Shown here piece after piece: positions 1 through 41,889 of a DNA stretch of 41,889 nucleotides (the stretch's first letter is position 1; the number at the start of each line of letters is the position of its first letter). Made by a program: the position numbers and the translations under genes. The stretch comes from a virus. The notes below the pieces were generated by a model. The model ran no database searches. It was not told where the DNA came from and saw nothing but the letters and a program-made list of their open reading frames with translations. The stretch spans positions 1-41,889 of IMG/VR virus record IMGVR_UViG_3300031857_000434; one strand, given 5' to 3'.

Positions 1-15
1 TCACGGGCGGGGACC

Positions 16-35
16 GCCGGGGGTGCACCCCCGGC
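16..35. repeat. 20-bp perfect palindrome near left end
   Basis: GCCGGGGGTGCACCCCCGGC is its own reverse complement. It lies within 35 bp of the window end, opposite the HNH/terminase end, so a role near cos (binding of terminase or HNH protein, or a hairpin) is possible. That role is inference. Confidence 0.6.
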
Positions 36-268
36 CCCGTCCGGGCCGACGGCCGGCGAGGGTGACGGCCTGCAGGTCCGCGACGCCGACCCGCTGCAGG
101 ACGGCCCGACGTGGTCACGCTGCAGGACGGCCGTGCTCGAGGGCGCGCGCCATGCCGGCCCCGCTGCAGGGTGCCGACGTGGTCACCCTCGAGGGCGAGC
201 TAGTGCAGGCGGCCGACGTGCTCGAGCTGGCAGGACAGGACACGCCGAAAGAATGTCGCGCGTTCCTC

Positions 269-297
269 TTGCGCAATGTCTCCCATATGCCTAAGGT
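269..297 (+). promoter_or_regulatory. Left-arm rightward promoter
   Basis: TTGCGC at 269-274, a 17-bp spacer and TAAGGT at 292-297 fit a sigma-A type promoter with a TANNNT -10 box. The start point would be about 304, just upstream of the GTG at 343. The -10 box lies inside the operator at 288-303. The same TAAGGT -10 box is found in the cro-like promoter at 15205-15210. Confidence 0.6.
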
Positions 298-303
298 TAG
301 GCA
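288..303. promoter_or_regulatory. Putative repressor operator OL (left arm)
   Basis: TGCCTAAGGTTAGGCA is a 7-2-7 inverted repeat covering the -10 box. It differs at only two of 16 positions from TGCCCAAGGTTAGGCC (minus strand of 15282-15297, repressor promoter) and is close to TGCGTAAGGTTACCCA (minus strand of 15199-15214, cro-like promoter). Binding by the repressor encoded at 15299 is inferred. Confidence 0.6.
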
Positions 304-304
304 C

Positions 305-337
305 TAGGTGGACTGTCCACCTATGCGAGAGGAGACC
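305..337 (+). promoter_or_regulatory. Inverted repeat plus start-associated sequence, site 1
   Basis: A perfect 9-1-9 inverted repeat, TAGGTGGACTGTCCACCTA (305-323), is followed one base later by GCGAGAGGAGACC (325-337). The latter contains the ribosome-binding site of the gene at 343. The same IR plus GCGAGAGGAGA arrangement precedes the genes at 2379, 3138 and (minus strand) 10665. Confidence 0.7.
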
Positions 338-342
338 GCATC

Positions 343-753
343 GTGACTACCGATACCCCTACCGACCTACAAGCGCACGTTGACGCGTGGTGCGAAACGC
401 TCGAACTACCGTTCGCGCAACAGTGTGAAGATGGCGCGCTCGAGGCCTATGCCGACGCGCCCGAATGGCAGCGCCAGGACGCCGCGCGAGAATCTTTCGA
501 GGCCGGAATCCTTGAGGCCTATTGCGATGTCCGCATGTCGACACAATTCGGCACGCTGCAGCATGTCGGCCTATTGCTGACGTTCGGCGGCCCGAACGTC
601 CGCGCCGAGATCGATCCCGACGACGGCCGCATGGTGATCCGCGGCGCATGGTGGAACGAATCAGCCACGGCCTACGGGACCGCGTCGGAGGACGTCCGCG
701 AATGGTGCCAGCTCTACGCCGACGACGTCCGCGAAACATCGGGGGCGTTCTAA
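343..753 (+). CDS. Unknown left-arm protein, first gene of operon
   Basis: A 136-aa acidic soluble protein, rich in Trp, Tyr and Asp/Glu, with no motif I recognise. The GTG start is chosen because GGAG (331-334) is 8 nt upstream and the ORF follows promoter, operator and inverted repeat directly. No signal peptide or membrane segment is seen. The stop overlaps the next start (TAATG), so the two are probably translationally coupled. Leu codons are mainly CTA and CTC-before-Glu, unlike the rest of the genome. By position it is an early or lysogeny-regulated accessory gene. Confidence 0.75.
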   Translation: MTTDTPTDLQAHVDAWCETLELPFAQQCEDGALEAYADAPEWQRQDAARESFEAGILEAYCDVRMSTQFGTLQHVGLLLTFGGPNVRAEIDPDDGRMVIRGAWWNESATAYGTASEDVREWCQLYADDVRETSGAF

Positions 754-938
754 TGTCCCGCGCATTGCACGGCCGCCAGGACGGCCGCATCGATCTCGAG
801 GACGTCGGCGCGTGGTCGCTGATCGTCCTGTCTGTCGTTGCCATTGTGGCCGGCCTATTCATCGGGCAGGCGCGCAAGGCCGACCACCTATGCCGCGACG
901 GAATCGCGGCCTACTGCCAAGAGGAGACCCGGCCATGA
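753..938 (+). CDS. Small single-pass membrane protein
   Basis: 61 aa. Residues 19-40 (AWSLIVLSVVAIVAGLFIGQ) form one transmembrane helix, preceded by an acidic/polar N-terminus and followed by a short tail with two Cys. The ATG overlaps the preceding stop as TAATG, and its own stop overlaps the ATG of the next gene (ATGA). Size, topology and early position would suit a superinfection-exclusion or membrane-interfering protein, but nothing in the sequence proves this. Confidence 0.7.
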   Translation: MSRALHGRQDGRIDLEDVGAWSLIVLSVVAIVAGLFIGQARKADHLCRDGIAAYCQEETRP

Positions 939-1213
939 GCGTTACCTACCTAGACCCGGCCGACGTGGTCGACGTCATCGTGAATCGCGCCGCGCCCATC
1001 TATGGGCGCAACGTCGACGGATATGGGAGCAAGATTCCGACACGTTTCATGTTGCGCCTGCAGGACGGCCGCGCCCGACGTGTCTACGTCATGCAATACG
1101 CCAATAGCGGGAGCTGTTACGTCGTGGTCGGGGGCGAGGATCGATTCCTTCCGTCCGACCTCGAGCACGACATGATGGCGGCCGCGGCCCGGCAGGACGG
1201 GGGCGCGTCATGA
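935..1213 (+). CDS. Unknown 92-aa left-arm protein
   Basis: The protein starts MSVTYLDPADVV and looks like a small globular alpha/beta protein with a central basic stretch (LRLQDGRARRVYVMQYANSG). The ATG at 935 is preferred over a longer in-frame ORF because GAGGAG lies 9-14 nt upstream and the start overlaps the previous stop as ATGA. No known domain recognised. The stop overlaps the following gene by 4 bp. Confidence 0.7.
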   Translation: MSVTYLDPADVVDVIVNRAAPIYGRNVDGYGSKIPTRFMLRLQDGRARRVYVMQYANSGSCYVVVGGEDRFLPSDLEHDMMAAAARQDGGAS

Positions 1214-1779
1214 CGGCCCGCGACATCATTCACCTAACGGTGTGCGTCGACTGCTACATGATGTCGGCCAATGGTGAGGCCGAGACCGCGCCGGAAGGGT
1301 TCGGGGACCGTTACGCGGCAGGGTGCGCCGACCTAGGCGACGCGGGATATGGCATCCCGTTCCCGTCGTCCTGGCCCCGCGATGACGGGACCGAATGGCC
1401 CGACGACGACGTCGACCGCGGGATAGACCGCGAGAGGTTCTTTAGTTCCTCCCCGTGCGATCTATGCGGCGACGGCCTGGCGGGTGACCGCTATCCGGCG
1501 GCCGTATTCCTCGAGCGTGTCGCCGAACGTCCGCATGAATGGCGGACGGGACGCCTTACGGGCGCCACGACGTGCTCGAGGTGCGGCCTACTGCCGCTAG
1601 ACGCCGCGGACGCCGCGACGGAATGCAATCCGGGCGAACGGTGCCCAGCTTGCGGGTCACCCGTTGACTACTGCCAAGGGCACGGGGACATCGGCGACCC
1701 CTACGGGGCCGCGATCCTGGCGGACCACGACGACGGCCGGCACGCGCGGTGCCATTCCCTAGCGGGGTGCCAAGAGTGA
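1210..1779 (+). CDS. Cysteine-rich putative zinc-ribbon protein
   Basis: 189 aa with at least three Cys pairs: CVDC near residue 12, CDLC near 84, CSRC near 121 and CPAC near 143, then further Cys/His (CQGHGD, HARCHS) at the C-terminus. The spacing suggests two or more zinc-binding ribbons, common in small phage proteins that contact nucleic acid or protein. The N-terminus (HLTVCVDCYMMSANGE) resembles small Cys proteins of actinophages. The target is unknown. It is linked by 4-bp overlaps on both sides. Confidence 0.7.
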   Translation: MTARDIIHLTVCVDCYMMSANGEAETAPEGFGDRYAAGCADLGDAGYGIPFPSSWPRDDGTEWPDDDVDRGIDRERFFSSSPCDLCGDGLAGDRYPAAVFLERVAERPHEWRTGRLTGATTCSRCGLLPLDAADAATECNPGERCPACGSPVDYCQGHGDIGDPYGAAILADHDDGRHARCHSLAGCQE

Positions 1780-2351
1780 GCGCGATGAAGGAGCTGTACA
1801 CGGCCTGCCAGGACGCCTACGCCTACCTAACGCGGGCCGCGGCATGGTGGCCGAACGTCGACACGCTCGAGGGGGACGACCACGTCCGATACATCGGCGG
1901 GATGACGCTCGGATATGTCGAATGCGCGAAATGGGCCGAGGAGTCTGACGACGTCGCCGACGTCGGCCGCTATGGCTTGCGGAACGCGCCACTAGCGCCG
2001 GGCGAGGGTGCAGCGGTCGCGGCCTTGTGCGCGTCGTTCTACGTCAACAATGCGCGCGACCTATTGGGCTACGCGCCGTGGAAGGACGACGCCGGCCAAG
2101 CCGGACACGATCTGCACCTAACGCGCAACGGCCACGGCGCCGGATATTGGGACCGAAACTATCCGCGGACCACGCCGGCCGGCCGGGCCGGTGAACGCTT
2201 GAGCGAGAGTGCTCGAGCACTAGGGGAGACCTATCCCTACGTCGGCGACGACGGATACGCCTACAGCCTGGCAGGCGCGGTCCCGTTCGTGAGCGTGGCC
2301 GACGAATTGGCCGCGCGCACGTCCCGCAATGTCATTCACCCGCGCCGATAA
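1776..2351 (+). CDS. Conserved phage hypothetical (LTRNGHGAGYWDR motif)
   Basis: About 191 aa. A GTG at 1776 giving a GTGA overlap is preferred because neighbouring genes use the same coupling; the ATG at 1785 is the alternative. Residues near 116-130 read LHLTRNGHGAGYWDR and are followed by GERLSESARALGETYPYVGDDGYAY. I recognise this as a motif found in many unrelated tailed phages (HDFWLTRNGHGAGFWDR...YVGDDG) in proteins without known function. It is the most phage-like signature in the left arm. Confidence 0.75.
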   Translation: MSAMKELYTACQDAYAYLTRAAAWWPNVDTLEGDDHVRYIGGMTLGYVECAKWAEESDDVADVGRYGLRNAPLAPGEGAAVAALCASFYVNNARDLLGYAPWKDDAGQAGHDLHLTRNGHGAGYWDRNYPRTTPAGRAGERLSESARALGETYPYVGDDGYAYSLAGAVPFVSVADELAARTSRNVIHPRR

Positions 2352-2371
2352 TCGGCGCCCGCGAGAGGAGA
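2342..2371 (+). promoter_or_regulatory. Inverted repeat plus start-associated sequence, site 2
   Basis: GCGCCGAT-A-ATCGGCGC is a perfect 8-1-8 inverted repeat at 2342-2358 that includes the stop codon of the upstream gene. GCGAGAGGAGA follows 2 nt later at 2361-2371 and supplies the ribosome-binding site for the ATG at 2379. Confidence 0.7.
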
Positions 2372-2378
2372 TCGCATC

Positions 2379-3059
2379 ATGAGCACGATTGATCGCACGC
2401 TATACCGGCAGGCACGCGCGGCAGGCCTACGGCCGGAACGCGCGGCCTACCTATCCCGGCCGTTCCCGATGCCGGCCGACGACGCCGCGCTATGCAGCAT
2501 CCTGCAGGCCGTCGCCGACGACATGGTCGACCGCTATTCGTTCGCCTGCCTCGAGCTATCGGGCGACTTTCACGGCATCCCGTGGCGCGTGACCATGGCC
2601 GAAGATGAATGGGCCGACGCGGCCGAATGGCTAGGGACGTTCACGGATAACGACGGCCCCGACACGGTCCCGAATCCCTCGAGCTACGGCCGCTATGCCA
2701 CCTATGGCGCCTATGCGCGTTTCCGGCCGGCATACACGCTCGAGGAGCGATACCGGGGCGCACGCCGGGCCGGAATGACGCGGGACCGTGCACGCGCCGC
2801 AGCGCTCGAGGGTGCGGAACGGGATGCCGCTATGGCGGCCGAATATTCGGCCGTCGTGATTACCGTCGACATCGGCGACGGCCTGGCGCTCGAGTCTCTC
2901 GGCGACGTGACCACGGTCGACGTTCCCGGCTTGCCTTACGTCCTGCAGGACCGGGCGACCCGCTACGCCGTGCTCGAAGCTGTCGCCGACACGGCCGCTA
3001 ATGCCTTGTGGCAGTACCGGGCGCCGGCGCCGGGCCAGCTCGAGCTCATCGCGGTCTAG
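2379..3059 (+). CDS. Unknown 226-aa left-arm protein
   Basis: A soluble acidic protein. The N-terminus (YRQARAAGLRPERAAYLSRPF) and a second segment near residue 127 (YRGARRAGMTRDRARAAALEGA) have the same Y-R-x-A-R-x-A-G-x-x-x-x-R-A pattern, so it may contain two copies of a short helical unit. No catalytic motif is recognised. Nearly every Leu-Glu pair is written CTCGAG and most other Leu codons are CTA. Its start carries its own inverted repeat and GCGAGAGGAGA sequence, suggesting independent translational control. Confidence 0.7.
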   Translation: MSTIDRTLYRQARAAGLRPERAAYLSRPFPMPADDAALCSILQAVADDMVDRYSFACLELSGDFHGIPWRVTMAEDEWADAAEWLGTFTDNDGPDTVPNPSSYGRYATYGAYARFRPAYTLEERYRGARRAGMTRDRARAAALEGAERDAAMAAEYSAVVITVDIGDGLALESLGDVTTVDVPGLPYVLQDRATRYAVLEAVADTAANALWQYRAPAPGQLELIAV

Positions 3060-3101
3060 TGGCATTCCGTCGGCCGTCGGCATCACGTCGGCGGCCGGCG
3101 G

Positions 3102-3130
3102 TGCACTACTAGGTGCAATGCGAGAGGAGA
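3102..3130 (+). promoter_or_regulatory. Inverted repeat plus start-associated sequence, site 3
   Basis: TGCAC (3102-3106) and GTGCA (3113-3117) form a 5-6-5 inverted repeat, followed by GCGAGAGGAGA (3120-3130) and the ATG at 3138. It lies in the 78-bp gap after the 2379 gene. Confidence 0.65.
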
Positions 3131-3137
3131 CCCCGCA

Positions 3138-3596
3138 ATGAATACCGACACACTCGAGGGTAACGGCGTCGTCATGACGGCCGACCCGGACGACGTCGAC
3201 GCTGCAGGATGGCGCCGGCACGATGTCTGGCGAATCAATGCCGAGTCATCGGGCGCCTACGGCGACGACGCCGTAGGCCTGGCCTACGAATCGCGCTATT
3301 CGGCGCGGCAGGACCACGGCCCGTTCGTCGTGGTCGACGTGGCCTATTTCGCTGAGGCCTGCAGCACTACGAATCTGCCGGACGTGGTCGACGCCTACGT
3401 CGTGGAATGTCAGATAACGACGTCAACGTGTCACGATCTCGAGGACATCGGCGGGAGTGAGATCGATTGCACGATTGATTACCTACCGGCCGACGGCCTG
3501 TACCGATACACGCTCGAGGACGCCGAGAGGATCGCCCGGCGCTATGCCCTCGAGGACGAACGGTACAAGCTAGGCACGCCCGCGCACTACGCCTAG
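3138..3596 (+). CDS. Unknown 152-aa protein, last of left-arm operon
   Basis: Acidic soluble protein starting MNTDTLEGNGVV. Segments such as GPFVVVDVAYFAEAC and DAYVVECQITTSTCHDLEDIGG suggest a beta-rich fold. No domain recognised. It shares the CTA/CTCGAG codon pattern of its neighbours. A strong hairpin terminator begins 16 bp after its stop and closes the rightward operon. Confidence 0.7.
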   Translation: MNTDTLEGNGVVMTADPDDVDAAGWRRHDVWRINAESSGAYGDDAVGLAYESRYSARQDHGPFVVVDVAYFAEACSTTNLPDVVDAYVVECQITTSTCHDLEDIGGSEIDCTIDYLPADGLYRYTLEDAERIARRYALEDERYKLGTPAHYA

Positions 3597-3611
3597 ACCC
3601 GCTGCAGCGAC

Positions 3612-3648
3612 CTAGACCGTCGGCCCGATGTCCGGGCCGACGGTCTAG
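3612..3648 (+). terminator. Terminator of the left-arm operon
   Basis: A perfect 16-bp stem, CTAGACCGTCGGCCCG (3612-3627) pairing with 3633-3648, closes a 5-nt loop (atgtc). There is no T tract, as is common for terminators in high-GC hosts. It sits directly after the stop at 3596, facing the convergent leftward operon. Confidence 0.8.
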
Positions 3649-3912
3649 TCATGTCCGGGGCGATGTCCTGGCGCTCGAGCACGGCCTAGCGTCCGGGCCG
3701 ACGTCCTGCAGCGTGTCGACGTGGTCGGCCGCCGGCATCGTGGCCGACGTGCTCGAGGGCCGACGTCCTGCAGCTCGAGAGGGTCGCTGGCGCCTGCAGC
3801 CGGTCCCCTACCGATCGCTAGGTCGATATCGGTTGAGAGGTCAACCGACGGTCTATCACCCGATAGCCACCGGCCCCCTCCTGGGGGTGTGCCGATCGCC
3901 CCGGTCAGAGCT
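3649..3912. other. Convergent intergenic region, word-rich
   Basis: No supportable gene. It repeats the same words as the left end: CTGCAG (about 3706, 3768, 3795), CTCGAG (about 3673, 3752, 3773), GCCGACGT and GTCGACGTGGTC. The left arm is thus bracketed by similar noncoding sequence. Short ORFs here have no ribosome-binding site and low-complexity translations. Confidence 0.55.
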
Positions 3913-4008
3913 CCTAAACCGCCTAAACCGCAAAGAGCCCAAAGAGCCCAAAGAGCCCTAAACCGAAAAAAGGCCAATGAGCCCTAAACCGAGAAGGTCC
4001 AATGAGCC
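3913..4008. repeat. Compound 9-bp tandem repeat array
   Basis: CCTAAACCG occurs as a tandem pair (3913-3930). CAAAGAGCC follows three times (3931-3957), then CCTAAACCG again at 3957-3965 and 3983-3991, each followed by a CCAATGAGCC unit. A further CCTAAACCG plus CCAATGAGCCC unit lies at about 4321-4347, inside the 3' end of the glycosyltransferase gene. All units are multiples of three. The array lies just past the stop of the 4010-4186 gene and looks like slipped-strand expansion of the 3' sequence shared by the two leftward genes. Confidence 0.75.
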
Positions 4009-4009
4009 C

Positions 4010-4186
4010 TCAGAGATCGTCGACCGGCTCGAGGCCGTGCCAAGCGCGGGCCTCATTGCGCGTGGTCGGCGGGTCGTCGTCCTGGTGACAGAGACACGAG
4101 CACCACAGGCCGGCCAGGTCGCGGCCGGTGCACCAGCCGTCACCGCCAGGGCCACAGGCCGGGGAGAAGTAGTCCGACTCAGCCAT
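4010..4186 (-). CDS. Small cysteine-rich protein (zinc-ribbon-like)
   Basis: 58 aa. The start at 4186 (MAESDYFSPACGPGGDG) is chosen over a longer ORF because GGGAGGA lies 4 nt upstream. Cys residues in PACGPGGDGWC and LWCSCLCHQ could bind one zinc. Small proteins with a DGWCTGRDLAGLWCSC-like segment occur in actinophage early operons, without known function. It is the last gene of the leftward early operon, separated from the preceding glycosyltransferase gene by a terminator hairpin, so it may be expressed at a lower level or from its own promoter. Confidence 0.65.
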   Translation of the reverse strand: MAESDYFSPACGPGGDGWCTGRDLAGLWCSCLCHQDDDPPTTRNEARAWHGLEPVDDL

Positions 4187-4205
4187 TGAATCCTCCCGGT
4201 GACAC

Positions 4206-4253
4206 GACGAACCCCCGACCGCGAGAGGAGACTCGAGAAGCCGGGGGTTCGTC
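4206..4253 (-). terminator. Hairpin terminator after glycosyltransferase gene
   Basis: A 12-bp perfect stem (4206-4217 GACGAACCCCCG with 4242-4253) encloses a smaller CGAG/CTCG hairpin. The loop contains a + strand copy of GCGAGAGGAGA (4221-4231), the start-associated sequence seen before several genes, here without a gene start on that strand. It lies 54 bp past the 4308 stop and should attenuate leftward transcription; it may also work on rightward transcripts. Confidence 0.65.
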
Positions 4254-4307
4254 AAGGGACAGTTGTCCGAGAAACAAGGTAGCGCCTTACGTCGGGCAAC
4301 GCAAGCC

Positions 4308-5030
4308 TTACGGGGCAGCTCCTAAACCGCGCATGTCCAATGAGCCCACCGGCTCGCTCCACTTCTCCTTGAGCAGCTCGGTCATCGCCAGCGGGTTCAT
4401 GCGAGCGGCCCGGTATCGCTGGGCGAGCTCGCTGTTCGGCTGCCACCGATCGCTGCCGACGTCGCGCACGGCCTCGTGCCACAGGATCAGGGCTAAACCG
4501 GGGTGCCGGATGACCTCACCGAGCATGGCACGGCAGGCGTGGACGAAGGCGTCATCCTCACCGCCCCAACCTTGGAACCGCCAATCCTGTCCACCGGCTC
4601 GCCACCACGACTCCTTGAGCATGACGGCCGCCCCGCTCGTATGGGGCGCGGGCTCGCTCTTGTGCCTGCGAGGGGTATCCCCCACCCCTTCGGTGAGGTA
4701 GGCGGTCTCCTGCTCGTCGAGGTAAACGCCCTGGTCGAAGGGGAAGTGCAGCCGACCGTCGACCTGAGCCGCTGCGATGGCACGGTGCAGCATGTCCTCC
4801 GGCGGGATCGTGTCAGCGTCGGCCACCACGACCATCGTCGTCGTCGCCTGCGCGACCGCGAGGTTGCGCGAGGCGGCTCGGTTGAACTCCTCGCCGCCGG
4901 CATCGGCGGTCGAGATCGCGCACCCTGGCAACGCCGCGGAGTAGAAGGCGTCGACCGCCAAGAACGGCAGCAACCTCGAGGGCTGCTCACGCCAGGGGAT
5001 GCAGACGGTGACGTGCGAGTAGTCGGTCAT
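4308..5030 (-). CDS. GT-A fold glycosyltransferase
   Basis: 240 aa from MTDYSHVTVCIPW (start at 5030, overlapping the upstream stop as ATGA; the longer ORF has no ribosome-binding site). The N-terminus VTVCIPWRE, a D-x-D motif in VVVADADTIPPED (residues 71-73) and GWGGEDDAF near 154-162 match the two-domain pattern of family-2/galactosyltransferase-type enzymes that use a nucleotide sugar and a divalent metal. Next to a SAM methyltransferase it could modify a sugar on DNA, a virion protein or a host surface polymer. The acceptor cannot be read. No membrane segment is seen. Confidence 0.8.
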   Translation of the reverse strand: MTDYSHVTVCIPWREQPSRLLPFLAVDAFYSAALPGCAISTADAGGEEFNRAASRNLAVAQATTTMVVVADADTIPPEDMLHRAIAAAQVDGRLHFPFDQGVYLDEQETAYLTEGVGDTPRRHKSEPAPHTSGAAVMLKESWWRAGGQDWRFQGWGGEDDAFVHACRAMLGEVIRHPGLALILWHEAVRDVGSDRWQPNSELAQRYRAARMNPLAMTELLKEKWSEPVGSLDMRGLGAAP

Positions 5031-5149
5031 GCCCCCTGCTCCCGTCCGAGCTCGGCACAGTCCTCGCACGGCGAGTGCTGTTGATTCGTGACCTTGGACA
5101 ACTTCTCGCCACACAAGAAGCAATGAGTGAAGGCGTACCGCTTGCTCAT
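5027..5149 (-). CDS. 40-aa zinc-ribbon microprotein
   Basis: A short gene starting MSKRYAFTHCFLCGEKLS with Cys pairs CFLC (about residues 10-13) and CEDC (about 29-32), spaced as in a small zinc ribbon. Its ATG overlaps the methyltransferase stop (ATGA) and its own TGA overlaps the glycosyltransferase ATG, so it fills the gap exactly and is very likely translated. Function unknown; by position it may be a partner of the glycosyltransferase or methyltransferase. Confidence 0.7.
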   Translation of the reverse strand: MSKRYAFTHCFLCGEKLSKVTNQQHSPCEDCAELGREQGA

Positions 5150-5685
5150 GCGCGCCGCCAAAGGAACGCGGCCGTCACGTCGCCGACGACATGATCGACG
5201 ATGTCACCCGAGACGGGGAACGCCGCGAGCGCATCGTCGACCGACCATGTCGCCAGGTGCGCTTCGTGCTCATTGCCGTCGATGCACTCCTGCGGGTACT
5301 CACCGATCGGCAGGTTGAGCAGGACGTGGTCGGCGATGCGGCAGGCCTGGGCGATCATGGCGTAGCCCTCGGCCTTGGAGACGTGCTCGACGACGTCACC
5401 GAGGATGACAAGGTCGAAGTGGTGATGGGCACCGCCGAGCGCCTGGCGGGCATCGTCGATGACGACGACGTCGTAGAGATCGCGCAGCTTGTAGCGGTCG
5501 ACGTAGGGCTCGTGCACCTCGAGCGCGTACCAAAGCGAGGGCTCGCCCTCGCGGAAGGCACGGGCATAGGTGCCGCTGCCGGCCCCGACGTCGAGCACCT
5601 CAACGGTGCCGTCGATGTCGGCGACGATCTCCTCGTACTTGCCCTTGCACCATTCGCGGTGCTCCGGGTGGCTGGTGCCACTCAT
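5146..5685 (-). CDS. Class I SAM-dependent methyltransferase
   Basis: 179 aa. Start at 5685 (MSGTSHPEHREW) with GGAAGG 6 nt upstream, overlapping the tail of the previous gene. Motif I is VEVLDVGAGSGTYARAF (about 28-44), an acidic residue in WYALEVHEPYVDRY follows, then VVVIDDARQAL and LVILGDVVEHVSKAEG (post-I/motif IV region), as in small-molecule or sugar/protein methyltransferases. It lacks the DPPY or PCQ motifs of DNA methyltransferases. The substrate may be the sugar handled by the adjacent glycosyltransferase; that is inference. Confidence 0.8.
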   Translation of the reverse strand: MSGTSHPEHREWCKGKYEEIVADIDGTVEVLDVGAGSGTYARAFREGEPSLWYALEVHEPYVDRYKLRDLYDVVVIDDARQALGGAHHHFDLVILGDVVEHVSKAEGYAMIAQACRIADHVLLNLPIGEYPQECIDGNEHEAHLATWSVDDALAAFPVSGDIVDHVVGDVTAAFLWRRA

Positions 5686-5687
5686 GG

Positions 5688-6275
5688 TCATCCTTCCATC
5701 GCGCCAGCAAGAACACCGAGACGTTCTCGGGGCCATTGGGTCTTGCAACCGACGCAGAAGGCGTCGGCGGGGCCGTGGTCGTCGAGGTGGACGAGCACGG
5801 TTCCGTTGCGTGAGCACTCAGGGCACCGACCCCGAATGCGACGGGCGTGGTAGCGCCAGGACAGCGCGGCCTCGGCACGGTGACGAAGTGCACCGACCCG
5901 CACCGAGACATCGGTCAGGTCGTCGTCGGACAGCGGCTTGAGATTCCCGGCGATCAGACTCAGGTTCCCCTCGACGTCACGGCGGGGGCGCTGGGCCAAG
6001 GTGTCGACGACGATGCGCTTGACCTCGACCTCGACGGCGAGCAGCACCTCGAAGGGCTCCTCGACCACCGGAGGTCGGCTGCCCTTGACCCCGCTGCCGC
6101 CCTCGTCATGGGTCGGTGAGGAATGGGCCGCGGCACTACGGAGCTGGTCGATGAGGGAGTCGTGCGTCGACCTGTGTCGGCGGCCGTCGTCACACACCTC
6201 GACGTGCTCCCAGCGACGGGTCATCTTCCAGATGTCGTCGAGGAGGCCGCTCGTGGCGCTGTGGCGGTCGGTCAT
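5688..6275 (-). CDS. Conserved phage protein with C-terminal zinc ribbon
   Basis: 195 aa. The N-terminal half (LLDDIWKMTRRWEHVEV..STHDSLIDQLRSA) is helical. The C-terminal part has CPECSRNGTVLVHLDDHGP followed by CVGC, a two-knuckle zinc ribbon. Proteins of this layout are frequent in actinophage early operons, and I recall no assigned function. The start overlaps the preceding stop as ATGA. A role in DNA or RNA contact is possible from the ribbon only. Confidence 0.7.
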   Translation of the reverse strand: MTDRHSATSGLLDDIWKMTRRWEHVEVCDDGRRHRSTHDSLIDQLRSAAAHSSPTHDEGGSGVKGSRPPVVEEPFEVLLAVEVEVKRIVVDTLAQRPRRDVEGNLSLIAGNLKPLSDDDLTDVSVRVGALRHRAEAALSWRYHARRIRGRCPECSRNGTVLVHLDDHGPADAFCVGCKTQWPRERLGVLAGAMEG

Positions 6276-6652
6276 GCGCGGGCCTGCAAGGACTCGACGA
6301 CCGAGGCGAGGATGTCGCGTTCACGAATGATCCCGGCGACCACGAGCAGACCGGCCGGGCTCATGGCGATCACGCCGTCACGAGGGTGGGCCTTGCCGAC
6401 GACCTTGGCCCACACGACGCCGAACGGTGCGCCGGCATTGAGCGCCTCGGCGTCGGCCTCCCGCACCCAGGCAGGGAACGCCGGGGTCCGATGCGCCTTG
6501 GCCTCGATGACGAACGGCATCCCAGCGATGTCGCCCTTGTCGAGCGCACCGGCCAGCGCGCGACGCTCGACGTTCGGGTAGCCGCTCTCATTGAGGTGGG
6601 TGACGATGCCTGACTCCCAGGCCGTCCCGACCCTCTTACTCCTGTTCGCCAT
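6272..6652 (-). CDS. Holliday-junction-resolvase-like nuclease
   Basis: 126 aa. The segment VERRALAGALDKGDIAGMPFVIEAKAH (about residues 28-54) carries the D-(8)-E-x-K signature of the PD-(D/E)XK fold as found in small archaeal/phage-type resolvases; W12, E13 and H19 in the first helix fit as well. It would resolve branched DNA during replication and before packaging. It lies in the replication operon close to the prim-pol gene and overlaps both neighbours. A VRR-NUC or other small PD-(D/E)XK nuclease is the alternative. Confidence 0.75.
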   Translation of the reverse strand: MANRSKRVGTAWESGIVTHLNESGYPNVERRALAGALDKGDIAGMPFVIEAKAHRTPAFPAWVREADAEALNAGAPFGVVWAKVVGKAHPRDGVIAMSPAGLLVVAGIIRERDILASVVESLQARA

Positions 6653-6839
6653 ACTGCGCCCCCGTCAGCTCGTAGGTCTGGCACGGCCACAGGAATCCGC
6701 ACTCGGCGCAGGCACGACGGCCGGGGTTATTGCCCCCGAGTGCGGCCGGGTGGTGCAGGGTCGCGATCGAGTCGAGCCGGTCGAGCGAGGTCGGGGAATC
6801 CCCAAGCAGCCGCCAGCTCTCAACGCTGTCCTCATTCAT
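6636..6839 (-). CDS. Small conserved phage protein
   Basis: 67 aa. The pattern LHHPAALGGNNPGRRACAECGFLWPCQTYELT includes CAEC and a later Cys, probably a metal-binding knuckle. Similar short proteins with a WPCxT ending are common in actinophage early operons; their function is unknown. It overlaps the resolvase-like gene by 17 bp and the upstream gene by 4 bp. Confidence 0.65.
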   Translation of the reverse strand: MNEDSVESWRLLGDSPTSLDRLDSIATLHHPAALGGNNPGRRACAECGFLWPCQTYELTGAQYGEQE

Positions 6840-6994
6840 CGCGACACCCCCAGCACCATCTCGAGCAGGTCGTCGTGACCGTGTCGGGTGAACAGGCCGG
6901 TGACGATCTCTCGCTGCTCGTCGGTCGGGGGGTCGATGCGGCCGCCGCCGACCCGCAACTCATCGCGCAGGCTGGTGAACGAATCGGTGTTCAT
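6836..6994 (-). CDS. 52-aa unknown protein
   Basis: MNTDSFTSLRDELRVGGGRIDPPTDEQREIV and onwards: a small helical acidic protein. The start at 6994 is chosen because it overlaps the upstream TGA as ATGA; the longer ORF runs inside the upstream gene. No motif recognised. Confidence 0.6.
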   Translation of the reverse strand: MNTDSFTSLRDELRVGGGRIDPPTDEQREIVTGLFTRHGHDDLLEMVLGVSR

Positions 6995-7728
6995 GCCGCA
7001 CCCCCGGTAAAGCGGTCGTCCATGTCGGGGTGCTGGGCCGTGAACTCGGCCAGCGTCAGGCAATGCCACGCAGCGGCGATAATGTGCAGCGAGCCGGTCT
7101 CGGCGTCGATGTCCTCGCCGTTCCAGAACGCCCAGGTGTGCCGCTGCAGCGCGGCGAACGACTTACCCCACTCGTAGCCCTTGCGGTACTGATGGTCGTC
7201 GTACTTCTGAGCACCGACGCCGTAGTGCTCGGCGAGCTGGCGCAGCGGCCCGGTCGGGATCAGGTCATAGCGAGCGAGCTTTACGCCCTTCTCGCCGCCC
7301 TTGGCGCTAGTTGTGCGGACCTCGCCGTCGCCAGGGTGGACGCGCAGGTCGGTCAAGGTGACGGCCGATGCTGAGGCGATTGCCAACTCGAGCTCATAGA
7401 CCGGCTTGCCCAGGGCGGTCGCCAAGGAGGTCTCGGTGATCGTGCCCTTGCTCTCCTCCCATCCCGGCAGGAGCACGATGCAATCGACCTCGCGGGCGAT
7501 GATCGTCAGGTCGGCCAGGAGCGCCTCGGCGAGATCGAAGTCGGGGATATCGGCCAGGTCGCCAGTCTCGGACAGGTTGAAGTCCTGGCCGTAGCGGGCA
7601 CGGTCGACCTCGGCGGGGTTGACCACCTCCCAGCCGACCGCCCGGAGCCGGGCGGTGGCCTCGTCGAAGGCCGGGAAGTTGAAGTCCGGGTAGCCCCGCA
7701 TCGGGCCGGCGAGATAACAGCGGTTCAT
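6991..7728 (-). CDS. Fusion: DUF4406 (deoxyribosyltransferase-like) and dATP/dGTP diphosphohydrolase-like
   Basis: 245 aa. The start at 7728 has GGAGGT 6 nt upstream. The N-terminal domain (CYLAGPMRGYPDFNFPAFDEA, then DIPDFDLAEALLADLTIIAREVDCIVLLPGWEESKGT) is the DUF4406 pattern, related to nucleoside 2-deoxyribosyltransferases. The C-terminal domain begins GGEKGVKLARYDLIPTGPL and continues with Y-x-x-GAQKYDDHQYRKGY, RHTWAFWNGEDIDAETGSLHIIAAAWHC, matching the dATP/dGTP diphosphohydrolase N-terminal family (formerly DUF5664, related to MazG/MazZ). It probably adjusts dNTP pools by removing pyrophosphate. No PurZ is seen, so a 2-aminoadenine genome is not implied. Confidence 0.8.
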   Translation of the reverse strand: MNRCYLAGPMRGYPDFNFPAFDEATARLRAVGWEVVNPAEVDRARYGQDFNLSETGDLADIPDFDLAEALLADLTIIAREVDCIVLLPGWEESKGTITETSLATALGKPVYELELAIASASAVTLTDLRVHPGDGEVRTTSAKGGEKGVKLARYDLIPTGPLRQLAEHYGVGAQKYDDHQYRKGYEWGKSFAALQRHTWAFWNGEDIDAETGSLHIIAAAWHCLTLAEFTAQHPDMDDRFTGGAA

Positions 7729-8060
7729 GAGGCCACCTCCGGGCAGCGGTGTTCGGCGAGGATGGGAAAGCCGTTGTCGGTGACGCCGACCCAGGTCGGC
7801 AGGCGCCAGGTGATGAAGGCCAGCGGCCCGAACTTCTTGAGCGAGTAGGTCCGCAGGCCGGCCGCGACGACGCCGGGCTCGAGCGCCAGCGGGATGCGGA
7901 CGGGCGAGCAGAACAGGGGCAAGCCCTGGGTGATGCGGACGATGACGAGGGCCTGGCAGCCGGGGCACGGCTGCGCCTTGAGGACGCCGAAACCGGGATC
8001 GTCGGCGGCGCGGTAGCGGGGGTAGTTGGGCGCCTTCTGCGCTTGCTTCTTGGCCTCCAA
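7725..8060 (-). CDS. Unknown protein with CxxC knuckle, TTG start
   Basis: 111 aa from TTG at 8060. GGAGG (8066-8070) lies 5 nt upstream. The longer reading from 8231 would run through the repeated noncoding element at 8072-8211 and is rejected. The protein has PCPGC near residue 30 and a second Cys (LFCSP) about 19 residues later, then a hydrophobic segment LKKFGPLAFITWRLPTWVGVTD. Function unknown; the stop overlaps the DUF4406 fusion start. Confidence 0.65.
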   Translation of the reverse strand: MEAKKQAQKAPNYPRYRAADDPGFGVLKAQPCPGCQALVIVRITQGLPLFCSPVRIPLALEPGVVAAGLRTYSLKKFGPLAFITWRLPTWVGVTDNGFPILAEHRCPEVAS

Positions 8061-8071
8061 GGCGTCCTCCG

Positions 8072-8211
8072 AACTGCGGCCCGATCTTGCTTGCGAAACC
8101 CTTGACAGACCCGGTACGCTTAGGTGCGGCCGTAGTCCAAGCGGGGCCGCCCTACCGAATAGAACTGATGGGCCGCAGTTGGGCCGCAGTTGGCATTTCG
8201 GACATATCGAC
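8072..8211. repeat. Duplicated regulatory-like element, copy A
   Basis: 140 bp closely similar to 36915-37051, with 41 bp identical at the right end (8171-8211 and 37011-37051). It starts AACTGCGGCCC and carries two tandem GGCCGCAGTT units near its right end, so TGCGGCC-type half sites flank it in inverted orientation. The central part has TTGCGA (8091), CTTGACA (8101) and TACGCT (8115), followed by an imperfect palindrome around TGCGGCCGTA. It fills the 167-bp gap between the prim-pol stop (8228) and the TTG start at 8060, the largest gap in this part of the operon. Confidence 0.8.
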
Positions 8212-8227
8212 CGGGTCATGAGAGTGG

Positions 8228-10381
8228 TCACGAGCCCTCCCCCGGCTGGGTGAAGTACCGCGACTCGAACGGGTAGTAGGAGTAGCCACCGCCCCGGCCC
8301 TCGCGCTCGGACTGAATGAGTCGGCGCCCGTCGACAGCTCGCTTGATCGCCTTCTTGATGTCGCTCTGGCGGCCCTCGACGGTGTCGAGAATCCCCCGCT
8401 GAGACATGCCAGGGGCCTCGGTGACCGCCGCGACGATCTGCCCCTCAATGGCCCGCAGGCGGTCGGTCGAGCGATCCCAGCCGCCCATCGTGAGCCGACG
8501 GGTGGACTCCTCGAAAGTGAGCGACTCCTCCTCGACCTCGACGTCACGGCCGGTCGCCCGGAAGTAGCGGACGTCGTTCTGCTGCCCCTTGCCGCGGGTG
8601 AGCAGCCATCGGACATCGGGCCAGTCGTCGAGCCGGCTGGCGCCGCGTGCGTGCTCAGCGCCCTCCTCAGCCTCGGTGCGGCCGGTGTGCACCGGCATCA
8701 CGACCGAGGCGACCCCGGACTTGCGCTTGATGACGTCGATCGTGTCGAGGAAGGTGGACACGTCGCCGTTGTCGTTCTCGTCGCCGCTACCCACGAAGGC
8801 GCGAGCGAAGGGGTCGATGATCCACGTTTCGATCTCGTGCTCGACCAGCCACGCCACGACCATGTCCTCGACGGCCGGGTTGGTCAGCGGCATCCGGTAG
8901 CCGCGCAAGTCCCACACGCTGAACCGCTCGGGGTTGACGATGTCGACCGATTGCAGCCATCGCTTCTGCTGGTCACGGGACAGCTCGTAGTTGAACAGCG
9001 CGACCCGGCCCTCGGCCCGGACCTTGAACTTGCCCAGGAACGGCTCGCCGTCGCACAGCGACCGGACGAGTTCACCCATGAGCGTCGTCTTGCCGGTCTT
9101 GAACTGCGCCGTCAGCGTGGCGTTGCCGCCGGAGGGGAGCAGGTCGTGAACGACCCACTCGACCTGCTCGTCGGGCAGGTTGAGGTAGTCGCGGCCGTTG
9201 CCCACGGACGGGGGGATGACGATGCCCTTGGCAGCACGCGCCTTCTTGACGCGCTCGCGGGCCTCCTCGCGGACATAGGCCCGCATCGTCTCCTTGGCGA
9301 TCTCAGCCTCAACGGCCGCGACTTGATCGGTGGTGACCTCGGGGGTCGCTGGCAACGTGGTCGAGGCCGGCACGGGATTGTCAGCGACGATGCGCCCTTG
9401 CATGTCGAACACCAGGCCGGCCAGGGGGTCGTGCTCACATGTCGGGCCGCTGCATGTCTCGGTCGGACGGAGGTCGGCCAAGATGATGAGCACGCCGCCG
9501 ACCTGCATCCGGTAGAACTCGGCGGCGGCCTCGGTCGGGTTGGCCCTATTGGAGATCGCCTCGACGAACCCTTGCTTGACGTGCTCAAGCGCCCAGGCGA
9601 CACCGGAGTGGCCGGTCTGCCCCAGGCGCAGGAGCGGGAGCATGGCGTCTCGGATGCCGTCGTGGCGTGAGCCGGAGCCGTGCAGGATCGCGGTGGCCTC
9701 ACCGACACGGGCGGCGACCTGGCGGCACGCCTCACCGGGAGTGGCCCACTCATTGAGCGCGGCGCGGACCTCCTCGGGGTCGGCGTCGGCACGCTCGGCG
9801 GCGGGCTTGGCGAACCGTCCACCGGACAGGCCCATAACCCATTCGTCGGGCAGCTCGGCCAGGTCGGCCAGGCGCGGGATCGTGAACCCGTCGACCGTGC
9901 CGTCGGGGGCCGTCCACCGATAGATGCCGCCATTGGGGTGCACCGAGGGCTGCACGACGGCGTAACGGTGGCCGCGGTGAATGGTCTCGATGCCGTCGCC
10001 GACCTGGCCGGGCCAGGCCATCCCGGTCGGGACGATGAACATGCGAATACCGCTCAGGCCGTTGCGGCTGCCGACCTTCCATGTCGCCGGCAACAGGCCC
10101 CACTCGGCCTCACGCTCGGCCAGGGTGCGTGCTCCGGCCTTGCCGTCATAGTCATCGACGTCGATGCCCAGGACGTTGTCGGGCAGGCGCAGAGCGATGT
10201 TGCCCTGCGGGCGCTCATGCACCCAGCGGTCGATCTGGACGTCGTCAGGGTCGACGTCCCTGCGGCCGGTAAACCCGACCGGGGGAAAGAACTTTGCCTT
10301 GGGCGGCAAAGGTAGGACGCCGCGCCAACCGGCCTCGCGATAAACACGAGCCGTGTCGGCGTAAGGGCGGGGGTCGGTCAC
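8228..10381 (-). CDS. Primase-polymerase / RepA-like helicase replication protein
   Basis: 717 aa from GTG at 10381 (GGGAGG 7 nt upstream; GTGA overlap with the previous gene). An N-terminal archaeo-eukaryotic primase (prim-pol) domain spans about 1-190, with metal-binding GIDVDDYDG (72-80), NGLSGIRMFIV (108-118) and YAVVQPSVHPNGGIYRW (140-156). After a helical linker comes a RecA-type ATPase with Walker A TAQFKTGKTTL (424-434) and Walker B ETWIIDPFARAF. The C-terminus resembles a winged helix (GMSQRGILDTVEGRQSDIKKAIKRAV). It probably initiates and drives phage replication. Confidence 0.9.
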   Translation of the reverse strand: MTDPRPYADTARVYREAGWRGVLPLPPKAKFFPPVGFTGRRDVDPDDVQIDRWVHERPQGNIALRLPDNVLGIDVDDYDGKAGARTLAEREAEWGLLPATWKVGSRNGLSGIRMFIVPTGMAWPGQVGDGIETIHRGHRYAVVQPSVHPNGGIYRWTAPDGTVDGFTIPRLADLAELPDEWVMGLSGGRFAKPAAERADADPEEVRAALNEWATPGEACRQVAARVGEATAILHGSGSRHDGIRDAMLPLLRLGQTGHSGVAWALEHVKQGFVEAISNRANPTEAAAEFYRMQVGGVLIILADLRPTETCSGPTCEHDPLAGLVFDMQGRIVADNPVPASTTLPATPEVTTDQVAAVEAEIAKETMRAYVREEARERVKKARAAKGIVIPPSVGNGRDYLNLPDEQVEWVVHDLLPSGGNATLTAQFKTGKTTLMGELVRSLCDGEPFLGKFKVRAEGRVALFNYELSRDQQKRWLQSVDIVNPERFSVWDLRGYRMPLTNPAVEDMVVAWLVEHEIETWIIDPFARAFVGSGDENDNGDVSTFLDTIDVIKRKSGVASVVMPVHTGRTEAEEGAEHARGASRLDDWPDVRWLLTRGKGQQNDVRYFRATGRDVEVEEESLTFEESTRRLTMGGWDRSTDRLRAIEGQIVAAVTEAPGMSQRGILDTVEGRQSDIKKAIKRAVDGRRLIQSEREGRGGGYSYYPFESRYFTQPGEGS

Positions 10382-10665
10382 GCGGTAGCCTCCCGGCGCT
10401 TGCGCTCGAGACGGCGGAGGCGACGGAGCTTGCAGGCCTTGACCCATGCCGCGCGACACTCGTCGCAACGGCAGCCGTAGTTGCCGTAGGTCGACTCACG
10501 ACCGTGCGCGGCCAGGGTGGGGTCGATGGCGAGCATGAGAGAGCGACGTGCTCGCGCTTCGCGAACGTGGGTCGCCCACGCTGCTCGACACTTCTCACAC
10601 CGGCACTTGTGATTCCTGTAAGTGCTCGACTTGCCGTGACGCGGGTCGTCAGGGGACAGGCTCAC
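10378..10665 (-). CDS. Duplicated Cys-knuckle protein (CRCxxCRAAW x2)
   Basis: 95 aa from GTG at 10665, selected because it has the GAGAGGAG ribosome-binding sequence of the start-associated motif. It contains two homologous units: HGKSSTYRNHKCRCEKCRAAW and, about 43 residues later, HGRESTYGNYGCRCDECRAAW, each ending in a basic helix. The C-terminus is Lys/Arg-rich. Single-unit versions are widespread in actinophages; two tandem units suggest a double zinc-binding, nucleic-acid-binding protein. Position directly before the prim-pol gene hints at a replication or regulation role. Confidence 0.75.
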   Translation of the reverse strand: MSLSPDDPRHGKSSTYRNHKCRCEKCRAAWATHVREARARRSLMLAIDPTLAAHGRESTYGNYGCRCDECRAAWVKACKLRRLRRLERKRREATA

Positions 10666-10668
10666 GCC

Positions 10669-10701
10669 GGTCTCCTCTCGCTGATGGGGTTCGCCGACCC
10701 C
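10669..10701 (-). promoter_or_regulatory. Inverted repeat plus start-associated sequence, site 4
   Basis: On the minus strand GGGGT-cggcga-ACCCC (10701-10686) is followed 4 nt later by GCGAGAGGAGACC (10681-10669) and the GTG at 10665. The layout matches the three left-arm sites although the genes are 7-10 kb away on the other strand. It sits in the 110-bp gap between 10665 and 10776, where no other gene is seen. Confidence 0.65.
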
Positions 10702-10775
10702 GCCGCTCACCGGCCGCAGGCTCGGTGGCGGCTTCCCCTCCGCAAAGCGACGGGGTCGACGAAGATGGGGGTGGG

Positions 10776-11282
10776 TCAGGCCGGCGATGCGTTGAGCGAC
10801 TTGAGCAGCTCAGCGAGCGCGGCGTCGTCGCTGGCCGGGTTGGCTGCCGCGGGAGCCGGTGCAGGAGCAGCGGCCGGTGCAGGGGCCGGCTCAGCGGCGG
10901 GGGCCGCCTGGGCGAACGATGACGTGGCCCGCGACTTGACGTAGGCCTCGGCGACCTGGGCCTCGAGGTCGTTGAACGCGTTGAGCACCCACGGGGCGCT
11001 CTGGCCGGGCTTGGCGGTGCCCTGTCCGAGACGACCCAGGACGGGCATCCCGTTCACCGCACCCTTGAGGGCGCCGACCAGGACGCGACCGAACACGACG
11101 GTGTTCGAGTAGACGTCCGGGCCGCCTTCGGCGTCGAGCACCGTGACGTCGGCACGCACGACCTCGGCGTCGCCGTTGTTGGTCGGGAAGTTGGGGACGA
11201 ACTCGTGAACCTCGATGAGCAGGAGGCGGCCGAGGTGGTCGGACGCCTTGAACATGTCTCCCGATGAGGGCTGCTGGAACAT
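10776..11282 (-). CDS. Possible ssDNA-binding protein (OB-like with Pro/Ala tail)
   Basis: 168 aa. Residues 1-110 (HLGRLLLIEVHEFVPNFP, AEVVRADVTVLDAEGG, YSNTVVFGRVLVGAL) look like a beta-barrel domain. They are followed by a Pro/Ala-rich flexible linker and an acidic end (DDAALAELLKSLN). That order resembles phage single-stranded DNA-binding proteins, and the gene lies upstream of prim-pol and downstream of the Cas4-like nuclease in the transcript. I do not recognise a defined SSB family motif, so the assignment is tentative. Confidence 0.5.
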   Translation of the reverse strand: MFQQPSSGDMFKASDHLGRLLLIEVHEFVPNFPTNNGDAEVVRADVTVLDAEGGPDVYSNTVVFGRVLVGALKGAVNGMPVLGRLGQGTAKPGQSAPWVLNAFNDLEAQVAEAYVKSRATSSFAQAAPAAEPAPAPAAAPAPAPAAANPASDDAALAELLKSLNASPA

Positions 11283-11287
11283 GGTGG

Positions 11288-11626
11288 CTACTTCTCCTTC
11301 TTGGGGGTGGTGGGCCGGATGGCCTTCGGTGCGGGGATGAGCGGGAACACGCCCGCTCGTGAGCCCTCGGTGAAACCGAGGGAGCCTTGGTCGAGCGCCT
11401 TCTTGGCTGCCGCGAACGTCGCGTAGGTGCCGTAGACGTAGAGCTCGGTGCCGTCCTTGACGCAGACGACGTAACGGGTCTTGTGACCGTCCTCGGCGGT
11501 GATGACCGCCTGGGCCATGACGCGGGCGAATCCCTCGAGCCCGTCGGACTTGACGGCCTCGGCAGCCTCACCGAGCGCGGCCTTGACCGCCTCGGTGTGC
11601 GCCTTGAGGACACGGGTGCCGATCAC
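11288..11626 (-). CDS. Unknown 112-aa protein
   Basis: GTG at 11626 overlaps the methyltransferase-remnant stop (GTGA) and has GAGGTGG a few bases upstream. The longer ORF starts inside the upstream gene. The sequence is an N-terminal helical stretch (TEAVKAALGEAAEAVKSDGLEGFARVM), a beta-rich middle (RYVVCVKDGTELYVYGTYATFAAAKKAL) and a basic Pro-rich tail. No family recognised. Confidence 0.65.
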   Translation of the reverse strand: MIGTRVLKAHTEAVKAALGEAAEAVKSDGLEGFARVMAQAVITAEDGHKTRYVVCVKDGTELYVYGTYATFAAAKKALDQGSLGFTEGSRAGVFPLIPAPKAIRPTTPKKEK

Positions 11627-12552
11627 GGGGCCACCTCGCGGAGTAGTGCAGCAGCAAGCATCGGTGGGATTGCGTTCCCGATCTGCTGGAACTGCTTGGT
11701 CTTGGAGCCCTGCCACGGGTAGTCAGCCGGGAAGGTCTGCAGCATCGCGGCTTGCTCGACGGTGACGCGGACGCCGTCGTTGCGCGACTTGGTCGCGCCG
11801 TTGAACCTGTTGGCGTTAGCGCCGGGGTCGGGGACGAGGTCGCGGGTGGCGATGGTGGTCGCAGGACGCTCGCGAGTCCACGGCTTGTCGTCGGCCACCT
11901 CGGCGACGTAGGTCTGCTCCTGACCTTCGTCGGTGAAGGCCTCGCGGTGCCCGGTCATCGTGCCCTTGCCGGTCACCGTCGGGGCTGGTGCGTCGACAGG
12001 CCGATCCGATGCTGCACCGGCACGGCCTGACTGACGGACGGCCGCGTTCGGGCAGTTGTTACTACGGAGTTGCCACCGACCGGCGTCCCGCTCACGCTCC
12101 AAGCCACGCCGCGCGGCGTTGCCAAAGGTCTCGGCCCCGCCTGTCTCGGTTCCACCTCCGGTCACCGTCATCGACGGACGAGCGGTAGCTCCCCACCCGA
12201 GCGCCTGAGCCATCGACACCCACGGCAGGACGCCGTCGTCGAGCCGCTCAGGTGAGCGCGAGTGGTACTTGGAATGGGTCGGCGTCGGGAGCGAGACCTC
12301 ACGGTCACGGTGGGCGAGCAGGACCGCGCGCTTGCGGGTCTGCGGGACGCCGTACTGCTCGGCCTGCACGTTGCCGGTGACGACGTTCCACCCGTGCCCG
12401 CGCAGCACCTCGGCGCACGCTTCCCACACCGGCAGAACGGTGGGCACCTGTTCCCAGGCGAGGCGGTGGAGGTAGACCTTCTTGCCGTTGATGCGACGGG
12501 TGCGGTAGCCATTGCCGTTCGGCGTGCCATCGCCGACGATGCACGCGCTCAT
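11623..12552 (-). CDS. Chimera: HNH-like start fused to C-terminal part of a C5-cytosine methyltransferase
   Basis: 309 aa. Residues 1-36 (GNGYRTRRINGKKVYLHRLAWEQ) look like the beginning of a phage HNH endonuclease. From VPTVLPVWEACAEVLRGHGWNVV the sequence is a DNA cytosine-5 methyltransferase starting at motif VI (ENV appears as EQV), with motif VIII (YGVPQTRKRAVLLA), a recognition region containing repeated RPxxTVTG-like segments, motif IX (ERPATTIATRDLV) and motif X (QIGNAIPPMLAAALL). SAM-binding motif I and catalytic PCQ motif IV are absent, and the upstream gene ends at the start, so catalysis is not expected. It is a deletion fusion or decayed gene that may still bind DNA. Confidence 0.8.
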   Translation of the reverse strand: MSACIVGDGTPNGNGYRTRRINGKKVYLHRLAWEQVPTVLPVWEACAEVLRGHGWNVVTGNVQAEQYGVPQTRKRAVLLAHRDREVSLPTPTHSKYHSRSPERLDDGVLPWVSMAQALGWGATARPSMTVTGGGTETGGAETFGNAARRGLERERDAGRWQLRSNNCPNAAVRQSGRAGAASDRPVDAPAPTVTGKGTMTGHREAFTDEGQEQTYVAEVADDKPWTRERPATTIATRDLVPDPGANANRFNGATKSRNDGVRVTVEQAAMLQTFPADYPWQGSKTKQFQQIGNAIPPMLAAALLREVAP

Positions 12553-13319
12553 CCCGTCACCGCCAAGCGCATCCGGCTACCCATGACGGCCTTACTCCGG
12601 TCGCGCTTCCAGTCGAAGGCGACCTTGGCACCGAGGAAGGCGTGGTAGTCGGCGTCGGTGATCTCGTAAGGGATCAAGCCCCAGGCACCCTCAAGTGGCG
12701 CGTGCAGGACGTAGTAGTCCTCGATGACCGGCATCGGTGCACGCGACCCGTCGGGGTCGGCGACGAACTCCGCGCGACCGTAGGCCGCGAGCTGCAAGGC
12801 GGTGTCGGGGTAGGCGTTCTTGCCCGTCTTGAGGTCGATCATGGCCGTGCGGCCGTTGCCGGCGATCTCGGCGATCAGGTCGAACGACCCGGCGTAGCCG
12901 ATGGTCGGGTTGACCACGGTGCGCTCGACCATGATCGGACGCGGACGGAACTCGAGCCAGAACTCGGCCACCGACCTGACGGCGTGCTCGGTGCCGGGCT
13001 GCACGAAGCTGATCGGCTCACCCTTGGCGATGCGCTCCATGACGCCGTGCGTGTCGGTGCCATCGCTGGCGGCCTTGTCGCGCTTAGACCACGGGGCACC
13101 CTTGATCCGCTTGATCTGCTCCTCTGGCGAGAACTGCGCCAGGAAGTCACGGTTCTCGACGGCGTACTTGGCGGCCTCGATGGCAGCCCAGCGCGGCAGG
13201 GCAGGCTTGTCGAGCGCACCGATGATCGAGGTGACGCTCGGCAGGAGCGGGTCGACGCCGGGCACGCGGTAGTGGCGGCTGCCACCGACCTCGACGGTGG
13301 CGATCTCGGGGGTCGTCAT
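12549..13319 (-). CDS. Cas4/RecB-like PD-(D/E)XK nuclease
   Basis: 256 aa. The core GYAGSFDLIAEIAGNGRTAMIDLKTGKNAYPDTALQLAAYG (about 143-183) contains the Asp, the D-x-K pair and the downstream QLAAY motif of RecB-type exonucleases. The N-terminus LPSVTSIIGALDKPALPRWAA is typical of phage versions. It probably processes DNA ends for recombination or replication. No four-Cys iron-sulphur cluster motif is evident, unlike true Cas4. It lies upstream of the ssDNA-binding candidate in the transcript. Confidence 0.8.
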   Translation of the reverse strand: MTTPEIATVEVGGSRHYRVPGVDPLLPSVTSIIGALDKPALPRWAAIEAAKYAVENRDFLAQFSPEEQIKRIKGAPWSKRDKAASDGTDTHGVMERIAKGEPISFVQPGTEHAVRSVAEFWLEFRPRPIMVERTVVNPTIGYAGSFDLIAEIAGNGRTAMIDLKTGKNAYPDTALQLAAYGRAEFVADPDGSRAPMPVIEDYYVLHAPLEGAWGLIPYEITDADYHAFLGAKVAFDWKRDRSKAVMGSRMRLAVTG

Positions 13320-13471
13320 CGGCGGCCGACCCGACGTGCCTTGCGCGCGGCCTTGTTCTTGGCACGACGGCGGGCGACCTTCTTGTCGTCGGCGGTCTCG
13401 CCGTAGAGGTTGCCGGTGCTCACCTTCGGGCGCAGCGCGCCCAGGATCGTGCCCTCGTAGGACTGATTCAT
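13316..13471 (-). CDS. Small basic protein
   Basis: 51 aa from MNQSYEGTILGALRPKV, ending in a very basic tail (KKVARRRAKNKAARKARRVGRR). The ATG at 13471 is 2 nt after the upstream stop; an ATG at 13483 overlapping that gene is possible. The ribosome-binding site is weak. The basic tail suggests nucleic-acid binding. Its stop overlaps the nuclease start. Confidence 0.55.
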   Translation of the reverse strand: MNQSYEGTILGALRPKVSTGNLYGETADDKKVARRRAKNKAARKARRVGRR

Positions 13472-13473
13472 GG

Positions 13474-13941
13474 CTAGTGCCATCCGTTCTGCTGGAAGAA
13501 TGACCACGCCGCGCAGGGCGAGCCGTGGCGGTGCTCGATGTAGGCCAGCCCGCGCTTGACCTGATAGGCCGGCGCGTCCGTTGTCTTGAGGCCCTTGAGC
13601 TGGGGGATGCCGATGGGGTAACGACCGTCGGTGTTCAACGGGCCGACGGCCTTCGGGTTCCACCCGCTCTCGCGGGTGTAGAGACGGTCGAGGCATCGGT
13701 ACTGACGCGGGGAGAGCAGGCTGCCCGCGTACTCCCGTGCCGACAGAGCATGACGGGGACGATCACGGTCGGCTCGAGGTGTCGGCCGCGGGGGCACGGT
13801 CACCGTCGTGGTCACGGTGCGCGTCACCGTCGGGGTCGACTCGGTCACGGCGATGGCCGTGGTCATCGATGCACCGAGAGCGACACCGACCAGGCCGATT
13901 GCCAGCGCCACGAGCGCGGCGGTCCACCGCTCACTACTCAT
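13474..13941 (-). CDS. Exported lytic-transglycosylase-like protein
   Basis: 155 aa. An N-terminal hydrophobic segment (about 8-32, AALVALAIGLVGVALGASMTT) is a signal anchor, followed by a Thr/Val/Pro-rich linker. The C-terminal domain YRCLDRLYTRESGWNPKAVGPL..YPIGIPQ..IEHRHGSPCAAWSFFQQNGWH matches the small lysozyme-like transglycosylase family, with the catalytic Glu in RESGW. It would cut peptidoglycan outside the membrane. It is encoded in the early operon and not with the lysis genes, so a role in envelope alteration or superinfection exclusion is conceivable; it could also simply be a second lysin. Confidence 0.75.
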   Translation of the reverse strand: MSSERWTAALVALAIGLVGVALGASMTTAIAVTESTPTVTRTVTTTVTVPPRPTPRADRDRPRHALSAREYAGSLLSPRQYRCLDRLYTRESGWNPKAVGPLNTDGRYPIGIPQLKGLKTTDAPAYQVKRGLAYIEHRHGSPCAAWSFFQQNGWH

Positions 13942-14132
13942 GCGTCACCGGCCAGCGTGTATGACGGTGCTTCGACAAGGAATCGTTCGAGCTCGTCACG
14001 GGGTATGACCGTGCGCCCTCCAAGCTTCTTGCCAACGATCAGCCCGTCCTTGAGAAAGGCGTAGAGCTGGCTGCGGCTCAGGCTCAGAAGGTGAGCGGCA
14101 TCTTCGACGGAGTACGCAAGGCGATCAGTCAC
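13938..14132 (-). CDS. Excisionase-type HTH DNA-binding protein
   Basis: 64 aa. YSVEDAAHLLSLSRSQLYAFLKDGLIVGKKLGGRTVIPRDELERFL is the MerR-like winged-helix fold of the excisionase (Xis/helix-turn-helix 17) family. In a genome with a tyrosine integrase it is the best candidate for the recombination directionality factor, although a transcription regulator is also possible. It overlaps both neighbours by 4 bp. Confidence 0.75.
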   Translation of the reverse strand: MTDRLAYSVEDAAHLLSLSRSQLYAFLKDGLIVGKKLGGRTVIPRDELERFLVEAPSYTLAGDA

Positions 14133-14446
14133 TTGTCATCACCGGCCAGCGTCAGGCGGCGCGAGGTCGACTCGGTCGTGACGGCCTCAGCGACTTCGGG
14201 GTACTCGGCCTTGAGGCGCTTGGAGTCGACGCGGCGGGAGGTGACCTCGGTGTAGGTGGCAGCCTTCTCACCGCCGACGAACACGATCACGTTGTCGCCG
14301 AACTCGGCGATCTTGTTCTTGAGCAGGTCGCCGAGGGCCTTCTCCTGCTCGTCGAGCGCCTTGCGCTCGGTACGGATGCGCTTCATCTGCGCGATGGCGT
14401 CGGCGACGACATGGTCGGCGTCGAGGGGGGTGGGTGTAGCGGTCAT
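14129..14446 (-). CDS. Helical protein, possibly a recombination accessory
   Basis: 105 aa. A long amphipathic helix (VADAIAQMKRIRTERKALDEQEKALGDLLKNKIAEFG) is followed by VIVFVGGEKAATYTEVTSRRVDSKRLKAEYPEVAEAVTTESTSRRLTL. This layout (coiled helix, then a beta hairpin and D-x-K-x-L-K-x-x-x-P) resembles small proteins encoded near YqaJ/Cas4-type phage exonucleases and the C-terminal part of some of them. The role is inferred from that similarity and position only. Confidence 0.6.
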   Translation of the reverse strand: MTATPTPLDADHVVADAIAQMKRIRTERKALDEQEKALGDLLKNKIAEFGDNVIVFVGGEKAATYTEVTSRRVDSKRLKAEYPEVAEAVTTESTSRRLTLAGDDK

Positions 14447-14464
14447 GGTGGGTGACCTTCCGGG

Positions 14465-14662
14465 CTAGTTGTGGGTGTGCTGCGGGACCTGGTCAAGGGG
14501 GTCGGCGGCCGCAATGCGCGATCGATGGACGGCGTAACGGGCGGTATGCCGACGGCCCTGGCGGTATCCGCGCTGGTGGCCGATGTAGTCGCCGAACGCG
14601 ACGCCCATGAGCAGGCAGCCGAAACCGACGGCGGCGATAGCGGCCACCTCGCCGGGGCTCAT
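14465..14662 (-). CDS. Small membrane protein
   Basis: 65 aa. Residues 5-27 (EVAAIAAVGFGCLLMGVAFGDYI) form one transmembrane helix; the C-terminal tail is basic and His-rich, presumably cytoplasmic. The start overlaps the upstream stop as ATGA. Function unknown. Confidence 0.65.
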   Translation of the reverse strand: MSPGEVAAIAAVGFGCLLMGVAFGDYIGHQRGYRQGRRHTARYAVHRSRIAAADPLDQVPQHTHN

Positions 14663-14985
14663 GCGTTGACCTCGATCAAGCCGTCGCTGACGGCGACGAC
14701 GATCGTCGGCAAGATCACCTCGAGGATCGACGCGGCAAGCTCCTCATAGGACGCTGCCTGGTGCGCGAGCTGGACGATGTCGGCGTAGAGGCGCTCGTAG
14801 GTCTCGTCCTCGCAGGTCGCATCGCGCTCGGGGAGCACGACCAGCGCGGCCTCATCGACGGTGACCGCCCCCAGGGCCAGGTGATTGCCGTCCAACATCA
14901 CCGACGCGCCGCGGGAGTCGTCGATGAAGGTTCCCGTTGTGACGACGGTGCCCTTGAGGGCGACCCGGTCGCCGGGGGCGGTCAC
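14659..14985 (-). CDS. Unknown 108-aa protein
   Basis: The N-terminal part looks beta-rich (RVALKGTVVTTGTFIDDSRGASVMLDGNHLALGAVTV); the C-terminal part is helical and acidic (YERLYADIVQLAHQAASYEELAASILEVI). It is coupled by 4-bp overlaps to the cro-like gene and to the membrane protein gene. No family recognised. Confidence 0.65.
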   Translation of the reverse strand: MTAPGDRVALKGTVVTTGTFIDDSRGASVMLDGNHLALGAVTVDEAALVVLPERDATCEDETYERLYADIVQLAHQAASYEELAASILEVILPTIVVAVSDGLIEVNA

Positions 14986-15197
14986 GCTGACTCCTCGAGG
15001 GCGATCACGTCCGCCTCAAGGAAGAACAGCGGGCCGCGCAGACCGTCGGCCTTGATCGCCGGGGTCAGCCGGCCCTTGGAGGCCCAGCGGTGAATCGTGC
15101 GAACGTCGACACCGAGGCGGCTGGCGGCCTGCGCGGTGGACAGGAACTTGGGGGCCACGGGGGCGGTCGTGTTTGCCATGCGGGGAACGTAGGGCAT
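14982..15197 (-). CDS. Cro-like / excisionase-type HTH regulator, leaderless
   Basis: 71 aa from ATG at 15197. FLSTAQAASRLGVDVRTIHRWASKGRLTPAI is a MerR/Xis-type helix-turn-helix. It is transcribed divergently from the repressor and is first in the leftward early operon, the position of a Cro protein. The ATG at 15197 lies 7 nt after the -10 box TAAGGT, so the mRNA is probably leaderless. The later ATG at 15179 has no Shine-Dalgarno sequence. An operator-like site covers its promoter. Confidence 0.7.
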   Translation of the reverse strand: MPYVPRMANTTAPVAPKFLSTAQAASRLGVDVRTIHRWASKGRLTPAIKADGLRGPLFFLEADVIALEESA

Positions 15198-15198
15198 A

Positions 15199-15214
15199 TG
15201 GGTAACCTTACGCA
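15199..15214 (-). promoter_or_regulatory. Early leftward -10 box and repressor operator
   Basis: On the minus strand TGCGTAAGGTTACCCA contains TAAGGT (15210-15205), 7 nt from the ATG at 15197. It matches the operator motifs at 288-303 and 15282-15297. No convincing -35 hexamer is found 16-18 bp upstream, so the promoter may need activation or rely on the -10 box. Confidence 0.55.
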
Positions 15215-15262
15215 AACCATCCGACAATCTTCGGCGTGTCGCATGTTGGGCGTTATCGGCTA

Positions 15263-15297
15263 TTGCTATCCATGTCAAGTAGGCCTAACCTTGGGCA
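15263..15297 (+). promoter_or_regulatory. Repressor promoter with operator
   Basis: TTGCTA (15263-15268), a 17-bp spacer and TAACCT (15286-15291) form the rightward promoter. The ATG at 15299 is 7 nt after the -10 box, predicting a leaderless message. The site 15282-15297 (minus strand TGCCCAAGGTTAGGCC) overlaps the -10 box, so the repressor probably controls its own synthesis. Confidence 0.65.
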
Positions 15298-15298
15298 C

Positions 15299-15622
15299 AT
15301 GAGCACACAGCCGAGCAACGAACACATCCCCGTTTGGACCGCTGGCGACCGCTTCCGCAAGGCACGCGAGGACGCCGGCCTCACACAAACCGAGCTGGCC
15401 GATGCGATCGGCGTCGACCGCAAGACGATCAGCGCCTACGAACTCGACGACCGCAAGCGACCGATGAAGATGGTCGTCAACGCCTGGGCGATGCGCTGCA
15501 GCGTGCCGGTGTCCTGGCTCCTGACCGGCAAAGCCAGCCAACCTACTGACGGGCAGCCTGCCCACCTACTCATGCGGAGCTTGCCCCCTTTCGTACCGGG
15601 CGTAGCCCCCACCGCGGCCTAA
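15299..15622 (+). CDS. Immunity repressor (XRE-family HTH)
   Basis: 107 aa. FRKAREDAGLTQTELADAIGVDRKTISAYELDDRKRPMKMVVNAWAMRCSVPVSWLLTG (about 19-77) is a lambda-repressor-like HTH domain. There is no peptidase or dimerisation domain, so induction by LexA-type self-cleavage is unlikely. The C-terminal tail (MRSLPPFVPGVAPTAA) is disordered and ends in Ala-Ala. The leaderless start at 15299 is preferred over an upstream ATG at 15236. It is followed 13 bp later by the integrase and diverges from the cro-like gene, the usual genetic switch layout. Confidence 0.85.
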   Translation: MSTQPSNEHIPVWTAGDRFRKAREDAGLTQTELADAIGVDRKTISAYELDDRKRPMKMVVNAWAMRCSVPVSWLLTGKASQPTDGQPAHLLMRSLPPFVPGVAPTAA

Positions 15623-15635
15623 AGAGTTCTTCACC

Positions 15636-16448
15636 ATGCTCCGAATCGTAAACGTGGACGCAACGGGGATTCGTGAACAACACTTGACGGCCCTCCGGCG
15701 GCAGAACGCGCGACCGCGAACGATCAAGTCGCGGAGCGAGATACTGAGCAAGATCGAGCGCGAGGCCGGCGACCTTGCAGAACTGTCTCGCGACGACCTC
15801 AACGCATGGCTCGATCGCTATATGTCGGCGTCGACCCGAGCGACGTACCTGGGCCACCTCCGGTCCTTCTACCGCTGGGCCTGCGAGAACGATGTCCTCG
15901 ACCGCGACCCAACCTCGGGGATCAGGACACCGAAGGTGCCGCGACGCCTCCCGCGGCCGATCAGCGAGTGCGAGCTGACCGACGCGCTGGCAACCGCTAC
16001 ACCGCTCGTCCGCGCCTGGGTCACCCTGGCGAGCTATTCGGGTTTGCGCGCCTGTGAGATTGCCGCAATCAGAGGTGAGCACATCGACCGCGAGCGACGG
16101 TCGCTGTTCATACCCGCGCAAAAGGGTGGTGACGCGGCGACAGCCCCGCTACCGCCGACCGTGATTGCCGAACTCAGTCGCTGGCCGCGCGTCGGGCCGC
16201 TGTGGGCCGACCACGAGATCACCGCAAACCATGTCAGCCATACCGTTGCCACGCACTTCCGCTCGCGGGGCATCGACGGTGGCCTACATCGGTGTCGCCA
16301 CAGGTTCGCGACGCGGTTCTTGGAGGCGTCGGGGTTCGACCTGCGCGCCACTCAGGAGGCCATGCGCCATCGGTCGCCTGCTTCGACCGCCCTCTACACC
16401 GAAGTGCTCCCCGAGCGGTTGGTCAGCATCGCGGCGAAGATCGCCTAG
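15636..16448 (+). CDS. Tyrosine integrase (compact, Xer-like)
   Basis: 270 aa. A core-binding SAM-like domain (about 15-95, TIKSRSEILSKIE..STRATYLGHLRSFYRWACEN) is followed by the catalytic domain with Arg in YSGLRACEIAAI (R138), the hairpin Lys in QKGG (about 163), HRCRHRFATRFL (H218/R221), H245 in MRHRSP and nucleophile Y254 in STALYTEVLPER. It is shorter than typical phage integrases and lacks a clear N-terminal arm-binding domain, thus resembling XerC/D. It would integrate the genome into the host chromosome. It shares a transcript with the repressor. Confidence 0.9.
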   Translation: MLRIVNVDATGIREQHLTALRRQNARPRTIKSRSEILSKIEREAGDLAELSRDDLNAWLDRYMSASTRATYLGHLRSFYRWACENDVLDRDPTSGIRTPKVPRRLPRPISECELTDALATATPLVRAWVTLASYSGLRACEIAAIRGEHIDRERRSLFIPAQKGGDAATAPLPPTVIAELSRWPRVGPLWADHEITANHVSHTVATHFRSRGIDGGLHRCRHRFATRFLEASGFDLRATQEAMRHRSPASTALYTEVLPERLVSIAAKIA

Positions 16449-16455
16449 ACATACG

Positions 16456-16491
16456 AAAGCGGCCCCCGTCCCGAAGGACAGGGGCCGCTTT
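16456..16491. terminator. Bidirectional terminator between integrase and late operon
   Basis: AAAGCGGCCCC..TCC-cgaa-GGA..GGGGCCGCTTT forms a long, nearly perfect stem with a cgaa tetraloop. A-rich and T-rich flanks on the two sides give it a terminator shape in both directions. It separates the convergent integrase (stop 16448) and the end of the leftward late operon (16541). The rest of the gap, 16492-16540, shows no further gene. Confidence 0.85.
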
Positions 16492-16540
16492 GCGGAAGGG
16501 GGTCCACCATGAAGCCCACCGCTTGTGACGCTAACAGGTG

Positions 16541-16759
16541 TCAGTCGTCAGGACTAGGATTGTCGGCCTCCTCGAGCGCCTCATCCTCCTCGCCGATGAG
16601 GCCCTTCTCGATGGCGTCGGCCGTGACGTTCGGCCACTCGGCCGAAAGCTGCATGATCGTGGCCTGAGTGAGTGGGCCGTTGCCCGATTGGCCCTCATGA
16701 ATGACCTGCACGCGCAGGTCGCCGAACACGATGAGCACGGTCAAGTCGTTTCTCGACAT
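16541..16759 (-). CDS. Small acidic late protein
   Basis: 72 aa (MSRNDLTVLIVFGDLRVQVIHEGQ...), beta-rich at the N-terminus and strongly acidic at the C-terminus (EEDEALEEADNPSPDD). ATG at 16759 overlaps the stop of the metallophosphoesterase (TGATG) and has GGAGGT 6 nt upstream. Last gene of the late transcript; function unknown. Confidence 0.65.
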   Translation of the reverse strand: MSRNDLTVLIVFGDLRVQVIHEGQSGNGPLTQATIMQLSAEWPNVTADAIEKGLIGEEDEALEEADNPSPDD

Positions 16760-17949
16760 CACAGCACCTCCAATCCTGACCAGGCACCGTCAGCGACCAG
16801 GAGCGTGACCAGCCCCGGCTCGGCGTCGAGACCTGTCGCGTCGCGCCACCAGCCGGAGCCGCCGTCCATCGCGGGCACCTGAATATGAGTCTTGGCACCG
16901 TCGGTGAGCACCGACAGGTGGTGGTAGTGGCCGGAGAGCAGAAGTGTGGCGTGCCCGGCCGGCTGCATCCCGTGAGCCTGACCGGCCCACCATTCCATCG
17001 CCTTGCCCGACTTCCACTTGTGGCCGTGGGCCAAGGTGATGATCGTGCCCCCGACCTCGATCGTGAGGTCGAGGCGGTCGTCCTCGGGGAAGTAGAACGA
17101 CACCTTGCCGAACGCGGCGCTGTTCTCGGCGCACACGTCGGCCACCGCGGACATCGCATCGATGGCCCATGAGTCGTTCGCGTAGGTGGTGACCGGCTGC
17201 CGGATCGCCTCGTCGTGATTGCCGGTGATGCCGGCCACCTTGACGTCAACGCCGAGGTGCGCGACACGACGGACGACCTCGAGCAAGGTCCGTCGCCAGA
17301 CCCGGACCATGTCGGTCGCTCCCAGGTCGGTGCGCCAGGCCAGCCGGCCACCTTGGGAGGTCATGCCCTCGACGTGGTCGCCGAGCAGGGCCAGCAGGAT
17401 CGTCGGGGGGCGATACGCCTTCGGCATCGCCTTGTACCGACGGATCGCGAGGTCGACCGAACGCATGATCCGGTTGACGGCCTCGTAGGTTCCGCCGTTG
17501 AGATCGACCTTGCCAATCTGAGTGTCGCCGATCGCGATGACGTAGGCACCGTGGCCGTGGGCGGGTGTGGCGGCAGGAGCCTTGGCCTTGAGCGCGGCCG
17601 TGAGCAAGGACTCGTCGAGCTGGCCGACGAGCGAGGTCTGCTCGACGGCGAAGCGGTAGCGCCAGACCGGACGGGTGATGGCGTCCTTGCCCTGCTCCTC
17701 ACGGGTCCATGCGACCGGATCGAAGCGCGCCTCGACCAGCCGCACCGACCAGCCCTCGGGGATCGTGAGCCCTAAGTCCTCGACGGTCTGGCGCCAGTCG
17801 TCCTCGGTGCCCAGGTGTGGCATCGGGCCGGTGGTGACCAGCATGGCGCCGGGCTCGTAGGCAACGCCGGGCTCGAACCCCTTGGGGGCCTTGACGGCGG
17901 GCGCCTGCGGGCCAGGCTTGCGAAGCGGTGTGTGCTCAGCCAGGCTCAT
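16759..17949 (-). CDS. Calcineurin-like metallophosphoesterase
   Basis: 396 aa. After an N-terminal extension of about 135 residues come the family motifs: VIAIGDTQIGK (GD 141-142), LLALLGDHVEG (GD 190-191), GITGNHDE (GNHD 243-246), ITLAHGHKWK (309-310) and LLLSGHYHHL (340-344). In motif I the usual D-x-H is D-T-Q, so one metal ligand differs. It probably hydrolyses phosphodiesters, possibly as a nuclease. It is placed after the lysis genes at the end of the late operon, coupled to both neighbours by short overlaps. Confidence 0.85.
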   Translation of the reverse strand: MSLAEHTPLRKPGPQAPAVKAPKGFEPGVAYEPGAMLVTTGPMPHLGTEDDWRQTVEDLGLTIPEGWSVRLVEARFDPVAWTREEQGKDAITRPVWRYRFAVEQTSLVGQLDESLLTAALKAKAPAATPAHGHGAYVIAIGDTQIGKVDLNGGTYEAVNRIMRSVDLAIRRYKAMPKAYRPPTILLALLGDHVEGMTSQGGRLAWRTDLGATDMVRVWRRTLLEVVRRVAHLGVDVKVAGITGNHDEAIRQPVTTYANDSWAIDAMSAVADVCAENSAAFGKVSFYFPEDDRLDLTIEVGGTIITLAHGHKWKSGKAMEWWAGQAHGMQPAGHATLLLSGHYHHLSVLTDGAKTHIQVPAMDGGSGWWRDATGLDAEPGLVTLLVADGAWSGLEVL

Positions 17950-18209
17950 GCTCGCCCCTCACGGACACACGAACAGCCGCCCGTGCCCAGCATGGCGCGG
18001 CGGTGGCGCTGCAGGGCGTCGCTGGCGATCGGGTAGGCGAGCTCGTGCTCGATGATGCGACGGACGTCGACAAGGTCAACGTCCTCGTCGCCGAGCCACT
18101 CTCGGAGTTGCGCCCGCTCATCGTCGGTGGGCAGTTTCCGTAGGACGTAGGCCACCGCACACTCGCGGTGACGTGGCCCCTTCTTGGGGGCGTGATCGGT
18201 GAGTGCCAT
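17946..18209 (-). CDS. Small conserved actinophage protein, HTH-like
   Basis: 87 aa. The pattern RHRECAVAYVLRKLPTDDERAQLREWLGDEDVDLVDVRRIIEHELAYPIASDALQRHRRAMLGTGGCSC matches a small family often seen in actinophages (C-A-V-x-x-L near the start, a helix-turn-helix-like segment, then RHRRG-x-C-x-C). The final two-Cys motif may bind metal. A DNA-binding role is plausible from the shape; function unproven. Confidence 0.65.
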   Translation of the reverse strand: MALTDHAPKKGPRHRECAVAYVLRKLPTDDERAQLREWLGDEDVDLVDVRRIIEHELAYPIASDALQRHRRAMLGTGGCSCVREGRA

Positions 18210-18229
18210 GACGTGCTCCCGTCGTCGGC

Positions 18230-18919
18230 TCAGAACATCGCGTCATAGACGACGGGGCCGACTGTCGAGCCCCGCCCGAGCTTCTTGTAGACGCGCCAGG
18301 CCAGAACGCGGCGCGCGGTCTGCATGTCGAACACGCCGGTCACCTTGGCGCGGACACGCTTCTGAATCCGCATAACCTCGGTGCGGTTCGCCGGGCTTTC
18401 GGTGCCGTTGCGAATCCGCGACGACTTCCGGTAGCCGAATACCTCACCGGCAGGAAGCGGGAATCCAGTCACGGGCGACTCGTAGGCGGGGTAGCCGTAG
18501 CCGACGATGCCGCTGCTCCGCACCTTGCGGTAAACGCCGTTACCCTCACGGCCGCCGTCGGCGTTCGTGTTCCCCTCGATGGTCACGATGCTGCCGTCCC
18601 ACACCGCCTCGACGATGCCGACGTGCGAGATGCGATCGACGCCATCACCGGGGAAGTTGAAATAGACGATCGCACCGACCTTCGGGATACTGCCCCAGCG
18701 ACCGCGGCTCTTGAACCATTGGGCGCCAGCAGGGGTGTAGGCGTGCTTGGGGATGATGTCGAGCGCGCCGGTCTTGTGGGCGACCCAGGACACGAACATC
18801 GCGCACCACGGGTTGTTGTTGAGCCCGTACCAGCGCCCGTACTTCGTGTCGTTGTTCGGCCCCTCGCGGTAGCCGATCTCAGCACGGGCAGCCGCCACAA
18901 CAGCGGCGGCGGTAGTCAT
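18230..18919 (-). CDS. Endolysin: CHAP domain plus peptidoglycan-binding domain
   Basis: 229 aa. The CHAP amidase/endopeptidase domain covers about 1-150: catalytic Cys in NNNPWCAMFVSWVA (C39), His in ISHVGIVEAV (H99) and Asn/Glu in VTIEGNTN. The C-terminal part, TEVMRIQKRVRAKVTGVFDMQTARRVLAWRVYK, resembles a PG_binding_1-type repeat. No signal peptide, so release depends on the holin encoded immediately upstream in the transcript (ATGA overlap). Confidence 0.88.
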   Translation of the reverse strand: MTTAAAVVAAARAEIGYREGPNNDTKYGRWYGLNNNPWCAMFVSWVAHKTGALDIIPKHAYTPAGAQWFKSRGRWGSIPKVGAIVYFNFPGDGVDRISHVGIVEAVWDGSIVTIEGNTNADGGREGNGVYRKVRSSGIVGYGYPAYESPVTGFPLPAGEVFGYRKSSRIRNGTESPANRTEVMRIQKRVRAKVTGVFDMQTARRVLAWRVYKKLGRGSTVGPVVYDAMF

Positions 18920-19176
18920 TCGATGACCTCAGCCGGGTCTTGGCTGATCGCCGCGTCGCCATCGGGCTTGACGGTTTCGACCAGCAGGTCGGCCCCGGCG
19001 AGCGCGGCGCTGGTCGTGTTCGGTGCGGCGTAGACGCCGAACACGGCCAGAACGGCGACGACGGTCGCGACGTACCCAGCGACATCGTCAGGCAAGACGT
19101 TGGCGGCCAATAGGGCGGTGAGCGCGCCGACCAGCGCGACGAGCGCCTTACGGACTTCACGGGCCTTCTCAATCAT
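18916..19176 (-). CDS. Putative holin
   Basis: 86 aa starting MIEKAREVRKALVALVGALTALLA. It has two hydrophobic segments (about 10-27 and 36-56) joined by a short polar turn (NVLPDDV) and a charged acidic C-terminus, a class II holin layout. The start at 19176 overlaps the upstream stop (ATGA), and its own stop overlaps the endolysin start. Pore formation for lysis timing is inferred from topology and position. Confidence 0.75.
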   Translation of the reverse strand: MIEKAREVRKALVALVGALTALLAANVLPDDVAGYVATVVAVLAVFGVYAAPNTTSAALAGADLLVETVKPDGDAAISQDPAEVIE

Positions 19177-19592
19177 GGCATGTTCCCTTCGGTGCGGTAA
19201 GTGCCTTCGATGCGATCGAGGCGGTGATCGAAGGCGCGGAGCTGTTCTTGGACGCCGAGGCGCCACAGGTCGTCAACCGTTGCGCGGTCATCGATCTTCT
19301 TGTGCAGGTCAGAGAGCGACTTGCCACCGTTGGCGTCAGGCTGAATGGGACGAGTCCTCACATCGAGTGCGTGCCGAATGCGCTCCTCGAGCGCGTGATT
19401 CCATCGCTTGTTGACCCAGGTGGCCGTCGTGAGCAACGCGCCGATGATCGTCAACAGCGCGACAGCGAAGGTGGCGTTATTTACCGCGTTATCCGACACC
19501 GCCAGCACCACGCCGGTCACGCCGACTGTCGCTACACCGACGACCATTCCGGTCACGGCCTCACCCGAATCGTTCATCCGTCCCCCGCTCAT
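19173..19592 (-). CDS. Membrane protein with coiled-coil tail (second holin-like, DUF2746-like)
   Basis: 139 aa. Two transmembrane segments (about 14-33 and 39-61) are followed by a long charged helix (NHALEERIRHALDVR..SLSDLHKKIDDRATVDDLWRLGVQEQLRAFDHRLDRIEG). The layout resembles DUF2746-type proteins found in actinophage lysis cassettes. It may act with the holin as holin partner or antiholin. Coupled to both neighbours by 4-bp overlaps. Confidence 0.65.
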   Translation of the reverse strand: MSGGRMNDSGEAVTGMVVGVATVGVTGVVLAVSDNAVNNATFAVALLTIIGALLTTATWVNKRWNHALEERIRHALDVRTRPIQPDANGGKSLSDLHKKIDDRATVDDLWRLGVQEQLRAFDHRLDRIEGTYRTEGNMP

Positions 19593-20332
19593 ACGCTGGT
19601 CACTCTCAGCAAGGGCTCATTGCCCATTCCGACGCCGTACAGGTAGCCGTAGTAGTCGTCGGTGTCGGTGGTCGGCCCTGGGCCGAAGGCCAGGCCCTTA
19701 GCGGTGCCGGCGATCAACGCCGAGCGAATGCCGCTGTTGAGGGAGATCACGCGCTGGCCGGTCTTGGTCGTCCACGCCTGGCGCTGCAAATCGTCAGTGA
19801 CCGAACCGAGGGTGCCTGGCCGCGAGGTGTTCGCGTGCGTGCCGATAACCAGGGTGCCTCCGGTCGGTGAGTACCAAGCCGCCGACACGATCAGGTCGAA
19901 CCCGGTGACCGTGCGACCCGCGACCGCTGCGGCAAGAGCCGCGACGTCGAACCCGGCCAGGGAGGCTTGATTGCCCAGCGTCGCCGAGAGGTAACCCTGG
20001 TAGCACGCGGCGACGCCGGAGCGCAACGCGCCGGCACCGGAGTACGAGGCGCTCCATTGCGCGGGGAAATAGTTGACCACTACGGACGGAGAGGGGTCTT
20101 GCTCGGCGGGCATCCCGAAGCACAGGACGACCGACCCCTGCATGAGCAGCCACACCTTGCAGCCGACGAACGGTGTCATGCCTTCGGCGTAAGGGATGCC
20201 ATTGACTACTGAGTTGCCCACCAGCGTGTCAATGCGGCCGCCGACGACAGCGGTCACGACACCGAGGCGGTAGTTCGGCGGGGAGGTAGGCGCAGGGTTC
20301 CCCATCGCGAGCAGGAGGTCGTCAGGAGACAT
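19589..20332 (-). CDS. Minor tail protein / receptor-binding candidate
   Basis: 247 aa. The N-terminal 80 residues (YRLGVVTAVVGGRIDTLVGNSVVNGIPYAEGMTPFVGCKVWLLMQGSVVLCFG) have the small beta-barrel look of tail-associated proteins seen in actinophages. The remainder is Ser/Gly/Thr-rich and beta-like. It is the last tail gene before lysis, typical for baseplate or tip proteins. The acceptor on the host is unknown. It overlaps the preceding gene by 11 bp. Confidence 0.6.
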   Translation of the reverse strand: MSPDDLLLAMGNPAPTSPPNYRLGVVTAVVGGRIDTLVGNSVVNGIPYAEGMTPFVGCKVWLLMQGSVVLCFGMPAEQDPSPSVVVNYFPAQWSASYSGAGALRSGVAACYQGYLSATLGNQASLAGFDVAALAAAVAGRTVTGFDLIVSAAWYSPTGGTLVIGTHANTSRPGTLGSVTDDLQRQAWTTKTGQRVISLNSGIRSALIAGTAKGLAFGPGPTTDTDDYYGYLYGVGMGNEPLLRVTSV

Positions 20333-21473
20333 CGTCCACCCCCATGAATACGCGCGTCTGGCCGCCCATCTCGCCGCCGCCGAGCGGGATACTCAGTCCG
20401 TCAATCGTGTGCGTCTCGGAGTCACCGTTGGTCAGGACGAACTCGACGGCGTCCATTGGCAGAAGCAGGAAGTTGTAAAGGGCCTTGAAGTTGATCGCTC
20501 TGGCGGCACCGAGGTACTTGGCGAGGTAGCCCTTGGCGGCTTCGATCGCCTGCGCTCCGTCAGTAATCGTGTCGTTGCGCCGAGAGATTGGCTTGCGACC
20601 AAACGGGCCATCGTAGTAGGTCGCTGAGGCGGGGTTGGCGTCCACGAGATAGACGAAGATGCGATCCCCGCTCGGCGGCTCACAGGTCAGCGCGACGGCG
20701 TTGGCCTGTCCTTCACGGGTGCGCGCGACGTTGGCATCGATCAGGACGCCAGTCTCGCCGACGTCGATCGTCCACACCGGGGCTCCGCTGGGCACAGCGG
20801 GAGCAACAAGGAAGTTGCCTTCGTGGTCGTTGTAGACCACCGCACCGATGGCGGCCGCCAGGTCGTTGATCGCGGTCCACCGCTCGCCTTCGTAGACCGT
20901 CTCGGCAGGGGGCGACAGCGCATCGTCAAGACTTGGGTCAACGATGACCGTTGGCGGCCCCTCGGAGGGGAAAGAAACGGTGATGAGGTCGATGACGGCC
21001 TCGACGTAAGTGAGCAGGTCGCCCGAGCCCGACCTGGGCGTGTAAAGCGTGACCAAGGGGAAGTCGGCGACGCGGATCGCTCGGTCGTAGGCGACCAACT
21101 CGAGGCGGGAGGAGAGCAGGCTCTCGTCAAGGGACTCGACCCGGAGCTGGCCGACCTGCACCCATTCCTGGTCACCGGGCGCAAACTCGACGCCCATCTC
21201 AAGCTTGACCTCGGCGGAGGCGACATTGAGCCCATCGACCGCAGGGCGACGCTGGTCGTAGTTGGGCGGGATGACCACCGTGGCGTTCAACGTGCGCCAC
21301 ACGTTCGATCCGGCGTCGAGCGACAGCTCGCCCTTCTCGATCGGCAGCGGTTGGCCGACCGGGACATACTCGCCCGCGACATACTCGCACAAAGTCACCC
21401 GCGCGAGCGCGACATGCGACTCTCTCAGCGCGGCGAGCATTCTTGCCGAAGCACCAGGAATCACCTCACGCAC
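20322..21473 (-). CDS. Tail tip protein (DUF5047/Tal-like)
   Basis: 383 aa from GTG at 21473. VTLCEYVAGEYVPVGQPLPIEKGELSLDAGSNVWRTLNATV and a later YEGERWTAINDLAAAIGAVVYNDHEGNFLVAP followed by TIDVGETGVLIDANVARTREGQANAVAL are the signature of the tail-hub family (DUF5047-type) in actinophage minor tail genes. It probably forms the hub under the tail tube. Start overlaps the preceding gene by 8 bp. Confidence 0.75.
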   Translation of the reverse strand: MREVIPGASARMLAALRESHVALARVTLCEYVAGEYVPVGQPLPIEKGELSLDAGSNVWRTLNATVVIPPNYDQRRPAVDGLNVASAEVKLEMGVEFAPGDQEWVQVGQLRVESLDESLLSSRLELVAYDRAIRVADFPLVTLYTPRSGSGDLLTYVEAVIDLITVSFPSEGPPTVIVDPSLDDALSPPAETVYEGERWTAINDLAAAIGAVVYNDHEGNFLVAPAVPSGAPVWTIDVGETGVLIDANVARTREGQANAVALTCEPPSGDRIFVYLVDANPASATYYDGPFGRKPISRRNDTITDGAQAIEAAKGYLAKYLGAARAINFKALYNFLLLPMDAVEFVLTNGDSETHTIDGLSIPLGGGEMGGQTRVFMGVDDVS

Positions 21474-22221
21474 CCCCGTAGTACGTCGGGGCGGCGATCG
21501 AGATGGCCTCGAGGTCGATCGCGCTGACGGAGTTCGACGGCAGGGTCGAGATGCGGGAGACGCTGACGCCGCTCACCGACAGGTACTCGACGGCCTGGGT
21601 GCCGTAGTCCGGGTAGCGCGGGATGAGCGCGACCGGATGACCGCTGCTCAACAGGTCGAGCACGTCGTCACGGTCGGTGTCGTTCCACACGACCAGCGAC
21701 ACCGACCCGACCCAGGTCGAGCGCACGTTGGTCAGCGGGATCGGCAGCTCCTCATTGAGCACGGCCGCAGCGGTGCCGGTCGCCTCGAGGGCCTGCTCGA
21801 CCTGGGAAGCGACGGTGACCTCGAGACGGACCAGGCCAGCGGGGTTGACGCTGACCAGGAGATCGGAGCCGGAATCGATCGCCGGCAACGTCAAGGTGTT
21901 GCTGACGTACTCGGTGCTCCCGACGGTCAACGTGGCGACGTACGTCAAGGCGACGTTCTGCGGCACCTCGTAGTCGTTGCGCGTCAAGACGTCGTCGGTG
22001 TCAATCGCGACGTCGATCAGAGACCGGACGTTGCGGCCGTCGGGTGCGGTGCGCGTGACCGTGACCGTACCGACGCCCGGAGCATCTTCGATCGTGAGCT
22101 CGACGATGCCGTCAACTGCGACGCCGGAAAGGGTGAAGTCCCCAGGCGGCGTGCCGCCACCGCCCAGCGACCCGTAGGTGCCGAGCGATCCGTAGGTGCC
22201 GAGGGAGCCGTAGGTGCCCAT
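21466..22221 (-). CDS. Minor tail protein with N-terminal GTYGSL repeats
   Basis: 251 aa. The N-terminus is three perfect GTYGSL repeats (18-bp DNA repeats at about 22162-22220) and a Gly stretch. The rest aligns by eye with the protein encoded at 25799-26701: LTYVATLTVGSTEY with LTYFALLTDGVSGS, DSGSDLLVSVNPAGLVRLEV with DAGTDLIGSCIDPTLTASV, SGHPVALIPRYPDYG with DGSVICLRPRTPLAHG, and AVEYLSVSGVSVSR with PVEYLLVGDVKKSR. The two are probably paralogous distal-tail (Dit-like) proteins. Confidence 0.7.
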   Translation of the reverse strand: MGTYGSLGTYGSLGTYGSLGGGGTPPGDFTLSGVAVDGIVELTIEDAPGVGTVTVTRTAPDGRNVRSLIDVAIDTDDVLTRNDYEVPQNVALTYVATLTVGSTEYVSNTLTLPAIDSGSDLLVSVNPAGLVRLEVTVASQVEQALEATGTAAAVLNEELPIPLTNVRSTWVGSVSLVVWNDTDRDDVLDLLSSGHPVALIPRYPDYGTQAVEYLSVSGVSVSRISTLPSNSVSAIDLEAISIAAPTYYGGA

Positions 22222-22223
22222 CG

Positions 22224-22976
22224 CTAGAGCCTCACGATCCCTGCGTAGGACGTGCCAGCGTCAACGATTGGGCCGGGGTATCCGGCCGTGTCGAAGGCGA
22301 ACTCGTCGACTTCGACCACGCCGCCCGTAGGCGCGAACGCGCTCCACACTCCGCCTACGATGCGCCCCGCGCCGATCCAGTACGCCTCATAAGCGACGGC
22401 AGCGGGGAGGGAGTCGGCTACCGAGATATCGACGTCGGGGGTGCCGGTCGAGGCCGGATTGAGCCACAGTTTCACCGCGACGAGGTCGCGTCGGATCGTG
22501 CCTTCGACGCGGACCCATTGGTCGTTCGGGATCGCGGTCGCGCCGGTAACCCGCGTCCCCGGATAGGTGTCGCCGTCGGCGTGCGACGCGTCTACGTCCC
22601 AGCCGAGGGTCGCCATGTGAACCGAGAGTTTGCGATCGGTGCCGACCGTAATCAGTTGACTAGCGTACCAATCGCCTGCCGTCGGGTTCGACGAAAATGG
22701 GCGGCGCGCGATCTCGAAGCGACCTTGTGGTGTGCCGATGATGCGAACGTACTGCCGGAAGAAACCGTTGTTTGATACGCCCGAGCCGACGTTCTGAGCG
22801 CCGATGCCAGTCGTAGAGGCCGTCCACCGAAGAGCGGTAGTGCCACGGTACGGGAGGGCGTTACTAAGGACCGGCAAGACGGAGCCGTCATAGGTGAGCG
22901 CCGTACCGTGCGAGCCAGTAGCCGCGACGGGTGCCGCGCCGTTAGAACCGTCATATGAAGCCGTCGAAGTGGTCAC
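22224..22976 (-). CDS. Minor tail protein, LamG/concanavalin-like fold candidate
   Basis: 250 aa from GTG at 22976 with AAAGGAGG 4 nt upstream, the strongest ribosome-binding site of the tail genes. Segments such as ALRWTASTTGIGAQN, GFFRQYVRIIGTPQGRFEIAR, QWVRVEGTIRRDLVAVKLWLNP and VEVDEFAFDTAGYPGPIVDA fit a jelly-roll carbohydrate-binding sandwich. It likely binds host surface glycans. The fold is inferred from pattern only. Confidence 0.6.
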   Translation of the reverse strand: MTTSTASYDGSNGAAPVAATGSHGTALTYDGSVLPVLSNALPYRGTTALRWTASTTGIGAQNVGSGVSNNGFFRQYVRIIGTPQGRFEIARRPFSSNPTAGDWYASQLITVGTDRKLSVHMATLGWDVDASHADGDTYPGTRVTGATAIPNDQWVRVEGTIRRDLVAVKLWLNPASTGTPDVDISVADSLPAAVAYEAYWIGAGRIVGGVWSAFAPTGGVVEVDEFAFDTAGYPGPIVDAGTSYAGIVRL

Positions 22977-22986
22977 GTCGCCTCCT

Positions 22987-24762
22987 TTACGCCACGGTCA
23001 CGTTCGTGCAGTTGGCTTGCGTCACAAGGTCTGCGGTGACCTTGCCCATGACGGTGTTGCCTGTCACCGACACGTCGCGGCACCGTGCCAGGTCCGCGAG
23101 GTAGCCGGTGAACTTTCCGGCGTTGCCGGTGATGGCGATGGACCGCAGGCCGTAGTTGCCAAGGCCGTCCGGTGACGGGTTCGACGCGGCAAACAACTTG
23201 AAAGCCGGGTCCGTCTTGGCGTCCTGTGTCTGCAAGACGTTGTTGGCGATCACGATGTACGCCTGGTAAGCGTTCGTCAGGCTCATGTCGTACTGCACGG
23301 CGTTGCCAGCACCGCCCCAGCCCCAATCTTCGAGGGAGTTGCCGACGATGCGAATGTTGCCGGTCTGCCCGCTGGACGATGAGGGGTTGAGGTAGACGTG
23401 ATTCTGTCCGCCGTCGATCCAGTTGCTAGACACTTCTAGTCCACCGCTGCCGCCCCACAGCACACCCGCGAACGATGCGGGGGCGTACCCAGCGCTGCCA
23501 GGGCCGCGTGAACTAATCCAGTTACCTGTAAAGCGATAGCCGCCGTAGTCCGGCCAACCGGGGTTATAGCACTCGATACCCGCGCGGAGGGAACTAAGAA
23601 TGAGCGAGTCTCGTACAGCCGTAACGCCACCTTCGATCCAGACGCCCCGATACAGTCCCGACGTGAGGATGCGCTCAGTGAACCCGCCGTCCCACGGCGA
23701 CACCGACCCTTCTAGTTTCAGACCGGAACCAGCGGTCGGCCACGATCCGTTCGAGAAACCCAGGTTGAGGCTCGGCGCTGCGACGTGCTGGAACCCGATG
23801 TCGGATACCTGCCCCAGCGCGGCGGAGCGCGTCAAGATGTTGTTGTTCGTGCGGGTCATAAACTGCGACAGCCAACTCCCATCCCCGCGCACGTTGGTAG
23901 CAAAGTCGGGAATGACGTGCCCGCCTTGCGTCATGTAGAACCGCTCGCCCCCGGACGGCAGGTACAGCGTGCAGAACGGGGTCGCGGCAGCACACCAGTT
24001 GTTGAGCGCGGTCGTGTTATCTGTCCCGCACACAGCGGCAGCGGTCACAGAGGACACCGGAGCGGGCGTGACCGTGATCGAGCCACCGCCGCCCGCGACG
24101 GTCGAGATCGTGCAGGCATGAATCGCGCCAGCGGTGCCCGCTGCGTTGATCCACAGAACCTTGCCAACGTCCGAGGGAGCAAACAGGTTTGTCGGATCGT
24201 TTGCAAGGATGGTCGTGCTGCTTGCGGTGGTGACGACTGCGATCACGCGACCGTCAGCAACAGCACCGTAGTCGGCGGCGCTAATGACGTTTGAGCCAGC
24301 CGGGGCACCCCCAACAGCCGAATCGACGTAGCCCTTGGTCGCGGCATCGGTCGAGGCTGACGGGGAGGCCAGCGCAGTAATCCGCTGCGAGCCCATCCCG
24401 ACCGAAGCGGTCGGAGCGGCCATCTGATCCAGGCGGTTCGTACGAACCGCCGTGTTGAAATCGCTGATCGTGGACGCGAGCTGCGTGCCCGTGTGATTGG
24501 CGCGCTGCACCGCCGCCGCCTGAGCCGCGTTCGCCTTCGACGTTGCCCCCGCCGTCGTTTCCAACAACGACGTGTTAGCGATGCCATGAATGTTCGTCGT
24601 GTCGGCCTCGTGAGCCGTCAACGCCGACGTTGAAGCCTTGCCCGGAAGGGCCGCTTCAACGTCCTCCAAACCGGCCTCAATCGCGTTCACCACCGTGATG
24701 ATCGCCTGCGCGCCAGTATCGGCCGATGCGCCGTTACTAAGTCGCTGGTAGGGGCCAGCCAT
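22987..24762 (-). CDS. Tailspike with pectate-lyase-type beta-helix
   Basis: 591 aa. The N-terminal 140 residues (AIEAGLEDVEAALPGKASTSALTAH..RITALASPSASTDAATKGYVDSAVGG) form a helical/fibre attachment part. SNVISAADYGAVADGRVIAVVTTASSTTI is the entry strand of right-handed beta-helix tailspikes (pectate lyase superfamily), followed by many short Gly/Asn-rich turns up to the C-terminus. It probably recognises or degrades host surface polysaccharide. The start overlaps the upstream stop as TAATG. Confidence 0.8.
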   Translation of the reverse strand: MAGPYQRLSNGASADTGAQAIITVVNAIEAGLEDVEAALPGKASTSALTAHEADTTNIHGIANTSLLETTAGATSKANAAQAAAVQRANHTGTQLASTISDFNTAVRTNRLDQMAAPTASVGMGSQRITALASPSASTDAATKGYVDSAVGGAPAGSNVISAADYGAVADGRVIAVVTTASSTTILANDPTNLFAPSDVGKVLWINAAGTAGAIHACTISTVAGGGGSITVTPAPVSSVTAAAVCGTDNTTALNNWCAAATPFCTLYLPSGGERFYMTQGGHVIPDFATNVRGDGSWLSQFMTRTNNNILTRSAALGQVSDIGFQHVAAPSLNLGFSNGSWPTAGSGLKLEGSVSPWDGGFTERILTSGLYRGVWIEGGVTAVRDSLILSSLRAGIECYNPGWPDYGGYRFTGNWISSRGPGSAGYAPASFAGVLWGGSGGLEVSSNWIDGGQNHVYLNPSSSSGQTGNIRIVGNSLEDWGWGGAGNAVQYDMSLTNAYQAYIVIANNVLQTQDAKTDPAFKLFAASNPSPDGLGNYGLRSIAITGNAGKFTGYLADLARCRDVSVTGNTVMGKVTADLVTQANCTNVTVA

Positions 24763-25802
24763 TAGATAGCCTCGGTGTACGAGACGACCACGGCCACGTC
24801 GCTGCCAGCAACCGTTGAGCCGACAAAGTCGATATCGACTGTGATGTAGGCATTGTCAGCCCAGGTCGTCGTGCCGAGCCCCGTCGTCTTGTGTGTGTTG
24901 GAGCCGGAGGGGATGGCGGGGCGATTGGCCTGAGTTGTGAACACCGACGTTCCGCCGATATTCAGGTCCGCCACCATTGCCGCGCCCGTGACGGGCGTTG
25001 ACGTGGTGCCCGTTGGCGCGGTGTCGGCAGAAAGACGGACGGCCGTCAGCGTGCGGTTGCGACCGGAGTCGTTGTAGACGCGGGCCTTGCCGGTGCGAAC
25101 GGTGGCCGCACCGTCGATGCCAAACACAACCTGCCCGCTCGTCGTGTGACCGTGATTGCCGGCGGCGAGTGTCGAACCGGAGGTGCCAATCGCGGCCCCC
25201 GCGATCTTGCCGAAGGTGACCGCTCCGTCAGCAATGGCCGCGGTGTCCACGGCGTTGTCGGCCAGCTCCGAGGCGCCAACCGCGTTCGTGGCGATCTGCG
25301 ATGCACCTACCGAATCGGCGGCCAGCGTCGGGTTCGGGTAGGTGCCCGCGAGCGATCCGCCCGCCGCACCCGACGGGGCACCGCCCCCACCCACCGCGAG
25401 GTCGTCCAACTTCTGCGCGACCTTCTGCACCGTGTCGTCGGTCGGGGCGAGGTTGCCGTTGAACCCCGCAGAGACCACGCTGATCGCGCTGGCGTCGTGC
25501 GCGTCGCTGGTGTCGGCCAGGTGATTAGCCGCGGAGCTGTTTGTGATGCCTAGCTGGAAGTCCAGCGTTCCGATTGCTTCTTGCACGTCGTCGACAGTTC
25601 CGCCAATGTTGATTCCGCCAGCGGGGTTGTAACTGATGGCGCTGGCGTCGTGGGCGTCGATGGTGTCGGCGATGTGCGCGGTGACCTCGGCGGCCGCCGT
25701 TTCGATGCCTTCCTCGATGTGATCGAGCGAGGCAGCGGTGATCGGGGTGTCGGTGCTGGGCGAATCTTCCCAGGCGGCGTAGAACTTGGAGTAGGCGGTC
25801 AT
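24762..25802 (-). CDS. Tail fibre protein with repeats
   Basis: 346 aa from ATG at 25802 (ATGA overlap; the longer ORF lies inside the upstream gene). It starts MTAYSKFYAAWEDSPSTDTPITAASLDHIEEGI, a common actinophage fibre start. HIADTIDAHDASAIS and HLADTSDAHDASAIS are two copies of one repeat, then a Gly-rich stretch ends in LAGTYPNPTLA and short repeats follow (SVGASQIATNAVGASELADNAVDTAAI), suggesting a trimeric beta-structured shaft. The C-terminus is a beta-rich knob. Confidence 0.75.
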   Translation of the reverse strand: MTAYSKFYAAWEDSPSTDTPITAASLDHIEEGIETAAAEVTAHIADTIDAHDASAISYNPAGGINIGGTVDDVQEAIGTLDFQLGITNSSAANHLADTSDAHDASAISVVSAGFNGNLAPTDDTVQKVAQKLDDLAVGGGGAPSGAAGGSLAGTYPNPTLAADSVGASQIATNAVGASELADNAVDTAAIADGAVTFGKIAGAAIGTSGSTLAAGNHGHTTSGQVVFGIDGAATVRTGKARVYNDSGRNRTLTAVRLSADTAPTGTTSTPVTGAAMVADLNIGGTSVFTTQANRPAIPSGSNTHKTTGLGTTTWADNAYITVDIDFVGSTVAGSDVAVVVSYTEAI

Positions 25803-26701
25803 GAGGGGCCTCCTGGGTAGGTGTCGCTGTCGGGGTAGGTGCCAGAGCCGGGGTAGGCACCGACGCCAGAGGCGGTAGTGCCGGGATGGGTGCTTGAGCT
25901 GGGGAAGGTGCTGGGACTCGGGTAGGTGCCCACACCGCTCGCAGCGCAGCCGGGGTAAAGGGCACCGGGGAAGGTATTGGCACCGGGGAAGGTGCACGTT
26001 CCGCTGTCTGCGGCGACCCCCTCGAACGCAGGGGGAGTGACCTTGGTCGACGGCAGCGTGTAGAGGCGGTTGGCGATTCGGGCCAGCGGCGTGAGACGGG
26101 ACTTCTTGACGTCGCCGACGAGCAGGTACTCGACCGGCTTGAGGCCGTGGGCTAAGGGTGTGCGCGGGCGTAGGCAGATAACCGACCCATCCCCCAGGAC
26201 GGTGTCGAGAGCGGCGGCCTGCTCAAGTGTCTCGGTCACAACCTGCAAGTCAGCCGACCAGGAGCGTCGGGCACCGGAGATGACGACGGGGGCGGCTCGG
26301 CCAAGCACCTTGACCACCTTCGGGTCGGCGACGTGGCGCTGTACCAACGCTCCCGTCAGAGACACACTCGCGGTAAGCGTCGGGTCGATGCAGGAGCCGA
26401 TCAGGTCGGTGCCGGCGTCGAGCTGATCGGGGCAGGTCACCGGGCCATCGGCTGAGCCGCTGACGCCGTCGGTGAGCAGCGCGAAATAGGTCAGGTCGGT
26501 GTTCTGGCCGGGCTCGAGGTCAGTCACGATCACCGAGCCCGACACCCCGGACACAGCGACCGCTAACACGGTCCTGACGGGCTCGCTGGCGGGCGTGAAC
26601 AACGTCAAGAACGCGGTGGGTCCGACGACGCCGGCGTAACTAACCTTGATGCGGGCGGTGACCCCATCGAGGGTGACTGAGTCGATCGTGACGGTGCTCA
26701 T
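25799..26701 (-). CDS. Distal tail (Dit-like) minor tail protein with C-terminal YPG repeats
   Basis: 300 aa, directly after the tape measure, the place of the Dit protein. The body is beta-rich and paralogous to the 21466-22221 protein. The last about 70 residues are short repeats of the type TYPG/TFPG (FPGANTFPGALYPG..TYPSPSTFPSSSTHPG..YPGSGTYPDSDTYPGG), with matching 15-18-bp DNA repeats at about 25805-25990. The repeats may be surface-exposed, possible sites for glycosylation or host contact. Confidence 0.75.
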   Translation of the reverse strand: MSTVTIDSVTLDGVTARIKVSYAGVVGPTAFLTLFTPASEPVRTVLAVAVSGVSGSVIVTDLEPGQNTDLTYFALLTDGVSGSADGPVTCPDQLDAGTDLIGSCIDPTLTASVSLTGALVQRHVADPKVVKVLGRAAPVVISGARRSWSADLQVVTETLEQAAALDTVLGDGSVICLRPRTPLAHGLKPVEYLLVGDVKKSRLTPLARIANRLYTLPSTKVTPPAFEGVAADSGTCTFPGANTFPGALYPGCAASGVGTYPSPSTFPSSSTHPGTTASGVGAYPGSGTYPDSDTYPGGPS

Positions 26702-29700
26702 CGGCGGCCTCCGGTGAGGCGCTGTGCGCGAGCACGTTCGTTCTGCTGAATCTCGACGCGGGCCACGCCGCGGACGAGCTCGCCGTCGAGGTACACGTTG
26801 ACCGTCGGGTCGCCCAGGCCGAGCGCGCCGCCGAAGGCGTCCTCGAGGCCGGCACGGTTGAGCGGGATGACCGCCTCGCTGACACCGGGCTTTTCGCCGA
26901 CCATCGCCAACGTCGGCGAGGTGACGAGCCCACCCTTGGCGAGATAGGACACGTCGGGGAACAGGTCAGGGCTCGTGTACCGGCGGCCGGCCAAGGCATT
27001 CACGGGCGGCGGCAGGAAGGAGAACCAACTCGGGACGTCGACCACGATGGTGAAGTCGATGCGGTTCCACAGCGCGACCACGCGGTTGAACACGTCGCGG
27101 AACGCGGCAAAGAAGCCGAACAGGGCATCGCGAGTGCGGGTGTAGCCAGGAAGTCCGCTCGTCAAGCGACCGAACACACCCGGCAGGCCATTCCGCAGGA
27201 ACGTGTCGAGCCAAGAGAGCGCCGGGCGCCATGCGTCGCTAATGCGCTTGCGGATCGTCTCGCCGCTCGGCAGCTTGCTCGAGAACAGGCGGTAGAGCTG
27301 GCCGAGCAGACCACCGACAGGTGAGATCGCCAGGAAGATCGGGTTCTGCACCGCGTTCTTGAGCATCGTCGTGACCTTGGTCCGCAACGGCGTGCCAGGC
27401 GGGAACTTGGTATTGAACAAGCCGTAGAGCTGACCGAGGAGGAATCCGACCGGCGAGATCGCGGCGAAGATCGGGTTCCTGATCGCGTTCTTGAGCAGGT
27501 CGGTGACCTTGCGCTTGACCTGCGCCTCAATCTCCTTCGTCGGCCCGGCGTCCTTGAACTGATCCTCGATGCCCTTGAGCGCGTCGGTCAGCGACCCGGT
27601 CAGGCCAGAGAAGTCGAGGCCGTTGCCGATGCTCGAGATGACGTCGTCGGCCCATCCCGCTCCGAGCGCAGAGCCATCGCCGAGGCCGTCGTCGAGGCCG
27701 GTCGCGATGTCGACACCGGCTTGCTTGGACTTCTTGGCGTAGGGAGCGACCGCATCGATGATGGTCTGCGCGATGTCCTTGGCCGTCTGATCGATGACCG
27801 CGATCTGCGACTTGAGACCGTCGACCTGCGCCTGGGCGTTGTCGATGCCGGTCTTGTAGTAAATGTCGGCTTGCTTCTCGGCGAACTTGCTCGACTCGCG
27901 GTTGAGCTCGGACTGAATCGCGTTGACTTCGTCGATCGTGTCCTGACCGGCGCCCGCGAGCTGCCCGACGGCGTCGCCGGCCGCCTCGGGACCAGCCTCG
28001 ATGAAGTCGCGCACGAGCTTGGGGTCAAGACCCGCCTTCTGCAACTTCCGAATGTTCGCCATAAACTTGCGGTACTCGGCGAGGCGGTCGCGCATGGACT
28101 GAACGAACGACTTGGTCTGCTTCTTCTCGGTCGTGATGAACGACCCGACGGCGTCGATCCGGCGGAAGGTATTGACCGTCTCCTCGCCCAGCGACAGGGA
28201 GTTGACGAACGACCGGGCGCTGTCCTTGATCTGCTTGGCGAGGTCGGCACGCGCGGCGACAAGATCGTCGAGACGCTTCTGTGCCGCTTCGAGTTGCTTG
28301 GCAACGCGCTCGCGGCGCCGGGCCAAGATGATGAGGCGCTTGGTCTGCTCATCGATAAAGAGCGCGATCTCCTTGCCGCGAGCACCGGGAGCGGCTTGAC
28401 GGATCGCGTCGCGCAGGCGCGTTGCCGTGCTGACGATCGAGTCGACGGTCGCGGTGAACTTGTTGGCGTCGCCGTAGAGGCCCTTGAGTGCATCGGAGGG
28501 CTGGCCGAACAGCGAGCGCAGCAACTCGTAGAGGGAATTGCGGGCCTCGGCGATGCGCTTGGCGGCCTCCTCGGCAGCCTTCGTGTCGACATCGGGGCCA
28601 GGCTTGGAGGCGTTGACCGCACCCTGGCCCTGCTGCTCACCGAATTGCATCGGCTTGGGGAGCTTGACGTTGCCCGCGTCCTTGACGGCCTGAATGTAGG
28701 TGCTCACGATCGCGGTCGAGGCCTTGAACCCATTGGAGATCGCTGTGCCGATCCCATTGACCGCGTTCGCAACGCCCTGGAAGTCGAGCGTGAGTGCGGC
28801 GCGGATCGCCTTGACCACGCCGATGACGACAGCCTGCAAGGTGAAGAAGCCTGCGATCAGGACACCGATGCCGGCGATGATGCCGCCGAACACCGCCGTG
28901 CTGACTTGGAGGAGGATGCTGAGCCCGTTGCCGCTGCCTTGGCTGGCACCCTGCACGCTGGTGACCAGGGAGCGGAACAGGCCAATCGTCGTCGCGATGA
29001 CGATGCGAATGACCGGCCACACCGCAAGGAAGCTCAGGCGCAGGCCGGTGACGAAGGCGGTCGCAATGCGGATCGCGGCGGGGATCGCCACGCGCAGCAC
29101 GAAAGCCAGCGCGTTCATAATCCCGGTGAACTCCGAACCCTTGGCGGCCGCGCCGCCGACCAGGGCGTTGAAGAAGTCGCGGACGGCGGCCGCGATCGGG
29201 ACGAACAAGTCCTTGTTGTTCTTGACCCAAGTGGTCAGGAACAACAGGAACTCGCGGATCGGGTCGAGGACGCCGAGCTGGCGGAAGGTTTCGCCGAGCA
29301 GCGTCTTGATCGTGTCCTTGAGGTTCTGGAACAGGCCGGTGGTCGTCTTGGCGGCCTCGACGGCGGCGGGCGCGAAGCGAACATCGTTGATCTGAATGAG
29401 GGCCTTGTAGAACTCCTCGGCCGAGATCGTGCCGGCCGACAGGCCCTCGCGGACCTTGGCGCTCGACTGTTGGGTGTTCTTGCCGATCTGATCGACGACC
29501 AGCGCGACGTTGACACCCGCGTTACCGAACTGCCTCAAGTCCTGCGCGGTGACCTTGCCGGTCGAGGCGACCTGGCCGAGCGCGAAGGCGAGGTTGTCGA
29601 TCTGCACCTGAGTCGCGCCCGTGGCCGTGCCAAAGTCCGAGATGAACTTGACGAGGTTGGTACGGATGCGCTGATTGGTCACACCGAAAGAGACCAGCGC

Positions 29701-30864
29701 GCGGTCGGCCGCGATGAGCTGGTCGGTTGGGATGAGCGATTGCTGACCCAAGGCGAGCAGGAAGCCGTACTCGCGAGCGGCGGCCTGGGTGTCACCGATG
29801 AGGCCGATGAGCTGAGAGCGCAGGAGCTCGAAGGATGCGGCGACCTGCACGCCACGCGGGGCGATCTTGCCCAGGCCGATGTAGAGGAGCGAGAACTGTG
29901 CGACCAGCGCGACGATGACCGGAAGCAAGATGGCGGCGGCGGCCGCGATGGCGGGCAGCGCACCACCGACGCCGGCAAGGGCACCGGAGGCTCGACCGCC
30001 TACTGCCGCGATCCCTGTCAAGGCGTTCTTGGCCTCGTCAGTCAGGCTCGCAACATCACCACCGGCAGCGACGTACCGCTGGGCCGCGATGCGGAGTTCG
30101 TTCTGACGGTTCGCCGCTTCTTGATTGGAGCGGGCGTAGTCGCGCGAGGCCGCCGACACGTTCTTGAAGTACCGCGCTAGGGCGGCCAGGCCATAGAAGT
30201 AGTTGCCCGATCGAGCAGCACCCAGGCCCACGAACAGCTCTTGTGCACCTTCGGTGGCGACCTTGCCACCGGACCCGCGACGCACGCCGGCCAGGCGCTC
30301 TTCGGCACGGCGCAGGTCATCGAGGGCCTGCTTCTGCTGCTTGAGGATGCCCAGGCGCCGGGCCTCTTGCTGGCGGGCCTGGCGGGCATTGAGCGCGTCC
30401 TGGGCCTTAGCCTCGCGCTGCTGGGCGCGAGCCACCTCCTCAACGGCCTTGGCCTGCTCACGAGCAGCCTTGGCGACCTCGGCACGGGCGCGAGCATCGG
30501 TCTGACGACCACGAATCGCGGAGTCTTGAGCGGCAACGGTCGCCAGGCGCGACTCGGCCCTGATCTGCTCCTGCACGACCTTGAGCTCGGCCTGGCGGGT
30601 GCGCGTAGCGGCCTGAGCCTGCGCGACCTGCACCTTGGCGGCCGCCTCGGTCTGGCGGGCCTGAGCGACCGACGCGGTCGCAATGGCCTTGTAGCCGCCC
30701 TCAAGCGTCTTGAGTTCGCGCAGGAGAACGCGCGAGGAATCCCCGATGATCTTCTCGGGGTCGACGGCACGACCGAACTCCCGACCGAGGCGCTTGAGTG
30801 CGCGCTCAGCCTGGTCGGTTTGGAGCTTGACCTGAATGAACAGGCCACCGGCCGTGCTAGGCAA
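26698..30864 (-). CDS. Tape measure protein
   Basis: 1388 aa, the longest gene. Start TTG at 30864 with AGGAGG 5 nt upstream, overlapping the end of the frameshifted chaperone. The N-terminal 220 residues are a charged Ala-rich coiled coil (VAQARQTEAAAKVQVAQAQAATRTRQAEL). Hydrophobic segments occur in ALPAIAAAAAILLPVIVALVAQFSLL and around 590-690. The C-terminus has long helices and Gly/Pro turns. At roughly 0.15 nm per residue it predicts a tail of about 200 nm. It sets tail length and helps DNA entry. Confidence 0.92.
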   Translation of the reverse strand: MPSTAGGLFIQVKLQTDQAERALKRLGREFGRAVDPEKIIGDSSRVLLRELKTLEGGYKAIATASVAQARQTEAAAKVQVAQAQAATRTRQAELKVVQEQIRAESRLATVAAQDSAIRGRQTDARARAEVAKAAREQAKAVEEVARAQQREAKAQDALNARQARQQEARRLGILKQQKQALDDLRRAEERLAGVRRGSGGKVATEGAQELFVGLGAARSGNYFYGLAALARYFKNVSAASRDYARSNQEAANRQNELRIAAQRYVAAGGDVASLTDEAKNALTGIAAVGGRASGALAGVGGALPAIAAAAAILLPVIVALVAQFSLLYIGLGKIAPRGVQVAASFELLRSQLIGLIGDTQAAAREYGFLLALGQQSLIPTDQLIAADRALVSFGVTNQRIRTNLVKFISDFGTATGATQVQIDNLAFALGQVASTGKVTAQDLRQFGNAGVNVALVVDQIGKNTQQSSAKVREGLSAGTISAEEFYKALIQINDVRFAPAAVEAAKTTTGLFQNLKDTIKTLLGETFRQLGVLDPIREFLLFLTTWVKNNKDLFVPIAAAVRDFFNALVGGAAAKGSEFTGIMNALAFVLRVAIPAAIRIATAFVTGLRLSFLAVWPVIRIVIATTIGLFRSLVTSVQGASQGSGNGLSILLQVSTAVFGGIIAGIGVLIAGFFTLQAVVIGVVKAIRAALTLDFQGVANAVNGIGTAISNGFKASTAIVSTYIQAVKDAGNVKLPKPMQFGEQQGQGAVNASKPGPDVDTKAAEEAAKRIAEARNSLYELLRSLFGQPSDALKGLYGDANKFTATVDSIVSTATRLRDAIRQAAPGARGKEIALFIDEQTKRLIILARRRERVAKQLEAAQKRLDDLVAARADLAKQIKDSARSFVNSLSLGEETVNTFRRIDAVGSFITTEKKQTKSFVQSMRDRLAEYRKFMANIRKLQKAGLDPKLVRDFIEAGPEAAGDAVGQLAGAGQDTIDEVNAIQSELNRESSKFAEKQADIYYKTGIDNAQAQVDGLKSQIAVIDQTAKDIAQTIIDAVAPYAKKSKQAGVDIATGLDDGLGDGSALGAGWADDVISSIGNGLDFSGLTGSLTDALKGIEDQFKDAGPTKEIEAQVKRKVTDLLKNAIRNPIFAAISPVGFLLGQLYGLFNTKFPPGTPLRTKVTTMLKNAVQNPIFLAISPVGGLLGQLYRLFSSKLPSGETIRKRISDAWRPALSWLDTFLRNGLPGVFGRLTSGLPGYTRTRDALFGFFAAFRDVFNRVVALWNRIDFTIVVDVPSWFSFLPPPVNALAGRRYTSPDLFPDVSYLAKGGLVTSPTLAMVGEKPGVSEAVIPLNRAGLEDAFGGALGLGDPTVNVYLDGELVRGVARVEIQQNERARAQRLTGGRR

Positions 30865-31180
30865 CCGACCCTCCTGTTCGTCGCGCCGCCTCCTGCGGGG
30901 AGACGACGGGTGCCTCCGGCTTGGGGGCGTTAGGCCGCGGAATCTGCAGCGGCTTGACGTCCACCTTCCGTTTCGAGTTGGCCTGCACGGTCACGATGTA
31001 GAGGGCGTTGAGCTGTTCCGCCGTGATCGCCAGCAACTCGTCGGTTTGTGTCCACGCCTCGACCTTGAGCCGCTCGGTGACCGCTTTCGCGGTCTCGGTG
31101 AACAGCGCAAGGTCGAGGTCGAGGAGGTCTGCTGGTGAGCAACCGAGGTGCGCCGAAAGGCGCGCAACGGCTACTCGGTA
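30857..31180 (-). CDS. Tail assembly chaperone, -1 frameshift extension
   Basis: The reading frame after the first chaperone has no start codon of its own and begins just after a TGA at about 31201-31199. It encodes VARLSAHLGCSPADLLDLDL, AKAVTERLKVEAWTQTDELL and ITAEQLNALYIVTVQANSKR, and ends at TAG 30857 inside the tape-measure start. It is reachable only by a -1 shift in the 30-nt window 31200-31171; GGTCCCT at 31186-31180 is the best candidate. This gives the long G-T chaperone fusion known from lambda and most siphoviruses. Confidence 0.75.
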   Translation of the reverse strand, partial: YRVAVARLSAHLGCSPADLLDLDLALFTETAKAVTERLKVEAWTQTDELLAITAEQLNALYIVTVQANSKRKVDVKPLQIPRPNAPKPEAPVVSPQEAARRTGGSVA

Positions 31181-31482
31181 GGGACCGCCGTGGCGGCCTC
31201 ACCATCGACCGAAGGGGCTCCTTCGGTCGCCTGCTGCTCGTCGCCGTCGGTCTCGATCTCATCGACCGTTCGCAGCCAAGCCGTGTAGGCCTTGTCGTCG
31301 AACGTCTCGATGTCCTTGCACGCGATGTAGGGCAGCTTGAACGCATTGCGCGACGTGGCCTTGTCCTCGTCGAGCGCGCTGCCTCCCATCGCGTCCTCGA
31401 GTGCGATGAGGTGACGAGGCTTGACCTTGACCTTGTCGACGTTGCCGTCCTCGTAAGTGACGGTGTAGATGAGCGTTGCCAT
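31171..31482 (-). CDS. Tail assembly chaperone, short form
   Basis: 103 aa starting MATLIYTVTYEDGNVDKVKVKPRHLIALED, an immunoglobulin-free gpG-like chaperone, ending in an acidic, Ala/Thr-rich linker (DGDEQQATEGAPSVDGEAATAVPTE) as expected before the shift site. Placed between major tail protein and tape measure. It likely coats the tape measure during tail assembly. The 53-bp gap to the major tail gene holds no gene. Confidence 0.85.
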   Translation of the reverse strand: MATLIYTVTYEDGNVDKVKVKPRHLIALEDAMGGSALDEDKATSRNAFKLPYIACKDIETFDDKAYTAWLRTVDEIETDGDEQQATEGAPSVDGEAATAVPTE

Positions 31483-31535
31483 GCCGGTCTCGCTTTCTGT
31501 GCTCCCGTTGAGTGATGCAGGGTGATGTCAGCGGC

Positions 31536-32078
31536 TCAGGAGCCGGTGACGAGGTTGGCCGTGTCGTCGCTAAACAGCTTCCAGCGCGGGTCGGACGACA
31601 GGACGCCGAGCGTCAGCTCGTAGCCGATCGCGTCGGTGCGGGTCAGGTTGAACGCGACATCGCCCTCGACCTGAACGCGCGGGAAGTAGTAGCGGTAGTG
31701 CACGTCGTTGTCGGTGAAGTCGACGACGAGCGAGCGGATCGCGTTCTCGCCCTCCTCCGGCGGGGTGTAGTTGCCGGAGATCACCGTGCCGCCACCGAAC
31801 GCCACGAGGAGCGTGTTGGTCTTGGTCTCGATGAGCGTGGTCTGCAAGGTGAGGTTCTCGCTGTTGGTCACGACGCGGACCTTGGAGCCCTGCCATGCGT
31901 CGATCTGATTCGTGTCGCGGCTGACGTTGAACTGCACGCCATCGGGCGAGGTGTAACCCAAGCCCTTCCACGCGCCCGGAAGCGCGGTCGTCGCGTCGGT
32001 CGGTGCCGTCGTTGCGACGGGCGCGAAGTAGACCTCCCCGGTCCCTGCGACGCGCACCGCCTCGGGAGTGAGAGTCAT
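31536..32078 (-). CDS. Major tail tube protein
   Basis: 180 aa. MTLTPEAVRVAGTGEVYFAPVATTAPTDATTALPGAWKGLGYTSPDGV, followed by beta strands (SENLTLQTTLIETKTNTLLVAFGG) and YYFPRVQVEGDVAFNLTRTDAIGYELTLGVL, is the usual siphovirus tail tube pattern. It lies between the tail terminator and chaperones in the conserved order. No C-terminal Ig-like domain. Confidence 0.88.
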   Translation of the reverse strand: MTLTPEAVRVAGTGEVYFAPVATTAPTDATTALPGAWKGLGYTSPDGVQFNVSRDTNQIDAWQGSKVRVVTNSENLTLQTTLIETKTNTLLVAFGGGTVISGNYTPPEEGENAIRSLVVDFTDNDVHYRYYFPRVQVEGDVAFNLTRTDAIGYELTLGVLSSDPRWKLFSDDTANLVTGS

Positions 32079-32497
32079 GAGACTCCTCCTGTTCCTTGAG
32101 GGGTTGACCTGGCCGTCATCGAGACGGACAGAACCCAGCGCGGGTGCGCCGGGGAGAGTGAGTCGTCGGGGGCCGACCGCAGAGCGGTCACGTCCGACGT
32201 GGCGACGGTGACGAACCCATCGCTGGGGGTGGAACGGGCAAGGTCGGCAACCTTGTCGACGATCTCGACGGTGTCGGCGAAGGAGTCCTCAGCGCCAATG
32301 ACGTCGATCTGCATGGCGTAGTCGTGCCAACCAGGGACGCCGGCAACTACCGGAGTCGCCTCAAGGGACCGGACCAGTACGGCCGGGTAGGTGACGTCGG
32401 TCGGCAGCATGTCGGCGTAGACGGCGTCGTCGACATCGACCATGAGGTCGGTGCTGTCGCGAAGGTGGGCGGTCAGGTGCCCGGCCATGTCGATCAT
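32075..32497 (-). CDS. Tail terminator
   Basis: 140 aa. Contains YADMLPTDVTYPAVLVRSLEATPVVAGVPGWHDYAMQIDVIGAEDSFADTVEIVDKVADLA, typical of lambda gpU/HK97 gp10-position tail terminators (small alpha/beta protein, input strand then helix). Its place directly before the tail tube gene in transcript order supports this. Overlaps both neighbours by 4 bp. Confidence 0.75.
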   Translation of the reverse strand: MIDMAGHLTAHLRDSTDLMVDVDDAVYADMLPTDVTYPAVLVRSLEATPVVAGVPGWHDYAMQIDVIGAEDSFADTVEIVDKVADLARSTPSDGFVTVATSDVTALRSAPDDSLSPAHPRWVLSVSMTARSTPQGTGGVS

Positions 32498-32952
32498 CGG
32501 CGCGACCTCCGCTTACGGGGTCGTGCGGCCGCCACGGTCTCGGCGGCGGCCTTGATCGGGTCACCGGCATCGACGACGCCGCGCACACCGCGACGACGAC
32601 GGAGCTGGTCGAAGGCAGCGCCCAGGGGGCGGGTCGGCACCCGACTCAGGCTCCCGACCTCCTGCTGGCTCGCAAAGCGGGAGTTGTTCACGATCAGCGC
32701 GACCGGGATCGACAGCTTGCGCGACAGGCTCGACTTGATCTGCCCGGACTCGAGCGGGAACCGACGAGCCGGGCGGTTGACGATGAACTTCTTGGCCGAC
32801 GGCGTCACGCGGGCGCGGGCGATGGCGGCACCTTCACGGGCCAGTCGGTCGACAGCCGGGGCGCCGGCCTCCATAAACACGTCAGAGACAGCCTGGGTGT
32901 TGAGCACCAGGACGGCTCCGGTCGAGGGATCGCGGTAGCGCCATTCACTCAT
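32494..32952 (-). CDS. Tail completion / HK97 gp10-like protein
   Basis: 152 aa. A helical N-terminus (TQAVSDVFMEAGAPAVDRLAREGAAIARARV) followed by TGxL-like SGQIKSSLSRKLSIPVALIVNNSRFA and a basic C-terminus (RPRKRRSRR) fits the HK97 gp10 family position between head closure and tail terminator. It connects tail to head. The assignment rests on order and pattern. Confidence 0.7.
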   Translation of the reverse strand: MSEWRYRDPSTGAVLVLNTQAVSDVFMEAGAPAVDRLAREGAAIARARVTPSAKKFIVNRPARRFPLESGQIKSSLSRKLSIPVALIVNNSRFASQQEVGSLSRVPTRPLGAAFDQLRRRRGVRGVVDAGDPIKAAAETVAAARPRKRRSRR

Positions 32953-33281
32953 CGCTCAGCCCTCCGCGCCTTGACTTCGAGGTGGTGAGCGCTGCCGCGA
33001 CGGTGATTCCATGCCGCAAACGGCTCGCTAATGACCTCGTAGCGCGCACCGTCAATTTCGACGAAGTCGCCAGGGGCGATCTCGGTCGTCGGGTCGAGGT
33101 AGACGCTGACCTCATCGACGATGACCAGGCCACCGTCGAAGGAGTCGGCCGATCGCGAGTGCGAGATGCCGCCCAGCACCTCGGTCTCGGCAATCGTGGC
33201 TGTCGGGCGGCCGGCACCGTCAGGGGCGCCAACCGTCCGACGGTGAATCGTCATTGGCTTGGTCAGGAGACGGAGGCTCAT
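32949..33281 (-). CDS. Head closure protein
   Basis: 110 aa (LLTKPMTIHRRTVGAPDGAGRPTATIAETEVLGG..APGDFVEIDGARYEVISEPFAAWNHR): a small beta-barrel pattern typical of SPP1 gp16/HK97 stopper-type proteins. It lies between the adaptor and the gp10-like gene. The phrase DFVEIDGARYEVISEP is characteristic of this group. Confidence 0.75.
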   Translation of the reverse strand: MSLRLLTKPMTIHRRTVGAPDGAGRPTATIAETEVLGGISHSRSADSFDGGLVIVDEVSVYLDPTTEIAPGDFVEIDGARYEVISEPFAAWNHRRGSAHHLEVKARRAER

Positions 33282-33709
33282 ACGACCTCGCCCTCCTCGT
33301 CGTCATCGTCGACAAACGGCCAGTAGGACGCTGCGCCGACGTCGACACCGTCGAGAGCGAGCGGAGTACGAACGGAGTAGGAGCGGATCGCGAGCCCTTC
33401 GAGCAGGTGCTCAACGGTCGAGATGTCCATGACGCCGCCAGGGCGGGAGAACTCGACGCGGTAGTCACCGATCTGCTCGGCCTTGACGACCGACTCATCG
33501 CCCGGCGCGTTGAGCGCCGAGAGGACGAGCTGGCAGACGGCTTGCTTGGCCTTGGCAGGGGCGTTCTCGGGGGTGTAGGCGGTGCCCACCTCCTCGCGAA
33601 CAAGGTCCGAGGCGATCTCAATGAGCGCCTCACAGCGCGCTTCGTCACCCTCGGCGACCTCGGAACCCGAGATCGTCTCGACGTAGGCAACATCGATCAG
33701 ACCGGCCAC
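33278..33709 (-). CDS. Head-tail adaptor (gp6/gp15-like)
   Basis: 143 aa. MAGLIDVAYVETISGSEVAEGDEARCEALIEIASDLVREEVG, then KAKQAVCQLVLSAL and YRVEFSRPGGVMD, match the all-helical connector protein that attaches below the portal. First gene after the capsid gene and its hairpin; acidic C-terminus. Confidence 0.75.
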   Translation of the reverse strand: MAGLIDVAYVETISGSEVAEGDEARCEALIEIASDLVREEVGTAYTPENAPAKAKQAVCQLVLSALNAPGDESVVKAEQIGDYRVEFSRPGGVMDISTVEHLLEGLAIRSYSVRTPLALDGVDVGAASYWPFVDDDDEEGEVV

Positions 33710-33729
33710 GACCCGCTCCTAACTCGGTG

Positions 33730-33772
33730 GACAGCGGGGGTCCGCACGGGAGCCACACGGCCCCCCGCTGTC
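33730..33772 (-). terminator. Hairpin after major capsid gene
   Basis: GACAGCGGGGG (33730-33740) pairs with CCCCCGCTGTC (33762-33772) as an 11-bp perfect stem with a 21-nt loop, 20 bp past the capsid stop. It fills most of the 82-bp gap before the adaptor gene and probably lowers transcription of genes after the capsid, or protects the capsid mRNA 3' end. Confidence 0.65.
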
Positions 33773-33791
33773 GTCCTTAGAGACGGGGCGG

Positions 33792-34733
33792 TCAGGAGCC
33801 CGATCCGGCCGCCTGCAGCACCGCGTAGGGCAGCGGCTCGTCGTTGAGAGCGGTGGCGTTGGTCGCCGTCTCCCAACCAAGACGCATCTTCACGCGGAGA
33901 GCGACCATGTCGCGCTCGGCGAGGTTGATCGCGTCCGAGCCGGTGCCCAGCGTGGCCTCGGTGAGCAGCTTGTAGCTCATGTCCGAGCGCAGGGCCATGA
34001 TGACCTTGCTGCGGTCGACGGCCAGCGCGAGCGCCTCGTCGTCGTCCCACACGCCGTTGCGGACGATCTCGATGTCCGCGCCGTAGATGCCCTCGGAGCC
34101 GTTGCCGCGCTTGACGTCGGCGTACAGGAACGCGCCGTCGTCGCCACGCAGGCCGCGGAGCTTGGACCGCATACGCGGGCCGGCCATGACCGTCGTCACG
34201 TCGTTGCCGTCAGCCTCGACGAACTCAAAGGCCTCGTTGAAGCCGTCGGCGATGTCGACGCCGGAGCCCAGCTCGGCCACCGCACCAGCGGTGATCGCGT
34301 CGGGGATCAGACCCGCACGCCACGAGGCCGGCTTGCCGGTGCCGTAGAGGACGGCGTCGTCGATGACCTGGCCGAAGGCCTGGCCGACGAGGGGGCGAAT
34401 CTGGCCCCACAGGTCGACGGTCGCGTCCTCGAGGACGTTCTCGTGAATCGGGATGATGACCGCGATTTCCTCGGCGGTGATGACCTTGTTGGCCCATTGA
34501 ACCTTCGACTTCGGCTTGACGCCTGTGCCGGAGGTCGGATCTTCGGTCACAAATCCGGCCTGGGGCAGCGCCGACAGGACCGGGAAGCGGTTGACCTTCG
34601 TACCGATCCGAATGGACGGGAAGGCTCGCAGGCACGCGCTGTTCTCAGCGATGACCTGCAGGAAGTCGTTGGAGTAAACCTCGGGGATGACCCCGGCGAC
34701 GTCGGAACGTCCGATGTTGCTGGCAACAGCCAT
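33792..34733 (-). CDS. Major capsid protein (HK97 fold)
   Basis: 313 aa. The start at 34733 (MAVASNIGRSDVAGVIPEVYSNDFLQVIAENSACLRAF) has GAGGTG 4 nt upstream; an ATG at 34748 is less likely. SIRIGTKVNRFPVLSALPQAGFVTED, KVQWANKVITAEEIAVIIPIHENVLED and the C-terminal MALRSDMSYKLLTEATLGTG..ERDMVALRVKMRLGWETA are typical of phage major capsid proteins. No delta/protease domain and no upstream protease gene, so assembly relies on the separate scaffold. It is preceded by its own promoter. Confidence 0.9.
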   Translation of the reverse strand: MAVASNIGRSDVAGVIPEVYSNDFLQVIAENSACLRAFPSIRIGTKVNRFPVLSALPQAGFVTEDPTSGTGVKPKSKVQWANKVITAEEIAVIIPIHENVLEDATVDLWGQIRPLVGQAFGQVIDDAVLYGTGKPASWRAGLIPDAITAGAVAELGSGVDIADGFNEAFEFVEADGNDVTTVMAGPRMRSKLRGLRGDDGAFLYADVKRGNGSEGIYGADIEIVRNGVWDDDEALALAVDRSKVIMALRSDMSYKLLTEATLGTGSDAINLAERDMVALRVKMRLGWETATNATALNDEPLPYAVLQAAGSGS

Positions 34734-34842
34734 GATGCACCTCGGCAAAGTGAAGGGATGGGGTTTCCGTTCACCGCTGAGGCATCACGCCGACGCGGGC
34801 AATGGCAGGGGGCCGCATCACGCGACACGTCTGCCTGGTCAA

Positions 34843-34872
34843 AGGGTACACCTTGGGCAAATGACTATGCAA
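34843..34872 (-). promoter_or_regulatory. Capsid promoter with operator-like site
   Basis: On the minus strand TTGCAT (34872-34867), an 18-bp spacer and TACCCT (34848-34843) form a promoter in the 131-bp gap before the capsid gene. Its spacer contains TGCCCAAGGT (34859-34850), identical over 10 bp to one half of the repressor-promoter operator, then GTACCC. So the capsid gene may get extra transcripts and may be shut by the repressor in the lysogen. The -35 lies within the 3' end of the glycosyltransferase gene. Confidence 0.5.
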
Positions 34873-35827
34873 GCCCCTCGAGCATCGAAACCCAAGAATC
34901 GAGATCGACGCGCGAACGGGCCGCTAGGTACTCACCTCGAGCGGACGCTGCAGCGGCCGCGCGGGCGTACCCCTCCGGGTCGTCCAGCTCGGCGAGTACA
35001 TCGAGCCAGCCGTCGATGTTCTCGTGGTCGACATAGGACGCGCCGGAAGGTCCGAGCGCGTCGAGCAGACCTGGCAGGCCAGAGGCGATGACCGGGATGC
35101 CGTGCAGGCACGCCTCGGCCGCCACCAGGCCGTAGGTCTCAAGATGGCTCGGCATGAGGATGACCCGGCTCATCGCGTAGACCAGGCCCATGTCCTCGGT
35201 CTGACCCATGATCGTCACGTTGGGCAGCCGACGACGCTCCTGCTCGCCGTAGCCGCCCAGGACGCCGAGAAAGTGCAGGTCGGGACGGGCCTGCGCCAGC
35301 GCGTAGAAGGTCTCGACTCCCTTGGCGGGCGACAGGTTGACCAGCGTGACGAAGTGCCGACCGAGCGGAGCTGATGGCGGCCGCGTCCACGCCGGCAGAC
35401 TTGGAGGCCGGATCAGTCGCACGTCGGCCTCGGGATGCAGCCGTTTGAGCGCGTCCTGGGTCGGGATCGCGTTGGCGATTGTGATGTCGGGCCGGAACCG
35501 CCGAATCTCCTCGAGCGTGGGCTCGTTGAGATTGTGAACGATCCCGACGTAGGGCACACCCAGGGCCGAAGCTCGGCTACTGACGAAGTGCGCGATCTCG
35601 GGGTGCGAGATCAGGGCGTTCGTCGAGAACAGGTCACCCCGCGACACGTTCAAGCGCCGCGGGACGACCCGTACTCCGTTCCGGGTGAACTCGTGCCTGG
35701 TCGCCTGGGCCAGCACCTTGACCTCGTGCCCTGCATCGACCAGAGCCTCGAGCAGCCGCGAGGTCATCATCTCTCCACCGAGCAGGCGCAACGGCGGGTA
35801 GGAGTGCAGGTAGGCCAGGAACCTCAT
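34865..35827 (-). CDS. GT-B fold glycosyltransferase (GT4-like)
   Basis: 320 aa from ATG at 35827 (ATGA overlap with the upstream stop). The N-terminus MRFLAYLHSYPPLRLLGGEMMTSRLLEAL and the donor-site motif HLETYGLVAAEACLHGIPVIAS (E-x7-E type, about 237-258) mark a retaining GT4 enzyme using a nucleotide sugar. It sits inside the head operon between scaffold-region genes and the capsid gene, an uncommon site. It could glycosylate a virion protein; the acceptor is not known. Confidence 0.85.
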   Translation of the reverse strand: MRFLAYLHSYPPLRLLGGEMMTSRLLEALVDAGHEVKVLAQATRHEFTRNGVRVVPRRLNVSRGDLFSTNALISHPEIAHFVSSRASALGVPYVGIVHNLNEPTLEEIRRFRPDITIANAIPTQDALKRLHPEADVRLIRPPSLPAWTRPPSAPLGRHFVTLVNLSPAKGVETFYALAQARPDLHFLGVLGGYGEQERRRLPNVTIMGQTEDMGLVYAMSRVILMPSHLETYGLVAAEACLHGIPVIASGLPGLLDALGPSGASYVDHENIDGWLDVLAELDDPEGYARAAAAASARGEYLAARSRVDLDSWVSMLEGLA

Positions 35828-36183
35828 GCCCCGAACCGTTCGACGATCTGAGCCTTGGTCAGGCCCTCGATTTCCTCGCGGGAGATGTCCTCGGTCGCCA
35901 GCACGAACTCGACCCAAGTGGCCTTGCTCGCCGAAGCGGCCGGCACCGGGACCATCTCGGGGTCAGCCGGCACAACCGGGAACGTGCTCCCGCTGGCGAC
36001 CTGGGTGAGCAGGTCGCCGAGCGGGACGGCGTCGGCCGGCACGAACTCACCGACCAGGGCGCTTGCGGCAGCATCGGCCGGTTCCCACCCGATGAGAATG
36101 CCGCCGACACGGGCCTTGGGGCGCTTGTGGGCCTGACGGGTTGTTCCGTCGACCGGGGAGCGCCACAGGGGTGCGGTGCTCAT
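35824..36183 (-). CDS. Unknown head-operon protein with SAP-like C-terminus
   Basis: 119 aa. The first 100 residues are Pro/Ala-rich with no clear fold (VGGILIGWEPADAAASALVGEFVP). The C-terminus EFVLATEDISREEIEGLTKAQIVERFGA looks like a short SAP/Rho-N type helix-extended-helix module, which often binds nucleic acid. It overlaps the scaffold stop and the glycosyltransferase start by 4 bp. Confidence 0.6.
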   Translation of the reverse strand: MSTAPLWRSPVDGTTRQAHKRPKARVGGILIGWEPADAAASALVGEFVPADAVPLGDLLTQVASGSTFPVVPADPEMVPVPAASASKATWVEFVLATEDISREEIEGLTKAQIVERFGA

Positions 36184-36824
36184 GCCGACTTCACGACCTG
36201 GCGAATCCAGTCGCCGCCCGTGGCCGGGGTGCCTGAGCTCTGCGGACCCTGTTCCATCGAGGGGACCGTCTTGCGGAGCAGGTAGTTCTTCTCCTCGGCC
36301 AGCTTCTTCACGGCAGCCTCGACCGCCGACACGTCGGTCAGGTCGGCGAGGTCGCCCACGAGGTTGACCGCGTCCTTGGGGTCGGCGAACCCGGCGGCAG
36401 CCGCGGCCGCGACGACCTGCGACTTGGTCAGCTCGACCCGCATCTCGGCCTCGACTTCGGCGCGGGTCTCGGCCCGGATCGCCTCGGGGTCGACCGGCGG
36501 GGTCTGCTCACCCTCGGGGTCGGCTGCCGGTGTCGGTGCCTTGGGCGTCTTGCGGACCTGCTGGCGCAGCGAGGACAGCGACGAAAGCAGCTTGACGTGG
36601 TCGGCGACATTGATCGTGCCGTCCTCGCTGGGGGTGATGCCGTGCTCGGCCAGAACCGCGCGCTGCTCGTCGGACAACTCGACCGCCGGGGGCGTTTCGA
36701 TCGGAGTCTCCGGCTGTGGGGCGAACGGGTTGTTCGGCGGGGTGGGGTTTCCGTCGGCGCCTTCGACGGCCGGGGCGAACGGGTTGCTGGGCGGCGCTTC
36801 GGGGGTGGGGGTCTGCTCGGACAT
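36180..36824 (-). CDS. Scaffolding protein
   Basis: 214 aa from ATG at 36824 (AGAAGG 6 nt upstream). The N-terminus is Pro-rich and disordered, with two NPFAP segments (SNPFAPAVEG and NNPFAPQPE). The centre is a charged coiled coil (AIRAETRAEVEAEMRVELTKSQVVAAAAAAGF), and VNLVGDLADLTDVSAVEAAVKKLAEEKNYLLRK is the usual C-terminal part of actinophage scaffolds. Position between portal/MuF and capsid supports it. Leader 36825-36914 has inverted repeats at 36855-36868 and 36901-36918. Confidence 0.85.
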   Translation of the reverse strand: MSEQTPTPEAPPSNPFAPAVEGADGNPTPPNNPFAPQPETPIETPPAVELSDEQRAVLAEHGITPSEDGTINVADHVKLLSSLSSLRQQVRKTPKAPTPAADPEGEQTPPVDPEAIRAETRAEVEAEMRVELTKSQVVAAAAAAGFADPKDAVNLVGDLADLTDVSAVEAAVKKLAEEKNYLLRKTVPSMEQGPQSSGTPATGGDWIRQVVKSA

Positions 36825-36854
36825 ACGAATCCTTCTTCCTGTCTCCCGTTTCCA

Positions 36855-36868
36855 CATTCGGTCGAATG
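36855..36868. repeat. Inverted repeat in scaffold leader
   Basis: CATTCG-GT-CGAATG, a perfect 6-2-6 inverted repeat 31 bp upstream of the scaffold start codon. It may be an operator or an mRNA leader hairpin. Confidence 0.5.
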
Positions 36869-36900
36869 CGGAGTTGCTCTAGCTCGCGCCAGAGGTGCTT

Positions 36901-36918
36901 AGTTAGGGTCGCCTAACT
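36901..36918. repeat. Inverted repeat next to duplicated element B
   Basis: AGTTAGG-gtcg-CCTAACT is a perfect 7-4-7 inverted repeat whose right arm runs into the start of element B (AACTGCGG). Not present at copy A. Possible operator or small terminator for leftward transcripts. Confidence 0.55.
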
Positions 36919-37051
36919 GCGGCCCGATTAGTGTTGACAGAACTTGACACGGCCAGTATGCTCAAGTGCGGCCGCACTCCAAGGGGGCCGCGCTACTGAA
37001 AGCGATAGTTGGCCGCAGTTGGGCCGCAGTTGGCATTTCGGACATATCGAC
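36915..37051. repeat. Duplicated regulatory-like element, copy B
   Basis: 137 bp similar to 8072-8211. In this copy the + strand has TTGACA (36934-36939), a 17-bp spacer and TATGCT (36957-36962), a strong-looking promoter, followed at the expected start point by the 14-bp palindrome AGTGCGGCCGCACT (36965-36978). Two tandem GGCCGCAGTT units and the right-end block (37011-37051) are identical to copy A. It fills the gap between the MuF-like stop (37059) and the scaffold leader. The promoter faces against the flanking genes, so its product would be an antisense or noncoding RNA. Confidence 0.8.
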
Positions 37052-37058
37052 GTCGATC

Positions 37059-38015
37059 TCAGAGGCCAAGAGCCTCATCCGTCGCCCGGTTCGCAGCGAT
37101 GAACTTCTCGTAGTTCGTCGGGGCTGGCCCCTCCCAAGCACCGATCGACTCGGCCGCCTTGAAGTAGTCCTTGGAGTCGCGGAACGCCCGCGCGTAGGCG
37201 CGGGCCTCGGCCTCGGTGAGCGGCCGCCAGGAGCACCGACAGCCTCGGTGCCAGCGAGCGCCACGCTTGAACGACTCGAGCGAGTAGACGCGCGTGGAGA
37301 CCAAGATGCACCAGCCGCACGCACCGGCCGCCGGCACCCGCCGGTAGAGCATCGCCGACCCGTTCTTGAACTTCGGCCAGCTCGTCGAGGTCGCCATGAT
37401 GCGCTCGGCAGCTCGCCCGGCGTTGTAAGTCACCGAGGCGACGTAGGGCGTCACGCTCTCGACGGCCTCGCTCAGCACCTTGCCCTCAGCGAGCCCGGCC
37501 CTGACCTTGATGACCGGGGCCTCGAGGTTGAGGATGCGATCGGCCAGCATCGCGTCACTAAGGAGCGCCTGGCCGGCCTTGACCCGAGCAAGGGCAGCCT
37601 CGGCCTCGGCCGTGAGTGTCGGGGAGATCGTGTTGGCCGGGGATGATGCCCAGCGATCGAGGTCGTCCCATAGTTCGTTGTCGACGTCGATGGTCAGGTC
37701 GTCATCGAAGGTGACCCCGAACGCCGAGAACGTGCTGCGGGCGTAGCCGGCCGTGATCGCCGCCTGCCGCTCCTGCTGAGCGCCGAGCAGCGAATCCCAG
37801 GCCGTGACCCATTCGGTCTTGTCGGCATCGGTGACCGGCCGCATCGCTCGCCACAGGTCGATCGCGGTCTGCTCGGCCACACGCGAGGCGACCTCCTGCG
37901 AGGCTTGGTAGCCCACCGCCAGCGCCAGGAGCACAGCCGGGTCGATGTCGTTGTCGACCTCTACCTCGGCCCCCGACCGAGGTAGAGAGGTGATCCCGGC
38001 GGGAATCTCGGTCAT
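37059..38015 (-). CDS. Minor head protein (MuF-like)
   Basis: 318 aa. The central and C-terminal parts (ESVTPYVASVTYNAGRAAERIMATSTSWPKFKNGSAMLYRRVPAAGACGWCILVSTRVYSLESFKRGARWHRGCRCSWRPL) contain the C-x-W-C and H-x-x-C-x-C pattern of MuF C-terminal-type domains. Position after the portal is classic. It may be carried into the head with DNA. Overlaps the portal stop by 4 bp; followed by element B. Confidence 0.8.
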   Translation of the reverse strand: MTEIPAGITSLPRSGAEVEVDNDIDPAVLLALAVGYQASQEVASRVAEQTAIDLWRAMRPVTDADKTEWVTAWDSLLGAQQERQAAITAGYARSTFSAFGVTFDDDLTIDVDNELWDDLDRWASSPANTISPTLTAEAEAALARVKAGQALLSDAMLADRILNLEAPVIKVRAGLAEGKVLSEAVESVTPYVASVTYNAGRAAERIMATSTSWPKFKNGSAMLYRRVPAAGACGWCILVSTRVYSLESFKRGARWHRGCRCSWRPLTEAEARAYARAFRDSKDYFKAAESIGAWEGPAPTNYEKFIAANRATDEALGL

Positions 38016-39427
38016 TGGGCCTGCTCATCACCCGAAGGGCCGGGCTGCTGCTCATTGGCCGAGGGAGTGCCCTGCGCGAGCCCGTTCTGGCCGCCCATCG
38101 AGGCCGCCGTCGCCATGCGCTCGATCATTTCCGAGGCGTGCATCTGCTCCCAGCGGCTCATCTCCTGCGGAGTGGCCCCGTACCGCTCCCACACCGCCTT
38201 GCGCGGCAGGCCGATGTTGTAGAGCTTGGCGAGCGCGTCGACCCGAGCTGCCTCGGAGACGTTCTCGACGTCGCGCCAGATCGTTTCCATGTCGACGAGG
38301 TCGTCGGCCCGCGGGTCACCCGTGGCCTGCAAGCCCAGCCGCATGAGCGACTCCCAGGTCTCTCCGAACGACAGGGCGCGGTTCTGCACCTTCTTGACCA
38401 GGCCCGACTCAGTCGCCTTGAGGGCCTCGGCCGACAGGTTCGTCAGCTTGCCCAGGAGCAGGAACGGCGGTGTGCGGGTGATCGCCGCGGCTTGCTGAAT
38501 GGCTTGGTCAATGGCCTGGGCGTAAGGCTCGAGCGGTGTGGCGTCGAAGGAGCCGAAGCGAGCATCGGGGTTCTCCGATGTCCACAGGCGATCCATAGCG
38601 ATGTTGAACGGCTCGATCGGCTCTCCGTCAGCCCCCCTCGGGACGTCGATCCCGGTGGCCCACCTGATCTTGAACGCCGACAGCTCCGAGGCCATGAGCA
38701 GGTTCGATGTAAGGGTGTTGATCCGGTCGAACACCGGCAGGACATCGGAGAGCTCGCTGCGGCCGGTACCGTCCATCTGCGGGCGGTTGAGGAAGGGCTT
38801 GATCCCGACCTCCTCGCCAAAGGGGTTTTCCTCGACCTTGACCACGGTCCACTTGTCGGGCGAGACCTGCCCGTCGGCGTAGGGCGCCTCGAGGAAGAAC
38901 ACCTCCCCGGTGTTCAAGTGCAGCCGCGCGTACCACGTCTTGCCGATCTTGTCGGCCCACTTCTTGAGGGCGCGACGCACGACCAGCGGATCGCCGGGCT
39001 CGGAGTCGTGATAGCACTCGTAGGACGACTCGGCCCGGATGATCGCGCGGGTGCCGTCGGCCGAGGGCCACACCGACCCGTAGGACACGCTCGTGCTGAG
39101 CGCCTGGGTGTGCACGATAGGCGCATAGACGTCGAGATTGTTGCGCTGCCACAGTTCGGTCCACACCTTTGCGTCAGCGTCGGGTGCATCGAGCCGGAAC
39201 CCCTCAACGGTGAGACGGTCGGCGACGGAGTCGACGATGAGCAGCGGGAAGTTGCTCACGGCTTGCTTGAGCAGGCGGCGGTACTGATCGGATGCCTTCT
39301 GATGCACCCAGGGCATCGGGTGAAGGCCGTAGTAGTAGCGGTCCAACACCTCTGATTCGGCGTTGCGTAGGTCGAGCGCATCGCTCATCTCGCGGACAAT
39401 GCGGATCGCTTCGTCGTTCGTGGTCAT
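38012..39427 (-). CDS. Portal protein
   Basis: 471 aa, an SPP1 gp6-like portal. RYYYGLHPMPWVHQKASDQYRRLLKQAVSNFPLLIVDSVADRLTVEGFR near the start, YECYHDSEPGDPLVVRRALKKW in the middle and TRTPPFLLLGKLTNLSAEALKATESGLVKKVQNRALSFGETWESLMRL toward the end are the usual motifs. It forms the DNA-entry ring with the terminase encoded just upstream. The C-terminus is Gln/Gly-rich. Confidence 0.92.
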   Translation of the reverse strand: MTTNDEAIRIVREMSDALDLRNAESEVLDRYYYGLHPMPWVHQKASDQYRRLLKQAVSNFPLLIVDSVADRLTVEGFRLDAPDADAKVWTELWQRNNLDVYAPIVHTQALSTSVSYGSVWPSADGTRAIIRAESSYECYHDSEPGDPLVVRRALKKWADKIGKTWYARLHLNTGEVFFLEAPYADGQVSPDKWTVVKVEENPFGEEVGIKPFLNRPQMDGTGRSELSDVLPVFDRINTLTSNLLMASELSAFKIRWATGIDVPRGADGEPIEPFNIAMDRLWTSENPDARFGSFDATPLEPYAQAIDQAIQQAAAITRTPPFLLLGKLTNLSAEALKATESGLVKKVQNRALSFGETWESLMRLGLQATGDPRADDLVDMETIWRDVENVSEAARVDALAKLYNIGLPRKAVWERYGATPQEMSRWEQMHASEMIERMATAASMGGQNGLAQGTPSANEQQPGPSGDEQAQ

Positions 39428-40960
39428 TTAGAACCCTCCGGTGAAGCCCCTACGGGGCACTTGGCGAAGTCGTGCGTCGTTCGCCATGCACGCCGCAACG
39501 GCGAGGTCGATCTTGTGCATGGAGTCCTTGCTTTGCTTCTTGATCGTGATTCCGCGGGGGGTCTCATGACTGACCGCGTTGGAGATATGGCGGTTCAAGC
39601 GAGGGTCGTCGGGGTGAGAGATCGCGCCTTCACCGACACCCGCGTAGAACTCCTGCACCGCCGGCACCATGCGCGCGTTGCTCATGGTGAAGTCGAGGAC
39701 GCGACGCCGGCCGTAGGTGTCTTGCCAGACTTGGAACTCGGCCAGCCAATACGCGGTGTCACAGTTGAACGCCCGCACGTCGTAGAGGTCGAAGGCGTCC
39801 TCGACAGCGGCCATGACCTCACCGCGAGGCACTTGCCACTCCTCGGTGCCGTCGGTCTCCCATACGCCGAGCACGAACAGGTGCCCGTCGAGGGTCATGC
39901 CCATGAGAGCTGTCGCGTCCGATGACACCGAACCGTCGAAAGCCATGACGATCCGCTCGCCCTTCTTGGGTGCGCGGTCAGGACGTGCGGCCGCCTTCCA
40001 CGCCGCCATGTCCATCCATGCGATGCCGCCTAGGCGCACCATCTGATTGAGGCGGTAGCGCCTAAAGACGTTCTCGGGGGTCGACTTGACCGTCGAGCGC
40101 ATCTCCTCGATGTCGGCCAGACCAAGGCGCAGGTTCGGGTTGGCGATATGCCACATCGCCTCGTCGCGGTGGTCGCATCCGTCGGGGGCCTGCCACCAGG
40201 CGATCCCGAAGGAGTCATCGTCGACCTCACCGGAGGCCACGTCGCGCCCGTAGTCGAACAGGCGGGTGAGCAGCGCGTCGTCGCGGTAGTCGCCCGCGGT
40301 GGTGATGCCCAGGAGCAGCGACTCAGGTCGAGCACCCGAACCTTGCAGCATGGCCTCCCACAACTCCGAGGTGCCCGGAGCGGTCTGCGAGGAGGGATAG
40401 ATATGCGGCTCGTCGGCGATGGTCAAGAACGGGTTGAGGCCCTGGGCGAGCTTGCCGTCGTGCGACAGGACGCGATAGATCGATCCGGTCTCGACGTGCT
40501 CGATGGCGTCGCGGTAGACCTTGCACTCGTCCTTGAGCAGCGGGTGATTGAGCACCTGCCAGCGCGCCTCACCGAACACGAGCTTGGCCTGCTGGCGGTC
40601 ACCAGCGATCGAGTAGATTTCGCGGCCGAGCTCGGGGGTGCCGACGAGATACTTGAGCGCGATCGACGAACCCTTGAGCGACTTGGCCGTCTTGCGCGGC
40701 AGGCCCAGGATCGCTTGCCGGTAGCGGAGCAGGCCGGTGGCCGGGTTGCGCTCGAGCGCCCACTCCAAGGCCCACTTCTGCCAGTCGGCGAAGTTGAGCG
40801 GCTTGCCGGCGCGGAATCCCTTGGTCGCCACCATGAAGGTCGACGCGAACAGCGCGACATCGTCGCCGTCGGTCAGGGCAGACTTCCGCGGGGTCCAGAA
40901 TGCCGGAGCCCACTCCGGCTTAGGCGCAAGGGGGTCGACCTTGGCGTGGCGTGGACTCAC
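39428..40960 (-). CDS. Terminase large subunit
   Basis: 510 aa. ATPase: Walker A-like AILGLPRKTAKS (83-94), Walker B FLTIADEPHIY (about 178-188). Nuclease: IVMAFDGSVSSDATALMG, DVRAFNCDTAYW and the C-terminal HKIDLAVAACMAND (conserved acidic residue). It packages DNA with the portal. Starts MSPRHAKVDPLAPKPEWAPAFWTP and overlaps the small-subunit stop by 4 bp. Confidence 0.93.
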   Translation of the reverse strand: MSPRHAKVDPLAPKPEWAPAFWTPRKSALTDGDDVALFASTFMVATKGFRAGKPLNFADWQKWALEWALERNPATGLLRYRQAILGLPRKTAKSLKGSSIALKYLVGTPELGREIYSIAGDRQQAKLVFGEARWQVLNHPLLKDECKVYRDAIEHVETGSIYRVLSHDGKLAQGLNPFLTIADEPHIYPSSQTAPGTSELWEAMLQGSGARPESLLLGITTAGDYRDDALLTRLFDYGRDVASGEVDDDSFGIAWWQAPDGCDHRDEAMWHIANPNLRLGLADIEEMRSTVKSTPENVFRRYRLNQMVRLGGIAWMDMAAWKAAARPDRAPKKGERIVMAFDGSVSSDATALMGMTLDGHLFVLGVWETDGTEEWQVPRGEVMAAVEDAFDLYDVRAFNCDTAYWLAEFQVWQDTYGRRRVLDFTMSNARMVPAVQEFYAGVGEGAISHPDDPRLNRHISNAVSHETPRGITIKKQSKDSMHKIDLAVAACMANDARLRQVPRRGFTGGF

Positions 40961-41463
40961 GCACTACCCCGCGTGCGCTCGCGGTACTGATCCAGCTCGG
41001 ACTTCTGCTGCACCTCGGCTACGCCTAGGCGCCCGCGGTCGCTGGGGGTGAACCCGAGGAGTTGCAGCTTGTCGATGACCTGCTTCTCGAGCGCCCGCAG
41101 AGCCGACCGCTGACGCCAGTCCCCTTCGTCGAGCACGACCTTTCGCAGCGCAGCGCGCTCGTCCATCGCCTCGCAGAGAAGGAGGAGAATGTCGGCGTCG
41201 CCGTCGGCAGACAGCCAGCGGCGCCCGGCCTTCCACGCCCGATCCCACAGGGCGCGGCCTTCGGTGCCCAGCGGCCGGGGCGGTTCCGGCGTCTCGGTCA
41301 CCTGGGGGATCGCGGCCTCGGCGGGCGCGTCGGGCAGCTTCTTCTTGCTCGGGTTGCCTCGAGCGCGGTGCTGCTCGACCGGCAGAGGTGCAGGTCCGTT
41401 GCGGCGCGGCCGTGCCGGTCGCTTGGCGGCGACCTTCTTGGCGGCGGGCTTGTTCTCGGTCAA
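40957..41463 (-). CDS. Terminase small subunit
   Basis: 168 aa from TTG at 41463 (GGGAG 6 nt upstream; TTGA overlap with the HNH stop). The basic Lys/Arg/Pro-rich N-terminus (KPAAKKVAAKRPARPRR) likely contacts DNA. LGTEGRALWDRAWKAGRRWLSADGDADILLLLCEAMDERAALRK and the C-terminal LQLLGFTPSDRGRLGVAEVQQKSELDQYRER are typical of phage terminase small subunits (terminase_4/P27-like). Recognises the packaging site. Confidence 0.85.
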   Translation of the reverse strand: MTENKPAAKKVAAKRPARPRRNGPAPLPVEQHRARGNPSKKKLPDAPAEAAIPQVTETPEPPRPLGTEGRALWDRAWKAGRRWLSADGDADILLLLCEAMDERAALRKVVLDEGDWRQRSALRALEKQVIDKLQLLGFTPSDRGRLGVAEVQQKSELDQYRERTRGSA

Positions 41464-41831
41464 CGCTTGCTCCCTTGGCGTCGTGCCTTGCGCCGGGCGA
41501 TCCCGGCGAGGCGGTCCTGTTCGGTCTTGGCCTTGTGATGCCCGCTGCACAGCGAGCGGAGGTTGGTCAGGTCGAGGTGGCTGCCGCCCTCAGCGGAAGG
41601 GACGATCGCGTCGACCTCGGTGGCGGTCTCGGTGCAGCGGTGTCCGTCCTGCACGGCGGTACAGCGGTGGCCGTCGCGGCGAAGTGCTTGCCGGCGCTTG
41701 CGTGTCCACTCCCATCCCCGCGCCTCGGACTTGCTTCCGGCCCACGGCTCGACGAAGGGCTTGTGCTGGGCGCAGTAGGAATCGCGCCCTTCGACGACGT
41801 CGGGGCAGCGCGGCGACAGGCAGAAGCGCAT
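41460..41831 (-). CDS. HNH endonuclease, variant active site
   Basis: 123 aa from ATG at 41831 (GAGGG 5 nt upstream). Zinc knuckles at the N-terminus (FCLSPRCP, YCAQHKPF) precede the HNH core TEVDAIVPSAEGGSHLDLTNLRSLCSGHHKAKT (72-103). In most members the first motif is DH; here it is D-A (residues 74-75), so the usual general base is missing. DGHRCT is duplicated (53-58 and 62-67). HNH genes next to cos and terminase usually support cos cleavage. First gene of the late operon. Confidence 0.85.
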   Translation of the reverse strand: MRFCLSPRCPDVVEGRDSYCAQHKPFVEPWAGSKSEARGWEWTRKRRQALRRDGHRCTAVQDGHRCTETATEVDAIVPSAEGGSHLDLTNLRSLCSGHHKAKTEQDRLAGIARRKARRQGSKR

Positions 41832-41844
41832 GGTGCCCTCTCTC

Positions 41845-41850
41845 ACATTA
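41845..41850 (-). promoter_or_regulatory. Possible late promoter -10 box
   Basis: On the minus strand TAATGT (41850-41845) fits TANNNT and is 14 nt upstream of the HNH start. The region 17 bp upstream (CGGGGG) is not a good -35 hexamer, so activation by a phage factor would be needed. It would drive the late operon. Confidence 0.4.
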
Positions 41851-41867
41851 TGGGAATCGGGTTTGGT

Positions 41868-41877
41868 CCCCCGGCGG
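41868..41877. repeat. Terminal inverted 10-mer
   Basis: CCCCCGGCGG is the reverse complement of CCGCCGGGGG at 14-23. Both lie within 25 bp of the window ends. If the window ends are the phage ends, these could be terminase recognition arms around cos. The surrounding 41851-41889 holds no gene. Confidence 0.45.
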
Positions 41878-41889
41878 CGTGTCTGCGAA

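Follow-up and report, generated by a model that had tools for sequence, protein, structure and literature searches.

A duplicated non-coding element in the early and late operons of a probable temperate actinobacteriophage: a possible dispersed transcription-control module

Two operons of the soil phage genome analysed here carry the same stretch of about 140 bp in a gap between genes, copy A behind a prim-pol gene in the early operon and copy B behind a MuF-like gene in the late operon, raising the question of what one sequence might do at both places. The window, meaning the whole stretch of 41,889 bases analysed, is very probably a complete genome because contig L020 joins its two ends, running from window position 3460 down to 1, through 11 extra bases (CGAGGCGGCCC, L020:3461-3471) and on to position 41889. 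The extra bases are probably an 11-nt cos overhang lost on sequencing, and the contig behind L004 and L006 likewise terminates at base 41889. The genome encodes a MuF-like head protein, a likely scaffold, a tape measure and tail genes, together with an early leftward operon containing prim-pol/AAA_25. A CI-like repressor followed by a short tyrosine integrase is read rightward at 15299-16448, with two HTH_17 (Xis/BldC-like) proteins encoded at 14982-15197 and 13938-14132 (-). Judged from its repressor, integrase and excise-like HTH proteins the phage is temperate, and phage relatives suggest that its host is probably an actinobacterium. The repressor gene lies directly before that of the short integrase and is divergent from the excise-like HTH gene, as in integration-dependent-immunity phages, and the last residues of the repressor, PTAA, may be a degradation-tag-like end. 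A search for attP near the 3' end of the repressor gene gave only weak matches among the ten best in 396 genomes, none with tRNA genes. The HTH_17 gene at 13938-14132 (-) overlaps the stop codon of the preceding gene.

The sequence-only reading had described a duplicated element in the same orientation in two operons, and the alignment bears this out. A BLAST of copy A against the whole record returns copy B at 79% identity (E ~1e-27), with the remaining third match being merely a 15-bp inverted site; the complete 41,889-base genome holds no third copy. Over 140 alignment columns 111 are identical, with the 29 differences including three gaps of 1 bp. The 41 identical bp reported for the right end are also present, and the similarity is not confined to them: the left 99 columns, taken without this block, score 81 compared with at most 26 in 2000 shuffles, and the two copies are therefore true homologues whose likeness extends beyond the block. 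Three separate 1-bp indels (alignment columns 28, 71, and 89) break every shared reading frame, so that a coding role was rejected and the element is taken as non-coding.

The differences are unevenly placed. The 14 columns at the left end are all identical, the site blocks are identical between the copies, and the spacers are ~70% identical. An identical run of at least 41 columns has a probability of 0.0003 if 29 differences are scattered at random, making the block unlikely under evenly spread divergence. The proposal that a binding-site array has been kept by selection, and not by recent copying, fits these observations and is in part supported by them; with two copies to compare, a local gene-conversion patch may instead account for the identical run.

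The placement of the copies is equally specific (Table 1). Intergenic space amounts to 167 bp at A and 234 bp at B, with the element beginning 16 bp from the prim-pol stop codon at A and 7 bp from the MuF stop codon at B, and with the following genes starting at 8060 (TTG, with GGAGGA ahead) and 36824. That such large gaps are exceptional in these packed operons, as first proposed, holds on closer reading, with 6652-6836 and 13911-14129, which had likewise looked like gaps, being read as coding sequence, the latter as an HTH_17 protein gene. Elsewhere, a gap of ~130 bp remains upstream of the major head protein gene.

Table 1. Positions in the window of the two element copies, their component sites and the neighbouring genes.
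Feature	Position	Strand	Remarks
Element copy A	8072..8211		between prim-pol stop codon (8228) and likely TTG start (8060) of next leftward gene
Site 1 of A, AACTGCGGCC	8072..8081	+	identity with B extends to AACTGCGGCCCGAT
Promoter-like core of A, TTGCGA (8091-8096), 18 bp, TACGCT (8115-8120)	8091..8120	+	degenerate
Imperfect palindrome of A around TGCGGCCGTA	8124..8137		
Further GCGGCC core of A, GGGGCCGC	8143..8150	-	
Tandem sites 5 and 6 of A, AACTGCGGCC x2	8171..8191	-	11-bp period
41-bp block of A	8171..8211		identical to 37011-37051; repeat family D13
Element copy B	36915..37051		between MuF-like stop codon (37059) and scaffold gene start (36824)
Site 1 of B	36915..36924	+	
Promoter-like core of B, TTGACA, 17 bp, TATGCT	36934..36962	+	10/12 consensus positions; points rightward, against operon
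Perfect 14-bp palindrome of B, AGTGCGGCCGCACT	36965..36978		just downstream of -10 box
Further GCGGCC core of B, GGGGCCGC	36984..36991	-	
Tandem sites 5 and 6 of B	37011..37031	-	
41-bp block of B	37011..37051		identical to 8171-8211
Small Cys-containing gene, downstream of A	7725..8060	-	
Prim-pol + AAA_25 replication protein gene, upstream of A	8228..10381	-	Prim-Pol 2e-23, AAA_25 2e-27
Likely scaffold gene, downstream of B	36180..36824	-	E 0.002; E 0.0012, below Pfam cut-off
MuF-like / head maturation protein gene, upstream of B	37059..38015	-	

Both copies share one architecture. On the + strand each runs from AACTGCGGCCCGAT through a diverged stretch to CTTGACA, GTAYGCT, the GTGCGGCCG palindrome and TCCAAG, and continues with GGGGCCGC, CTAC.GAA, a second diverged stretch, GGCCGCAGTTGGGCCGCAGTTGG and CATTTCGGACATATCGAC. 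The exact word AACTGCGGCC occurs six times in the window, every time within an element (8072+, 8171-, 8182-, 36915+, 37011-, and 37022-), which upholds the description of tandem plus inverted sites: of the three in each copy, the last two stand in tandem at an 11-bp period, with the first inverted to them and a fixed 20-bp tail following the tandem pair. The words TGCGGCC/GGCCGCA are similarly concentrated, with 9 of the 28 in the window falling within the elements, which make up 0.7% of the DNA. The palindromic region said to be centred on TGCGGCC is perfect in B but broken in A (GGTGCGGCCGTAGT). Both copies are GC-rich and bounded by 11-bp terminal inverted repeats.

Repeats of other kinds occur elsewhere in the genome. 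Copies of GCGAGAGGAGA at 323-356, 2359-2392, and 3118-3151 (+) stand just before rightward starts and resemble start-associated sequences, and the stretch between convergent genes at 3932-4347 carries the repeats CCTAAACCG...CCAATGAGCCC and AAAGAGCCC, with an extra copy at the end of the 4308-5030 gene. The tape measure gene has a 129-bp internal repeat, and the tail-region gene at 24762-25802 has 44-bp repeats (89%), the loci being 27251-27511 and 25480-25676.

The TAYGCT box picked out earlier is present in both copies, its reading now being corrected to that of a promoter -10 on the + strand, facing against the operon. Within 1-40000 the core of B gives the strongest sigma-70 match (10/12), the sole other match reaching 9/12, in a scan where matches of minimum quality are expected ~1.4 times per 20 kb and none is expected in the 600-bp region around B. 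The core of A gave no match in the same consensus scan; at the same position TTG..A and TA...T are retained despite diverged flanks, separated by a spacer of an allowed length (18 bp), and the conserved CTTGACA (8101-8107) lies within that spacer. In both copies the core faces rightward, into the 3' end of the gene that precedes the element and away from the one that follows it, and the GCGGCC-centred palindrome falls where a transcription start would be expected. Inspection by eye found no leftward sigma-70 promoter common to both copies. We tentatively propose a sigma-70/SigA-like promoter that would face against the operon, as a consensus match in B and in degenerate form in A.

The search of relatives suggested in the sequence-only reading found no homologue of the element in the phage, plasmid, IMG/VR, and GTDB collections. 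Searches by blastn gave no phage match beyond the same phage, and plasmids gave none. IMG/VR was queried with an exact 36-mer, gapped inverted sites, the promoter core and the tandem sites; leaving aside contigs that belong to this phage itself, of which L004/L006 and L005 carry copy B and L020 spans the end junction, there was no match, and gapped sites found nothing in GTDB genomes. A BLAST of 396 genomes from the phylum of the Streptomyces africanus match was also negative, this being a weak search as it had no positive control. Matches L009-L015 were discarded, sharing just two 10-mers in unrelated sequence and looking like chance. Relatives were taken by portal and MuF, and the nearest by portal, L021 (53% portal), ends inside MuF, before the gap. 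As far as the searched collections show, the element is private to this phage.

Systems comparable in kind are known from other actinobacteriophages. In mycobacteriophage BPs the repressor gp33 binds five regions across the genome, with the four outside its own control region being small intergenic gaps with promoter activity, and one of these separating genes 5 and 6 of the structural operon (PMC4557955). The element resembles these regions (O6/P6, O27/P27, O55/P55, and O61/P61) in belonging to what appears to be a temperate actinophage, in occupying small intergenic gaps in the structural and early regions, and in combining operator-like repeats with promoters, one region being in the head-gene operon (PMC4557955); the promoter match is clear in B and degenerate in A. 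In contrast to the BPs half-site, a 12-bp palindrome (CGACATATGTCG) found also at the repressor control region, the sites of the element are directional, absent from the repressor control region and part of a 140-bp composite. Seven letters of the BPs site, GACATAT, recur in the tail of the element, too few to call the two related. By this analogy we consider, tentatively, that the element may work like the dispersed operator/promoter regions of BPs.

The stoperators of L5 and Cluster A are likewise asymmetric sites dispersed in short intergenic regions, and sites of the present kind could similarly stop elongation. L5 stoperators are bound by the immunity repressor, with the L5 and phiC31 systems having 18–30 dispersed sites per genome (PMC4557955). 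They are many single asymmetric sites in one orientation to transcription, whereas the element forms compact arrays of a different sequence with sites in both orientations, at two loci, fewer than in L5 or BPs. The 17-bp palindromic repeats of Cluster O, the SAS/ESAS of Cluster K and the 50-bp motif of Cluster DJ (Vardy), which holds a -10 box, are also repeated intergenic sequences of suspected regulatory function (PMC4351075, PMC3203893, PMC9671010). These are shorter and more numerous than the element, and the Vardy motif and SAS/ESAS precede a downstream start codon. Among phages examined here, the record of the prim-pol relative L007 (G004) has dispersed intergenic promoter-like sequences, TTGACAACCCAT...TAGGGT/TAGTGT, at 12268-12349 and 14068-14146 with an opposite-strand copy at 24118-24170, and Streptomyces phage Nesbitt (L100) has an intergenic duplication of 161 columns at 78% identity (21550-21704 and 40055-40209, 18.5 kb apart). 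One copy of the Nesbitt duplication lies just behind the integrase, and a palindrome, CCACCACCTCACGTGAGGTGGTGG, is also dispersed in Nesbitt, a variant of it lying between the scaffold and capsid genes. The present element is new in sequence and layout, its kind, dispersed control repeats, being already familiar in actinobacteriophages.

Of the roles first suggested, coordinated transcription control is favoured, because B has a promoter-like core and other temperate actinophages have dispersed operator/promoter regions, with an origin being possible for A by position only and a structured RNA being weak. Our preferred explanation, put forward tentatively and at somewhat under an even chance, is that the element serves a temperate actinobacteriophage as a non-coding module, dispersed over its genome, for the control of transcription. 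For such a module we infer binding, repression and coordination: a phage-encoded DNA-binding protein would occupy the directional GCGGCC-core sites head-to-tail and across the promoter, and in the off state, during lysogeny or before a switch, would keep the local promoter silent and could act as a roadblock to leftward transcription in both operons, with the replication and head genes thereby answering to one signal. On release of the protein, the backward promoter would yield a short antisense transcript. Counting against a control module are the core of A, which is degenerate and directed away from the downstream gene, and the restriction of the element to just two loci.

Candidate ligands are the CI-like repressor, the two small HTH_17 (Xis/BldC-like) proteins and the doubled CRCxxC protein. 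Tandem directional repeats would suit HTH_17/BldC-like proteins, by analogy with BldC, a small MerR-like protein that binds direct repeats head-to-tail (PMC5859096). The repressor/excise control region (15198-15298) contains neither AACTGCGGCC nor GCGGCC and has only the word TGTCAAGT in common with B; as its own control region is without the sites of the element, the immunity repressor is not an obvious ligand, and the ligand may be another protein.

Replication offers a different and rather unlikely account, in which copy A is an origin recognised by the prim-pol/AAA_25 protein and B a second origin or a cis-acting helper with the same iterons. The ori and crr of satellite phage P4 are such a pair, both carrying the same iterons. 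The repeated directional sites do resemble iterons, and a directional array adjoins the putative initiator gene at A, close behind the prim-pol stop codon, though not at B, which lies in the head operon far from replication genes. The origin candidate of plasmid pRN1 is a ~100-nt stem-loop within 166 bp directly behind its prim-pol gene, and phage BIP-1 has a similar stem-loop 3' of its replication gene (PMC4234260). The element is like that of pRN1 in being directly 3' of a prim-pol gene and in being an inverted-repeat-bounded stretch of ~100 nt (PMC4234260), and the 11-bp terminal inverted repeats of both copies could form a comparable stem-loop. It differs in having a second copy in the head operon, iteron-like repeats, of which pRN1 has none, and another type of helicase, AAA_25 here compared with SF3 in pRN1. 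Furthermore, the prim-pol genes of two relatives (Hibiscus and L007) directly abut the next gene with no stem-loop gap, fourfold-site GC skew has no strand switch at either copy, and the region is not AT-rich. A C-terminal winged helix was looked for in the prim-pol protein and not found; single-sequence structure predictions of the prim-pol C-terminus (pLDDT 41) and the CRCxxC protein (pLDDT 58) were of low confidence and were not used.

A structured RNA, either a small ncRNA from the + promoter or a folded intercistronic part of the leftward mRNA controlling processing, elongation or translation, is similarly doubtful. B folds strongly as + strand RNA (z -5.6), the two-sequence consensus exceeds column shuffles in stability on either strand (z -4.1 and -3.4), each showing three double changes, and one upstream GGGCCGCAGTT is able to pair with either of two tandem copies. 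However, A folds only weakly better than its shuffles (z -1.7 and -1.5), ranking 269 (+) and 243 (-) of 418 among ordinary genome windows, the inner helices differ between A and B, and most of the consensus gain is due to invariant inverted repeats, a feature for which a binding-site array accounts just as well. No Rfam match was found for the element at E 1.

Improbable, in our estimate, is either a two-locus switch, in which one phage protein acting on matched arrays and backward promoters would tie capsid production to replication of the genome, or a paired origin recognised by the prim-pol/AAA_25 initiator. Less probable still is that the element has no regulatory role, being either a recombination linker or a small MITE-like insertion, bearing AACTGCGGCCC at its ends, that has spread from one intergenic gap to another. 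The gaps minus the element would measure 27 and 97 bp, near the ~15–95 bp that relatives have before their scaffold gene, and the element ends in inverted repeats; set against this, there is no evident target duplication, 20 of the identical bp fall beyond the right inverted repeat, the sites are where conservation is concentrated, and no copies occur in the other phages, plasmids or genomes searched. An attachment site with arm-type integrase sites is very improbable, for whilst the phage encodes a tyrosine integrase and directional ~10-bp repeats lie on both sides of a centre, in the manner of arm sites around a core, there are two copies, both far from the integrase (15636-16448), which is short (270 aa) and appears to lack the arm-binding domain, its match to the PHROG integrase profile beginning at position 180 of 611.

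Dispersed control elements keep both genome arms silent in several temperate actinophages, and few of them are understood. If the element is a transcription-control module, the phage should encode a specific DNA-binding protein as its partner, and the compact form of the element, occurring exactly once per operon and built to a clear plan, would provide a simple system for the coupling of early and late genes.
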